Shown here: piece by piece, positions 1 to 46,703 of the stretch
Position numbering within the stretch: the stretch's first letter is position 1
Layout: each line of letters begins with the position of its first letter
Assembly: GCA_020431405.1 (NCBI GenBank)
Contig: JAGQIK010000506.1
Location: 1-46,703, forward strand
DNA length: 46,703 nucleotides
Reading direction: 5' to 3'
From: Myxococcales bacterium
GTDB taxonomy: Bacteria > Myxococcota_A > Polyangia > GCA-2747355
Program-made: the position numbers and the translations under genes
Notes under the pieces: model-generated
What the model was told of the DNA's origin: nothing
The model's input: the letters and a program-made list of their open reading frames with translations, nothing else
The model's database searches: none

Positions 1-1
1 A

Positions 2-511
2 CCCGTGGCCGCGCCTGCGCCTGCGCCTGCGCCTGCGCCCGCGCCGGTGGCCGAAGCGGCGCCCGCACCCGCGCCAGCCGCCGCCCGCAAAGGCAGCAAC
101 GGCAAGAGCCACGCGGCAGAGGCCGTCGCCGAGGCCGAGCAGGCCGCGCCGGCCAAGAGCAAGCGGACCAACAAGCGCCGCGATCTGATCGGCGACAAGG
201 CGCGCTCCAAAGACGTGCGGCAGCTCGAGGTCGATGACGCGATCGACGGCAGCACCTACTTGGCGCGCATCATCTGGTCGCTCGGCGTCGCCACGCTCGA
301 AGGCCTCGGGCCGCTGCGTCCGGCCGACATCGCGCGCATGGTGATGTCGCGCTCGGCGGTGAGCCTCGAGCCGCCCAACGTCGCGCGCTACATCCGGCGC
401 AGCAAGCCGCAGTCGATCGCGGTCGACCACGCCGAAGGCGGCTCCAACTTCTACAAGCTCAACGCCAAGGGCAAGAAGCTCTTCGAAGAGCACTTTGGCG
501 GGTCCATCTAA
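2..511 (+). CDS. Winged-helix-like protein with Ala/Pro-rich linker (5' partial)
   Basis: The reading frame is open to the window edge, so the true start lies upstream; the GTG at 5 is only the first start codon inside the window. The visible N-terminal part is an Ala-Pro repeat built on a six-base DNA repeat, then a Lys/Ala-rich stretch. The folded part is roughly the last 100 residues. It contains a helix-rich segment followed by a C-terminal strand-like end (SNFYKLNAKGKKLFEEHF) that resembles a winged-helix wing. I do not recognise the family; a DNA-binding role is inference from this pattern only. The next gene starts with a GTG immediately after the stop, so the two are probably co-transcribed. 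Confidence 0.6.
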   Translation, partial: PVAAPAPAPAPAPAPVAEAAPAPAPAAARKGSNGKSHAAEAVAEAEQAAPAKSKRTNKRRDLIGDKARSKDVRQLEVDDAIDGSTYLARIIWSLGVATLEGLGPLRPADIARMVMSRSAVSLEPPNVARYIRRSKPQSIAVDHAEGGSNFYKLNAKGKKLFEEHFGGSI

Positions 512-1957
512 GTGACCGCGCGCATTCTGCTGCGCGACATCTATCACCTCGTCATCGGCGACGCTGCGCACACGCGCGAGCGCGGCGTCGACCTGCTCGT
601 CGTCGACGGGCGCGTGGCCGACATCGGCCGCGGTCTGCCCGCCGGCGACGCCGAGGTGATCGACTGCTCGACCAAGCTGGTGATGCCCGGCCTGGTCAAC
701 AGCCACCACCACATGTGCCAGACCCTGCAGCGCAACATCCGCGCGGTGCAGAGCGCGGAGCTGTTCGACTGGCTGGTGGGGCTGTACCCGATCTGGGCGC
801 ATATCGACGAGGCCGTCGTGCGCGTGTCGACCACGCTGGCCTGCGCCGAGCTTCTGCTCACCGGCTGCACGACGACCAGCGACCACCACTACGTGCACCC
901 GCGCGGCGTGAGCGTCGATCTGATCGAGACGCAGCTTCGGGCGGCCGAAGCGATCGGCATGCGCTTTCTGGCCACGCGCGGCAGCATGTCGGTGGGCAAA
1001 AGCGGCGGCGGCTTGCCGCCCGACAGCGTGGTGCAAGACGACGACACGATCCTCGCCGCCAGCGAGCGGCTGATCAAACGCCACCACGACGACGATCCCT
1101 TCGCGCTGCGGCGCGTGGCGCTCGCGCCGTGCTCGCCGTTTTCGATCTCGCCCGAGCTGATGAAGCGCACCGCCGAGCTGGCGCGCGCGCACGGCGTGCG
1201 ATTGCACACGCACCTCGCCGAGACGCGCGACGAGGAGCGCTACTGCCTCGAACACTACGGCTGCCGTCCGCTCGAGCTGATGGCGCGCGTCGACTGGCTC
1301 GGCGACGACGTCTGGTACGCACACGGCATCTTCTTCGACGACGACGAGCTCGCGCGCATGGCCGACACCGGCACCGGCGTGGCGCACTGCCCATCGTCGA
1401 ACATGCGCCTCGGCAGCGGCTTCTGTCGCGTGCACGAGATGCGCGAGCGCGGCGTGCCGGTCGGCCTCGCGGTAGACGGCAGCGCCTCCAACGACGCGTC
1501 GAACATGATCGGCGAGCTCCGAAGCTGCTTGCTGCTCAATCGCGTGCGCCGCTGCGCGCAGCACGAGCACCACGCCGTCGCCGCCGGCGCCGCTGGCTCG
1601 GATGACAACACGCTGCCGATGATCGACCCGGACACCGTGCTCGAGCTCGCCACCCGCGGCAGCGCGCGCCTGCTCGGCTGGGACACCGTCGGCAGCCTCG
1701 AAAAAGGCAAGGCCGCCGACATCGCCATCGTCGAGATGAACCGCCTCGACTACGCCGGCGCCACCAACGATCCGCTCGCCGCGATCATGTTCTGCGGCGC
1801 GTCACAGCGCGTCGACACCACCATCGTCGGCGGCCGCATCGTCGTGCGCGGCGGCAAGCTGCTCACCGTCGACGAGCAAGCGCTCATCGACGAAGCGAAC
1901 GCGCTCAGCAAGGCGATGCTCGAAGCGGAGCAGCACGACGTCTCCTGGAACCTGTAG
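512..1957 (+). CDS. 8-oxoguanine deaminase-like amidohydrolase
   Basis: This 481-residue protein belongs to the TrzN/AtzB/SsnA-type branch of the metal-dependent amidohydrolase superfamily; the closest fit is 8-oxoguanine deaminase. The full set of metal and catalytic motifs is visible: NSHHH at residues 63-67 (HxH = H65/H67), LHTHLAET at 231-238 (H234, E237), YAHG at 269-272 (H271) and AVDGSASND at 320-328 (D322). Length matches the family (about 450-480). GTG start directly abuts the stop of the upstream gene. Expected reaction is hydrolytic deamination of an oxidised purine in the cytosol. Related enzymes act on hydroxylated triazines or other purines, so the substrate is not certain. The convergent neighbour is a carbamate kinase, which fits purine-nitrogen catabolism. 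Confidence 0.85.
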   Translation: MTARILLRDIYHLVIGDAAHTRERGVDLLVVDGRVADIGRGLPAGDAEVIDCSTKLVMPGLVNSHHHMCQTLQRNIRAVQSAELFDWLVGLYPIWAHIDEAVVRVSTTLACAELLLTGCTTTSDHHYVHPRGVSVDLIETQLRAAEAIGMRFLATRGSMSVGKSGGGLPPDSVVQDDDTILAASERLIKRHHDDDPFALRRVALAPCSPFSISPELMKRTAELARAHGVRLHTHLAETRDEERYCLEHYGCRPLELMARVDWLGDDVWYAHGIFFDDDELARMADTGTGVAHCPSSNMRLGSGFCRVHEMRERGVPVGLAVDGSASNDASNMIGELRSCLLLNRVRRCAQHEHHAVAAGAAGSDDNTLPMIDPDTVLELATRGSARLLGWDTVGSLEKGKAADIAIVEMNRLDYAGATNDPLAAIMFCGASQRVDTTIVGGRIVVRGGKLLTVDEQALIDEANALSKAMLEAEQHDVSWNL

Positions 1958-1965
1958 GGCCTACA
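1953..1965. terminator. Palindrome spanning two convergent stop codons
   Basis: The 13-bp sequence TGTAGGGCCTACA is a perfect inverted repeat (6-bp arms, one central base). It contains the TAG stop of the plus-strand deaminase and the TAG stop of the minus-strand carbamate kinase. It could form a short bidirectional hairpin, but there is no T tract, so a terminator role is only possible. Confidence 0.35.
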
Positions 1966-2932
1966 AACGCCCCACGAAGTGCGTCCCGCCGCGTCCTTCG
2001 AGCGCCGCTTCGAGGGTCGAGGCGTTGGTGATCAGACCGCGTCGGCCGCCGGCTTTGAGGAAGTTCTGGATGGCGATGACCTTGGGACCCATGCTGCCGG
2101 CGGCGAAGTGGCCTTCGGCGACGAGGTCTTCGGCCATGTCCATCGTCACGGCGTTGAGCGAGCGCTGGTCGGGCTTCTTGTAGTTGACGTAGACCTGCGG
2201 CACGTCGGTGAGGATGATCATCAGCTCGGCGCCGATGCTGCCGGCGAGGATGCTCGAGGTGAGATCCTTGTCGATGACGGCCTCGACGCCTTCGTAGTCG
2301 TCGTGCGCGTTCTTGATGATCGGGATGCCGCCGCCGCCGCCGGCGATGACGATGTGGCCGGCGAGCGCTGACTCGCGGATCATGCGCCACTGCACCACGC
2401 GCTTGGGCGCCGGCGAGGGCACGACACGGCGCCAGCCGCGGCCCGCGTCCTCGACGATGTCCCAGCCGAGCTCGTCGCGCGCCGCCTCGCCTTCCTCCTG
2501 CGACAAGAAGCGCCCGACGGGCTTGCTCGGCTTGGAGAAGGCAGGGTCGCGTTTGTCGACGAGCACCTGCGTGACCATCGTGACGACGTAGCGCTGGATG
2601 TTGCGCCGCCTGAGCTGATTGAGCAGCGCCTGCTGCAGGATGTAGCCGAGCCAGCCTTCGGTATCGGCGACCAGCACGTCGAGGGGCATCGGCGGCACCT
2701 CCTCGCGCGTCATGTCGGTCTGCCGCATCAGCTGGCCCACCTGCGGGCCGTTGCCGTGGGTGATGACGAGGTTGTAGCCGCGTTCCACCAGCGTCATCAG
2801 CACCGCCGAGATGTCGGCGGCGTTGCGCTGGTGGATCTGGATGGTGTGATCTTCGCCAGACTGCAAGAATGCGTGGCCGCCCATGGCGACGACGGCCAGC
2901 GGCGGCGGGGCCGCCTGACGAGTGCTCTGCAT
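1961..2932 (-). CDS. arcC: Carbamate kinase
   Basis: Carbamate kinase of the amino-acid kinase family interconverts carbamoyl phosphate plus ADP with carbamate plus ATP in the cytosol. At 323 residues it is near the usual 310. Diagnostic segments are visible: THGNGPQVGQL near residue 58, the long insert with FLSQEEGEAARDELGW, a glycine-rich VIAGGGGGIP segment, VIDKD, and the nucleotide-site strand LTDVPQVYVNY. One oddity is the N-terminal loop, which reads AMGGHA where the family usually has ALGGNA (Asn to His). No arcA or arcB is in view, so arginine deimination is not supported. Carbamoyl phosphate from purine or allantoin breakdown is the more natural source beside the deaminase. ATG start; no clear Shine-Dalgarno sequence. 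Confidence 0.9.
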   Translation of the reverse strand: MQSTRQAAPPPLAVVAMGGHAFLQSGEDHTIQIHQRNAADISAVLMTLVERGYNLVITHGNGPQVGQLMRQTDMTREEVPPMPLDVLVADTEGWLGYILQQALLNQLRRRNIQRYVVTMVTQVLVDKRDPAFSKPSKPVGRFLSQEEGEAARDELGWDIVEDAGRGWRRVVPSPAPKRVVQWRMIRESALAGHIVIAGGGGGIPIIKNAHDDYEGVEAVIDKDLTSSILAGSIGAELMIILTDVPQVYVNYKKPDQRSLNAVTMDMAEDLVAEGHFAAGSMGPKVIAIQNFLKAGGRRGLITNASTLEAALEGRGGTHFVGRL

Positions 2933-2955
2933 GTGTCGAGTCTACGCGCTGGTGG

Positions 2956-2983
2956 TTGTCAGGCGCCAAATCTCTGTGATAGT
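2956..2983 (+). promoter_or_regulatory. Sigma-70-like promoter of the lipase-fadL operon
   Basis: TTGTCA (2956-2961, 5 of 6 match to consensus -35) and GATAGT (2978-2983, 4 of 6 match to -10) are separated by 16 bp. They lie just upstream of the ribosome-binding sequence GGAGGA (2995-3000) that precedes the ATG at 3005. Prediction from spacing and consensus only. Confidence 0.5.
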
Positions 2984-3004
2984 TCCGCCCCACCGGAGGA
3001 GCCG

Positions 3005-6000
3005 ATGATACGCAACCGCCGCGCAGCCAGACCTGCCGCTGTGCTCGCCTGCGCCGCCTTGCTGGTCACCGCCAGCTGCGCGCACGATATTGCCGTGACG
3101 CCGCCGCCAGGCGAGCGCACCGAAGGTGTCTTCGACCCCAGCGCCAGCGACGTGCCCACGCCGACCAACCTGGTGATGGACCCCACCAGCGGCCGGCTCG
3201 CCATCCCGCTGCCCGACGCCACGAAGAACCCGAGCAGCTGCGACGACAACAACAAGTGCGTGGCCGGCTACGTCTGCCAGAGCGGCGCCTGTGTGATGGA
3301 GGGCGAGACGGCGTTCCGGGCGCGCTATCTCAACACGCTGCTCGGCTACCCGACCAACTCGACGGTGCGCGCGCAGTTTTCGGGCGAGCTGGCCGACGGC
3401 ACCGACTTTTCGAAGGTGGTCAAGGTGCTCGAGGTCGACCTCAAGCAGAACCCGCCGGCCGCCAAAGAGGTCACCGGCCTTTCGTTCAGCGCCAACTACA
3501 ACCTCGCCGATGTCAGCACGCCCAGCGGCACGCAGTGTCTTATCGGCCAGGCGCGCACGACGCTGACGATCAGCAACGCGGCGGGCTGGAAGAAGGGACA
3601 CCTCTACGCGTTCTTCGTGCTCGGTGGCGCGTCGGGGCTGATGGACAAGGGCGGAAAGCCCGTCATCCGCTCGACGCTCTTCGAGGTCGCCGCCGCCAAG
3701 AGCCCGCTTTGCGCCACCAACGACCAGGGCGCGTGCACGTACAACTACAACTCGCTGCTGCACGCGCGCGTCAAAGCCGCGGTGGAGGCGGCTAACCCCG
3801 AGCTCGGCTACGACGCGCTGCAGTCGCTGATCAAACGCACCGAGCTCGAGACCGCCACGCGCTTCGAGGCGGTGCGCACGTTCACCGACTCGCTGTTGGG
3901 CTTCGCCGAGAGCGCGCAGATCGCGCGCGACGACGTGGTGCTGGCGTGGGGCTTTACCGCCTCGGCGCAGGGCGAGCTGGTCTTCGATCTGGCCAGTGGC
4001 AACATCCCGGGGCCGGCCAACGACCTGCTCATCGCGCGCGCCGACGACCCCGTGAACAAGTGCACGACGGGCAGCGTCTGCATCCCCGTGCGGCCGGGCG
4101 AGTCGGACGGCGACAAAGCGACGCGCCTGATGCTCAACACCCTCGACGGCTTCAGCACCATCGCGCCGACGTGGGCCACGGTGCTCGGCAACCTCGACCC
4201 GGCCACGGTCACCAAGTTCGACTTCGCCAGCAACAGCGGCTCGTTCATCGTCGTGCAGCAGACGCCGACGCTCGACTTCAATCCGCCGATCAAGATCGAG
4301 TACGACGCGGCCAACCAGGCCGTGATCGCCACACCCACGGCGCCGCTGGCGGAAAACGCGCGCTACGTGATCGCGGCCGTCTCGCGTCGCGACGTCGACA
4401 AAGACAGCGGCGAGCTCAAGTCCAACAAGTCCATCGGCGGGCTCGCCGATGTCGACGGCAACCGCGTGATGCCGTCATCGACCTTCGCGCTGGCGCGCCA
4501 GCCGCAGCCGCTGGTCGACGCCGCCGGCAAGTCCACCGTCTGCGTGCTCGACGACGCCACGGCTGGGCTGCTCGAAGGGCTGCGCAGCGGCTACGCGCCG
4601 CTGTTTCTGACGCTCGAACAGCTGCAGCTGGGCAAGACCGCCGAGCTGCCGGCGCTCACGCGCGAAGACATCGTGGTGGCCTGGACCTTCACCACCCAGT
4701 CGATCACCAAACCGCTCACCGAGCTACGGCAGCTGCCGCACAAGGTGCTCGCGGCGAGCGACAACGACCAGCCCGAGTGGAGTGGCGCCTACAGCGACGC
4801 GACGACGATCCCGGCAGGCGTCCCCAAGACCAACATCGCGGGTTGGATCGCCAGCGGCCAGTTCACGTCGCTGTGGGCCATCGACGAGAAGACGAGGATG
4901 TTTCATCCGGCGGCGAGCATCGAGACAGCCTCGGTGCAGCAGCCGATCAACTTCACGCTGACGATCCCCACCGGCGTGATGCCGCAAAACGGCTGGCCGC
5001 TGGTGGTCTACTCGCACGGCATCACGCGCGCGCGCAGCGACATGCTCGCCATCGCCAACGCGCTCGCCGCCGCTGGCTTCGCCGCGCTCTCGTTCGACAA
5101 CGTTTATCACGGCGACCGCACCATCTGTACGCAGGACAGCGACTGCCAGAGCGGCTCCACCTGTCAGATGGACAGCACCTGCGGCGGATGCGCCACGCCG
5201 CATCCGATCACCAACTGCTTGCAGCTCGACGCCACCACGGGGGTTCCGACGGCGTCGGGCTCCATCGGCGGCGGGCGCGCGTTCATCGACACCGACAACG
5301 TCTTCGCCGCGCGCGACAACATTCGCCAGTACGTCGTCGAGATGTCGGCGCTGCTGCGCAGCGTGCAGCTCGGCGCGCTGGCGCGCGGCATCGCCAACGG
5401 CAAGGTTACGGGTACCACGTTGCCGGTGGGGCTCAAGCTCGACGCGAGCAGCGTGCATCTGGCCGGCCAGTCGCTGGGCGCGATGGAGAGCACGATGATC
5501 GGCGCGGTGGAGTCTCTGCCCAAGCGGCTGGTGCTCAACGTGCCCGGCTCGCGCTGGGTCTTCGGCCTCGTCGTCGACAGCCAGGCCTTCAAGCCGCTGC
5601 TCGACGGCGTGCGCCAGCAGCGCGGCATCACGCCGGGCACGCTGGCAGACCTGCAGCTGCTGACGACGTTCCAGTGGATCATCGACCCCGCTGACCCCGC
5701 CAACTTCGCGCGCTTCATCAAGACCGCCGCGCTGCCCGATCTCGTCACGCAGCAGGATGTACCGGCCAAAGAGGTGATCGTGCAGGTCGCCGGCGCCGAC
5801 ACCACCGTCACGACGGCTAGCACGCAGTATCTCGCCCAGCAGATCGGCGTCGCCACGACGGACACGACCTACGCGGGTCAGGGCCACGGCATGCTGCTCG
5901 CGCCGAGCCCCGATGCTCCGGCAACGGCGGCCTGCCAGTCGCAGATGGCGACGTTCTTCGCCAGCGGCATGGTCTGCAAACCCGATCTCCAGACCGGCGC

Positions 6001-6010
6001 ATGCAACTAG
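3005..6010 (+). CDS. Large extracellular lipase, VolA/Pla-1-like
   Basis: A 1001-residue exported alpha/beta hydrolase. The ATG at 3005 is chosen because GGAGGA ends 4 nt upstream and the next residues form a signal sequence ending in a Cys (VTASC), suggesting a lipoprotein although the lipobox is not canonical. The N-terminal half, starting with a DVPTPTNLVMDPTSG segment, resembles the N-terminal domain of VolA/Pla-1-type lipases. The catalytic part has YSHGITRARSD (about residue 669, oxyanion region), the nucleophile elbow GQSLGAM (S823) and GQGHGM (H961). Two short Cys-rich inserts (about residues 79-97 and 708-730) look disulfide-bonded. In Vibrio cholerae VolA releases fatty acids from lysophosphatidylcholine and is paired with FadL; the same pairing here supports surface lipid scavenging. 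Lipid substrate unknown. Confidence 0.75.
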   Translation: MIRNRRAARPAAVLACAALLVTASCAHDIAVTPPPGERTEGVFDPSASDVPTPTNLVMDPTSGRLAIPLPDATKNPSSCDDNNKCVAGYVCQSGACVMEGETAFRARYLNTLLGYPTNSTVRAQFSGELADGTDFSKVVKVLEVDLKQNPPAAKEVTGLSFSANYNLADVSTPSGTQCLIGQARTTLTISNAAGWKKGHLYAFFVLGGASGLMDKGGKPVIRSTLFEVAAAKSPLCATNDQGACTYNYNSLLHARVKAAVEAANPELGYDALQSLIKRTELETATRFEAVRTFTDSLLGFAESAQIARDDVVLAWGFTASAQGELVFDLASGNIPGPANDLLIARADDPVNKCTTGSVCIPVRPGESDGDKATRLMLNTLDGFSTIAPTWATVLGNLDPATVTKFDFASNSGSFIVVQQTPTLDFNPPIKIEYDAANQAVIATPTAPLAENARYVIAAVSRRDVDKDSGELKSNKSIGGLADVDGNRVMPSSTFALARQPQPLVDAAGKSTVCVLDDATAGLLEGLRSGYAPLFLTLEQLQLGKTAELPALTREDIVVAWTFTTQSITKPLTELRQLPHKVLAASDNDQPEWSGAYSDATTIPAGVPKTNIAGWIASGQFTSLWAIDEKTRMFHPAASIETASVQQPINFTLTIPTGVMPQNGWPLVVYSHGITRARSDMLAIANALAAAGFAALSFDNVYHGDRTICTQDSDCQSGSTCQMDSTCGGCATPHPITNCLQLDATTGVPTASGSIGGGRAFIDTDNVFAARDNIRQYVVEMSALLRSVQLGALARGIANGKVTGTTLPVGLKLDASSVHLAGQSLGAMESTMIGAVESLPKRLVLNVPGSRWVFGLVVDSQAFKPLLDGVRQQRGITPGTLADLQLLTTFQWIIDPADPANFARFIKTAALPDLVTQQDVPAKEVIVQVAGADTTVTTASTQYLAQQIGVATTDTTYAGQGHGMLLAPSPDAPATAACQSQMATFFASGMVCKPDLQTGACN

Positions 6011-6024
6011 GAGCGTACGCAGCG

Positions 6025-7356
6025 ATGAAACGCCTTCGCCATCCAAAGCACGCACTGCTCACCGCGCTGGTGCTCGCCGCACCGCTCGCGCTCGCCGCCT
6101 CCGAGGCGCGCGGCGCGGGCTTCGCCATCAACGAGTTCAACGCGCGCGGTCTCGGCATGGCCAACGCCGTCGGGGCCATCGCCAACACGCCGGCGGCCGC
6201 GATCTTCAACCCCGCCGGGCTGGTGCAGCTGCGCGGGCTGTCGTTTCAGGCCAACGTCTCGCTGGTGGCGCCGCAGTTTGCGTACACCGCCACGCCGGTG
6301 CCGGGGCAGCCGGGCGTCGAGGCCGAGGTCGAGGCCGAGCGGCAGTTCTTCCCGGTGCCATCGCTGTTTGCCGCCTACCGCATCCACGATCGCGTCTCGG
6401 CAGGCATCGGCGTGTACGCACGCTTCGGTCTCGGCGTGACGTGGCAGCCTTCGGTCAACGTCGGCGGCACGTCGATCCCGTGGTGGGGACGCAGCACGAT
6501 CCAGGAGGTGGACCTGCAGACGGTGTGGTTCACGCCGACCGTCTCGATCAAGCTGCACGAACGTGTGCTGCTCGGCGGCGGGCTTTCGATCGTGCAAGGC
6601 GCGGTGTATCTCAAGCGCCAGGTCGTCATCTCGCAAGACCCCGCCGACGACGTGCAGGTCGAGCTTTCGGGCGACGACATCGGCTTCACCGGCAGCGCGG
6701 GCCTTCTGATCAAGGCCATCCCCGGCCTTCTGCACTTCGGGTTCACCTATCGCGGCGGCGTGTCGTTGAGCTTCGACGGGCAGGCGGCATTTACCAAGGG
6801 CGGCTCGGCATCGGCGGTGCCGGCGGCGCTTCGCACCGTGCTCGTCGACGGACCGGGCGGCGCCCGGCTCGAGCTGCCGCACCAGTTCGGTTGGTCGCTG
6901 GCCGCCTTCCCGATGAAGGGGCTCTCGCTCGGTTTCTCGCTCGAGGTCACGACGTGGAGCAGCTACAAGGAGCTCGCCATCGAGTTCGCCAACCTGCCCG
7001 ACGCGCCGCTGCGCGAGCAGCTCTCGAGCAGCGAGACGAAGAACTGGCGCAACTCGATCACGCTACGCATCGGCGGCGAGTACCGCATCCTGCCGCAGCT
7101 TCCCGTGCGCCTCGGTTTTGTCTACGACCAAAGCCCCGCGCCCACCAACACTGTTGGCCCCGAGTTGCCCGACGCCGACCGCTACATCATCTCCACCGGC
7201 GTCGGCTACGAGATCGGCGCGTTCGCGGTCGATCTCGCTTACCAGTTTCTGCTCACCGGCGAAAACGAGACCACCGACGCGCCGCCGATCACGGGCCGCT
7301 ATGGCGCGACGGCGCACATCCTCGCGCTCGGCTTGCAGTACCGCTTCGACATCTAG
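6025..7356 (+). CDS. fadL: FadL/OmpP1/TodX-family outer-membrane fatty-acid transporter
   Basis: A 443-residue outer-membrane barrel of the FadL family, which imports long-chain fatty acids or hydrophobic compounds. After a signal peptide, the mature protein begins GAGFAINEFNARGLGMANA, the conserved N-terminal plug segment, followed by the NPAG motif (IFNPAGL). It ends ALGLQYRFDI, with the terminal aromatic residue group typical of barrels. An ATG at 6001 overlaps the lipase stop, but the ATG at 6025 lies 11 nt after AGGAG (6009-6013) and gives a better signal peptide, so I prefer it. Co-transcription with the preceding lipase is expected, so released fatty acids could be taken up directly. 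Confidence 0.88.
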   Translation: MKRLRHPKHALLTALVLAAPLALAASEARGAGFAINEFNARGLGMANAVGAIANTPAAAIFNPAGLVQLRGLSFQANVSLVAPQFAYTATPVPGQPGVEAEVEAERQFFPVPSLFAAYRIHDRVSAGIGVYARFGLGVTWQPSVNVGGTSIPWWGRSTIQEVDLQTVWFTPTVSIKLHERVLLGGGLSIVQGAVYLKRQVVISQDPADDVQVELSGDDIGFTGSAGLLIKAIPGLLHFGFTYRGGVSLSFDGQAAFTKGGSASAVPAALRTVLVDGPGGARLELPHQFGWSLAAFPMKGLSLGFSLEVTTWSSYKELAIEFANLPDAPLREQLSSSETKNWRNSITLRIGGEYRILPQLPVRLGFVYDQSPAPTNTVGPELPDADRYIISTGVGYEIGAFAVDLAYQFLLTGENETTDAPPITGRYGATAHILALGLQYRFDI

Positions 7357-7429
7357 TGGCGCGACTTACACCGCGCGCGATGCGAAAGCGCTTTGCGTTG
7401 CTGGTCTCGCGGATGTCACAGTGAACCGC

Positions 7430-7435
7430 TATACT
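7430..7435 (+). promoter_or_regulatory. TATACT -10 element, possible leaderless transcript
   Basis: TATACT is a 5 of 6 match to the -10 consensus and ends 8 nt before the GTG at 7444. The transcription start would fall at or next to the start codon, and no Shine-Dalgarno sequence precedes it. No good -35 hexamer is seen at 16-18 bp. Confidence 0.35.
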
Positions 7436-7443
7436 CGGATCTG

Positions 7444-8415
7444 GTGCCTTCAGAACGCCGATCAGGGCCGCGCGTCGTCTACAACGGTGAAGCCGTTGTC
7501 TACGCAGCCGAGCGCCAGCTCGCCTGTCGCGCGCGCGATCTGAGCACCTCGGGGATGCTGATCTTCCCGCCTGCGCGCGCGCGGCCGGGCCTGCAGATGC
7601 GCATCGCGTTTTCGTTTCCCGGCATGGGCGAGCAGATGGTGGTGCAGGCGACGTTGGTGCGCGAGGCGATGGTCGAAGGCCACTACGCCTGGGGCGTACG
7701 CTTCGACGCGATGGCGCCGCACATGGGCACCATGCTGCGCACGTTCGTTCGTCGCATGATGCGCGGCGAGCCCGAGCCGGACCTCGCCATGAGCGCCGCC
7801 GCGCAGCCGCTGATCGCGGGAACCGGCGCGGCGATCGGTGCGCCCGCGGGGCGGCCACCCGGCGCACCGCCAGCCGCCAGCGCGTCGCGCCCGCGCGCGG
7901 ACGCATCGCAGCCTCACGTACGCGATGGCTCGCAGCCCTACGGCAGCGGCTCGCAGCTGCGGGCAGATGGCTCGCAGCCGCGAGCAGATGGCTCGCAGCC
8001 TGGCTCGCAGCCGCGCGTCGGAGCGGCGTCGCGCCCGCGCGCCGACGCGTCGCACCCGCGCATTCGCGGCGACGCCTCGCAGTCGCGAATCCGCGCCACC
8101 GGTCCGACACGGCCGGTGCCTGTCGAGGCCACCGGGCCGGCGCCGGCCTTCCAGGACGTGCCACCTGGCCCCGAGCCGCTCAAGGTCGAAGAGACCGATC
8201 CGTTCGCCGACCTGCCGGTGGGCGGCGCCATGGGCGCGCGCGACGTGGCCGAGTCCGATGTCGATCTGTTCGACGCGCGCGCCGACGAAGAGGACACGGG
8301 CGACCTCTGGGACGACAACAACATCAACCTCCGTCGTCTCTACAAGGACGCGGTCGACGACGTGGCCGGCCCCAAGAAAGACAAGAAGAAGAAGAAGGGC
8401 TGGTTCAGCCGTTAG
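7444..8415 (+). CDS. PilZ-domain protein with Ser/Gln/Pro/Arg repeat linker
   Basis: A 323-residue protein with an N-terminal PilZ domain (about residues 3-105). The c-di-GMP-binding signatures are present: an RxxxR-type ERRSGPR near the start and DLSTSGM, matching the (D/N)xSxxG motif. The middle (about 135-220) is low complexity, built from variants of RADGSQP and RPRADAS. The end is acidic and then finishes with a lysine-rich KKDKKKKKGWFSR tail. GTG at 7444 is preferred to a TTG at 7393 because the PilZ domain begins right there and a TATACT box lies just upstream. It probably acts as a cytosolic c-di-GMP effector; its output is unknown. The following gene starts close downstream. Confidence 0.75.
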   Translation: MPSERRSGPRVVYNGEAVVYAAERQLACRARDLSTSGMLIFPPARARPGLQMRIAFSFPGMGEQMVVQATLVREAMVEGHYAWGVRFDAMAPHMGTMLRTFVRRMMRGEPEPDLAMSAAAQPLIAGTGAAIGAPAGRPPGAPPAASASRPRADASQPHVRDGSQPYGSGSQLRADGSQPRADGSQPGSQPRVGAASRPRADASHPRIRGDASQSRIRATGPTRPVPVEATGPAPAFQDVPPGPEPLKVEETDPFADLPVGGAMGARDVAESDVDLFDARADEEDTGDLWDDNNINLRRLYKDAVDDVAGPKKDKKKKKGWFSR

Positions 8416-8515
8416 CGACGAGACCAAAGACGCGCCGTTGACCCTCGAAGATACGCTGCCCCCCGAGGAGAGCGGCGTCAGTGCGCGCGGCGCGGCCGAG
8501 CTCGGGCTCGAGCCG

Positions 8516-9508
8516 ATGGCGCCGCTGACGCTGGCCGGCGTCAAGAACACCGACGACCTGCTGCGGCAGATGTCCAAGACGGCGTTCACCGGGCGCCTGC
8601 TCGGTGAAGCGGTTGACGTCGCCGAGGCGATGTTGCGCGACGATTGCCACGTGGTGCTCACGCTCACCGGCGCGATGACCATGGCAGGCCTCAACCCGCT
8701 GATCATCACGATGCTCGAGCGCAAGTGGGTGCACGCCATCGTCTCCACCGGCGCGCTCGTCGGACACGGGTTGGTCGAAGATCTCGGGCTCAAGCACTAC
8801 AAGGCGCGCGGCGACGTCTCCGACGACGACTACCTCGCGCGCCGGCTCAACCGCGTCTACGACACCGTCGAGCCCGAGGACAACCTCGACTCGATGGAGC
8901 GCGTGGTGCGGCGCATCTTCCGCGACCTCGCCAACGCGGGCACCGAGCCGGTGGGCACGCACGAGCTTCTGCGCTTCCTCGGCCAGAAGCTGCCGGGGCG
9001 CGGCGTGCTGCAGACGGCGGCCAAGCTCGGCGTGCCGGTCTACATCCCCGCCTTCACCGACTCGGAGCTGGGGCTCGACTTCGCGGTGCACCTCGAGGCG
9101 CGCCGACGGCTGGGCCGCCAAGTGCGGCTCTACGACGGCTTTCGCGACCTGGTTCACTTTCGCGAGATGTGCGCTGGCGTGATCGCCGATGGGCGCAAGC
9201 TCGGCATCTTCACCGTCGGCGGCGGCGTGCCACGCAACTGGGCGCAGCAGGTCGGTCCCTACGCCGACATTCGCCACAAGCGCATGCAGCTCGAAGGTGA
9301 AGGCGAAGCCGTGCGCTACTGCTACGGCATCCGCATCTGCCCCGACCCCGTGCACTACGGTCACCTCTCGGGCTGCACCTACTCGGAGGGCGTCAGCTGG
9401 GGCAAGTTCATCCCCCGCAGCGAGGGCGGCCGCTACGCCGAGATCCTGCTCGACGCCACCGTGGGCTGGCCCCTGCTTGCCCAGGCCCTCATCGACCGAG
9501 ACCTCTAG
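8516..9508 (+). CDS. Deoxyhypusine synthase family protein
   Basis: A member of the deoxyhypusine synthase (DHS) family, NAD-dependent enzymes that transfer the aminobutyl group of spermidine. Family features include VLTLTGAMTMAGLNPLI near the start, HAIVSTGALVGHGLVEDLG, GIFTVGGGVPRNWAQQ and the active-site segment GVSWGKF, whose Lys297 aligns with the lysine that carries the covalent imine intermediate in human DHS. Start is uncertain: ATG 8516 gives 330 residues; a TTG at 8438 would give 356 and lies 23 nt after the PilZ stop. Bacteria have no eIF5A, so deoxyhypusine formation is unlikely. A homospermidine synthase-like polyamine role is the best guess, as for other bacterial DHS relatives. 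Confidence 0.85.
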   Translation: MAPLTLAGVKNTDDLLRQMSKTAFTGRLLGEAVDVAEAMLRDDCHVVLTLTGAMTMAGLNPLIITMLERKWVHAIVSTGALVGHGLVEDLGLKHYKARGDVSDDDYLARRLNRVYDTVEPEDNLDSMERVVRRIFRDLANAGTEPVGTHELLRFLGQKLPGRGVLQTAAKLGVPVYIPAFTDSELGLDFAVHLEARRRLGRQVRLYDGFRDLVHFREMCAGVIADGRKLGIFTVGGGVPRNWAQQVGPYADIRHKRMQLEGEGEAVRYCYGIRICPDPVHYGHLSGCTYSEGVSWGKFIPRSEGGRYAEILLDATVGWPLLAQALIDRDL

Positions 9509-9527
9509 CGGGGAGACCTCTAGCGGG
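9498..9527 (+). repeat. 15-bp perfect tandem duplication over a stop codon
   Basis: The 15-bp unit GAGACCTCTAGCGGG occurs twice head to tail (9498-9512, 9513-9527). The first copy contains the TAG stop of the DHS-family gene. Because the unit is five codons long, the second copy repeats the Asp-Leu-stop ending in the same frame as a backup stop. Confidence 0.9.
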
Positions 9528-9577
9528 GTCACTCTCTCCTCCGTAAGCGCTTGAAACAAAACGGCGTATAGGCCGCA

Positions 9578-9607
9578 TTGACATTTCCGCGCGCGCTGCC
9601 AGAATGT
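9578..9607 (+). promoter_or_regulatory. Promoter of the TetR-ABC1 kinase operon
   Basis: A perfect -35 hexamer TTGACA (9578-9583) is followed after 18 bp by GAATGT (9602-9607), a weak -10 that keeps the key A2 and T6. Its last base overlaps the first operator palindrome, the arrangement expected for a repressible promoter. Confidence 0.5.
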
Positions 9608-9634
9608 GAGCGTGCTCAATTTTGAGCATGCTCA
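9607..9634 (+). promoter_or_regulatory. Double palindromic operator, probable TetR autoregulatory site
   Basis: Two 12-bp sites with the form TGAGC-NN-GCTCA lie at 9607-9618 (TGAGCGTGCTCA) and 9623-9634 (TGAGCATGCTCA, a perfect palindrome), with centres 16 bp apart. The inner halves form a third palindrome, TGCTCAA-TT-TTGAGCA. The array sits between the -10 region and the start codon at 9652 of the TetR gene, so it is most simply read as the binding site for two TetR dimers repressing their own operon. Confidence 0.65.
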
Positions 9635-9651
9635 ACTACGGGCGGAGCGCG

Positions 9652-10269
9652 ATGGGGCTGCGAGCGGAGAACAAACGGCGCAAGCGGCAAGCCATCGAAT
9701 CGGCCGCACGCGCCCTCTTCCAACACGGCGGCTACGAGGGCACCACCACGCGGGCCGTCGCCGAAGCCGCCGGCGTGGCCGTCGGCACGCTGTTCGTCTA
9801 CTTCCCAGAAAAGCGCGACCTGCTCTTCGAGGTGATGCGCGGCGACATCGACGCCGCCGTGGCCTCCGCCTTCGCGCGCCGCGCGCCCGACGCGCCGCTG
9901 CTCGAGACGCTGCGCGCGATCTTCGGCGCGGTCTTCGCCGTCTACGATCCACACCCCGAGCTGGCGCGCGTCTTCGTGCGCGAGACGCTCTTCGCCGACG
10001 AGACGCGCAGCGGCGAGCTGGCCGGCTGGACGCTCGGCTTCGTCGCGCAGCTCTCGCAGCTGATGGTCGAGGCGCAGCAGCGCGGCGAGGTCGCGCGCGA
10101 TGTGCCGGTGATGCTCGCCGCCATGCACTGCTTTTCGAGCTACCTGTTCGTGCTGCTCGGCTGGCTCAACGGCCAGCTCACGTCCGCTGACCGAGACGCG
10201 ATGCTGTCGCAATCGCTATCGCTGACCCTGCGCGGCTTCGCGACGTCCGCACAAGGAGGCCCATCATGA
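9652..10269 (+). CDS. TetR-family transcriptional regulator
   Basis: A 205-residue TetR repressor. The N-terminal helix-turn-helix is clear: AIESAARALFQHGGYEGTTTRAVAEAAGVAVGTLFVYF in the usual TetR spacing. The C-terminal ligand domain is helical and not assignable. The ATG at 9652 follows GGCGGAG with good spacing. A TTG at 9622 and an ATG at 9628 are in frame upstream but lie inside the operator palindromes, so they are less likely. The gene overlaps the ABC1 kinase by 4 nt (ATGA), implying that TetR controls itself and the kinase. The inducer is unknown; neighbouring lipase, FadL and acyl-CoA ligase genes make a fatty-acid-related signal conceivable but unproven. Confidence 0.9.
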   Translation: MGLRAENKRRKRQAIESAARALFQHGGYEGTTTRAVAEAAGVAVGTLFVYFPEKRDLLFEVMRGDIDAAVASAFARRAPDAPLLETLRAIFGAVFAVYDPHPELARVFVRETLFADETRSGELAGWTLGFVAQLSQLMVEAQQRGEVARDVPVMLAAMHCFSSYLFVLLGWLNGQLTSADRDAMLSQSLSLTLRGFATSAQGGPS

Positions 10270-11618
10270 CCGCACAACAGGATCGCCCCCTCGAGCGTAT
10301 CGCGCGCGGCCTTCGCGGCCGCACGTTCAAGACCATGCGCCTCGCTTCGCGCCTCGGCCTCGGCGCGATGAAGCGCACCTTCGGCCGCGCCAAGACCGAC
10401 GGCGCGGAGCAGCCCACCAACGGCGCGCAGACCGCGGCGCTGGCGCGCGCGCTCGCCGACGCGCAGAAGCTGGCCAGCACCCTCGGCGACCTCAAGGGCC
10501 TCGCGATGAAGATCGGTCAGATGGCGAGCTATCTGCCCGGCGCGCTGCCGCCCGAAGCGCAGGACGTGCTCGCCAAGCTGCAAGCCGACACGCGCGGCAT
10601 GGCCTACGACGCGCTCGCCGCCGTGATCGAGGAAGAGCTCGGAGCGCCGCCCGACGCCTGTTTCGACACCTTCGCGCGCGAGCCCTTCGCGGCGGCCTCA
10701 ATCGGCCAGGTACACCGCGCGCGCTTCGAAGGCAGCGACCTTGCCGTCAAGGTGCAGTATCCCGGCGTGCGCGACGTGCTCACCTCCGACCTCAAGACCT
10801 TCGCGCTCTTTTCGCGCCTCGCCGCGGTCGGCACCGCAATCGACGGCAAGGCGATGGCCAACGAGATGCGCGAGCGCATGCTCGAAGAGTGCGACTACGC
10901 GCTCGAGGCGCGCAGGCAGCGCCTCTTCGCCGAGCTGCTCGCGGACGATCCCGAGTGCAGCGTGCCCGAGGTCGTCGCGTCGCGCAGCAGCCAGCGCGTC
11001 TTGAGCAGCGTGTTCTGCCCGGCGCAGAGCTTCGCGCGCTTTCGGCGCGAAGCGAGCCAGGCCGCCAAAGACCGCGCGGCCGAGACGATCTTTCGCGTCA
11101 GCGCGCGCTTCATCTTCGAGCACTGCCTCTACAACGCCGACCCGCACCCCGGAAACTACCTCTTCGAGGATGACGGGCGCGTGGTGTTTCTCGACTTCGG
11201 CTGCGTGCGCGCGTTCGAGCCCGAGATGATCGACGCCTGGAAGCGCGTCGCGCTGGCCGTGCTCGATGACGACCAGTCCGCCTTTCGCGCCGCCTTTCCG
11301 GCCCTCGGCTTGGTGGGCAACGCCAAGCGCTTCGACTGGGACCACCACTGGCAGGTGATGCGCTACCTGTATCGGCCCTTCATGGAGCGCGGCTTTCGCT
11401 ACAGCGACGACTACGTGCGCGAGAGCTACGACCTGATCATCTTCAAGAGCCCCAACCGGCGTTACATGACGTGTCCGCCGCCATGGGTCTTTCTCAACCG
11501 CCTGCAGTGGGGGCTCAACGCGATCCTCGGCCAGCTCGACGCCGCGGGCGACTGGCCGCGCTACTGGCGCGAAGCCGTCGAGAGCCCCACGCGCCCGATC
11601 GACGACGTGGCGCGCTAG
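10266..11618 (+). CDS. ABC1/UbiB (AarF) atypical kinase-like ATPase
   Basis: A 450-residue UbiB/ADCK-family protein. Diagnostic motifs appear in order: the KxGQ motif as KIGQ at residues 82-85, the Ala-rich loop AAAS at 142-145 that replaces the kinase glycine loop, the AVKVQYPG lysine strand (K162), NADPHPGN at 290-297 (catalytic-loop equivalent) and LDFG at 309-312. Family members support ubiquinone synthesis or lipid homeostasis as membrane-associated ATPases. This one has no C-terminal transmembrane pair like E. coli UbiB and is shorter. Start is supported by AAGGAGG just upstream and by the 4-nt overlap with the TetR gene. Its stop shares the CTAG tetranucleotide with the convergent esterase. 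Confidence 0.88.
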   Translation: MTAQQDRPLERIARGLRGRTFKTMRLASRLGLGAMKRTFGRAKTDGAEQPTNGAQTAALARALADAQKLASTLGDLKGLAMKIGQMASYLPGALPPEAQDVLAKLQADTRGMAYDALAAVIEEELGAPPDACFDTFAREPFAAASIGQVHRARFEGSDLAVKVQYPGVRDVLTSDLKTFALFSRLAAVGTAIDGKAMANEMRERMLEECDYALEARRQRLFAELLADDPECSVPEVVASRSSQRVLSSVFCPAQSFARFRREASQAAKDRAAETIFRVSARFIFEHCLYNADPHPGNYLFEDDGRVVFLDFGCVRAFEPEMIDAWKRVALAVLDDDQSAFRAAFPALGLVGNAKRFDWDHHWQVMRYLYRPFMERGFRYSDDYVRESYDLIIFKSPNRRYMTCPPPWVFLNRLQWGLNAILGQLDAAGDWPRYWREAVESPTRPIDDVAR

Positions 11619-12556
11619 CGTTTGGGGTGCGCGAGCAGCCAGTCGAACGTCAGCTCGGCGAAGATCGTCGGCGTCACGAAAAGCGGCAGGTGTCCGCCTC
11701 CGACGATGCGCCACAGCTCGAGGTCGATGCCCGCGGGACAGCCGGCGTAGCGCGAGACCTCCGTTTCGGCGCCGGCGATGGTGCTGTCGAGGTCGAGCTT
11801 TGCACCTGCGCCGCTGTCGGCGACGAGCTGGCCGCTGCAGCCGTCGTAGCTTGCCCAGTTGGCCAGCGAAGCGAGGGCCCCTGGGTAGGCCATCTCGCCG
11901 CTGCCGTCGCCGTCGAAGCGCACGGTCGGGTCGTTGTCGCCGTGCACGTGCAGCACGCTGACCGGCTCGCTCGGCGCGCAGTTTTGGCGCTGGCGCGACG
12001 CGCCGGCGAGCGAGACGATCGCCGCCACGCGGCTCGCCTTGTCGCACGCCATGCGATAGGCCATGTAGCCGCCGTTGGAGTGGCCGACGAGGTAGATGCG
12101 CTTGGGATCGACGCGGTAGCTGTCGCTGATCTCGGCGATCAGCGCGTCGAGGTAGGCGACGTCGTCGACCTCCGGGCTGGCGTCGCGCCGGCAGCAGGCG
12201 GGTGACGCGTTCCAGTAGGGAATGCCGGAGAGGTTCTTCGTGCCGTCGGGATAGACGAGCAGCATCTCGCGCTGCGCGGCGAGCGCGATGAAGCCGAGGT
12301 AGGTCGCTTGATAGAGCCCGCTCGCCGAGTAGCCGTGCAGCACGACGACGAGGGGATAGGTCTTGTCGGGATCGTAGCTGGCGGGAACGCGCAGCACGGC
12401 GGGGCGAGCGCCGCCGAAAACGAGCTTGCGCCGCGCATCGCTGCGCGGCGCATCGCTTTCGGGGCCGCCGTCGCCGGCGGCGCTGCTGGCGCTGTCAGAA
12501 GCGCAGGCGCCGCCGGCGAGGGCTAGCGACGCGACGAGAAGCAGAATCCTGCCCAT
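11615..12556 (-). CDS. PHB-depolymerase/feruloyl-esterase-like secreted esterase (LpqC type)
   Basis: A 313-residue exported alpha/beta hydrolase. It starts with a signal sequence ending near Cys18 (GGAC, a weak lipobox), then an acidic Ser/Asp/Gly linker. Catalytic features are VLHGYSASG (oxyanion), GHSNGGYMAYRMAC with nucleophile S160, HGDNDPTVRF (acid near D209) and GGGHLP (H289). This order matches the LpqC/polyhydroxybutyrate depolymerase family (esterase PHB type), which also covers feruloyl and acetylxylan esterases. The several Cys residues, including an adjacent pair at 121-122, suggest periplasmic or extracellular disulfides. Substrate cannot be told from sequence. It lies downstream of the small basic protein on the same strand with a 29-nt gap. 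Confidence 0.75.
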   Translation of the reverse strand: MGRILLLVASLALAGGACASDSASSAAGDGGPESDAPRSDARRKLVFGGARPAVLRVPASYDPDKTYPLVVVLHGYSASGLYQATYLGFIALAAQREMLLVYPDGTKNLSGIPYWNASPACCRRDASPEVDDVAYLDALIAEISDSYRVDPKRIYLVGHSNGGYMAYRMACDKASRVAAIVSLAGASRQRQNCAPSEPVSVLHVHGDNDPTVRFDGDGSGEMAYPGALASLANWASYDGCSGQLVADSGAGAKLDLDSTIAGAETEVSRYAGCPAGIDLELWRIVGGGHLPLFVTPTIFAELTFDWLLAHPKR

Positions 12557-12585
12557 CGCGTCGCACTGTAGCGCAAGTTAGCTGG

Positions 12586-12951
12586 TTAGAAGCCGCGCTT
12601 GCTGAAGCGCTTCTGCTTCTTGTGAAGCTCGGGCTTGTGCAGCTTGGCGTAGCTGAGCTTCTTGGCCTTGATCAGCGTGGCGCGCTTGGGGGCCGGCGCC
12701 TTGCGCACGTTCCAGCCGTTGAAGTGATTCGGCTTGGCGCGTCGCGGGCTGTAGGCCTTCTTCGCCTGCCAGCCGTTGAAGCGGGCCGGCTTGGCTTGGC
12801 GCTTGATGATGATGCGTTTGGGGGCGGGTTTGTAGAGCACGACCTTGTGCTTGGTGCTCTTGTGCTGCGGCTGGTGGTGGCCGCGGTCGGCGTAGGCGGC
12901 GGTGGAGATGAGAAGGGCGGCGATCGTCAGGGTCATCGTTTTCTTGAACAT
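12586..12951 (-). CDS. Small secreted, highly basic FNGW-repeat protein
   Basis: A 121-residue protein with a clear signal peptide (MFKKTMTLTIAALLISTAAYA, cut before DRGHH). The mature part is extremely rich in Lys, Arg and His and carries two imperfect copies of a unit with core FNGW: KPARFNGWQAKKAYSPRRA then KPNHFNGWNVRKAPAPKRA. I do not recognise a family. A basic repeat protein in the periplasm or outside the cell could bind acidic polymers such as polysaccharide, LPS or DNA, but that is inference from charge alone. A GGAGGCTGCC sequence precedes the ATG, giving a convincing start. Confidence 0.7.
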   Translation of the reverse strand: MFKKTMTLTIAALLISTAAYADRGHHQPQHKSTKHKVVLYKPAPKRIIIKRQAKPARFNGWQAKKAYSPRRAKPNHFNGWNVRKAPAPKRATLIKAKKLSYAKLHKPELHKKQKRFSKRGF

Positions 12952-13112
12952 GGCAGCCTCCGTTTGGCTCGCGTCGTGTGTGACTGCCTATAGAGCAACG
13001 CGCTGGCCAACTCGCGAGAGGTGCGAATTCGTTGGAAATGACGCCTCGACGGGTGCTTTTGCAGGGCTTTTCGTGATGGGCTGTTCACGCGCGCCCCGCG
13101 CATAACCTGCAC

Positions 13113-13799
13113 TTACTCGGCGAGCGCGCGCAGATCCTTGGTGTAGTGGTAGCGGCTCTGTGCGTCGCTGTAGCGCCAGGTACGACCTAGCGGGCAGGCT
13201 TCGCGCACGGCGAGCCAGTCGCGCCAGTCGCCGCTGCCTCGGGCCGCTTCGAAGGCCGGCGCGCAGCCCTCGTCGCAGTGCGTGCACGGCGCAGGCTCGG
13301 GGCGCGCGCCGAGCTGCGCCTCGCCGAGCCCGACGATCACCGCGCGCAGCGCCACCCACGGTCCGAGCGTCGCGTGCACGATCAGGTGCGCCGGCGACGG
13401 CCAGCCGAAGCCGCTCTCGGCGGCGATGCGTTGCATCGGCACGTAGGGCGGCCCATCGTGGCTCGCCACGGCGCGAGCGCCTGGTCGCGCCGCGATCGCG
13501 CGGCTGAGCTGGGCGTCGACGTAGCGCTGCAGCGGGTGCGGCGCGACGCTGCCCGTGCGCGCGCGCTCGTCGCTCACCGCGCGCAGTAGGTGCGGCCACA
13601 GCGCGCGCGAGTTGGCGACCAGCAGCGCGCGGCCGGCGACGGTGGTGCCGCAGGCGACCTCGAGGGCGGCGCGCGTCTCGCCGCCAAGCCACGCCACATC
13701 GAACGGCCACAGCTGGTCGAGGCCGGCGCGCGCCAGCGCAGCGGCGAGCGCGTCACCTTCGGGGACGCTGGCGGGTGGATCGGGCAGCGCGTCGGTCAC
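13113..13799 (-). CDS. MMACHC (CblC)/QueG-like protein with extra cysteine cluster
   Basis: A 228-residue protein whose segment order resembles MMACHC, the cobalamin-processing flavin-fold protein, and the related N-terminal domain of epoxyqueuosine reductase QueG. Matching segments are WPFDVAWLGG (32-40), ALLVANSRALWPHLL (58-72), HPLQRYVDAQLSRAI (88-102), YVPMQRIAAESGFGW (119-133) and HLIVHATLGPWVALRAVIV (138-156), the last like the MMACHC strand with HPRFGGWFAIRG. It then has C172-x2-C175-x3-C179 and C202-P, which looks like an iron-sulfur or metal site absent from human MMACHC. Predicted role is cobalamin binding or an Fe-S/cobalamin redox step. The assignment rests on eye alignment, so it is tentative. 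The gap to the upstream gene is 9 nt. Confidence 0.5.
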   Translation of the reverse strand: MTDALPDPPASVPEGDALAAALARAGLDQLWPFDVAWLGGETRAALEVACGTTVAGRALLVANSRALWPHLLRAVSDERARTGSVAPHPLQRYVDAQLSRAIAARPGARAVASHDGPPYVPMQRIAAESGFGWPSPAHLIVHATLGPWVALRAVIVGLGEAQLGARPEPAPCTHCDEGCAPAFEAARGSGDWRDWLAVREACPLGRTWRYSDAQSRYHYTKDLRALAE

Positions 13800-13808
13800 G
13801 CGCTGATG

Positions 13809-14453
13809 CTACACCACGCTGACCTCGGCGATGGCGTGTCGCTCGTGCAGCGGGCAGGCGACGTCGTCGACGAGTCGCCGCACCGCCACGAAGTAGGCGC
13901 GCTGGTCGTGGCTCGCGCGCTTGTCGTAGCGCAGCTCGATGCGCGCGCGCTCGCCGACGACGAGCAGCCCCACGCCGCGAAAGCCGGCGCGGTCGAGCGC
14001 TTCGCGCAGCTCGACCTTGCTCGGCGCGAGGCCGGCGAAGGTGTACGTGATCGTCTGTGGCTCGATGCTGCCCGCCAGCGCCGCGCGATGACCGCGCAGC
14101 GAGAACGGCAGCGAGCCGCGCCACGCGCGCTCGCGACGTTCGCCGAGCGACGCGCCCAGCGAGCCGATGCACAGCGCCAGCAGCGGCCACAGCGCGAAGC
14201 TGAGCGCCAGCGGAAGGCCGATGTGTCGGGGCAGATACCACACGGCGAGCGGTGCCAGCAGCCCGCCCGCGATGACGGGCATGACGAAGTACGTCAGGCT
14301 GTCCCAGCTCGACAGCCAGCCCAGCGCCGACGTCGAGCGCGCCGCGCTCTGCGTCATGCCGCGCGCTCGGCGCGCCGCGGCGGCGATCAGACGACGCCGC
14401 TGCTGAGCGGCGACTTCACGAGACGGGCGCTGGATCTGAGGCGTGCTGATCAT
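13809..14453 (-). CDS. Two-helix membrane protein, unknown function
   Basis: A 214-residue protein I do not recognise. The N-terminal part is basic, followed by two close transmembrane helices (TYFVMPVIAGGLLAPLAVWYL and LPLALSFALWPLLALCIGSLG) and a C-terminal soluble domain with alternating hydrophobic strands. The short interval between the helices predicts both termini on the same side. ATG 14453 is chosen; a TTG at 14549 would add 32 non-hydrophobic residues with no support. It ends 9 nt before the MMACHC/QueG-like gene on the same strand, so the two are likely one transcript. Confidence 0.6.
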   Translation of the reverse strand: MISTPQIQRPSREVAAQQRRRLIAAAARRARGMTQSAARSTSALGWLSSWDSLTYFVMPVIAGGLLAPLAVWYLPRHIGLPLALSFALWPLLALCIGSLGASLGERRERAWRGSLPFSLRGHRAALAGSIEPQTITYTFAGLAPSKVELREALDRAGFRGVGLLVVGERARIELRYDKRASHDQRAYFVAVRRLVDDVACPLHERHAIAEVSVV

Positions 14454-14587
14454 CACGCGCGTGAAGTGCAAGCGATGATCCACGTCGCCATCGCCGAAAG
14501 CACACTCCTTTTTCGCAGACCCATCGTGCTGCGACCGCCACGGGTGCAAACCAGACGTGTGCAGGTGGGGCGTTCGCGCTGATCGCT

Positions 14588-15484
14588 CTACGGCACGTCG
14601 CGCGACAGCTGCATGACGCCGACGACGTTAGCGTCGAGGGTGCCAGCGGCGTCGCGGATCTGCGGGCCGATGATGGCGCTGACCTCGTCGCCCATGCGGT
14701 AGTAGCCCGAAAGCTGCGCCGAGGCGTTGTAGTCGCCGCTGTCGAGGCGCAGATCGCGCGGCGTGCCGCCGTTGTAGATCGCGGCGACGGCGGCGTCGCC
14801 GAGCGCCACATTGAACACCGCGAGCTCGTCGATCCAGCCGTCGGCGCGCGCGCTCTGGTAGCGGCCGATCCACAGCGCGTTCTTCATCGTCATCGCTTGC
14901 GGCGCGCGCGCGGTGGCGGCGAGCTGGCCGTCGAGATAGAGCCGCACCTGCGCGCTCGGTCCGTCGAAGACGCCCGCTACGTGGTGCCAGCGCTCGGGGT
15001 CGGCCAGCACCGCGCTGGCTGCCGCCGTGGGGACGCGCAGCGCGATCGCCGTCGTCGCGCCGATCTGCCAGGTCAAAGAAAGCTGCGTCGAGAAGGTGCC
15101 GGGGCCGTCGAAGGTGGCGATGGCGAGGCTCTGCGCGCTGGCCGCGGCGCGGCGCTTGACCCACAGCGAGACGGTCAGCTGGTCGAAGGAGCTTCCCGTC
15201 AGCGCCGCCGCCGACGGCACCTCGAGGTAGCCCGAGCCGCTGCCCGACTGCTCGAGCGAGAGCTGATTGAAGCGCGCGGGTGCAGGCGCGTCGCTCGCCG
15301 TCGCGTCGCCGTCGCCGCTCGCGCCATCGCCGTCGCTGCTCGCGCCATCGCCGTCGCTGCTCGCGCCGTCGCGCGCTCCAGTGTCAGCGCGTCGCGCGTC
15401 GGGGCTGGGCTTCTTCTCTTCGCAGCCCTGTGCCACGACAGCGAGCGCCAGCGACAACGCCAGCGCGGCCGCGCGCGCGCTCAT
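14588..15484 (-). CDS. LamG-domain lipoprotein
   Basis: A 298-residue lipoprotein. The signal peptide ends in AQGC (Cys21), then an Asp/Gly/Ser linker with a seven-residue repeat (GASSDGD) precedes a LamG/concanavalin-like jelly-roll domain of about 200 residues. Typical LamG features are visible: QLTVSLWVKRR, the ERWHHVAGVFDG strand pair, VRLYLDGQLAATARAP, LWIGRY and GWIDELAVFNVALGDAAVAAIYNGG. Such domains bind carbohydrate or protein ligands at the cell surface; the ligand is unknown. The start ATG overlaps the stop of the OmpA gene by 4 nt, so the two are co-translated and probably work together in the outer envelope. Confidence 0.82.
   Translation of the reverse strand: MSARAAALALSLALAVVAQGCEEKKPSPDARRADTGARDGASSDGDGASSDGDGASGDGDATASDAPAPARFNQLSLEQSGSGSGYLEVPSAAALTGSSFDQLTVSLWVKRRAAASAQSLAIATFDGPGTFSTQLSLTWQIGATTAIALRVPTAAASAVLADPERWHHVAGVFDGPSAQVRLYLDGQLAATARAPQAMTMKNALWIGRYQSARADGWIDELAVFNVALGDAAVAAIYNGGTPRDLRLDSGDYNASAQLSGYYRMGDEVSAIIGPQIRDAAGTLDANVVGVMQLSRDVP
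15317..15370 (-). repeat. 21-bp tandem repeat in the LamG lipoprotein linker
   Basis: A 21-bp unit occurs as two perfect adjacent copies (15317-15337, 15338-15358) plus a partial third, with a degenerate copy before them. It encodes the seven-residue Ser/Asp/Gly/Ala linker repeat. The unit is a multiple of three, so copy-number change would keep the frame. Confidence 0.75.
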
Positions 15485-16914
15485 GGGATCTTTTCGACGT
15501 CGGTTCTCTGGCGCGGCTTGGGCGCGGGCGGCGTCGCGCCCTTGGCGGCCTTCTTCTTCTTGGCCTTCTTGGCGCGGCCCTTCTTCCTCTTCGCCTTCTT
15601 CTTGGCCTTCTTCGCGCCGGCCTTGGTGGGCGTCTTCTGCAGCTGCGGCGCGGGCGTGTCGGGCGTGCTGGCGCCGCCCGACGTCTTGACGACCTTGAAC
15701 TCGATGCGGCGGTTCTTTGCCCGCCCCTCGGCGGTCTTGTTGTCGCCCACCGGCTCGTCGGGGCCAACGCCCTGCACGGTGAGCCGCGACGCGCTGATGC
15801 CCTTCTTGATCAGGTAGCGCTTGACCGCCTCCGCGCGATCTTTGGAGAGGCGCACGTTGCGAGCGCGGTTGCCGCGGCTGTCGGTGTGGCCGCGGATCAA
15901 CACGCGCAGCCCGACGTGCTTGAGCAGCACCTTGGCTGCGCGGTCGAGCACGGGGTACGAGACGATGGCGATGCGCGCCTTGCCGCTGGCGAACGTCACG
16001 CCCTCGAGCGTGCCCTCGAAGCCCTTGGGCACCGGCGCCACGTCGGGGCAGCCATCCTCGTCCTGGTAGCCGTTGCGCGTCTCGGGCTGGGTCGGGCACT
16101 TGTCGAGGTGATCGGGGATGCCGTCCCAGTCGTGGTCGCGGATCGGGCAGCCGTCGTTGCCGGTAGCTGGTTGCGTGGGGCACTTGTCGAGCTGGTCGAT
16201 GATGCCGTCGCCGTCGCTGTCCACCGCGGGACAGCCGTCGCTGGTCCTAGCCGCGATTTTGGGGCAGCGGTCCTTGTTGTCGGGGACGCCGTCCTTGTCG
16301 GTGTCGGTGACCCAGTTGAGCACCCACGACGCGCCGAAGAGCACCTCCCAGTGCGACGTGCTGCCGCTGCCCAGGCGCGCCGAGACGTTCTGGCGAAAGT
16401 CGATACGCAGCGCGAGATCCGAGCGCAGGTAGAGCTTGGCGCCCCAGCCCCAGTGGAAGGCTGGGTCGACGTCACCGCCGGTGGAGCTGGCGCCCGACAC
16501 GACACCGAGGTAGCCGCCGCCGATCAGCAGAAACGGCGCGAAGCGACCGCCGATAGGAAACTGACCGAGCACGTGGGCGCGAAAGCCGTGCAGCATCACC
16601 GCCACGTCGTTGGCTTCGGTGGGCATCACGGCGAGCTCGATCTCGGCGCCGAGGAAGAAGAACGGCATGTAGGCGAGCCGAAAGCCGGTGTCGAAGGTCA
16701 CCGTGCCGTAGCGGTAGTGTCCGACCAGCCGGTTGTAGAGCTCGTGTTCGGTAGACGGCACCATCAGGCCGATGAAGCCGCCGAGCTCGATGAGGTGGCT
16801 CTGCTGTTCGAGCCGATCAGCGCGGGCGAGCCCAGGCCTTGCGACGGTGACGACGAAGAGCACGGCGAGCGCGGCGAGAAGCGAACCGCGCGCCTTCGAA
16901 GCGGGCGCGTTCAT
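15481..16914 (-). CDS. OmpA-family protein with TSP3 repeats and lysine-rich C-terminal tail
   Basis: A 477-residue outer-membrane protein. After a signal peptide, residues about 35-200 form a barrel-like region. Thrombospondin type-3 calcium-binding repeats follow (about 203-292): DTDKDGVPDNKDRCP, DSDGDGIIDQLDKCP and DHDWDGIPDHLDKCP. The OmpA C-terminal peptidoglycan-binding domain spans about 303-409 with RGHTDSRGNRARNVRLSKDRA and the NRRIEF end. Unusually the protein then continues about 65 residues with a histone-H1-like stretch (431-457, nearly all Lys/Ala/Arg). The role is tethering the outer membrane to peptidoglycan; the tail is unexplained. It overlaps the LamG lipoprotein gene by 4 nt. 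Confidence 0.88.
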   Translation of the reverse strand: MNAPASKARGSLLAALAVLFVVTVARPGLARADRLEQQSHLIELGGFIGLMVPSTEHELYNRLVGHYRYGTVTFDTGFRLAYMPFFFLGAEIELAVMPTEANDVAVMLHGFRAHVLGQFPIGGRFAPFLLIGGGYLGVVSGASSTGGDVDPAFHWGWGAKLYLRSDLALRIDFRQNVSARLGSGSTSHWEVLFGASWVLNWVTDTDKDGVPDNKDRCPKIAARTSDGCPAVDSDGDGIIDQLDKCPTQPATGNDGCPIRDHDWDGIPDHLDKCPTQPETRNGYQDEDGCPDVAPVPKGFEGTLEGVTFASGKARIAIVSYPVLDRAAKVLLKHVGLRVLIRGHTDSRGNRARNVRLSKDRAEAVKRYLIKKGISASRLTVQGVGPDEPVGDNKTAEGRAKNRRIEFKVVKTSGGASTPDTPAPQLQKTPTKAGAKKAKKKAKRKKGRAKKAKKKKAAKGATPPAPKPRQRTDVEKIP

Positions 16915-17017
16915 GCGTCCGCCACAATAGCAAGCTACGCAGAAGATCTCCCCTTTTCTTGCTCGCCCGCGCGCGGCCGCCGGGCGGCACTGGGCGGCGC
17001 TGACGGCAGGCAGGTGC

Positions 17018-17968
17018 CTAGCCGCGGCGCAGCAGCCGCCGCCGGGCGCGGCGCACGGCGCGCGGCGCGAGGAACGTCGTCACCAGCGTGTTGAAGGCGT
17101 GGGGTTCCTCGAGCATTGGGACGTGGCCCGAGCGCTCGAACATCGCCAGCTCCGCGTCGGGCAGCGCCGCGACGAGCCGCTCTGCGAACGACGGCGGCAG
17201 CAGCGGATCGTGCCGTCCCCAGGCGACCAGCGTCTTGTGCGCGAGGCGCGCGTAGTCGGCGGGGCGGCGCAGCTGCTGCTCGGCGAGCGCGATCATCTCG
17301 CGGCGCTTTTCGCTGTGGCGCCAGAACTCGCGCTCGAGGATCTCCTTGAGCACGAAGCGCGGGATGAACGGCGCGCGCACGAAGACGGTGCCGAGAAACT
17401 GCTGCAGGCGATCGACGTCGGGCGGGATCACCACGTCGGCGAGCGTCTCGGCCCACGGAAAGGCCGCGCGCACGATGTCTTCGTCCTCTGCACGCGGCTC
17501 GAGGCCGGCGGCGTCGACGAGCACCAAGCGCGCCACGCGCTCGGGGTCCGCCATCGCCATCTCGCTGGCGATGAAGCCGCCGTAGCTGATGCCGAGCACG
17601 TGCGCGCGCTCGATGCCGAGCTGCTCGAGCATGCGCAGCATCGCCCGCGCCTGCGCACGCGGCGAGCCGTCGTGCGTGCGGTCGGCCACGCTGTCACCGA
17701 AGTAGAACAGGTCGGGCGCGATCACGTCGAAGCACTGCGCCAGCGCGCGCGCCTGGTTCTGCCAGCACTCGAGCGCGCCGAAACCAAAGCCGTGCAGCAG
17801 CACCAGCGGGTGCCCCTCGCCGCCGCGGCGGTAAAAGAGGCTGCCCTCGGGCAGGTTGGCTCGCGCCGAGCGATAGCCGTGGCGGTAGTAGCGCGCTCTC
17901 ACCAGCAAGCGGTTGACGTCGAGCACGCCGGGCGTCTTCTTGCCTCGCGATCGCTTGGTCGCGCTCAT
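17018..17968 (-). CDS. Alpha/beta-fold hydrolase
   Basis: A 316-residue soluble alpha/beta hydrolase without a signal peptide. Seen motifs are LVLLHGFGFG (56-65, oxyanion), GISYGG with nucleophile S128, WGRHDPLLPP (acid) and RSGHVPMLEEP (catalytic His). It looks closest to the meta-cleavage product hydrolase/haloperoxidase group, but substrate is not predictable. Both ends are basic (SATKRSRGKK and RRARRRLLRRG). The start ATG overlaps the stop of the upstream hydrolase gene by 4 nt, so the two hydrolases form an operon. Confidence 0.8.
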   Translation of the reverse strand: MSATKRSRGKKTPGVLDVNRLLVRARYYRHGYRSARANLPEGSLFYRRGGEGHPLVLLHGFGFGALECWQNQARALAQCFDVIAPDLFYFGDSVADRTHDGSPRAQARAMLRMLEQLGIERAHVLGISYGGFIASEMAMADPERVARLVLVDAAGLEPRAEDEDIVRAAFPWAETLADVVIPPDVDRLQQFLGTVFVRAPFIPRFVLKEILEREFWRHSEKRREMIALAEQQLRRPADYARLAHKTLVAWGRHDPLLPPSFAERLVAALPDAELAMFERSGHVPMLEEPHAFNTLVTTFLAPRAVRRARRRLLRRG

Positions 17969-19035
17969 CGCGAAACCCCCGCCGGCGCACCGAGCGTCGA
18001 CGCGGCGGCGGCCGCAGCGGCGCTACGCTCGCCGGGTCGGTTCGTCTCGCTGGCGGCGGCGCTGGCGCTGATGGCGGGCAGCAGCGCGGTCGGCCGCTGC
18101 GACATGCGCAGCGCGTGGACGCGCACGGGCTCCTCGGCGAAGGGCCCGTAGCCGAGCTCGCCGATGAACTCGGCGATGAGCTCGTTGACGCGCTCGCTCT
18201 GCTGGATCGCGCAAAAGTGGCTGCCACCGCGCAGCACCGCCAGCTCGGCGCGCGGCATGCTGCCCACCATGCGGTGCGCCACCTCGACGGGCGTCAGCAC
18301 GTCGGCGTCGCCGGCGATGACCAGCGACGGCGCTTGCACGTCGGGCAGCAGGTCCCAGGCGTCGTGGCGCGCCAGCTCGAAGAAGGTCTCGGCGTAGCGG
18401 CGGTAGTCGATGTGGCTGAAGGCGCGCGCGAGCTCGATGAACGCGCCGCCGTCGTCGATGCCGGGGCTCGCCGCGCCGAGCCAGTGAAGCAGTGGCTCGG
18501 CCGCGCCCCAGTGCGCGAGCCGTGGTGCCACGCGTCCGAGCAGCGGCGCCGCGCCGCGCACGCCGCGCAGCAGCGGGCGGATCAGCGCGCGCCAGCGCCT
18601 GTCGGCGAAGGCCGTCTCGAAAGGGCGTCCCGCGGTGCCGTTGATCGCGATGATCCCGTGCACCGCATCCGGGCGCAGCCGGTAGTACTCGAGGCTGACC
18701 TGCACGCCCATCGACCAGCCGACGAGCAGCACCGGCGACGTCGCGCTCTCGGCGCGCAAGATCGCATCGAGGTCGCGCGCCTGATGCGTCAACGCGAGGC
18801 TGCCCACGTGCTCGTCGTCGTCGGCCGCCTCCCACGGCACCAGCCCGCGATAGTCCCAGCAGATCAGCCGGTAGTGGCGCGCCAGCAGACGCACCTGATA
18901 GCGCCAGAAGGGGCGAAAGCCGCCCAGTCCGTTGGCCAGCACCACGGTCGGGCCAGCGCCCGCGACCTGATAGCGCAGCCTCGTACCGTCGAAGCTGTGT
19001 ACCGCGCGCTGCTGAAAGCTGTTGTAACGCGCCAC
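17965..19035 (-). CDS. Alpha/beta-fold hydrolase
   Basis: A 356-residue alpha/beta hydrolase. Motifs: VVLANGLGGF (oxyanion region), CWDYRGLVPWE, GWSMGVQ with S108 as nucleophile, VIAGDADVLTPVEVA with the acidic residue, and RGGSHFCAIQQSERV with the catalytic His. The C-terminal 60 residues are an Ala/Ser/Thr-rich extension. The GTG at 19035 is preferred because the domain begins there; further upstream codons run into the divergent gene. It overlaps the next hydrolase by 4 nt, suggesting related substrates or a heteromeric use, but neither is shown. Confidence 0.78.
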   Translation of the reverse strand: MARYNSFQQRAVHSFDGTRLRYQVAGAGPTVVLANGLGGFRPFWRYQVRLLARHYRLICWDYRGLVPWEAADDDEHVGSLALTHQARDLDAILRAESATSPVLLVGWSMGVQVSLEYYRLRPDAVHGIIAINGTAGRPFETAFADRRWRALIRPLLRGVRGAAPLLGRVAPRLAHWGAAEPLLHWLGAASPGIDDGGAFIELARAFSHIDYRRYAETFFELARHDAWDLLPDVQAPSLVIAGDADVLTPVEVAHRMVGSMPRAELAVLRGGSHFCAIQQSERVNELIAEFIGELGYGPFAEEPVRVHALRMSQRPTALLPAISASAAASETNRPGERSAAAAAAASTLGAPAGVSR

Positions 19036-19118
19036 CTTACGCAGATGATAGCAAACCAGCGAGATCAGAGCCCGTCCGTCGTATATACCCGCGGCAACGC
19101 TGCGCGAGGGGACCCCAG

Positions 19119-19658
19119 ATGACCACCGAGAACGCGACGTCTTCAGCGGCAAATCTGTACGCGCCGCCCGCGGCCGCCGTCGAGCGCTTCGAGCCTGACG
19201 ACCAGCCCGCCACTGCCGACGTCGACGCCGAGATCAAGGCGCTCGAGCTTTCGGCGATGACCAAGGCGGCGATCCTGCTCGTGGCCGCCACCGGCGCGCT
19301 GCTCGTGCTGGCGGCGATCCAGCTGTTCGGCGTGCTGCGGTTGCGCGGCCTGCTGCGTCTGGCGCCCTACGCGATGCTGCTAGTGGGCGTCGGCGGCGTG
19401 ATGGTGGCGGTCAAGGTCTACAAGCAGCGCGTGTGGGCGGCGCTGATGGCGACGGTAGGCGCGGCGGTGGTGGCGCTGGCGATGGGCGTGTGGTTCGTCA
19501 TCGCCAGCCTCGGCGGCTTCATCTCGTTTCTCGGGCTGCTGACGCCGATCGTCGCCGTGGTGGCGGCCGTCTTCGCTGCGCTCGCCATCGCACCCTGTAA
19601 GCGCACGGCGGCAGCCCGCCGGCGGCTCGCCGCCAACGGGCTCGACATGGACTTCTAG
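19119..19658 (+). CDS. Four-helix membrane protein, unknown function
   Basis: A 179-residue protein with an N-terminal soluble segment of about 45 residues and about four hydrophobic helices (AILLVAATGALLVLAAIQLF, LAPYAMLLVGVGGVMVAV, VWAALMATVGAAVVALAMGVWFVIA and FLGLLTPIVAVVAAVFAALAI), ending in a basic tail. I do not recognise the family. GAGGGGA precedes the ATG at the proper distance. The gene is divergent from the hydrolase pair. It is convergent with the acyl-CoA ligase, with which it shares the CTAG tetranucleotide as stop codons. Confidence 0.65.
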   Translation: MTTENATSSAANLYAPPAAAVERFEPDDQPATADVDAEIKALELSAMTKAAILLVAATGALLVLAAIQLFGVLRLRGLLRLAPYAMLLVGVGGVMVAVKVYKQRVWAALMATVGAAVVALAMGVWFVIASLGGFISFLGLLTPIVAVVAAVFAALAIAPCKRTAAARRRLAANGLDMDF

Positions 19659-21325
19659 TCCGCGAGCGCCTGCGCCACGTCCTGACGCAGCACCTTCTTG
19701 TCGATCTTGCCCACGCTGGTCTTGGGCAGCTGGTCGCGAAACAGCACGCGATCGGGTACCGCGTAGCTCGACAGCGTGCCGTCCTCGACCAGCGGCGCGA
19801 AGAGCGCCTTGAGGTCGGCCTCGCTGACCGGCCCCGAGAGATCGATCCTAGGCACCACCACCGCGACCGGCCGCTCGCCCCATCGCTCGTCGGCGACGCC
19901 GACCACCGCGACCTCCGAGACCGCCTCGTGCTTGCTGAGCACGTTCTCGAGCTCGAGCGACGAGACCCACTCGCCGCCGGTCTTGATCACGTCTTTGATG
20001 CGGTCGGTGATCTGCAGGTAGCCCTCGGCGTCGATGGTCGCCACGTCGCCGGTGTGCAGCCACCCGCCGCGCCACAGCTGCTCGGAACGCTCGCTGTCGT
20101 CGAGATAGCCCTGCGTCAGCCACGGCGTGCGCACCACGACCTCGCCAGCGCTTTTGCCGTCGTGCGGCTGGCGCGCGCCGTTTGCGTCGTGCAGCTCGAG
20201 CTGCACCAGCGGCACGGCCAGGCCCGTGCGGCAGCGCCACTGCACCTGCTCGGCGAGCGGCAGGTCGAGCAGGTTCGGCTTGAGGTTGGCGAGGGTCAGC
20301 ACGGGGCAGGTCTCCGACATGCCGTAGCCGGTGTAGACGTTGATGCCCAGCTCGAGCGCCGCCCGGCAAAGGCCCTGCGGCAGCGCCGAGCCACCGATGA
20401 TCACCGCCCAGCGCGACAGGTCCACCGACTTGACCGCCTCGCTCGAGACCAGCATGTGCAGGATCGTCGGCACGCAGTGCGACAGCGTCACGTCGTGCTC
20501 CGACAGCAGGCGCAGCAGCATCGCCGGCTCGTAGCGGCCCGGGTAGATCTGTTTGGCGCCGAGCAGCGTCATCGCGTAGGGGAAGCCCCACGCGTGCACG
20601 TGAAACATCGGCGTGATCGGCATGTAGACCGCGCCCGAGTCGATGTTGGTCTGGCAGCGAAAGGCCGTCAGCGCCGTCAGCGTGCCGAGCGTGTGCAGCA
20701 CCAGCTGGCGGTGGCTGAAGTAGACGCCTTTGGGATCGCCGGTGGTGCCCGTCGTGTAGAACACCGTGGCCATCGCGTTTTCGTCGAACAGCTCGAAGTG
20801 GTGCTCGGCGGGCGCCTCGTCGAGCAGCGCCTCGTACTCGCCGGCGAGCTCGAGCGCGGTCTCGGGCATCGCGTCGCCGTGCGCGGCGTCGCGCATCAGC
20901 ACCACGCGCTTGACGCTCGGCATGCGGTCCTTGAAGCCGTCGAGCAGCGGCAGGAAGTCGGCGTTGACGAGGATCACGTCGTCTTTGGCGTGATTGATGG
21001 TGTAGAGCATCTGCTCGGGCGACAGCCGCACGTTGATGGTGTGCAGCACTGCGCCGAGCATCGGCACGGCGAAGAACGCCTCGAGGTAGCGGTTGCTGTC
21101 CCAGTCCATCACCGCGACCGTGTCGCCCTGGCCGATCCCGAGCTTCGACAGCGCGCCCGCCAGCCGGCAGATACGCTCGTAGAGCTGCTTGTAGGTGAAC
21201 GTGCGCTCGTCACGGTAGTGGATGGTCTGATCGGGGCTCTGCCGCAGCGGCGTGTCGAGCAGGCGGTGGATCAAAAGCGGCGCGTCGTGCGCCGACTGCG
21301 TGCGCGGGATCAAGCGAAGGCCCAT
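19655..21325 (-). CDS. Fatty-acyl-CoA ligase (AMP-forming)
   Basis: A 556-residue ANL-superfamily acyl-CoA synthetase. Motifs: P-loop YTTGTTGDPKG (190-200), ITPMFHVHAWGFPY typical of medium/long-chain fatty-acid ligases, YTGYGMSETCPV, the LHTGDVATIDAEGYLQITDRIKDVIKTGGEWVSS hinge region and the C-terminal PKTSVGKIDKK lysine. The reaction is fatty acid + CoA + ATP to acyl-CoA + AMP + PPi in the cytosol. It would activate fatty acids imported by FadL encoded 13 kb away, though they are not one operon. AGGAG lies 6-8 nt before the ATG. Chain-length preference is not readable; it resembles AlkK-type medium-chain enzymes. Confidence 0.9.
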   Translation of the reverse strand: MGLRLIPRTQSAHDAPLLIHRLLDTPLRQSPDQTIHYRDERTFTYKQLYERICRLAGALSKLGIGQGDTVAVMDWDSNRYLEAFFAVPMLGAVLHTINVRLSPEQMLYTINHAKDDVILVNADFLPLLDGFKDRMPSVKRVVLMRDAAHGDAMPETALELAGEYEALLDEAPAEHHFELFDENAMATVFYTTGTTGDPKGVYFSHRQLVLHTLGTLTALTAFRCQTNIDSGAVYMPITPMFHVHAWGFPYAMTLLGAKQIYPGRYEPAMLLRLLSEHDVTLSHCVPTILHMLVSSEAVKSVDLSRWAVIIGGSALPQGLCRAALELGINVYTGYGMSETCPVLTLANLKPNLLDLPLAEQVQWRCRTGLAVPLVQLELHDANGARQPHDGKSAGEVVVRTPWLTQGYLDDSERSEQLWRGGWLHTGDVATIDAEGYLQITDRIKDVIKTGGEWVSSLELENVLSKHEAVSEVAVVGVADERWGERPVAVVVPRIDLSGPVSEADLKALFAPLVEDGTLSSYAVPDRVLFRDQLPKTSVGKIDKKVLRQDVAQALAD

Positions 21326-21428
21326 GCGGTCGCTCCTGCGGGGATGAAATCCGCCGCGGACGACGCCGCGGCCAGCGAAGTTGGATTAGTGCGAGATCCT
21401 GCCAAAGGTAGTCCCGACCCAAAACAAC

Positions 21429-21457
21429 TTTCCTCGGCGGGTGAGCACGCCTAAAAT
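21429..21457 (+). promoter_or_regulatory. Promoter of the STAS/PP2C operon
   Basis: TAAAAT (21452-21457, 5 of 6 to the -10 consensus) is preceded at 17 bp by TTTCCT (21429-21434, a weak -35). It lies 20 nt before the ATG at 21478. A degenerate TGAGC-type half-palindrome (21442-21453), similar to the TetR operator at 9607-9634, overlaps its start. Confidence 0.45.
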
Positions 21458-21477
21458 TGTAACGTCCTGTAAACCTG

Positions 21478-23637
21478 ATGCTCGAAGCCATCCAAAAGGC
21501 ACACCAGCTCGACGTCCACCGCACCGACGAGCAGCAGCACACCATGCTGCGCTTCGAGGGCGTTCTCGACGAATCATTTGGTGGCGCGGAGTTGGCCGGC
21601 ACGGTGCGCAGCGAGGTGCTGGTCCTCGACCTCGCGGGCGTGCGGCGCGTGACGTCGTTCGGCATCCGCGAGTGGTTGCGCTTCATCGAGCAGGTCGGCG
21701 AGCGTTGCCGGCAGATCCTGCTCGTCGACTGTTCGCCGCGCGTCGTGCACCAGCTCAACATGGTCGTGCGCTTCGCCGGCCGCGGTCAGGTGCTCAGCGT
21801 GCTGGCGCCCTACGTCTGCGAGCGCTGCGAGGCGACCTACGACCGGCGCATGGACATCGTCGAGCACGACCAAGAGATCCGCACCTTCGCGCCGGCGGTG
21901 CAGCCGTGCTCGATCTGCGAGGGGCAGGCGGTCTTCGACGATGATCCGGCGCGGTTTTTTGCCTACCTCGCATCGCAGCCGCGCCCGATCGTGCGCCCCG
22001 AGACGGGCGCGTTTCTCAGCCGGCAGCTCGAGGGCTTCAACCTCGGCACCGGCGGCGCCACCGTCAGCGTGGTCAAGGTCGTCGAAGGCGAGCAGACGGT
22101 GATCCGGCTGCTGGGCGAGCTGAACAACACGCTGCCGGTAGAGCAGCTCGTCGAGGGCGTGGAGGGTGAGGTCGCCCTCGATCTGGCCGGGATCACGCGC
22201 CTGACGCCGTCGGGCGCGCACCTGTGGGGCACCTTCGCGGCCGAGCTTCTCGGCGCCGCCGCGCGCGTGCGCATCTTCAGCTGCTCGCCGGCGCTGCTGT
22301 CGCCACTGCGCACGCTGGTGGTGGGCGACGCCACGCCGCTCGAGGTGCACACGGCGACGCTGCCGTACCGCTGCGCCACCTGCTCGACGTCGCTGAGCCG
22401 CGAGATCAGCATCGTCGACGATGCCGAGCCGCTCGCCGGCGGCGTCGCGCCCGCGCGCCAGTGCGTCGACTGCGGCAACGCGCTGCAGTGCGTGGCCGAT
22501 CCGCGCACGCTGGTCGAGCTGTCCGAGCTGAGCGTCCCGATGGACGCGCCGGACGTGCGCGAGCTCGTCGAGAAGGTGCGCAAGTCGAGCGAGGCCGCGG
22601 AGCGGTCCGTCGCCTCGTCGCAGGCGGCGGCGGGGCCGCGCAAGCGCTGGCCTTGGATCGTGGTGGTGAGCACGCTGACGGGGGTCGTCGCGGCGCTCGC
22701 TGTGCTGGCGTTGATGCCGGAGCCCACCGCGCCGCTGCCGCCCAAGCCCAAGTACTACGAGGCGAGCCACCTCGCCGCGCCGCCGTGGCGTGACAAGAAG
22801 ATCTTCAAGGAAGCCTCGGCCGTCTTCGCCGTCGCGCGCTCGACGCTCTCGGGTGACAAAGCCACCGCCTTCGCCGAGGCCTCGCACGCGTCGCTCGAGC
22901 GCATGCTCTATCATCTGCACAACGTGCTGGCGCGCGACTCCGCTTGGGGCGCTCTGATCGCGCCGCACGTGACCACGGTGCGCAAGCAGGCGCTCGGCGC
23001 GCTGGCCAAGCCGCACCCCGAGGACATCGCGCGCCTCGAGGCCGCGCGCCGCCGGGTGCGCTCGGCGCGCCAGCGTATCGCCAAGTCGTGGGCCGAGACA
23101 TCGCATCACCTCGTGCCGCCGGTGGTCGAGGCCAACTACTGGGAGAGCTACCGCAAGAACAACCAGGTCGCCTACCGCGTGTGGGCGCGATCGCGCATCA
23201 CGTCGCTCAACTTCGACAAGGCGCGCGAGCATTACTCGAAGCGCTGGGAGCTGCTCGGCAGCAAGGTCGTGACGTTCTTCCCGCTGCTGTGCTGGACCAA
23301 TCGCACGCTCGATCGCGGCGCCGTCGTCGCCTCGGTGACCGGCAAGCTCGAGAAGGCGGGGCTCAAGGTCGGCGACATCGTCACGAGCGTCAACGAAGCG
23401 CGTGTCAGCGACGGCGAGTCGCTGCTCAAGCTGGTCGAGCGTACGGCGGCCAAGCTGAGCAAGGCCGGCGGCGAGCTCGTGCTCGACGTGGCGCGCATCG
23501 ACGACGGCAGCACGCGCCAGGTCAAGCTGACGATCAAGAAGAGCGCCTACCGCGGCGGCGGTGGCGGCGGCGGAAGCTCCGGCGGGCCGCGCACCATGCC
23601 GCCAGCCAATATTTTCCACGCCGACCCGTCCAAGTAG
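21478..23637 (+). CDS. Double STAS-zinc-ribbon transmembrane protein with PDZ-like C-terminus
   Basis: A 719-residue protein with a rare domain order. STAS-like domain 1 (about 5-110) is followed by zinc ribbon 1 (C114/C117 and C144/C147). STAS-like domain 2 (about 195-290) is followed by zinc ribbon 2 (C299/C302 and C329/C332). One transmembrane helix (391-413) separates these from a helical periplasmic region (430-610) and a PDZ-like domain (612-687), ending in a Gly-rich tail. STAS strands read VLDLAGVRRVTSFGIREW and ALDLAGITRLTPSGAHLW; the canonical phospho-Ser position is Phe61 in the first but Ser245 in the second. It heads a five-gene operon ending in a SpoIIE phosphatase. I infer a membrane-spanning anti-anti-sigma-like adaptor; function is not established. 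Confidence 0.75.
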   Translation: MLEAIQKAHQLDVHRTDEQQHTMLRFEGVLDESFGGAELAGTVRSEVLVLDLAGVRRVTSFGIREWLRFIEQVGERCRQILLVDCSPRVVHQLNMVVRFAGRGQVLSVLAPYVCERCEATYDRRMDIVEHDQEIRTFAPAVQPCSICEGQAVFDDDPARFFAYLASQPRPIVRPETGAFLSRQLEGFNLGTGGATVSVVKVVEGEQTVIRLLGELNNTLPVEQLVEGVEGEVALDLAGITRLTPSGAHLWGTFAAELLGAAARVRIFSCSPALLSPLRTLVVGDATPLEVHTATLPYRCATCSTSLSREISIVDDAEPLAGGVAPARQCVDCGNALQCVADPRTLVELSELSVPMDAPDVRELVEKVRKSSEAAERSVASSQAAAGPRKRWPWIVVVSTLTGVVAALAVLALMPEPTAPLPPKPKYYEASHLAAPPWRDKKIFKEASAVFAVARSTLSGDKATAFAEASHASLERMLYHLHNVLARDSAWGALIAPHVTTVRKQALGALAKPHPEDIARLEAARRRVRSARQRIAKSWAETSHHLVPPVVEANYWESYRKNNQVAYRVWARSRITSLNFDKAREHYSKRWELLGSKVVTFFPLLCWTNRTLDRGAVVASVTGKLEKAGLKVGDIVTSVNEARVSDGESLLKLVERTAAKLSKAGGELVLDVARIDDGSTRQVKLTIKKSAYRGGGGGGGSSGGPRTMPPANIFHADPSK

Positions 23638-23641
23638 GGTT

Positions 23642-24688
23642 ATGCCCCGCGTCTCGGTCACGATCACGATCACGATCGCGGTCGCGCTGCTCACTGCGCT
23701 GCTCACTGCACCGGGTGCGGCGCGCGCCGAGAGCCGCGCCGGTTGGCTCAAGCGTGAAGCGCGCGTCGCGACGCAGGCCGCCGAGACCGAGCGCGCGATC
23801 CGCCTCTGGCGCGCCTACTCGCGCATCGACCGCAGCACGGCCGTGCTCAAGCAGCTCTCGCGCTTGCTCGAGGGCGCGGGCCGCGCCGAGGAGGCGGCGC
23901 TGGTGCTCGAAGAGGCCATCGCGCGCGGCAAGGGCGACGCCAGCGTGCAGGCGCAGCTGTCGCAGCTTCGCCGCAAGCGCTCCTCGGTGGCTTATCGATC
24001 GCGCGAGCGCGACCAGCGCCGCGAGACCAAGCTCGCCAAGCGTGCCTTCGCCAAAGGGCGCAAGCTCGGCCTCTCGGGCAAGCTGCGCCTCGGCTCGCGC
24101 TATCTCGAAGCCGCCGTCGTGCTCGACCCGCGCCTGCCCGGCATCTACCGCGTGCTCGGCGCCATCTACATCAAGATGGGCCGCAAGAAGGCCGGCTACT
24201 CGCACCTCGCGGACTACCTGCGCATGCGCCCTGGCGGCGTGCTGGCCAACAAGGCGCGCCGCATGCTGCGCGGCCGCGGCGTGCTCGGCAGCGTCCGTGC
24301 GATGTCGTCGTATTCGTGCAACCTGTGGGTCAACGGCGAGTGGCTGGGCATGCGTTCGCCCACCAAGCGCCTGACGCTGCCCGAAGGGACGTTCGTGCTG
24401 ACCTTCTCGTCGCCCAAGTTCCACGTACAGAAGAGCTACCGTGTCAACGTCAGCGCCGGAGAGACGACGACGGTACGATTCGATTTTGGTATCATCGACG
24501 TCGACCTCAAACCCTGGGGTCGCATTCGTGCAAATGGGCTGGACCTCGGCCTCTGGCCCAAGCTGGGACTGCCAGCGGGCACCTACAATCTGTTCGTGCA
24601 AAGTCACGATGGCAAACGCAGCGGTCGAGCTCGGTGGACGGTGCAGGCAGGGAAGTCACGTCGTCTGACGTGGAAGTCGCTGCGGTGA
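23642..24688 (+). CDS. Secreted TPR-PEGA protein
   Basis: A 348-residue exported protein. A signal peptide ends at about residue 29 (PGAARA). Helical TPR-like repeats follow (about 35-215), then a PEGA-type beta domain (about 222-285: CNLWVNGEWLG, LTLPEGTFVLTFSSPKFHVQKSY, VNVSAGETTTVRFDF) and a second similar beta segment to the end. PEGA domains are common in surface and secreted proteins of Myxococcota and often accompany Ser/Thr kinase or sensor genes. The ATG is 4 nt after the STAS gene's stop, so it belongs to the same operon. Probable periplasmic partner of the PDZ region of the upstream protein (inference). Confidence 0.7.
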   Translation: MPRVSVTITITIAVALLTALLTAPGAARAESRAGWLKREARVATQAAETERAIRLWRAYSRIDRSTAVLKQLSRLLEGAGRAEEAALVLEEAIARGKGDASVQAQLSQLRRKRSSVAYRSRERDQRRETKLAKRAFAKGRKLGLSGKLRLGSRYLEAAVVLDPRLPGIYRVLGAIYIKMGRKKAGYSHLADYLRMRPGGVLANKARRMLRGRGVLGSVRAMSSYSCNLWVNGEWLGMRSPTKRLTLPEGTFVLTFSSPKFHVQKSYRVNVSAGETTTVRFDFGIIDVDLKPWGRIRANGLDLGLWPKLGLPAGTYNLFVQSHDGKRSGRARWTVQAGKSRRLTWKSLR

Positions 24689-24736
24689 ACAGAGCGCCGA
24701 CTAGAAACAAGCGGGTCATAAGGATCGGAGGTTGAC

Positions 24737-27175
24737 GTGAGGCAATCGTTGCTTTGCGCCGTCTCGCTGCTGGTGATGCTGCCCTTCGTCGCGCCGACGG
24801 CGCGCGCGCAGCAGCGCCACTTGGGGCAGGGCAAGCACGAGCAGCTGCTGCGCGAGGGGCAGAAGGCCGAGCAGGCGGGTGACGAGGCGCGCGAGCGCAA
24901 GGACACCAGCGAGGCCAACAAGCACTACCGCAAGGCGATCACGCTCTACACGCAGGCATGGCAGGTCAAGGCGGACTATCTCCCCGTCTACGTGCGCCTG
25001 TCGCGCGTCTACCTGGTGATGTCCAAGCACCGCGCGGCGATGTCGGTGCTCAAGCGCGCGCTGCTCAAGTTTCCCGACAACATCGATCTCAAGGAGCAGC
25101 TCGCACTGCACCAGATCCTCGGCGGCTACAAGCGGCAGGGCATCGCCAACCTCGAAGAGGTCATCAAGAAGCGGCCCAACAAGCTGCCGCTGCTGGTCGA
25201 GCTGGCCAACCACTACCGCGACAGCAAGCAGCCCAAGAGGGCGGTGCCGGTGCTCGAGCGCATCCTCGCGCTCAGGCCGCGTGCCTACAACCGGCGCGTC
25301 GAGCTCGGACGCGCGCTGATCCAGCTGCGTCGCTACGACGACGCGCTGGCTTCGTTTCGCCAGGTGCCGGCGGGCAAGTTCTACCTGCCCGCGCGCGTGG
25401 GCGTCGCCGATCTGCTGCGCCGCCGCGGCGACGCCGAGAAGGCGCTCGCCATCTACAACGCCGTCGAGCACAAGCTGCCCGCGGGTCCCAAGCGCAAGCA
25501 CGTCGCGCTGGGCATCGCGCACAGCTTGCGCATGCTCGGCCGCCACGAAAAGGCGCTCGAGCGCTACATCGTCTACAACCAGCGCTCGCCTGGCGACTCG
25601 CGCGGCTTCTATGGCGCTGGCATGTCGCTGCTGGCCCAGGGGCGGCCCAAGCAGGCCGTCAAGCAGCTCGAATACGCCAACCAGCGCTACCCGGGATCGA
25701 CGCGCATCCTCTCGGCGCTGGCGCGCGGCTACCTCGCCGTGGGCAAGATCAAGGGCGCGATGGCGGTGCAGAAGCGCGCCGTCGCGCTGGCGCCCAAGGA
25801 CTGGCACCTGCATAGCGCCATGGGGCAGCTGCAGCGGCGCGCCGGCGACGTGCAGGGCGCGCTGTCGGTGCATCGCAAGCTGGCCTCCTCGCGCGCGTGG
25901 TCTGCCAAGATCGCAGCCGAGATCGGCCACGACTACTACTACCTCGGCAAGCTCAAGCAGGCGCGCGCCGCCTACAAGCGCGCGCTGTCGCGCAAGGGTC
26001 AGAGGCGTCACAAACGCGCCGCGCGCATCGGGCTGGTCTTGATCGGGCTGCGCGAGGCTGAAGCGCTGATCGGCAAGCGGCGTCTGCCGCAGGCCGAGGC
26101 GATGCTCGAGAAGCTGCTGCGACACAAGCAGCTCACCGGGCGGGTCTACGAAGTGCTGGCTGCCATCGCGCTCGAGCGCGGCAACGAAAAGCGCGCGCTG
26201 TCGCTGCTCGGCAAGGCGCGCGGCGGCACGGCGCTCGCCGCGCTGGTGCGCGCACACGCGGCGCTGCGCGCTGGCAAGGCGCCCGAGGCGATGAAGGCCT
26301 TGGCGACGATCAACCTCGGCGATCTGTCGTCGGCCTCGGCGCGCGTGGTGCTGCTGACGCGCGCTGCCGCCGAGATCGCCACCAAGCGCTACGACGACGC
26401 GATCCGCCGGCTCAAGGGGCTCAAGGGCAAGGCGCGTGCCGAGCTGCTCGCGTTCGCGCTGCTCGAGCGCGCCAACCAGCGCTATCGCGAACGCCGTCCG
26501 GCGCCGGCGCTCAACGACCTGACCGCCTTCGATCGCCTCAAGCGCCGCGCTTCGCGCGCCGAGAAGAAGCGCGTGGCGCTGCTGCGCTCGCTGGCGGCGG
26601 CGGAGACGGGCAACAAGGCGGCCGCGCTCAAGTCACTCAAGCGCTTCAAGCGCATGCGGCGGCCGGAGATCCTCGAGCCGCGCATGCGCTCGGGGCAGGC
26701 ACGCGCGCTGCTCGAGGCGTATATCTTGATGCGTGTCGGCGCCCACCAGCAGGCGATGAAGCTGGCCGGACGCTCGCTGCGCGGTCGCTCGCGCGGCGCC
26801 GCGCTGCCGATCTACCGCGCAGCGGCGGCGACGCTGGCCTACGGGTTCTTGGCCCGCGGCAACAGCAGGCAGGCCGGTCGCGCGCTGGCGGCGCTGCAGA
26901 AGCAGGTCAAGACCCTCAACGCCAAAGAGCAGCTGCTCGCCGCGTGCGTGGCGTACGCGCAGGGTCGCAAGAACGAGGCGCTCAAGTCGTTCCGCGCGCT
27001 GTCGGGCAAGCTGCCCGAGGCGCAGCTCGACCTCGGCATCTACTTCGACGAGGTCAAGCGCGACAAGAAGGCGGCCTTCAATCAGTACGTGGCGTACGTA
27101 CGCCGCAAGGGGCGCGTGGCGCTGCCGCGGGTCAGACGTTGGATCGAGATCAAACGCCGGGTGTTCAAGTTCTGA
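24737..27175 (+). CDS. Secreted TPR-repeat protein
   Basis: An 812-residue exported protein made almost wholly of tetratricopeptide repeats. The signal peptide ends PTARA-QQ. TPR units are obvious, for example HYRKAITLYTQAWQVKADYLPVYVRLS, YDDALASFRQVPAGKFYLPARVGVA and HEKALERYIVYNQRSPGD, continuing to the C-terminus. The GTG start is preceded by GGAGG with 5-nt spacing. It overlaps the PhnD-like gene (TGATG). A periplasmic scaffold is the likely role; the location inside a phosphatase/STAS operon suggests it holds a sensing complex together, which is inference. Confidence 0.78.
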   Translation: MRQSLLCAVSLLVMLPFVAPTARAQQRHLGQGKHEQLLREGQKAEQAGDEARERKDTSEANKHYRKAITLYTQAWQVKADYLPVYVRLSRVYLVMSKHRAAMSVLKRALLKFPDNIDLKEQLALHQILGGYKRQGIANLEEVIKKRPNKLPLLVELANHYRDSKQPKRAVPVLERILALRPRAYNRRVELGRALIQLRRYDDALASFRQVPAGKFYLPARVGVADLLRRRGDAEKALAIYNAVEHKLPAGPKRKHVALGIAHSLRMLGRHEKALERYIVYNQRSPGDSRGFYGAGMSLLAQGRPKQAVKQLEYANQRYPGSTRILSALARGYLAVGKIKGAMAVQKRAVALAPKDWHLHSAMGQLQRRAGDVQGALSVHRKLASSRAWSAKIAAEIGHDYYYLGKLKQARAAYKRALSRKGQRRHKRAARIGLVLIGLREAEALIGKRRLPQAEAMLEKLLRHKQLTGRVYEVLAAIALERGNEKRALSLLGKARGGTALAALVRAHAALRAGKAPEAMKALATINLGDLSSASARVVLLTRAAAEIATKRYDDAIRRLKGLKGKARAELLAFALLERANQRYRERRPAPALNDLTAFDRLKRRASRAEKKRVALLRSLAAAETGNKAAALKSLKRFKRMRRPEILEPRMRSGQARALLEAYILMRVGAHQQAMKLAGRSLRGRSRGAALPIYRAAAATLAYGFLARGNSRQAGRALAALQKQVKTLNAKEQLLAACVAYAQGRKNEALKSFRALSGKLPEAQLDLGIYFDEVKRDKKAAFNQYVAYVRRKGRVALPRVRRWIEIKRRVFKF

Positions 27176-28140
27176 TGGCGATGACGACGATGACGATGAC
27201 GAAGATGAAGCGATCTCTCCTCTCGCAACGCAGCCCGCGGCTGGCGTTCGCTCTGCTGCTGGCGTGCGCGTGCCTTTCGTCGGCACCGGCGGCGGCGCAG
27301 AAGCGGCTCAGCCTCGGTGTGTTCTTGCCCACCGTGCCGGGCGTCTCGCGCGCCGACCGCTTCGCCGCCGCGGGCCGACTGGCGACGTTTCTCGGCAAGC
27401 GCGTGGGCGTGACGGTGACCGGGCGCAGCTTCGCCGCGAGCAACCTGATCAAGCGCGGCACGGTGCAGATCGCGATCGTGCCGGCGCAGCTCGCCGCCGA
27501 GCGCGGCTGGACGGCCTTCGCCGCGCTTCGCCGCGGCGGCGGCGCGCGCGCGACGTGGGCAATCTACGCCAAAGGGGCCACACGGCTCACCGAGCTGGCC
27601 AACAAGACGGTGGCTGTCACGCGCGTGGGCGGCAAGGACAGCCGCTTTGTCACCAACGTGATGCTCGAGCGCGAGGTCGGCGCCGGCTACTTCAAGTGGG
27701 CGCGCTTCGTCGACTGGGACGCGACGATCAAGGCGGTGAGCTTCGGTCGCGCGCAGGCAGTGGTGGTCCGCTCCAACGCCAGCGTCAGCGGTCTGACGCG
27801 GGTCTTCACGTCGCGCGCGCTGCCCAACCCGGTGGCCGTGTTCGTCTCGCCGCTGCCCAAGGCGACGCGCGACAAGGTCGCCGCCGCGCTGCAGAGCTAT
27901 CCCGGCGGTTGGCTCGGATTCTCCGGCTTCACCAAGATCGGCGCTGCCACGATCCGCACGCTGCGTGGCCAGCTGCTCGCCGGGCGGCGCGGCAAGCGCG
28001 TCGTGGCGGCGCGGCCGGACGGCTTCGCGTTGCCCACGCGCGCGATCGTCGCCGCCGACGCGAGCGCGCCCAAGCCGCCTTCGGCGCTCGCCCTCGTCGA
28101 GCCGCCCAAGCTCAAGCCAGACGTGGCGGCCGAACGATGA
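27175..28140 (+). CDS. PhnD-like periplasmic solute-binding protein
   Basis: A 321-residue secreted protein of the phosphate/phosphonate-binding (PhnD-like) fold. The signal peptide ends SAPAAAQ. The mature start LSLGVFLPTVPGVSRADRFAAAGRLATFLGKRVGVTVTGRSF and the AIVPAQLAAERGW, NKTVAVTRVGGKDSRFVTNVMLE and VSFGRAQAVVVRSN segments match the two-lobe binding-protein pattern. The beginning has several in-frame ATGs in an ATGACG-type repeat (27175, 27181, 27190, 27196, 27205); the one at 27205 gives the cleanest signal peptide. No ABC permease or ATPase is nearby. The gene overlaps the HAMP-PP2C phosphatase by 4 nt, so it more likely presents a ligand to that sensor than feeds a transporter. Confidence 0.72.
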   Translation: MAMTTMTMTKMKRSLLSQRSPRLAFALLLACACLSSAPAAAQKRLSLGVFLPTVPGVSRADRFAAAGRLATFLGKRVGVTVTGRSFAASNLIKRGTVQIAIVPAQLAAERGWTAFAALRRGGGARATWAIYAKGATRLTELANKTVAVTRVGGKDSRFVTNVMLEREVGAGYFKWARFVDWDATIKAVSFGRAQAVVVRSNASVSGLTRVFTSRALPNPVAVFVSPLPKATRDKVAAALQSYPGGWLGFSGFTKIGAATIRTLRGQLLAGRRGKRVVAARPDGFALPTRAIVAADASAPKPPSALALVEPPKLKPDVAAER

Positions 28141-29750
28141 GCCAGGCTGTCGTCGCACCCGACGCCGAGACGCCACGGGCGCCCGCGCCGAGGCGCCGCT
28201 CGCTTTCGGTGCTGACCAAGATGATCCTCTACGCGGCGGCCCTCGTCGCCGTGGTCGTCGCGGCGGTGAGCACGCTCGATCTGGTCGAGCTGCTGCGCAC
28301 CTACGACGAGCGCGCCAAGGCGCAGGAGAAGCTCGGTACGGCGGCGATCCAGCGCGAAGGCCAGGCCACCGCGCGCGGCATGGCGGTCAGCCTCGCCCCC
28401 GCGCTGGGCGAGTTCAATACCAGCCTCATCGGCGAGGTCGTGCAGTCGACGACGCGCGACAACCGCTACGTGCTGCGCGTGCTGGTGGCCGAGACGGTCG
28501 AGACGCCGGGCAAGGTCGTGGCGCAGAGCGGATTCGCCGATCCCCCCAAGACCGTCAAGCTGCTCTCCAAGGGCCAAAAGCCGGCCGAGCCGAAGGAGAT
28601 CAAGACCAGCAAGGGGCGCGCGCTGCTGCTGGCGGTGCCGATCATCTACGGCGGCAAACGCGTGGGCGAAGTGCGTGTCGCGTACTCGCTCAACGAGCTG
28701 GACAAGCAGCTCGCGCGCATCCAGAGCCAGCGCGCCAAGGCCAAGCAGTCGGGCATTCTGCGCTCGGGTCTGGTCGGACTTTTGTGCGTGCTGTTCGGCC
28801 TGGTGCTCGCCATCGGGCAGGGGCTGCAGGTCTCGCGGCCCGTGCGCGCCCTGGCGCACGGCGCGACAGCGATCGCCGAGGGCAACCTCGGGGCGCGCGT
28901 CGAGGTCAAGTCGCGCGACGAGTTCGGCGCGCTCGGCGCGACATTCAACTTCATGGCCGAGCGTATCCAGGTGCTGCTGCGCGAGACCGCCGACAAGGTC
29001 ACGCTGCAAAACGAGATGGAGATCGCGCGCAACGTGCAGGACCTGCTGGTGGCGCCGCCCAAGCTGGTGCGCCACGGCGATCTGTCGCTGGCCGGCTTCT
29101 ACCAGCCGGCGAGCTTCTGCGGCGGCGACTTCTGGAACTACTTCAACATCGACGAGACCAAGACGCTGCTGGTCATCGGCGACGTCACCGGTCACGGCGT
29201 CTCTTCAGCGATGTTGACCGCTACCGCTAAGAGCTGCTGTGACACGCTGCAGGCCACGCTCGGCAGCAGCCTCGACATCTTGCAGCTGATGAAGACGCTC
29301 AACTTCGTCATCTTCCAGGCGGCCAAGCGCCACCTGCAGATGACGTGCTTCATCACGCTCTTCGATCAGGCCGAGCGCAAGATCGTCTACGCCAGCGCCG
29401 GTCACCCGATGCCGTACCTGTGCCGCAAGATGGACGACGGGCGCTATGACATCCGCACGCTGATCGCGCGCGGCAACCGCCTGGGCGACCTGCTCGAATG
29501 GGACTTCCCCGCCTACACGATGGACCTGCAGCGCGGCGACGTGCTGCTGTTCTTCACCGACGGCATCACCGAGGGCGAAAACCCGCTCGGCGAGCAGTGG
29601 GGTGAAAAACGGCTGCGTCGCGCCTTCCACCGCAACGCGGCGCTGGCGCCCGACGAGCTGCGCGATCTGCTCGTCAAGAACGCGTTCGAGTTCTATCGCG
29701 GCACGGCGCCCGACGACGATCTGACCGTGGTGGTGGCGCGCGCCGAGTAG
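28137..29750 (+). CDS. Membrane HAMP-SpoIIE (PP2C) serine phosphatase, RsbU-like
   Basis: A 537-residue sensor phosphatase. Transmembrane helix 1 (about 28-46), an extracytoplasmic sensor domain (47-205), helix 2 (207-229), HAMP (230-283), the RsbU/IcfG-type linker NEMEIARNVQDLL and a SpoIIE-type PP2C domain (315-536). All metal and catalytic motifs are intact: GGDF (D331), GDVTGHG (D349), ASAGHP, FFTDGITEG (D475) and PDDDLTVVVAR (D526-D528). Such enzymes dephosphorylate STAS anti-sigma antagonists in partner-switching circuits. It is the last gene of the operon, following the PhnD-like binding protein with a 4-nt overlap; STAS proteins are encoded in the same operon and just convergent to it. 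Confidence 0.9.
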   Translation: MSQAVVAPDAETPRAPAPRRRSLSVLTKMILYAAALVAVVVAAVSTLDLVELLRTYDERAKAQEKLGTAAIQREGQATARGMAVSLAPALGEFNTSLIGEVVQSTTRDNRYVLRVLVAETVETPGKVVAQSGFADPPKTVKLLSKGQKPAEPKEIKTSKGRALLLAVPIIYGGKRVGEVRVAYSLNELDKQLARIQSQRAKAKQSGILRSGLVGLLCVLFGLVLAIGQGLQVSRPVRALAHGATAIAEGNLGARVEVKSRDEFGALGATFNFMAERIQVLLRETADKVTLQNEMEIARNVQDLLVAPPKLVRHGDLSLAGFYQPASFCGGDFWNYFNIDETKTLLVIGDVTGHGVSSAMLTATAKSCCDTLQATLGSSLDILQLMKTLNFVIFQAAKRHLQMTCFITLFDQAERKIVYASAGHPMPYLCRKMDDGRYDIRTLIARGNRLGDLLEWDFPAYTMDLQRGDVLLFFTDGITEGENPLGEQWGEKRLRRAFHRNAALAPDELRDLLVKNAFEFYRGTAPDDDLTVVVARAE

Positions 29751-29764
29751 CGCGCCGCGCGCTA
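29748..29764. terminator. Hairpin spanning two convergent stop codons
   Basis: TAGCGCG-CCG-CGCGCTA is a perfect inverted repeat (7-bp arms, 3-nt loop) that contains the TAG stop of the PP2C phosphatase and the TAG stop of the convergent STAS gene. It could act as a compact bidirectional terminator. There is no T tract on either side, so it would not be a classic intrinsic terminator. Confidence 0.4.
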
Positions 29765-30295
29765 AGAGGCGCTGCCGAGGAACATGAAGTAGCGGTCGGG
29801 CAGATCGTCGAACTCGACCGACGCGCCGCAAGCATTGCACGTGTGGGCGTTGGCCGCGACGAGCGCCTCCGGCTCCGCGCCGGCGTTTTCGACGTCGATG
29901 GTCTCGACCTGCTCGGCCTCGCACGCAGGACAGGCATAGGGCGCCATCACCGAGGTGATGCGCGCGCTGCCGCGAAAGTTGTGCACGGTGTTGAGCTGCA
30001 CGACGATGGCGAGCGAGCAGCGCTGCAGCACGAGGTCTTCGACCGACTCGAGCTCGCGCATCATCAGGATCCAGTCGCGCACGCCGACCGAGTTGATGCG
30101 GCGCACGTCGCCCGCGTCGATGACGATGCGGCGCGCGCCGCTCTGCTTGAGCTCCTCGGCGAGGTCGAGCAGCGCGTTGCGCTCGTCGATGATCCCCGAG
30201 AGCTTCACCTCGAGCGTGTCGCCCCTGCGCTCGAGGGCGGCAGATACTTGCGGCTGGTCGGCCGTCATTCCGCCTGCAGCGTCGCCGCTTGCCAT
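29762..30295 (-). CDS. STAS-zinc-ribbon protein
   Basis: A 177-residue cytosolic protein: a STAS-like domain (about 15-118) then a zinc ribbon (C122/C125 and C153/C156) with the ending EFDDLPDRYFMFL. The same module occurs twice in the protein starting at 21478, where the linker and ending (VLAPYVCERCEA, VFDDDPARFFAYL) clearly match. The STAS phosphosite loop reads INSVGVRDW: Ser69 sits one position before the canonical phospho-Ser, which is Val here. It may therefore be a constitutively non-phosphorylated binding partner or use Ser69. It is downstream of the pseudokinase in a two-gene unit (27-nt gap). Confidence 0.78.
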   Translation of the reverse strand: MASGDAAGGMTADQPQVSAALERRGDTLEVKLSGIIDERNALLDLAEELKQSGARRIVIDAGDVRRINSVGVRDWILMMRELESVEDLVLQRCSLAIVVQLNTVHNFRGSARITSVMAPYACPACEAEQVETIDVENAGAEPEALVAANAHTCNACGASVEFDDLPDRYFMFLGSAS

Positions 30296-30322
30296 GACCC
30301 TAAACTCCCATACGCCGGGCCG

Positions 30323-31972
30323 TTACATCAACAGGTAGATGCCGATGACGGTCAGCAATGCCACGGCGCACGCGCCGAGGGCGATATAGAGCCACATACG
30401 GGCCGTACGATCGATTCGCGTCTGGGTCTTGGTGTTGCCGCTGGCGCCGGCGCGTGGCCGCTTGGGCAGCGGCGACACGACACTGCCGCTGACCTTGCGC
30501 ACGCTGGTGCTGATCGGCCGGCGTTGGCGCCGAACGTCGCGCGTGGTGAGCCGCATCAGACCGCCGCCGTGCGGCGCGGCGGTGACTTGTGTGCTGCTGG
30601 TGGTGGGTCGCCCGCGCGGCAGCGGGCGCGCCGCCGAGTGCGAGTCCTCGAGCGTGCTGATCTCCCGTGTAGGCACGCGGCGCATGCCGGTCTTTTCCTC
30701 GCGCGGCGGCAGCGGCGCGTCGGGATCGAGCGGTGCGGCGCGCACGCCCGAGCCGCCGCCCTCGCCCTCGGGGCCAGGGCTGCTGCCGCCGGCGGCGGTG
30801 GGCCGAGACGAGAGCCCGGGGCGTACGAGCGACTGAAAGCCGTCGAAAGCGACGGTGGGGGGCTCGCCGAGGTCCTCCCAGTCCACCGGCAGCACCGGCT
30901 GGTCCTCTTCGTCGCGCGGTCGCAGCGCCGCATCCGGCGAAGGCTTGGGCAGCACGGTGGCCCGATCGATGGCGTTCTCGACCGCGTCTTGCACCAGGCC
31001 GACCTTGGTGTCGGCGCCCATCACGTCCGAGGCTGACGAATCGGACGCGTCGTCGTCGTCGTCGCCGCTGTCGCCCGTCGAGCTGGCGCCGTCGCCACCG
31101 CTGCCGTCGTCGTCGTCGTCGCCGCCGCCGGCGTGGCGGGCGCGGATGCTGATCGGCGCCGCGGGCAGCGGCGTGAGGAAGTGCGAGAGGCTGGCGACCA
31201 GCGTCTCGGCCTCTTCCTCGTCTTCCTCGCCGCTGGTTACGCGCTGGGGCAGCGCTGGATCCGCGGCGGCGCGCTCGCGCTGGCGGGCGACCCAGCTGGC
31301 GACGGAGATCGGCTCGTCGAGCTCGGAGGAGAGGCGGCCGAGCGCACGCGCCAAGGCGGCGAAGTCGCCCTCGTCGTCGTCTTCGTCGGCATCTTCGTCG
31401 TCGCTGCCCGCGTCCTCGTCGAGCGCGAGGCGCCCGCGTTCGACGACATCGTCGAGCAGGAGGCGCAGCGTGCCGCCGGCACAGAGCCCCGAGAGCAGCC
31501 GCGCCACCGCCTGCAGCGTGGGCAGCGGCGCGCCGAGGCGTGCCCCCGCCAGCTTGACCTCGCCGCGCTGAGTCAGGCCGATCTCGGCGAGCGTCAGCTC
31601 GAACCCGATCTCGCCGCCGGCCACGTGGTTGAGCACGCTGCACAGCGCGTGTCCGACCTCGAGCACCACCGAATCGGGCAGCACCATCTCCGACGCGAGC
31701 GAAAGCAGCGGCTCGTGGTCGTCCAGCGCCACGTAGTAGCGGCCTTCGAGCAGGCCGTAGTCGACCACGCCGCGGGCGTTGGGATGCTCGAGCTGCTCGA
31801 GCGCTCGCGCCTGGGCGATCAGCGCGCTGGCGTCCTCGCGCTTGGCGATCGCCAGCTCCACGCGGCGGGTCGCGCCGTCGATCGCAGCGCGCGCCACCCA
31901 GCGCTGCACGTCGTCAGACTCGCTTAGCGGCTCGACGATCTGGTAGGGACCGAGTAGCTTCGGTCTTGCCAT
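30323..31972 (-). CDS. Tail-anchored pseudokinase (Hanks-type fold)
   Basis: A 549-residue protein. Residues 5-150 follow the Hanks kinase N- and C-lobe pattern (LLGPYQIVEPLSESDDVQRWVARA, ARALEQLEHPNARGVVDYG, GRYYVALDDHEPL, GEVKLAGARLG), but key residues are lost. The glycine loop is Ser/Glu/Asp rich, no HRD motif is present (FELTLAEIGL in its place) and DFG is replaced by AGA. It should be catalytically dead. Then come acidic and low-complexity stretches (poly-Asp at about 285-307), a Pro/Arg/Ser-rich linker and a single C-terminal transmembrane helix (526-548), giving a tail-anchored cytoplasmic protein. It forms an operon with the STAS-zinc-ribbon gene and is divergent from the HATPase gene. 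Confidence 0.72.
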   Translation of the reverse strand: MARPKLLGPYQIVEPLSESDDVQRWVARAAIDGATRRVELAIAKREDASALIAQARALEQLEHPNARGVVDYGLLEGRYYVALDDHEPLLSLASEMVLPDSVVLEVGHALCSVLNHVAGGEIGFELTLAEIGLTQRGEVKLAGARLGAPLPTLQAVARLLSGLCAGGTLRLLLDDVVERGRLALDEDAGSDDEDADEDDDEGDFAALARALGRLSSELDEPISVASWVARQRERAAADPALPQRVTSGEEDEEEAETLVASLSHFLTPLPAAPISIRARHAGGGDDDDDGSGGDGASSTGDSGDDDDDASDSSASDVMGADTKVGLVQDAVENAIDRATVLPKPSPDAALRPRDEEDQPVLPVDWEDLGEPPTVAFDGFQSLVRPGLSSRPTAAGGSSPGPEGEGGGSGVRAAPLDPDAPLPPREEKTGMRRVPTREISTLEDSHSAARPLPRGRPTTSSTQVTAAPHGGGLMRLTTRDVRRQRRPISTSVRKVSGSVVSPLPKRPRAGASGNTKTQTRIDRTARMWLYIALGACAVALLTVIGIYLLM

Positions 31973-32026
31973 CGTCTATCGCGAGCCTCCCGGCGCGCTC
32001 AGGCGCGCCAGACTGGGGAGATCAAG

Positions 32027-32032
32027 TATACT
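32027..32032 (+). promoter_or_regulatory. TATACT -10 element of the HATPase-tldE-tldD operon
   Basis: TATACT (5 of 6 to consensus) lies about 35 nt before the ATG at 32067 in the divergent interval between the pseudokinase and HATPase genes. No convincing -35 was found at 16-18 bp. Confidence 0.35.
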
Positions 32033-32066
32033 CTTGCGCTCGCAAAGGGCCAAAGACCTCAGCATC

Positions 32067-33002
32067 ATGAGCACTAGCGCCATCGCCGTGATCGTAGACC
32101 ACGCCGCCCGCGCGCGTCAGACCGCGCGGCTGTTGCAGGCGGCGGGCATGCGCACCGAGGTCGCCGAGGGCGGCATCGACGGCCTGATGCTGGCCGACGA
32201 ATGCGCCTTCGTGTTGGCTCCGATCTCGGCGCTTCAGGCGCTCGATACGCTGACGGCGTCACGCGGCGTGCCGCTGCTGCTGATGCGCGACGAGGGCGAC
32301 CCGACGCACATCGCGGCGGCGGCCGAGACGGCGAGCGTGGGCGGGCTGATCGGTCTACGTTATCCAGGTGCCGCGCCGCGCGCCTGGGAGCTGCTCTCGC
32401 TGGCGCGCCGCTTGCGCTCGAGCGAGCCGCCGCCGGTGCGCGCGCCGCTGAGCTGGGGCGCGACCTACAGCGAGACGGAGCTGTCGCGAACCGCGCAGCG
32501 CGACGCGCTCACGACGCAGGTCGAACAGTACGCCGAGCCGCTGGTCGGGCCGCGCAAGGCGGGGCGCCTCGCCGAGGTCGCCCACGAGCTGATCATGAAC
32601 GCGATGTACGACGCCCCGGCCGACGCGCAGGGGCGCCCGCTGTTCGCCGCCGACCGCAAGGCCGACATCACGCTCGAGCCGGCGCAGCGGCCGCGCTTCG
32701 GCTACGGCTGCGACGGCGAGCGCTTCGTGCTCTCGGCACGCGATCCGTTCGGACGTCTTTCGCGCAAAGACTTCTTCGGCGGCCTCGCGCGCGGCGTGGG
32801 CAAGGGCAGGCTCGATACATCGGGCGGCGGCGCGGGCCTCGGCTTCACGCTGATGCACGACGGCGGCACGCTGCTGTTTGCCGACGTGGTGCCGGGCAAG
32901 CTGACGCAAGTGGTGGTGGTGCTCGAGCTCGACGTGCCGACGCGCGAGCTGCGCACCCTGCCGCGCTCTCTGCACTACTTCGAGCACAGGTCGGCGGCTT
33001 GA
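32067..33002 (+). CDS. Pseudo-receiver/HATPase protein, RsbW-like
   Basis: A 311-residue cytosolic protein. Residues 1-120 look like a response-regulator receiver (AIAVIVDHAARARQTARLLQAAGMRTEVAEGGIDGL) but lack the phospho-acceptor: the segment that should hold Asp reads FVLAPIS. Residues 150-290 are a GHKL ATPase domain: N box HELIMNAMYDAP (E174, N178), G1 box RDPFGRL (D226), G2 box SGGGAGLGF (252-260). There is no HisKA or dimerisation domain with a phospho-accepting His, so it resembles anti-sigma kinases such as RsbW. It would pair naturally with the STAS proteins and PP2C phosphatase encoded upstream. Its stop overlaps the TldE gene's TTG start. Confidence 0.78.
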   Translation: MSTSAIAVIVDHAARARQTARLLQAAGMRTEVAEGGIDGLMLADECAFVLAPISALQALDTLTASRGVPLLLMRDEGDPTHIAAAAETASVGGLIGLRYPGAAPRAWELLSLARRLRSSEPPPVRAPLSWGATYSETELSRTAQRDALTTQVEQYAEPLVGPRKAGRLAEVAHELIMNAMYDAPADAQGRPLFAADRKADITLEPAQRPRFGYGCDGERFVLSARDPFGRLSRKDFFGGLARGVGKGRLDTSGGGAGLGFTLMHDGGTLLFADVVPGKLTQVVVVLELDVPTRELRTLPRSLHYFEHRSAA

Positions 33003-34381
33003 GCGGCGCGGGCGGGGACGGCTCGAGCGACGCGGGGGCGCGGGCGCTGGGCACGCTCGTCGACGACCCGCTCGACGAGGCGCTGCTCGAGCGCGCCGGC
33101 GAGGAGCTCTCGCGGCGCGGCGCTGACAACTGGGAGGTGTTCGCCGCCTACGGCCGCTCGACGGCGGTGGCGGCGCGCAGCGAGGGGCGCATCGAGGCAT
33201 CGCTCTCCGATGGCGCGGGGCTGGGGCTGCGCGTGCTGGTCGGCGGGCGGCCGGGCTTCGCCTTCGCCGGCTCGCTGTCGTGGGCGGCGGTGCAGGCAGC
33301 TTGCGGGCTGTGCATCGAGTCGGCGCAGCTGATGGAGGTCGACGAGCACGTCTCCTTCGCCGAGCGCTCGCTCGACGACACGCGCCCGCTCGACGTCTAT
33401 CACGCCGAGCTGCTGCAGCTGTCGCTCGAAGAGCAGGTCGAGATCGCGCGCGCGCTCGCCATCGACGCGGCGCGCCAGGCGCAGGTCGAGGCGCTCTATC
33501 TCGACAACAGTGTCTACTTCGAGCGGCTCGTCACGTCGGCGGGCGCTCGCTTCAGCGCGCGCTCGACCACGCAGACTTACGAGGCCTGCATGCTGGCGGG
33601 CGCCGGCGGTGATCGCGGCCGAGGCCACAGCTACGGCATCAGCAGCCGCGCGCTGGATCTGGCGGCGCTGACGCGCGAGGCCTCGCAGCAGGCCAACGCG
33701 ATGGTCGACGCGGGCCCGGTAGCGAGCGGACGCTACGACGTGGTGCTCGCCCCGGCCATCGTCGAGGATCTGCTGTCTGACCTGTGCTACGCGCTGTCGG
33801 GCTACGAGGCGCTGGCGGGCCGCACGATGTTTGCCGAGCTCGTCGGCGAGCGCGTGGGCAGCGACCTCATCGATCTCGTCGACGATCCGCTCGATCCGCG
33901 CCTCGGCTTCGCGCGCTATGACCACGAGGGCACGCCGCACCAGAAGGTCGCGCTGATCAGCGGCGGCGTGCTGCAGACGCTGCTCTACGATCGCAGCACC
34001 GCGTCTCGAGCTGGCGTGGCCAACACGGCACACGCCGAGCGCGGCAGCTACGAGAGCCCGCCGACGCCCGGTGTCTCGGCGCTGCGCCTGGCGCCGGGTG
34101 ATCGCAGCGTCGACGAGCTGCTCGCCGAGATGGGAGACGGGCTGCACCTCGTCGACACCACCGACGTCGAGATCGATGCCAGCAGCGGCGAGCTGTCGGC
34201 GGGCGCGTCGGGTTTTGTCGTGCGCCACGGCCAGCGTGCCGAGCCGCTCGACGGCATCGTGCTCTCGGCCTCCATCGTCGATCTGCTCTGCAGCGTGCGC
34301 GCGGTGGGCAGCGACCTGCGCTACAGCGGCTTCGCCACGCCGAGCCTGCTCGTCGAGGGCCTCGAGGTGGCGGGCACATGA
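32999..34381 (+). CDS. pmbA: TldE/PmbA-family metalloprotease subunit
   Basis: A 460-residue member of the TldD/PmbA (U62) family and, like TldE, without the HExxxH zinc motif; it would be the non-catalytic partner. Recognisable segments are the N-terminal VFAAYGRSTAVAARSEGRIEASLSDG, VVLAPAIVEDLLSDLCYALSG, PRLGFARYDHEGTPHQKVALISGGVLQTLLYDRSTASRAG and the terminal SGFVVRHGQRAEPLDGIVLSASIVDLL. The start is a TTG overlapping the HATPase stop (TTGA); no ATG or GTG lies nearby. It overlaps tldD by 4 nt, the classical pair. TldD-TldE degrades or matures unfolded peptides such as microcin precursors and CcdA in E. coli. Confidence 0.85.
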   Translation: MSGAGGDGSSDAGARALGTLVDDPLDEALLERAGEELSRRGADNWEVFAAYGRSTAVAARSEGRIEASLSDGAGLGLRVLVGGRPGFAFAGSLSWAAVQAACGLCIESAQLMEVDEHVSFAERSLDDTRPLDVYHAELLQLSLEEQVEIARALAIDAARQAQVEALYLDNSVYFERLVTSAGARFSARSTTQTYEACMLAGAGGDRGRGHSYGISSRALDLAALTREASQQANAMVDAGPVASGRYDVVLAPAIVEDLLSDLCYALSGYEALAGRTMFAELVGERVGSDLIDLVDDPLDPRLGFARYDHEGTPHQKVALISGGVLQTLLYDRSTASRAGVANTAHAERGSYESPPTPGVSALRLAPGDRSVDELLAEMGDGLHLVDTTDVEIDASSGELSAGASGFVVRHGQRAEPLDGIVLSASIVDLLCSVRAVGSDLRYSGFATPSLLVEGLEVAGT

Positions 34382-35793
34382 GCGGCGACGATCTACTCGC
34401 GGCGCTGTCGCTCGACAGCGCGCCGCTTTTGCGCGCGGCGGGCGCGCGCGGCGGCGACTACGCCGAGCTGTTCGCCGAGGCGCACGAGGTGCGCTACGTC
34501 GTGATCGATGACGGGCGCATCGAGCGCGTCACCGCCGGCAGCGAGATCGGTATCGGCGTGCGCGTGCTGCGCAAAGACCGCGTCGGCTACGCCAGCGGCA
34601 ATGTCGTCACGCAGGCGGCGGCGACCGAGCTCGCGCAGGCAGCCGCCACCGCGGCGCGCGCCGCCTCGGGCACGCAGGACGGCCCAGCTCAGCACATCGC
34701 CGCGTCGCGCGCGCAGCCCGTCGAAGCGGCGACAGCGCTGTCTCGCGAGCCCAACGGGCTGAGGGCGCTGCGCGACATCGCGCAGGCGGCCGAAGCGGCG
34801 GCGCGTGCGGCGGGCAAGGAGATCACGCAGGTCGCCGTCACCGCCATCGAGGGCCTGCGTACGGTCGCCATCGCAGCGAGCGATGGCCGCTACGTCGTCG
34901 ACGTGCAGCCAGCGGCGCGCGTTTCGGTGACGGCGACGGCGACGCGCGGCGAGCGTCTGCACTCGCGCATGCAGCCGCTCGCCAATCGCGGCTTCGACGC
35001 CATCGACATCGCCTCGGCCGAGCGCACCGGGCGTCTCGCCGCCGAGGCCGCGCTGCTGGCGCTGCGCGCGCGTCGTGCGCCGTCGGGCTCGATGCCGGTG
35101 GTGCTCTCGTCGAGCGCCGGCGGCACGTTCATCCACGAGGCGCTCGGCCACGGCCTCGAAGCCGACGCGGTCTATAGCGACGCGAGCATCTACGCCGGGC
35201 GTATCGGCGACGTGGTCACCTCGCCGCTGCTGTCGGTGGTCGACGACGCGACCATCGGGCAGCGCGGCTCCTACGGCTGCGACGACGAAGGCACGCCAGC
35301 CGAGCGCACCGTGCTGGTCGACGGCGGCGTGCTGCGCAGCTACCTGTTCGACCTTCTGCACGCACGCGCGATGGGTGCGCGCTCGACCGGCAACGGCCGG
35401 CGCGAGACCTACGAGGACGCGCCGATCCCGCGCATGTCGAACATCTTTATCGTGCCGGGCGCAGGTGATCCCGAGGCGATCGTGCGCGACACGCACAGCG
35501 GGCTTTTTGTCACACGGATGGGCGGCGGCGAGGTCGACGCCGCCAGCGGCGACTTCGTCTTCGACGTTAGCGAGGGCTACGTCATCCGCAACGGCGAGCT
35601 GGCCGAGCCGGTGCGCCGCGCGACCATCGCCGGCAACGGCCCCAAGGTGCTGATGTCGATCGATCGTGTCGGCAGCGACCTCGGCTTCGACGTCGGAAGC
35701 TGCGTCAAGGAAGGGCAGTCGGTGCCGGTATCGGACGCCCAGCCGACGCTGCGCGTGCCGGTGATGGTGGTCGGCGGCTCGGGCGCGGACTAG
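34378..35793 (+). CDS. tldD: TldD-family zinc metalloprotease
   Basis: A 471-residue TldD homologue, the catalytic subunit of the TldD-TldE protease. The zinc motif is FIHEALGHGLEAD (H253, E254, H258), followed by the conserved GRIGDVVTSPLLSVVDD, GSYGCDDEGTPAERTVLVDGGVLRSYLFD and NGRRETYEDAPIPRMSNIFIVPG segments. ATGA overlap with the TldE gene and 4-nt overlap of that gene with the HATPase gene place all three in one operon. Linkage to a partner-switching protein suggests that proteolysis or peptide maturation is part of the same response; this is inference. Confidence 0.9.
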   Translation: MSGDDLLAALSLDSAPLLRAAGARGGDYAELFAEAHEVRYVVIDDGRIERVTAGSEIGIGVRVLRKDRVGYASGNVVTQAAATELAQAAATAARAASGTQDGPAQHIAASRAQPVEAATALSREPNGLRALRDIAQAAEAAARAAGKEITQVAVTAIEGLRTVAIAASDGRYVVDVQPAARVSVTATATRGERLHSRMQPLANRGFDAIDIASAERTGRLAAEAALLALRARRAPSGSMPVVLSSSAGGTFIHEALGHGLEADAVYSDASIYAGRIGDVVTSPLLSVVDDATIGQRGSYGCDDEGTPAERTVLVDGGVLRSYLFDLLHARAMGARSTGNGRRETYEDAPIPRMSNIFIVPGAGDPEAIVRDTHSGLFVTRMGGGEVDAASGDFVFDVSEGYVIRNGELAEPVRRATIAGNGPKVLMSIDRVGSDLGFDVGSCVKEGQSVPVSDAQPTLRVPVMVVGGSGAD

Positions 35794-35806
35794 GCGGACG
35801 CGAAGA

Positions 35807-36862
35807 TCACCGCGCGCAGCCCTTCTGCAACAGCTTGCAGACGAGCACGCGCTCGAAGCGCCGCGGCTGCTCGAGCTGCGGCCAGTGGGCCGAGCTGTCG
35901 AACCACACGACCGCCTTGCGCGGAGCGGCGACGCTGGCGGCGTAGGCGACGACGGTCGGCGGCGGGACCTGCAGGTCGTGTCTTCCGATCAGCAAGTAGA
36001 CGGGCATCTCGAAGCGCTTGGCGTCCTTGCTGACGTCCAGCCGCCATAGCTCGGACCACAGCCGCTTCAGCGAGAACAGCGTGGCGCCGCGCGCCGACGG
36101 CGGTAGCGGGTGCTTCGATGCCTTCATGATCTGCGCGAAGCGTCCATAACCGGTCTGCTTGTAGAGGTTGCCCCCGAGGCTGGCGACGAGCTTCATCGTC
36201 TCGAGCAGCTGCGGCAACGAGGGCGGCCGCTTTGCTGCCGGCTTGGCGAAGCGCGCGCTGGCGGCGGCGTTGGATTGGCGTTTGGCGCGCTCGAAGGCCA
36301 GCCTTCGCTGCGCCTCGCCGATCTGCACCAGGTTGGTCACCTGCGCGACGGCCACGTAGGCGTCGAAGAGCTTCGGGTAGCGGGCGGCAGCGAGCGCGCC
36401 GACAACGGTTCCCCAGGAGTGACCGAGCAGAAAGAGGCGGCTGCTTTTGAAGCGCTGCCTGAGCCACAGCGCGAGCTCTTTGCTGTCGCGTACGAAGCGG
36501 TCGACGCTCATGTCGCGCGGCGGCGCGGAGGCGGCGTAGGAGCGGCCGGCGCCGCGTTGGTCCCAATGAACCACGATGAAGTGCCGCTCGAGCGCGGGGC
36601 CGTAGACGTGCGAGAGGGGGATCTCGGAGTTTCCAGGACCGCCGTGAAGCCACAGCAGCAGCGGGAGCGTGGCGTCGTCGCCGCGCGCCAGGATCTGCTG
36701 CGCCACGCCGCCGAGCGTGACCTTCGTCCACAGACGCACCGGCGTCGGCTGCGTGCGCGGCGTCGCGCTCGTCTTGGGCCGCTGCGCGCTGTTGCTGCTG
36801 CTGCATCCGAGCGCGACAGCGGCCGTGCCGACGAAGAGGAGGGTTGCGCGAGTCAGCCGCAT
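35807..36862 (-). CDS. S33-like alpha/beta-hydrolase lipoprotein
   Basis: A 351-residue exported hydrolase resembling prolyl aminopeptidase (S33 family). The signal peptide ends ALGC (Cys20), then a Ser/Thr/Pro linker. HGGPGNSEIP (73-82), the S33 signature oxyanion motif, is followed by VHWDQRGAGRSY, GHSWGT with nucleophile S149, IGRHDLQVPP (acid) and SSAHWPQLEQP (His). The ATG at 36862 gives the signal peptide. A lipid-anchored periplasmic or surface proline iminopeptidase is plausible, but many proteins with HGGPG act on other amides or esters. Confidence 0.8.
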   Translation of the reverse strand: MRLTRATLLFVGTAAVALGCSSSNSAQRPKTSATPRTQPTPVRLWTKVTLGGVAQQILARGDDATLPLLLWLHGGPGNSEIPLSHVYGPALERHFIVVHWDQRGAGRSYAASAPPRDMSVDRFVRDSKELALWLRQRFKSSRLFLLGHSWGTVVGALAAARYPKLFDAYVAVAQVTNLVQIGEAQRRLAFERAKRQSNAAASARFAKPAAKRPPSLPQLLETMKLVASLGGNLYKQTGYGRFAQIMKASKHPLPPSARGATLFSLKRLWSELWRLDVSKDAKRFEMPVYLLIGRHDLQVPPPTVVAYAASVAAPRKAVVWFDSSAHWPQLEQPRRFERVLVCKLLQKGCAR

Positions 36863-36942
36863 CGCGCGCAACGTACCTGCAACGTCTGGTCGCTGCAATA
36901 CGGCGAGGCGGCGGCGCCCGGAGATGGTGTGCGAGCGCGGCG

Positions 36943-37962
36943 CTAGCGCTTGGCGAGGATCTTGGGCAGACAGCGCTGAGCGCAGACGCCGTCGACGCAG
37001 GCGCCGGCGCACTCGAGGTCGCTGCTGCAGCGCTTGCCGCCGGCGAGCGGCGTGATGCAGCGGTTCTGGTAGCAGCGCAGCCCGTCGGCGCAGCCGCCGC
37101 CGGCGCAGCGCTGGCCGAGCGCCGCGAGCCCGGTGCGGCACGTGCCCGCGGCGCAGTGCTGACCGTCGCCGCACTGCACGCTGGTCTTGCAGCGCTTGCC
37201 GAGCGCGATCGAAGGCGCGCACTTGTGGCGGTAGCAGTAGCCCTTGCACTCGGGGTGCGCCGTCTCGGTTGCGTGCTGGCGCGTGTAGACGGCGAGCGGG
37301 TCTACGGCGGTGCCGCAGGTGTGGCCGGCTGCCAGCGCGGGGCCGCAGCGGCCGTGCTCGCGCGGGCCGACGCCGTGACAGCGCAGCGAGCCCTGGCACT
37401 CGAGCGACGAACGACAGCGTGCGCCGCGCGCCAGCCGGCCGTGCAGGATCTTGTCGCAGCTCGCGGGCAGATTGGCGCCCCAGGGGCCGACCCAGTCGCA
37501 GCCCTCGGTGGCCTTGCGCATGTCTTGCTCGCAGCGGCGCACGTCCTTGCTGGCGAGTGTCACGCTGCGCGCGCGCAGCGCCGAGCTGAGCGTGCGAAGG
37601 CACGCGCTGTAGGCGCTGAACCCGGCGCCGCCGCCCTTGCTGCAGCAGGCGCGCTTGCGCTGCGCCGGCAGGCGGTGGACCGCCTCGCAGAGGCGACGCG
37701 CGAGCAGGTGCGTGCGCACGTGACCGTAGAGATCGCCGCCGCGGGCGCTGCGCTTGCGGCCGAGCACCACCGAGCGCTTCTTGAAGCGGTGGATCTTGAC
37801 CGCGCGGCCGAGCGGTCGGGCGACGCTGCTGCTGCTGCTGCTGCTGCTGGCGCGTGCAGCGCGGCTGTTGCTGGCGGTCTCGCGCTGGCAGCCCGGCGCG
37901 GCGCAGAGCAGGGCGGAGCTGAGGGTGATGGTGATCAGGGAGCGCGTGTGGGTCTTGCTCAT
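36943..37962 (-). CDS. Cys-rich (Dickkopf-like repeat) lipoprotein
   Basis: A 339-residue lipoprotein. The signal peptide ends APGC, followed by a Ser8 tract encoded by an AGC microsatellite. The middle holds a helical region with several Cys (about 90-160). From about residue 175 there are repeated Cys units of the form C-x4-6-C-x4-8-C (GARCRSSLECQGSLRCHG, GKRCKTSVQCGDGQHCAAGTC, GQRCAGGGCADGLRCYQNRC, GKRCSSDLECAGACVDGVC), resembling the Dickkopf-like and EB-module repeats common in Myxococcota secreted proteins. All Cys are likely disulfide bonded. AGGAG precedes the ATG. Function unknown, probably extracellular binding. It lies 9 nt after the HupE gene on the same strand. Confidence 0.7.
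   Translation of the reverse strand: MSKTHTRSLITITLSSALLCAAPGCQRETASNSRAARASSSSSSSSVARPLGRAVKIHRFKKRSVVLGRKRSARGGDLYGHVRTHLLARRLCEAVHRLPAQRKRACCSKGGGAGFSAYSACLRTLSSALRARSVTLASKDVRRCEQDMRKATEGCDWVGPWGANLPASCDKILHGRLARGARCRSSLECQGSLRCHGVGPREHGRCGPALAAGHTCGTAVDPLAVYTRQHATETAHPECKGYCYRHKCAPSIALGKRCKTSVQCGDGQHCAAGTCRTGLAALGQRCAGGGCADGLRCYQNRCITPLAGGKRCSSDLECAGACVDGVCAQRCLPKILAKR
37825..37848 (-). repeat. Trinucleotide microsatellite (AGC)8
   Basis: Eight perfect GCT units on the plus strand (AGC on the coding strand) encode the Ser8 tract of the Cys-rich lipoprotein. Slippage would change only the number of Ser residues, not the frame. Confidence 0.9.
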
Positions 37963-37971
37963 GGTGATCTC

Positions 37972-39024
37972 CTAGGCGACGCGGGTGAAGAACCAAAAGA
38001 GGCCGAGGGCGGCAACCGAGGCGCTGGCGACCTGGCGCCCGTGCGCTGCGAGCGTCTCGCGGCGGCGCGCGATCATGACCATCGGCAGCAGCAGCGAGAG
38101 CACGGCCAGCTGGCCGGCTTCGACGCCGAGATTGAAGAGCAACAGCGCCGAGACGGTGCTGCTCGCCGGCAGACCGATCTCGCCGAGGGCGCCGGCGAAG
38201 CCGAAGCCGTGGATCAGGCCGAAGGCGAAGGCGAGCATCCAGCGGCGGTCGCGCTTCTCGGAGGTGTCGCCGCGCCGTAGCGACAGCAGGTTGGCGACGC
38301 CGACGTAGGCGATGGTCAGCGCGATGGCCGGCTCGATGATGCTCGGGCTCGGCGTGAGGATGCCGAGCACGCTCACCGCCAGCGTGACCGAGTGCGCCAC
38401 GGTGAAGGCCGTGATGTAGCCGGCCAGCGCGCGCAGGCGCCCGCCGACGATGATCAGCGCGAAGAGGAACGCGAGGTGATCGAAGCCGAGCAGGATGTGC
38501 TCGATGCCGATGAAGAAGAAGGCGCCCGCGCTGCGGGTGCGCTTGGCGCCCGAGCCGTCGCTCGTGGCGCCGGCGGCGAGCGCCAGCGAGCGCGCAGTCT
38601 TGTAGGCGACGAGCTCGCGCCGCGCCTTGCCCGCGACGAGCGTGGCGAGGTGGCGGTGTCCAGCGGCGAGCTGGTCGAGGAAGTCGAAGCGAAGCGAGAG
38701 GCGCGCGCCGGCGCTTTGGGCCGAGCAGTGAAAGTGCGCGTCGACGGCGACGCCGTCGCGCTCGAGCGCGCGTCGCGAAACGCGCGTAGCGGCACAGCGC
38801 TGGCTGCCGCGCTGCACCACCAGCGCCGCGATCACGCGCCGCGCCGCGGCCTCGCTGCCGATCTCGGCGCCGGCGAAGACCAGCGTGGCCTCGAGGCGGT
38901 CACCGGCGAGCCGGTAGCTGCCGCGCGACAGGCCGATGCGATGCGCCGAGGCGCTGGAAGCAGCGAGCACGGTGACGGTGAAGACGGCGACAGCGCTGGC
39001 GGCGGCGAGCGGCTTAGCGCGCAT
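37972..39024 (-). CDS. HupE/UreJ-family membrane protein
   Basis: A 350-residue membrane protein of the HupE/UreJ-2 type. After a signal sequence comes an extracytoplasmic domain of about 120 residues. The helical core carries the family motifs GIEHILLGFDHLAFLFALI, FTVAHSVTLAVSVLG, FGLIHGFGFAGALGEIGL and LLFNLGVEAGQLAVL. HupE proteins were described as nickel permeases for hydrogenase or urease, but the long extracytoplasmic version occurs widely without those enzymes and none is in this window. Substrate is therefore open. The start overlaps the stop of the TPR lipoprotein gene by 11 nt, and the Cys-rich lipoprotein follows closely, so the three form an operon. Confidence 0.85.
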   Translation of the reverse strand: MRAKPLAAASAVAVFTVTVLAASSASAHRIGLSRGSYRLAGDRLEATLVFAGAEIGSEAAARRVIAALVVQRGSQRCAATRVSRRALERDGVAVDAHFHCSAQSAGARLSLRFDFLDQLAAGHRHLATLVAGKARRELVAYKTARSLALAAGATSDGSGAKRTRSAGAFFFIGIEHILLGFDHLAFLFALIIVGGRLRALAGYITAFTVAHSVTLAVSVLGILTPSPSIIEPAIALTIAYVGVANLLSLRRGDTSEKRDRRWMLAFAFGLIHGFGFAGALGEIGLPASSTVSALLLFNLGVEAGQLAVLSLLLPMVMIARRRETLAAHGRQVASASVAALGLFWFFTRVA

Positions 39025-40333
39025 CGACGAGCCTGCGCGCCTCGACGGCGCCCGTGGCGTCGAACTTCGGGTTGAGCGCCAGCGCCGCGGCGATCAGCGT
39101 GCGGCCCGCGCCGCGCTCGCCCTGCGCCAGCCGGATCGCGCCGGCGTGATAGAGCAGCCGCGCGTCCTTGGTGCCGTGCTTGGTGGCGCGGTCGGCGGCG
39201 GCGCGCGCTTCGTCGTAGCGGCCCGCGCGATAGAGCGCCCAGGCGAGCGTGTCCTCGCTGTAGATGCCGGGGCGCACGCGGCGCTCGGCGCGCGCGAGCG
39301 AGAGCGCCTTGTCGACGGCGATGTTCTTGGTGGCGAGAAACTGCGCCAGCGTGCGGCGGTCGTGGCGGCCGAGGCGCATCAGCTCGGCGCGCGCCTTGTC
39401 GGCCTTGCCGTGGTTGCCGATGCTGCGGTGCACGTCGTGAAGCAGCCAGGCGCTGGTGGCGCTGGGGTTCTTGGCGTGCGCCTGCTCGACCAGCGGCAGC
39501 GCGCCGCGCGCGTCGCCGAGCGCGAGGCGGCAGCGCGCCTTGCCCAGCAGCGCCTTGCTGTAGCCGGGGTAGTAGCGCAGCGCCATGTCGTAGCCCGCCT
39601 CGGCGCCTTCGTAGTCGCCCTGGTGCCAGAACAGCTCGGCGGCCTGCACGAGCACCCACGTTGCCGGCTCGCGATCGCGCTGGCCGATGCCGGCGTCGAA
39701 GGCGTGACGGATGGCGCGCTTGGCCAGGTCGGGCTGGCCCTTGAGGAAGTAGAGATACGACACGCGCGCGTAGGAGGGCAGGTTGGGCTTGAAGCCGACC
39801 ATGCGGTTGATGACCGTCTTGGCCTCGTCGATCTTGCCCAGCTCGACGAGCGCGTCGGCGAGGATGCCGAGCGCCATCGCGTTGCGCGGCGAGCGCTGCA
39901 GCACCGAGCGCGCCAGGCGCGCCGCGGCGCGGAAGCGGTGGTCGGAGAGCAGCACCATGCCCTGCAGGTTGGGCGAGAGCACGTTGTCGGGCTCGAGCGT
40001 GCGGCCGATCTCGGCGCAGGCTTTGGCGTGCAGGTAGTAGCCGGAGTCGCCGCTGGCGCGTGCCTTTCGCGCCCAGGCGTAGCCGAGCAGGATCCAGCGA
40101 TCGAGACGCTTGGGCGTCAGCTTGGCCGACTTCTGGCGCTTGCGGATCATCTTGTCCACCGCGCCGTCACCCTTGACCGGCGCCAGCGCCAGCGTGCGCG
40201 CCTCGCGCAGGGGGTCGACCTTCTTGTCGGTGGCCTGCGTGGTGACCGAGCGCGCCTGCGGCTTGTCGCCGCGCACGCAGCCGCCCATCGCCAGTGCGAG
40301 CGCCGTCAGTGCTGCTGCCCATCGTCGCGTCAT
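39014..40333 (-). CDS. TPR-repeat lipoprotein
   Basis: A protein of about 439 residues: the signal peptide ends MGGC, then a string of TPR repeats (for example NAMALGILADALVELGKIDEAKTVINRMVGFKP, WHQGDYEGAEAGYDMALRYYPGYSKALLGKARCRLALGD, LAWALYRAGRYDEARAAADRATKHG). Two ATGs lie at 40339 and 40333; GGAG sits 6 nt before the second and touches the first, so 40333 is preferred. As first gene of the TPR-HupE-Cys-rich unit it may scaffold that envelope assembly, but no partner is known. Confidence 0.8.
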   Translation of the reverse strand: MTRRWAAALTALALAMGGCVRGDKPQARSVTTQATDKKVDPLREARTLALAPVKGDGAVDKMIRKRQKSAKLTPKRLDRWILLGYAWARKARASGDSGYYLHAKACAEIGRTLEPDNVLSPNLQGMVLLSDHRFRAAARLARSVLQRSPRNAMALGILADALVELGKIDEAKTVINRMVGFKPNLPSYARVSYLYFLKGQPDLAKRAIRHAFDAGIGQRDREPATWVLVQAAELFWHQGDYEGAEAGYDMALRYYPGYSKALLGKARCRLALGDARGALPLVEQAHAKNPSATSAWLLHDVHRSIGNHGKADKARAELMRLGRHDRRTLAQFLATKNIAVDKALSLARAERRVRPGIYSEDTLAWALYRAGRYDEARAAADRATKHGTKDARLLYHAGAIRLAQGERGAGRTLIAAALALNPKFDATGAVEARRLVDAR

Positions 40334-40455
40334 GCGCATCTCCGTCCATTGGGGTGTGTGGGGTCGGACGGTGTAAGTACGGCGGCGCGGGCGACGCGGA
40401 TCGGCGCCTGGAGAGAAAAATAACGCAGTGATAATGGTAATTTACGGGCGCATGT

Positions 40456-41745
40456 TCAGAACGCCTGGCCAACCACGACGTAGATGCCGATGGGCTCGGC
40501 GTCGGGTGACCAGCCCACGTCGGCGCGGATCACGAACGCTTCGCCCCACAGCAGGCGCAGCCCGCCGCCGATGGCGGCTTTGATGCCGTCGCCCGAGCCG
40601 TCGAGTCGCTCGATGCTGCGATAGTCGGTGAAGACACGCCCGACATCGACGAACGCCGTGGCGCCGAAACGAAACGACGCGCCGAACAGCGAAAACGAGA
40701 CGAAGCGGGCGCGAAGCTCGAAGTTGCCGAAGAACTTCATGCGCCCGTGATAGCGGCCGAGGGGAACGCCGCGCACGCCGTTGGAGCCGCCGAGCGCGTA
40801 GTCGGGTGAGAGCCCGCCGTAGCGCGCGAGCATGTAGAACGGCACCTGCCCGAACAGAAGGTCGGCCATCGCGCGCCAGGCGAAGGTCAGCCAGCTGAAG
40901 ATCGGGTGAAACGCGCGCAGCGTGATGTTGACGTTGCCGAAGAAGAGCCCCGGGCGGGGCGCGCCGCGCAGCGAGATCTCGTGAAAGGCGCCGCGCCGCG
41001 GCGAGAAGTTGTGGTCGCGGCTGTCGTAGATCAGGCCGACGATGAGCGTCGGCAGCAGGTGGTCGTCGGTGCCGCGCAGCGCGCGCTCGAGCTCGCGGTC
41101 GTCGGCGCGCGCTTGCTTGTCGCGTTCGAGCTTGGTGTCGGGGCAGGGCGTGTCGCCGTCGCACGGCGAGAAGGCGTTGTAGGTCACCGCGGCGCCGAGC
41201 AGCGCCTGCCAACGCTTGTCGCTGTCGAGCGCGATGCGCGCGCGCGCGGTCAGGCTCGGATAGGTGCGCACGTAGCGAAAGTGCCGCTCGGCGGCGAGCG
41301 CGTCGACGCCTTCGTAGGGGTTATCGTTGCCGGCGGCGTTGCCGAGCCCGTAGTAGCCGATGTTGCTGAAGCGGCGGAAGGCCGCCTCGGCGTTGATGCG
41401 CACGCGCCCGCCGAAGAGGCCCGGCACGTCGATCTGCAAGTAGTCGGAGTGATAGGGCGAGATGATGCCGCTCTCGCTCTGTTTGAGCGTGAACAGAAAC
41501 AGCGCTTCGATGCGGTACTTGAAGGGCGCCTTGCCGCGCGCGAAGCGCGTCCACGAGGCGACGGCGCCGAGGCCAAGCCCGATGTCGGTGGAGAACGAGA
41601 CGGCGGGCAGAAGGCCGATCTCGCGCCGGTCGGGGTTCTTCAGTGGCTTCGGTGCGGCCTTGGCGGAGTCGGCGCCGGCGAGGCGCGGTGTGGCGGCCAG
41701 CAGCGCGAGCAGCAGCGCGAGCCGCAGCGCGAGCCGCGCGCTCAC
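40456..41745 (-). CDS. Omp85/D15-type outer-membrane barrel protein
   Basis: A 429-residue outer-membrane protein after a signal peptide ending LAGA. The sequence is typical of the bacterial surface antigen (D15) domain without POTRA repeats: alternating strands such as IGLLPAVSFSTDIGLGLGAVASW, PTLIVGLIYDSRDHNFSPRRGAFHEISLRGA, LGGSNGVRGVPLGRYHGRMKFFGNFELRARFV and FGATAFVDVGRVF, with the conserved VRG-like loop segment (GVRG), ending VVVGQAF with a terminal Phe. It may assemble or export proteins or lipids, or act as a patatin-partner-like barrel; no passenger gene is adjacent. The GTG start overlaps the previous gene's stop by 4 nt (GTGA). Confidence 0.75.
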   Translation of the reverse strand: MSARLALRLALLLALLAATPRLAGADSAKAAPKPLKNPDRREIGLLPAVSFSTDIGLGLGAVASWTRFARGKAPFKYRIEALFLFTLKQSESGIISPYHSDYLQIDVPGLFGGRVRINAEAAFRRFSNIGYYGLGNAAGNDNPYEGVDALAAERHFRYVRTYPSLTARARIALDSDKRWQALLGAAVTYNAFSPCDGDTPCPDTKLERDKQARADDRELERALRGTDDHLLPTLIVGLIYDSRDHNFSPRRGAFHEISLRGAPRPGLFFGNVNITLRAFHPIFSWLTFAWRAMADLLFGQVPFYMLARYGGLSPDYALGGSNGVRGVPLGRYHGRMKFFGNFELRARFVSFSLFGASFRFGATAFVDVGRVFTDYRSIERLDGSGDGIKAAIGGGLRLLWGEAFVIRADVGWSPDAEPIGIYVVVGQAF

Positions 41746-42995
41746 GGCAGCGCCTGACAGGCGTAGTGCAGCGCGCCCGCTTCGTCGCGCGCGACGACGT
41801 GCAGTTGGCGGTTGAGCAGTGCCAGGCGGCCGCCGATGACTGGCTGCGCGAGCGTGCCGAGCGCGATCTTCTGCGACGACCAGTTGCCGTTGGTATCGAG
41901 CGTTCGCCAGTGCAGCGCGCCGGCCGTGCCGCTCTCGACGGCGACCACGTGCAGCTGGCCGAGGGCGTCGTAGGTCGCTTCGAGCATCGCCTCGGTGGAA
42001 AACCAGCTGTCGAAGCGCCACATCGCCGCCCCCACGCCGGAGGTGGCATCGAAGGTGATGCCCGCCAGCTGATCGACGCCGCTGCCGCGGGCGAGGCCCA
42101 TCACGGTGATCTCGCGCTGCGGGCTGGTCGCCACGGCGAGCGCCGAGGCGGTCAGCGGCAGGTTGGTCGGCGTGGCCACCGACAGCGTGGCCGTGCACGG
42201 CGCGCTGACGGTGCGCACCTCTGCGCGGATCACATCGGTGAGCGTCGCCAGTGCGAAGCGCGACGAGACCACCGACAGTCGAGCCCGCTCGTTGACGGCG
42301 ATCGGCTCGCGGCAGCTCGCGCTCGCGCCGCCGTTGTAGTTGACCACGACGCGCTCGATCTGACTGGCTGGCAGATCGACGACGGCGAGGCCGACCGCGT
42401 TGGCGACGCCATCGGAGGCGAGGGCGAGGTCGAGGACGGGACCCGTGCCGAGCTTCTGCAGCTGCAGCGTGGCCTGCGGGCTGATCAGCACGTACGTGAT
42501 GCCTCCGCCCTCCTCGTAGAGCAGGTGCACGTCGCCGGCGAGGCCGGCCGCGGCGAGCCGGCCGGTGGCCTGTCGCGGCAGGGTCGGCGTGTCTTCGATC
42601 CAGCTGCCCTGCGCCGAGCGGGTGGCGTGGTAGATCGCTTTCGCGCCGGCTGGCTGGCTGGCGAAGACGTGCAGCGACGAGCCGACGGTGGTCACGTCGA
42701 AGCCCACGGTGCCGGTGGTGAGCACGCGGGGTGGCGGGCAGGGCATCACCACGGCGCCGTCGCCGACGTCCGGCGCCAGCGGCAGATCGACGATAGACGC
42801 TTCGGCGACGCGCACCGCCTCGCCGCCGACCACGCCGCCGTCGTCGGGTGGCACGCCACCCTCGCTGGGCAGCGCGCGCCGCGTGCTGTCGAAGCCTAAG
42901 CGCGTGCAGGCGCCGTCGAGCAGCGCGAGCAGCAGCGCCGGCAGCGCGATCGCGAGCAGCACCCGATGCAGGCCGCGCGTCACGAGGTCGATCAT
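41742..42995 (-). CDS. Putative lipoprotein, beta-propeller-like, unknown function
   Basis: A 417-residue exported protein. The signal sequence ends LLDGAC (Cys30; not a perfect lipobox). The rest is rich in short beta strands with recurring features such as SLHVFASQPAGAKAIYHATRSAQGSW, LHVVAVESGTAGALHWRTLDTNGNWSSQ and LHVVARDEAGALHYACQALP, resembling repeating blades of a sugar-lectin or BNR-like propeller. I cannot assign a family. The ATG at 42995 is preferred to one at 43025, which would overlap the upstream terminator. It overlaps the D15-type barrel gene by 4 nt, so the two probably work together at the outer membrane. Confidence 0.65.
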   Translation of the reverse strand: MIDLVTRGLHRVLLAIALPALLLALLDGACTRLGFDSTRRALPSEGGVPPDDGGVVGGEAVRVAEASIVDLPLAPDVGDGAVVMPCPPPRVLTTGTVGFDVTTVGSSLHVFASQPAGAKAIYHATRSAQGSWIEDTPTLPRQATGRLAAAGLAGDVHLLYEEGGGITYVLISPQATLQLQKLGTGPVLDLALASDGVANAVGLAVVDLPASQIERVVVNYNGGASASCREPIAVNERARLSVVSSRFALATLTDVIRAEVRTVSAPCTATLSVATPTNLPLTASALAVATSPQREITVMGLARGSGVDQLAGITFDATSGVGAAMWRFDSWFSTEAMLEATYDALGQLHVVAVESGTAGALHWRTLDTNGNWSSQKIALGTLAQPVIGGRLALLNRQLHVVARDEAGALHYACQALP

Positions 42996-43005
42996 ATCAC
43001 CGCAC

Positions 43006-43048
43006 AAAAAACGGCGGCGCGACACCCCCGAGGAGCGCCGCGCCGCCG
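43006..43048 (-). terminator. Intrinsic terminator after the DUF4331 gene
   Basis: On the minus strand a perfect 10-bp stem (CGGCGGCGCG / CGCGCCGCCG, loop 17 nt) is followed directly by six T residues. It lies about 30 nt after the DUF4331 stop and just before the next gene's start, cleanly separating the two transcription units. It is the only classic rho-independent terminator I found in the window. Confidence 0.9.
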
Positions 43049-43078
43049 CGCGCTGGCTCTTACAGCCGCTTCAAGCTG

Positions 43079-44470
43079 CTACGGCGTGGTCTTGCCGTGA
43101 CCCTCGCTGCGGCCCTCGTGCGGGTGCGGCAGGTAGGGGAAGCTGCTGAGTATGTTCTTGTCGTTGTAGTCGACGCCATCGCTGATGGTCAGCGCGCCCT
43201 TGGCGAGCACCACCGTCAGGATCACGTCCGTCACGTCGGCCTGCTCCTGATTGGGGCTCGCGCCGCCGATCAGCGGGCGACCGTTGGGGAAGCCCGAGTC
43301 TTTCGCCATGTCGACGCGCAGCACGTCACCGATCTGGGTGAAGCTGTGGTCGGCGTCGTGGATGCTGACGACGTCGATGATGTCGGTGCGGTTGAACTTG
43401 AACGGCGTCGGGTCCACACCCAGCGCCGAGTAGATGCCGACAGCTTCGGCGTCGCGCACGACGATCGGGTTGAGGAAGTAGGCGCCGAAGTTCTTGACGT
43501 CGCGCTTGGGGTGCGACGCGTTGTAGCGGTCCTTGTCCTGCAGGCCGATGACGGCCTCGTTGATGAGCGGGAAGCCGAGACGCGAGACCTGCACCCACGG
43601 GCCGCAGGCGCCCTGCTTGCCGTTCCACTTGCGGTAGGTGAACTTGCGGCGCTCGGCGCTGGCCCAGATGCCCAGCGTCGTGTCGTTGCCCGGCGAGTTG
43701 CCCGGCGCTTTGCCGTCGGCGGTCAGCAGCGTGGTCGGGATCTCGAGCGCCAGCGAGTGCGTGTTGAAGCCCGAGACGCCGTCCTGCGCCGAGCCTTTGG
43801 CGCGCAGGTTGGCGAGGTCGAAGACGCCGCCGAGGTCGACGTAGAAGGCGTCGTCGCGCGGGCCGGCGAAGACGCGGCTGCCGTCGCTGAGGGTGTGGAT
43901 GAACTGCTGGATGAACGTGTCGTCGTACTTGGTGCCGGCGCCGTAGGCGAACTCGAGCGAGCGCGGGCCGATGTTGAGCGGCGCGACCTCGAGGTCTTTG
44001 CCGAGGACCTCGCGCTTCCAGCCGCCGTTCTTGTTGCGCGTGCGCTTGATGACGCGATAGGTCTGCTTCTGGCCCGAGAGCTGGATGAAGAACTCTTTGC
44101 CGCCGCCGGGCGCCGCGTTTTGGTCGGCCACGTCGACCTTGCTGATCTTCGAGGTCGAAAACAGCACGTGGTAGAGGACCTGCTCGTTGAGGTCGTCGCC
44201 GCGCGAGATGTGCACGCTGTAGCGCACGTTGTCAGAGAACTTGTGGAAGTTGGGACCGCCCGCGGGCTCTTCGAGCGGGATGTAGTTGGCGATGACGTAG
44301 AGCTTGTCGTGCGTGCCGGGCGTGACCCAAGCGTAGACGTCGGTGTTGTCGGCCGAGGGGTCTTCCGAAATCAGCGGTGCCTCTCGGTGGCTCGAGGCCA
44401 GCGCGGTAGCAGGCACCGCCAGCGCCGCGATGACGGCGGCGATGGTCCAAAGACGGGCGAATCGGCTCAT
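43079..44470 (-). CDS. DUF4331 secreted protein
   Basis: A 463-residue exported protein of the DUF4331 family, named from its conserved start SSHREAPLISEDPSADNTDVYAWV, seen here right after the signal peptide (PATALA). Other family-like segments are LYVIANYIPLEEPAGGPNFHKFSDNVRYSVHISRGDD, GPRDDAFYVDLGGVFDL, GFNTHSLALEIPTTLL and RLGFPLINEAVIGLQDKDRYNA. Function is unknown. The ATG at 44470 is preferred because of the good AGGAGAG upstream; it is followed by an intrinsic terminator. The upstream gene on the same strand encodes a secreted propeller-like lipoprotein, and the two could be one unit (75-nt gap). Confidence 0.85.
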   Translation of the reverse strand: MSRFARLWTIAAVIAALAVPATALASSHREAPLISEDPSADNTDVYAWVTPGTHDKLYVIANYIPLEEPAGGPNFHKFSDNVRYSVHISRGDDLNEQVLYHVLFSTSKISKVDVADQNAAPGGGKEFFIQLSGQKQTYRVIKRTRNKNGGWKREVLGKDLEVAPLNIGPRSLEFAYGAGTKYDDTFIQQFIHTLSDGSRVFAGPRDDAFYVDLGGVFDLANLRAKGSAQDGVSGFNTHSLALEIPTTLLTADGKAPGNSPGNDTTLGIWASAERRKFTYRKWNGKQGACGPWVQVSRLGFPLINEAVIGLQDKDRYNASHPKRDVKNFGAYFLNPIVVRDAEAVGIYSALGVDPTPFKFNRTDIIDVVSIHDADHSFTQIGDVLRVDMAKDSGFPNGRPLIGGASPNQEQADVTDVILTVVLAKGALTISDGVDYNDKNILSSFPYLPHPHEGRSEGHGKTTP

Positions 44471-44545
44471 GTTGCTCTCTCCTGGCGACGCGTCGGCGCC
44501 GCATTGATGTTGGATTGTCGGTCTGACGTTGTCGGTCACGGTCGC

Positions 44546-45691
44546 TTACGGCTTGAGGGGCGCGGCCTTGGTGCCGATGAGGAACACCGTGCCGCCGCCG
44601 CTGCCGTCGCCGTCGGGGTCGTCGCTGTTGGCCCACGCGTAGCGATCAGCGTTGTGCGCGCGGTGCACGCCAGCCGACTCCGTGTTCTCGGAGATGCCGC
44701 TGGAGAACTCCGACGCGTCGCCGGTCGCCAGGTCGATGCGGTAGACCACCGCGCTGGCGATCTCGGGCTGCAGCGCCGAGACGAGCAGGTACTTCTCGTC
44801 AGCCGAGAGCGCGATGCCCGCCGGGTAGCCGACGCGGATGCCCTCGCTGAGGACTTCGACCTTGCCGTTTTCGATCTTGAGGATCGCGGCGCCGCTGTTG
44901 GCCGCCAGCGTGTCGGCGACATAGGTCACGCCCGTCTTGGTGGTCGCCACGCCGCTCGGATCGTTGAGCGGAGCGCCGGTGGCCACGGCCGTCAGGTTGC
45001 TGCCCGCCGTGCTGGTTTTCCACACGCCGGAGACGCCGTCCTTGTCGGTGCCGCTGATGTAGAGCACGTCTTCGTCGTTCTCTTTGACCAGGTCGAGCCC
45101 GCGCGGGAAGTAGCCGCGCGTGCCAGCGAGCTCTTGTGGCGTGCCGCCCGCCGCCGGGACGCTGTAGACCACGCCGGGCTGCGTCTCGGTGTCTTGGTCG
45201 GCGGCGCCGTCGTTGCCGGCGTCGGCGACGTAGATCGTCGAGCCGTCGCTGGAGACGACCAGCTGCACGGGAGAGATGAAGCCCTTGGCGAGCATCACCG
45301 GCGCTTTGCCGGCCTCGACGACGAACAGCGCGCCTTCGGGGTCCGACGCGTCGTCGGCTGCAGGAATGATCGCCGTGTAGTAGACCTTGTTGCCGTCGGG
45401 ATCGGGGGTGGCGTCGAAGGGCGACGACACCTTCTGCCCGAGCGCGGTCAGCCCGGTGAACTCGCCGCCGCCGGTGCCGGGCACCGTCGCGTCGCCGTTT
45501 CCGGGGCCGTCACCGCCGCCATCGCTCTGGCCAGGCGGGCTGGAGTCGCCGCAGGCGCCGAGCAGCAGCGTCGCCGCCGCGCAGAGCGCCATCCAGCGAC
45601 GGCGTCGCGACGGCCGCTGACGGGGTGGATCGCCGAGGCGCCGCCCGGCGCCCCTGCCGCCGAGACCAGCGGCACAAAACAAGTCGGTCAT
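44546..45691 (-). CDS. Beta-propeller-like lipoprotein
   Basis: A 381-residue exported protein. The ATG at 45691 has a strong GGAGGA upstream, but it places about 35 residues (with a RRRRW run) before the hydrophobic stretch and the lipobox LLLGAC. A shorter start inside is possible. The mature part has an Asp/Gly/Ser linker and then NHL/SMP-30-like propeller repeats: ISPVQLVVSSDGSTIYVADAGNDGA, GYFPRGLDLVKENDEDVLYISGTDKDGVSGVWK, NDPSGVATTKTGVTYVADTLAANSGAAILKIENGKVEVLSEGI and YPAGIALSADEKYLLVSAL. Likely binds a ligand or protein; function unknown. It lies upstream of the DUF4331 gene. Confidence 0.72.
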   Translation of the reverse strand: MTDLFCAAGLGGRGAGRRLGDPPRQRPSRRRRWMALCAAATLLLGACGDSSPPGQSDGGGDGPGNGDATVPGTGGGEFTGLTALGQKVSSPFDATPDPDGNKVYYTAIIPAADDASDPEGALFVVEAGKAPVMLAKGFISPVQLVVSSDGSTIYVADAGNDGAADQDTETQPGVVYSVPAAGGTPQELAGTRGYFPRGLDLVKENDEDVLYISGTDKDGVSGVWKTSTAGSNLTAVATGAPLNDPSGVATTKTGVTYVADTLAANSGAAILKIENGKVEVLSEGIRVGYPAGIALSADEKYLLVSALQPEIASAVVYRIDLATGDASEFSSGISENTESAGVHRAHNADRYAWANSDDPDGDGSGGGTVFLIGTKAAPLKP

Positions 45692-45990
45692 GCTTCCTCC
45701 ATCTCCCGGGTGGCATCCGGGTGCTAGTCGGCGAGCGCACGCCGCCTGTCGATGGCCGCGGCCTGGCGGCACCGTGGGTCGACTCGAAGATGTGCGCTCT
45801 AGTGCGAGTGTCGTGCACAACCGCGTACGGGCCGCGGCCGACGGCGGATCGACGGCGGCGCGAAAAAACAACGGGCGGTCACAGGTGTCGTCGTAGCGCC
45901 ACGCTGCCGGTCATCGAAGGGGTTGAAATCGCGTCGATCTGATCTTGGCGTCGTGCTTGCTGATAGGCTGTCAAAACGAAGGCGATGCCC
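45692..45990. other. Divergent intergenic region
   Basis: About 300 bp between the divergent propeller lipoprotein and the last gene. It should hold promoters for both. I see only an imperfect CCCGG/CCGGG hairpin next to the minus-strand ribosome-binding site and no convincing -10/-35 pair, ORF or RNA. Confidence 0.4.
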
Positions 45991-46703
45991 ATGAAAAAGC
46001 CCATCGCGCTCGCGCTCGCCGCGGCGCTGCCTCTCTCGTTCGGCGCGTGCTCCACCACGAGCGTCATCGCCACCCCCGAGCTGGTCAGAAAGCTCACCGG
46101 TCCAGGCGAGCGCCAGCACCGCATCGTGCTCGAAGCCACCGACGGCTCGAGCGTGCGCCTCGATCCCGGCTCCGAGATCCGCTTCCGCTGTCTCGATGGA
46201 CGCTTCACCCGCTGGTACTCCGGCGGCGAGCTGCGCGTCGCCAAGGACGCGCTGCTGCTGCCGCTGCGGCGCGACCGACGCAAGGGCATGCTGCTGCGCG
46301 TCTCGGACATCGCCGGCGCCGAGGTGCGAAACCTCTCGCACGGAAAGACGCTCGCCGTCACCGTCGCCGTCGCAGCGGCCGTGGCGGTGATCGTCGCCAC
46401 GGTGGTGGCGAGCAAGGGCAAGGGCGCCAAGTTTGGCAAGAGCCGCGGCGGCGGCGGACGCGGGGCGCGCTTCGGCCGGCTGCGCTTTCATCGCGGCTGG
46501 CGCGCCGTACGCTTCGTGCCGCGCGCCGTGTTCGTGCCGCGGCCGATCATCGCCCTCAACCTCGGCTACTACCACCACCACTATCACGACCACGGGCCGC
46601 CGCCGCCGCTACCACCGCCGCCTGCAAACGGCGTGCCTGTCGCCGCCGCCGCTGGTGCCGGAGCTGCCGTCGCCGGTGCCGCCGCTGCTGCCGCCGCCGC
46701 TGC
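45991..46703 (+). CDS. Lipoprotein with internal membrane helix and low-complexity tail (3' partial)
   Basis: Translated to the window end with no stop, so it is truncated. The start ATG at 45991 is 8 nt after GAAGG; another ATG at 45985 is too close to it. The first 20 residues form a signal peptide with FGAC (lipobox). A soluble segment follows (about 25-115: RIVLEATDGSSVRLDPGSEIRFRC, ELRVAKDALLLPLRRDRRKGMLLRVSDIAGAEVRN), then a hydrophobic helix (KTLAVTVAVAAAVAVIVATVVA), a Gly/Lys/Arg-rich stretch, a His/Tyr cluster (YYHHHYHDHG), a Pro run and an Ala/Gly tail. No family recognised. Confidence 0.7.
   Translation, partial: MKKPIALALAAALPLSFGACSTTSVIATPELVRKLTGPGERQHRIVLEATDGSSVRLDPGSEIRFRCLDGRFTRWYSGGELRVAKDALLLPLRRDRRKGMLLRVSDIAGAEVRNLSHGKTLAVTVAVAAAVAVIVATVVASKGKGAKFGKSRGGGGRGARFGRLRFHRGWRAVRFVPRAVFVPRPIIALNLGYYHHHYHDHGPPPPLPPPPANGVPVAAAAGAGAAVAGAAAAAAAA

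Follow-up and report, generated by a model that had tools for sequence, protein, structure and literature searches.

A probable transmembrane partner switch of STAS-zinc ribbon proteins, a SpoIIAB-like HATPase, and a HAMP-PP2C phosphatase in a myxobacterial genome

An 11.5 kb stretch of a myxobacterial genome encodes a phosphatase, STAS-like proteins, and an HATPase, which raises the question of whether these proteins form one membrane-linked partner switch and, if so, on what that switch would act. The window, by which we mean the whole stretch of DNA that was analyzed (46,703 nucleotides), is one entire contig, C305, of a GC-rich host genome of 11.2 Mb in 733 contigs. All of the genes that an earlier sequence-only reading had listed in the flagged region (21478-33002) are real, lie at the coordinates it gave, and have a coding-like composition (Table 1). 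Conserved neighborhoods, gene fusions, active sites, and the distribution of a Ser residue strongly support the central claim of that reading, namely that the phosphatase, STAS, and HATPase proteins are parts of one membrane-linked partner switch. Based on sequence, predicted structure, and conserved gene order, our current hypothesis is that the parts in the window quite probably make up a switch that is transmembrane and likely sigma-free.

Table 1. Genes of the flagged region and the adjoining TldE/TldD pair. Coordinates are those of the window.
Product	Coordinates	Strand	Length	Remarks
(STAS-zinc ribbon)x2-TM-PDZ protein (P0001)	21478..23637	+	719 aa	
Exported TPR/PEGA-like protein	23642..24688	+		Signal peptide judged from sequence
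Exported TPR protein	24737..27175	+	812 aa	Signal peptide judged from sequence
PhnD-like periplasmic binding protein	27175..28140	+		Pfam Phosphonate-bd 3.9e-7
HAMP-SpoIIE-type PP2C phosphatase	28137..29750	+	537 aa	Pfam HAMP 2e-14, SpoIIE 1e-37
Stand-alone STAS-zinc ribbon protein (P0005)	29762..30295	-	177 aa	
Kinase-like pseudokinase (P0006)	30323..31972	-		Long acidic linker, C-terminal TM
Degenerate receiver-SpoIIAB/RsbW-like HATPase (P0007)	32067..33002	+	311 aa	Predicted Ser kinase
TldE-like protein	32999..34381	+		Start overlaps HATPase stop; linkage not conserved
TldD	34378..35793	+		Adjacency to switch not conserved

The phosphatase consists of a transmembrane helix (TM, residues 29-47), a periplasmic region, a second TM (212-230), a HAMP domain, and a SpoIIE-type PP2C domain. 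Together with the Pfam domains, this order bears out the earlier description of a SpoIIE-type PP2C with HAMP and two membrane helices. The metal-binding Asp residues (331, 349, 475, and 528 in the window protein) are invariant in 21 of 21 sequences, as in a SpoIIE/RsbU-type PPM phosphatase. The start of the phosphatase gene shares 4 nt with the 3' end of the gene for the PhnD-like protein; both this protein and the two secreted TPR proteins of the earlier reading are present. Gene order suggests that the PhnD-like and TPR proteins may take part in control of the phosphatase.

The STAS proteins of the window score under the Pfam cut-offs. In the model of P0001, the best match of the STAS fold is SpoIIAA (1th8 chain B, Z 12.0), and since this match spans the zinc ribbon, the ribbon appears to be an insertion ahead of the final STAS helix. 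The ribbon Cys residues are found at positions 114/117/144/147 and 299/302/329/332 of P0001 and 122/125/153/156 of P0005. The three predicted STAS-like domains with zinc ribbons (STAS-ZnR), two in a membrane protein and one stand-alone, thus hold up. P0001 has Ser60 at the position of SpoIIAA Ser58 in its first STAS domain (STAS1) and Pro244 there in its second (STAS2), and P0005 has Ser69. Across 157 distinct STAS-ZnR domains, each of the four ribbon Cys is retained in 89-96%. Ser occupies the SpoIIAA Ser58 position in all but one of the 59 single domains and, where domains come in pairs, in all 49 that stand first and none of the 49 that stand second; the latter mostly have Pro, Ala, Glu, or Asp. 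This split (107/108 versus 0/49) is as expected if first domains are phosphorylated at this Ser and second domains are fixed, and it gives nearly every single or first domain the phosphorylatable residue of a STAS antagonist. P0001 also contains a single TM (394-412) and a PDZ domain (592-690) that is predicted to be periplasmic; its model matches HtrA-type PDZ domains as well. This C-terminal PDZ was missing from the sequence-only reading. The VIA-align lists barely cover some parts of the models, such as P0001 residues 425-590, where other folds are possible.

P0007 has zero matches in Pfam. Sequence searches of the PDB with P0007 and P0005 returned nothing useful, the FabL/FabI matches to P0005 being weak and short, and the folds were therefore predicted by model. 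The AlphaFold2 model of P0007 (pLDDT 90) shows a receiver fold and a SpoIIAB fold. By structure comparison, the N-terminal half matches receiver domains and the C-terminal half matches SpoIIAB (1th8; best Foldseek match, 5e-6; VIA-align Z 11.7 over 130 residues, rmsd 2.3). The nearest folds to the HATPase domain are SpoIIAB and RsbW, in a comparison that left out RsbT. The ATP-site residues E174, N178, and D226 and the GxGxG motif (GGAGLG; G255/G257/G259) are invariant in 28 aligned sequences. This conservation leaves the N-box, G1, and G2 intact, as in a GHKL (Bergerat) Ser kinase with the fold of SpoIIAB/RsbW. The receiver is without the phospho-acceptor Asp, a residue present in many relatives. 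The earlier proposal of an RsbW-like HATPase fused to a dead receiver is consistent with both halves of the model.

The dead Hanks kinase with a C-terminal anchor that had been proposed for P0006 stood in part. The protein is kinase-like and has a TM at residues 530-548, a Pfam kinase match is absent, and the HRD and DFG motifs are not recognizable. As a conserved part of the system it did not stand, since no orthologue was found in 28 relatives beyond weak kinase matches. The idea that P0006 arose by decay from the conserved C4 kinase was dropped, the similarity between the two (1.3 bits) being too weak to judge. Kinases do recur beside the switch in relatives, but these look active.

A search with P0007 gave matches in 37 of 96 genomes of relatives. 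In 19 of the 20 genomes of the class that were fetched, the double-STAS-TM-PDZ gene immediately follows the HATPase gene, mostly with a divergent TPR-PEGA gene and a gene for a Hanks kinase with recognizable Lys and DFG beside the pair. A second unit, often located elsewhere in the genome and with a second HATPase nearby, has the order giant TPR (∼2050 aa)-STAS-ZnR-TM-PAS-HAMP-PP2C-TPR-PhnD-STAS-ZnR-PAS-histidine kinase, and the order PP2C-TPR-PhnD is retained in relatives. Both units share one contig in G045, G079, and G026; elsewhere among the relatives they often occupy different contigs. The window combines the two units in merged and shuffled form.

Across all loci of this analysis, a home-made gene finder gave no calls or no useful calls for L055, L077, L173, L174, and L178, and the adjacency in L055 was taken from search coordinates. 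Related HATPase loci were also compared in a named collection (Kofleriaceae, Polyangiaceae, Sorangium cellulosum, and other Myxococcota), and their origins make Polyangia the probable class of the host. In this collection, a STAS-ZnR gene lies within 10 kb of the HATPase in 40 of 50 loci, and a STAS-ZnR or PP2C gene is linked in 46 of 50. Because the genomes, 3-11 Mb in size, carry 1-23 STAS-ZnR genes each, this linkage argues that the grouping is not due to chance. In most relatives the HATPase and STAS genes are adjacent or fused, and all three parts are genetically linked in the window as well as in L107, L161, L163, L167, L170, L176, and L177. In Sorangium cellulosum So ce26 (L107), four genes form a compact cluster: HATPase, PP2C, FIST-(STAS-ZnR)2-TM, and kinase-(STAS-ZnR)2-TM-PDZ. 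A complete cluster occurs outside the class in low-copy genomes, namely L161, with the order giant TPR, STAS-ZnR-TM, PAS, HAMP-PP2C, one further gene, TPR, PhnD, and HATPase, and similarly L163. Other clusters outside the class, in L167 and L170, contain an HATPase gene, a STAS-ZnR gene, a gene for PAS with an output domain, and a kinase-PP2C fusion, and a single-domain soluble STAS-ZnR is paired directly with the HATPase in L167, L169, L170, and L176. The sequence-only reading had named the lack of a conserved neighborhood in relatives as a ground for refutation, and this refutation fails, as the STAS-ZnR, PP2C, and HATPase genes do keep such a neighborhood.

Hanks kinase, HATPase, and STAS-ZnR are joined in one polypeptide of 817 aa in G003 (L039), and the same fusion occurs twice in the host genome (L180, 1108 aa; L187, 765 aa), where the L180 gene faces a TPR-PhnD-PP2C operon. 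These fusions are strong evidence that the three domains work together. In total, the host genome contains ∼12 STAS-ZnR domains, together with three PP2Cs of the window type and at least seven P0007-family HATPases. STAS-ZnR genes are missing from the surroundings of one group of HATPase paralogues (most of L131-L158), so P0007-type HATPases are not bound to one circuit.

With regard to output, no sigma domain was found in the conserved neighbor families scanned with Pfam. A PAS family gave 19 strong matches in 12 whole genomes; 17 have a STAS-ZnR gene within ∼1.1 kb, one has it at a distance of 7 kb, and one is at a contig end. Its outputs vary between PAS alone, PAS-HisKA-HATPase, and PAS-GGDEF (GGDEF by Pfam in L167 and L169). 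The PAS gene is absent from the cluster in the window, and copies are found on host contigs C104, C136, and C31. Judged from gene order, this dedicated PAS family is the likeliest candidate for the target.

From these data we infer a mechanism with its reaction directions, ligand, sensor, target, and output. The HATPase domain of P0007 would phosphorylate Ser69 of P0005 and Ser60 in STAS1 of P0001, and the HAMP-PP2C would strip the phosphate from the STAS-ZnR Ser. The PhnD-like and exported TPR proteins, encoded in the operon of the phosphatase, would sense a periplasmic signal that sets PP2C activity via the periplasmic region and HAMP domain of the phosphatase. The phosphorylation state of STAS-ZnR would then choose its partner, either the HATPase or a target. 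One putative target is the family of PAS proteins (PAS alone, PAS-histidine kinase, and PAS-diguanylate cyclase); in most clusters their genes adjoin the STAS gene, but in the host genome they lie outside the cluster of the window. Another is the double-STAS-TM-PDZ protein, which may in turn relay the state to the periplasm. The Hanks kinases are possibly a second input. Sequence, fold, and synteny support the parts together with their catalytic residues, as well as the pattern of the phospho-Ser and the gene linkage. A fuller version of this scheme is offered tentatively, as a possibility that we hold at somewhat less than even strength: a bidirectional, sigma-free switch in which STAS-ZnR, set by the HATPase and a periplasm-sensing PP2C, would act on a PAS family whose output was swapped in evolution (none, histidine kinase, or diguanylate cyclase) and would signal outward via the TM-PDZ STAS protein.

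Other readings of the cluster have to be weighed against this scheme. P0007 could be the anti-sigma factor of a classical sigma switch, in which the STAS-ZnR proteins would serve as its antagonists and the sigma gene would lie elsewhere. This would agree with the closeness of its HATPase fold to SpoIIAB and RsbW and with LvrC, the nearest full-length architecture, which is read as an anti-sigma factor without a known sigma partner (PMC13269768). However, a sigma domain was not found among the neighbor families tested and PAS is consistently beside STAS-ZnR, and we consider a sigma switch unlikely, if still a serious contender. Slightly more doubtful is a stressosome-like scaffold, in which tandem STAS domains would sequester the HATPase, and the HATPase would act like RsbT, on the phosphatase or a PAS protein, and not as the RsbW-type kinase of a free antagonist. 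The tandem STAS proteins, which are membrane-anchored and pair a phosphorylatable domain with a fixed one, are what such a scaffold would need, but the soluble single-domain STAS-ZnR proteins paired with an HATPase argue against it, as do the nearest folds among those compared, SpoIIAB and RsbW.

The sequence-only reading had suggested the TldE/TldD protease, the genes of which overlap the HATPase gene, as the final target of the switch. The HATPase stop does overlap the TldE start in the window, but the overlap is private to the host genome, and in the relatives searched TldD is on other contigs or far off. This candidate was rejected; with TldD elsewhere in relatives it is unsupported as the target, and control of the protease is very improbable. 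Least credible is a chance neighborhood in a signaling-rich myxobacterial genome, which we regard as next to negligible. The frequent separation of the two units in relatives and the restriction of the pseudokinase and TldDE to the host genome would fit with chance, but synteny contradicts it, in that the grouping is conserved across families and in other classes and is reinforced by fusions.

The preferred reading, a probably sigma-free partner switch, can be placed next to known systems. SpoIIE/SpoIIAA/SpoIIAB and RsbU/RsbV/RsbW of Bacillus share the PP2C, a STAS protein with Ser at the same position, and a Bergerat kinase with the same ATP residues. In contrast to these, the cluster in the window adds a zinc ribbon to STAS, a receiver-like domain to the kinase, and a membrane-spanning STAS protein with PDZ; it has PhnD and TPR genes beside the phosphatase, sigma linkage was not found in the conserved neighbor families scanned, and most clusters of relatives have a PAS companion. 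SiaABCD of Pseudomonas aeruginosa shares a HAMP-PP2C membrane phosphatase, a GHKL-like kinase (SiaB fold match Z 9.8), and a diguanylate cyclase among the partners, comparable to PAS-GGDEF in L167 and L169. The best NCBIfam match of the window PP2C is SiaA (NF038263, 3.6e-21), with 75 bits against a cut-off of 700, which falls short of a SiaA orthologue. SiaC is not a zinc-ribbon STAS. The kinase of the clusters described here keeps the SpoIIAB ATP motifs and has PhnD, TPR, and PAS companions. LvrC of Leptospira, the top full-length structural match of P0007, likewise fuses a receiver to an RsbW-like domain. The LvrC receiver is canonical and is phosphorylated by LvrB (PMC13269768), whereas P0007 does not have a canonical receiver with a phospho-acceptor Asp and is linked to STAS-ZnR and PP2C genes.

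The same expansion of families has been noted in a relative of the host. The parts of the Sorangium cellulosum account consulted here report 13 SpoIIE-like phosphatases, 71 COG1366 proteins, and STAS domains fused to eukaryotic-like kinases, and call the function of the STAS proteins unknown (Treuner-Lange 2010, PMC2887360). Within those parts, the zinc ribbon, the HATPase pairing, the PAS companion, the conserved cluster, and the circuit are not described (PMC2887360). An open-access literature search on STAS zinc ribbon partner switching and Sorangium or Myxococcota returned this as the sole relevant paper, and as the search covered open-access work only, an earlier description is possible. 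The word "undescribed" in the sequence-only reading thus calls for qualification, since the Sorangium expansions and STAS-kinase fusions and the receiver-Bergerat protein LvrC were on record (PMC2887360, PMC13269768).

The myxobacterial phylum is known for predation and multicellularity. Relatives of the cluster recur throughout this phylum and are hardly described, and the system is a real, class-wide, and little-described variant of Rsb/SpoIIA partner switching. Proteins that Pfam missed or under-scored become a defined, phylum-wide signaling family, which may explain the many SpoIIE-like and STAS proteins of Sorangium. The PAS family is a concrete and testable candidate target; through it, partner switching would be connected with two-component and c-di-GMP signaling. 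A kinase-phosphatase switch thus appears to link the exterior and the interior of the cell without the usual transcription factor.

In Sorangium cellulosum So ce26, the 1640-aa FIST-STAS-zinc-ribbon protein is a sensor joined directly to the proposed partner switch. At locus L170, outside the class, the 1672-aa kinase-phosphatase protein adjoins HATPase, STAS-zinc-ribbon and PAS-output genes. The giant TPR protein, for which homologues were found in 8 of the 8 genomes searched, is perhaps a scaffold.

Features of the window and of related loci
Feature	Location	Strand	Remark
FIST sensory domains, two STAS-zinc-ribbon units and TM (1640 aa)	L107:12051-16973		Sorangium; one protein
Hanks kinase, AAA, TPR, GAF and SpoIIE phosphatase domains (1672 aa)	L170:3774-8792	-	outside the class; single protein
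TPR protein (~2050 aa)	L060:2551-8688		kept upstream of STAS-zinc-ribbon-TM
FadL-type outer-membrane, conserved unnamed and deoxyhypusine-synthase-family proteins	window 6025-9508		
HATPase homologue of the L131-L158 group, with TM and TPR/PEGA-like C-terminus	L188:7390-9531		window's genome

In the relative's genome G003, homologues of the FadL-type protein and its two companions (L039:14123-17362; 53-66% identity to the window proteins) lie directly 3' of the receiver-HATPase gene. In many relatives, the double-STAS gene is followed by a FadL-type protein.

A big set of related HATPases was also found at paralogous loci (L131-L158), most of which have no STAS-zinc-ribbon close by, and this group possibly represents a further signalling family.
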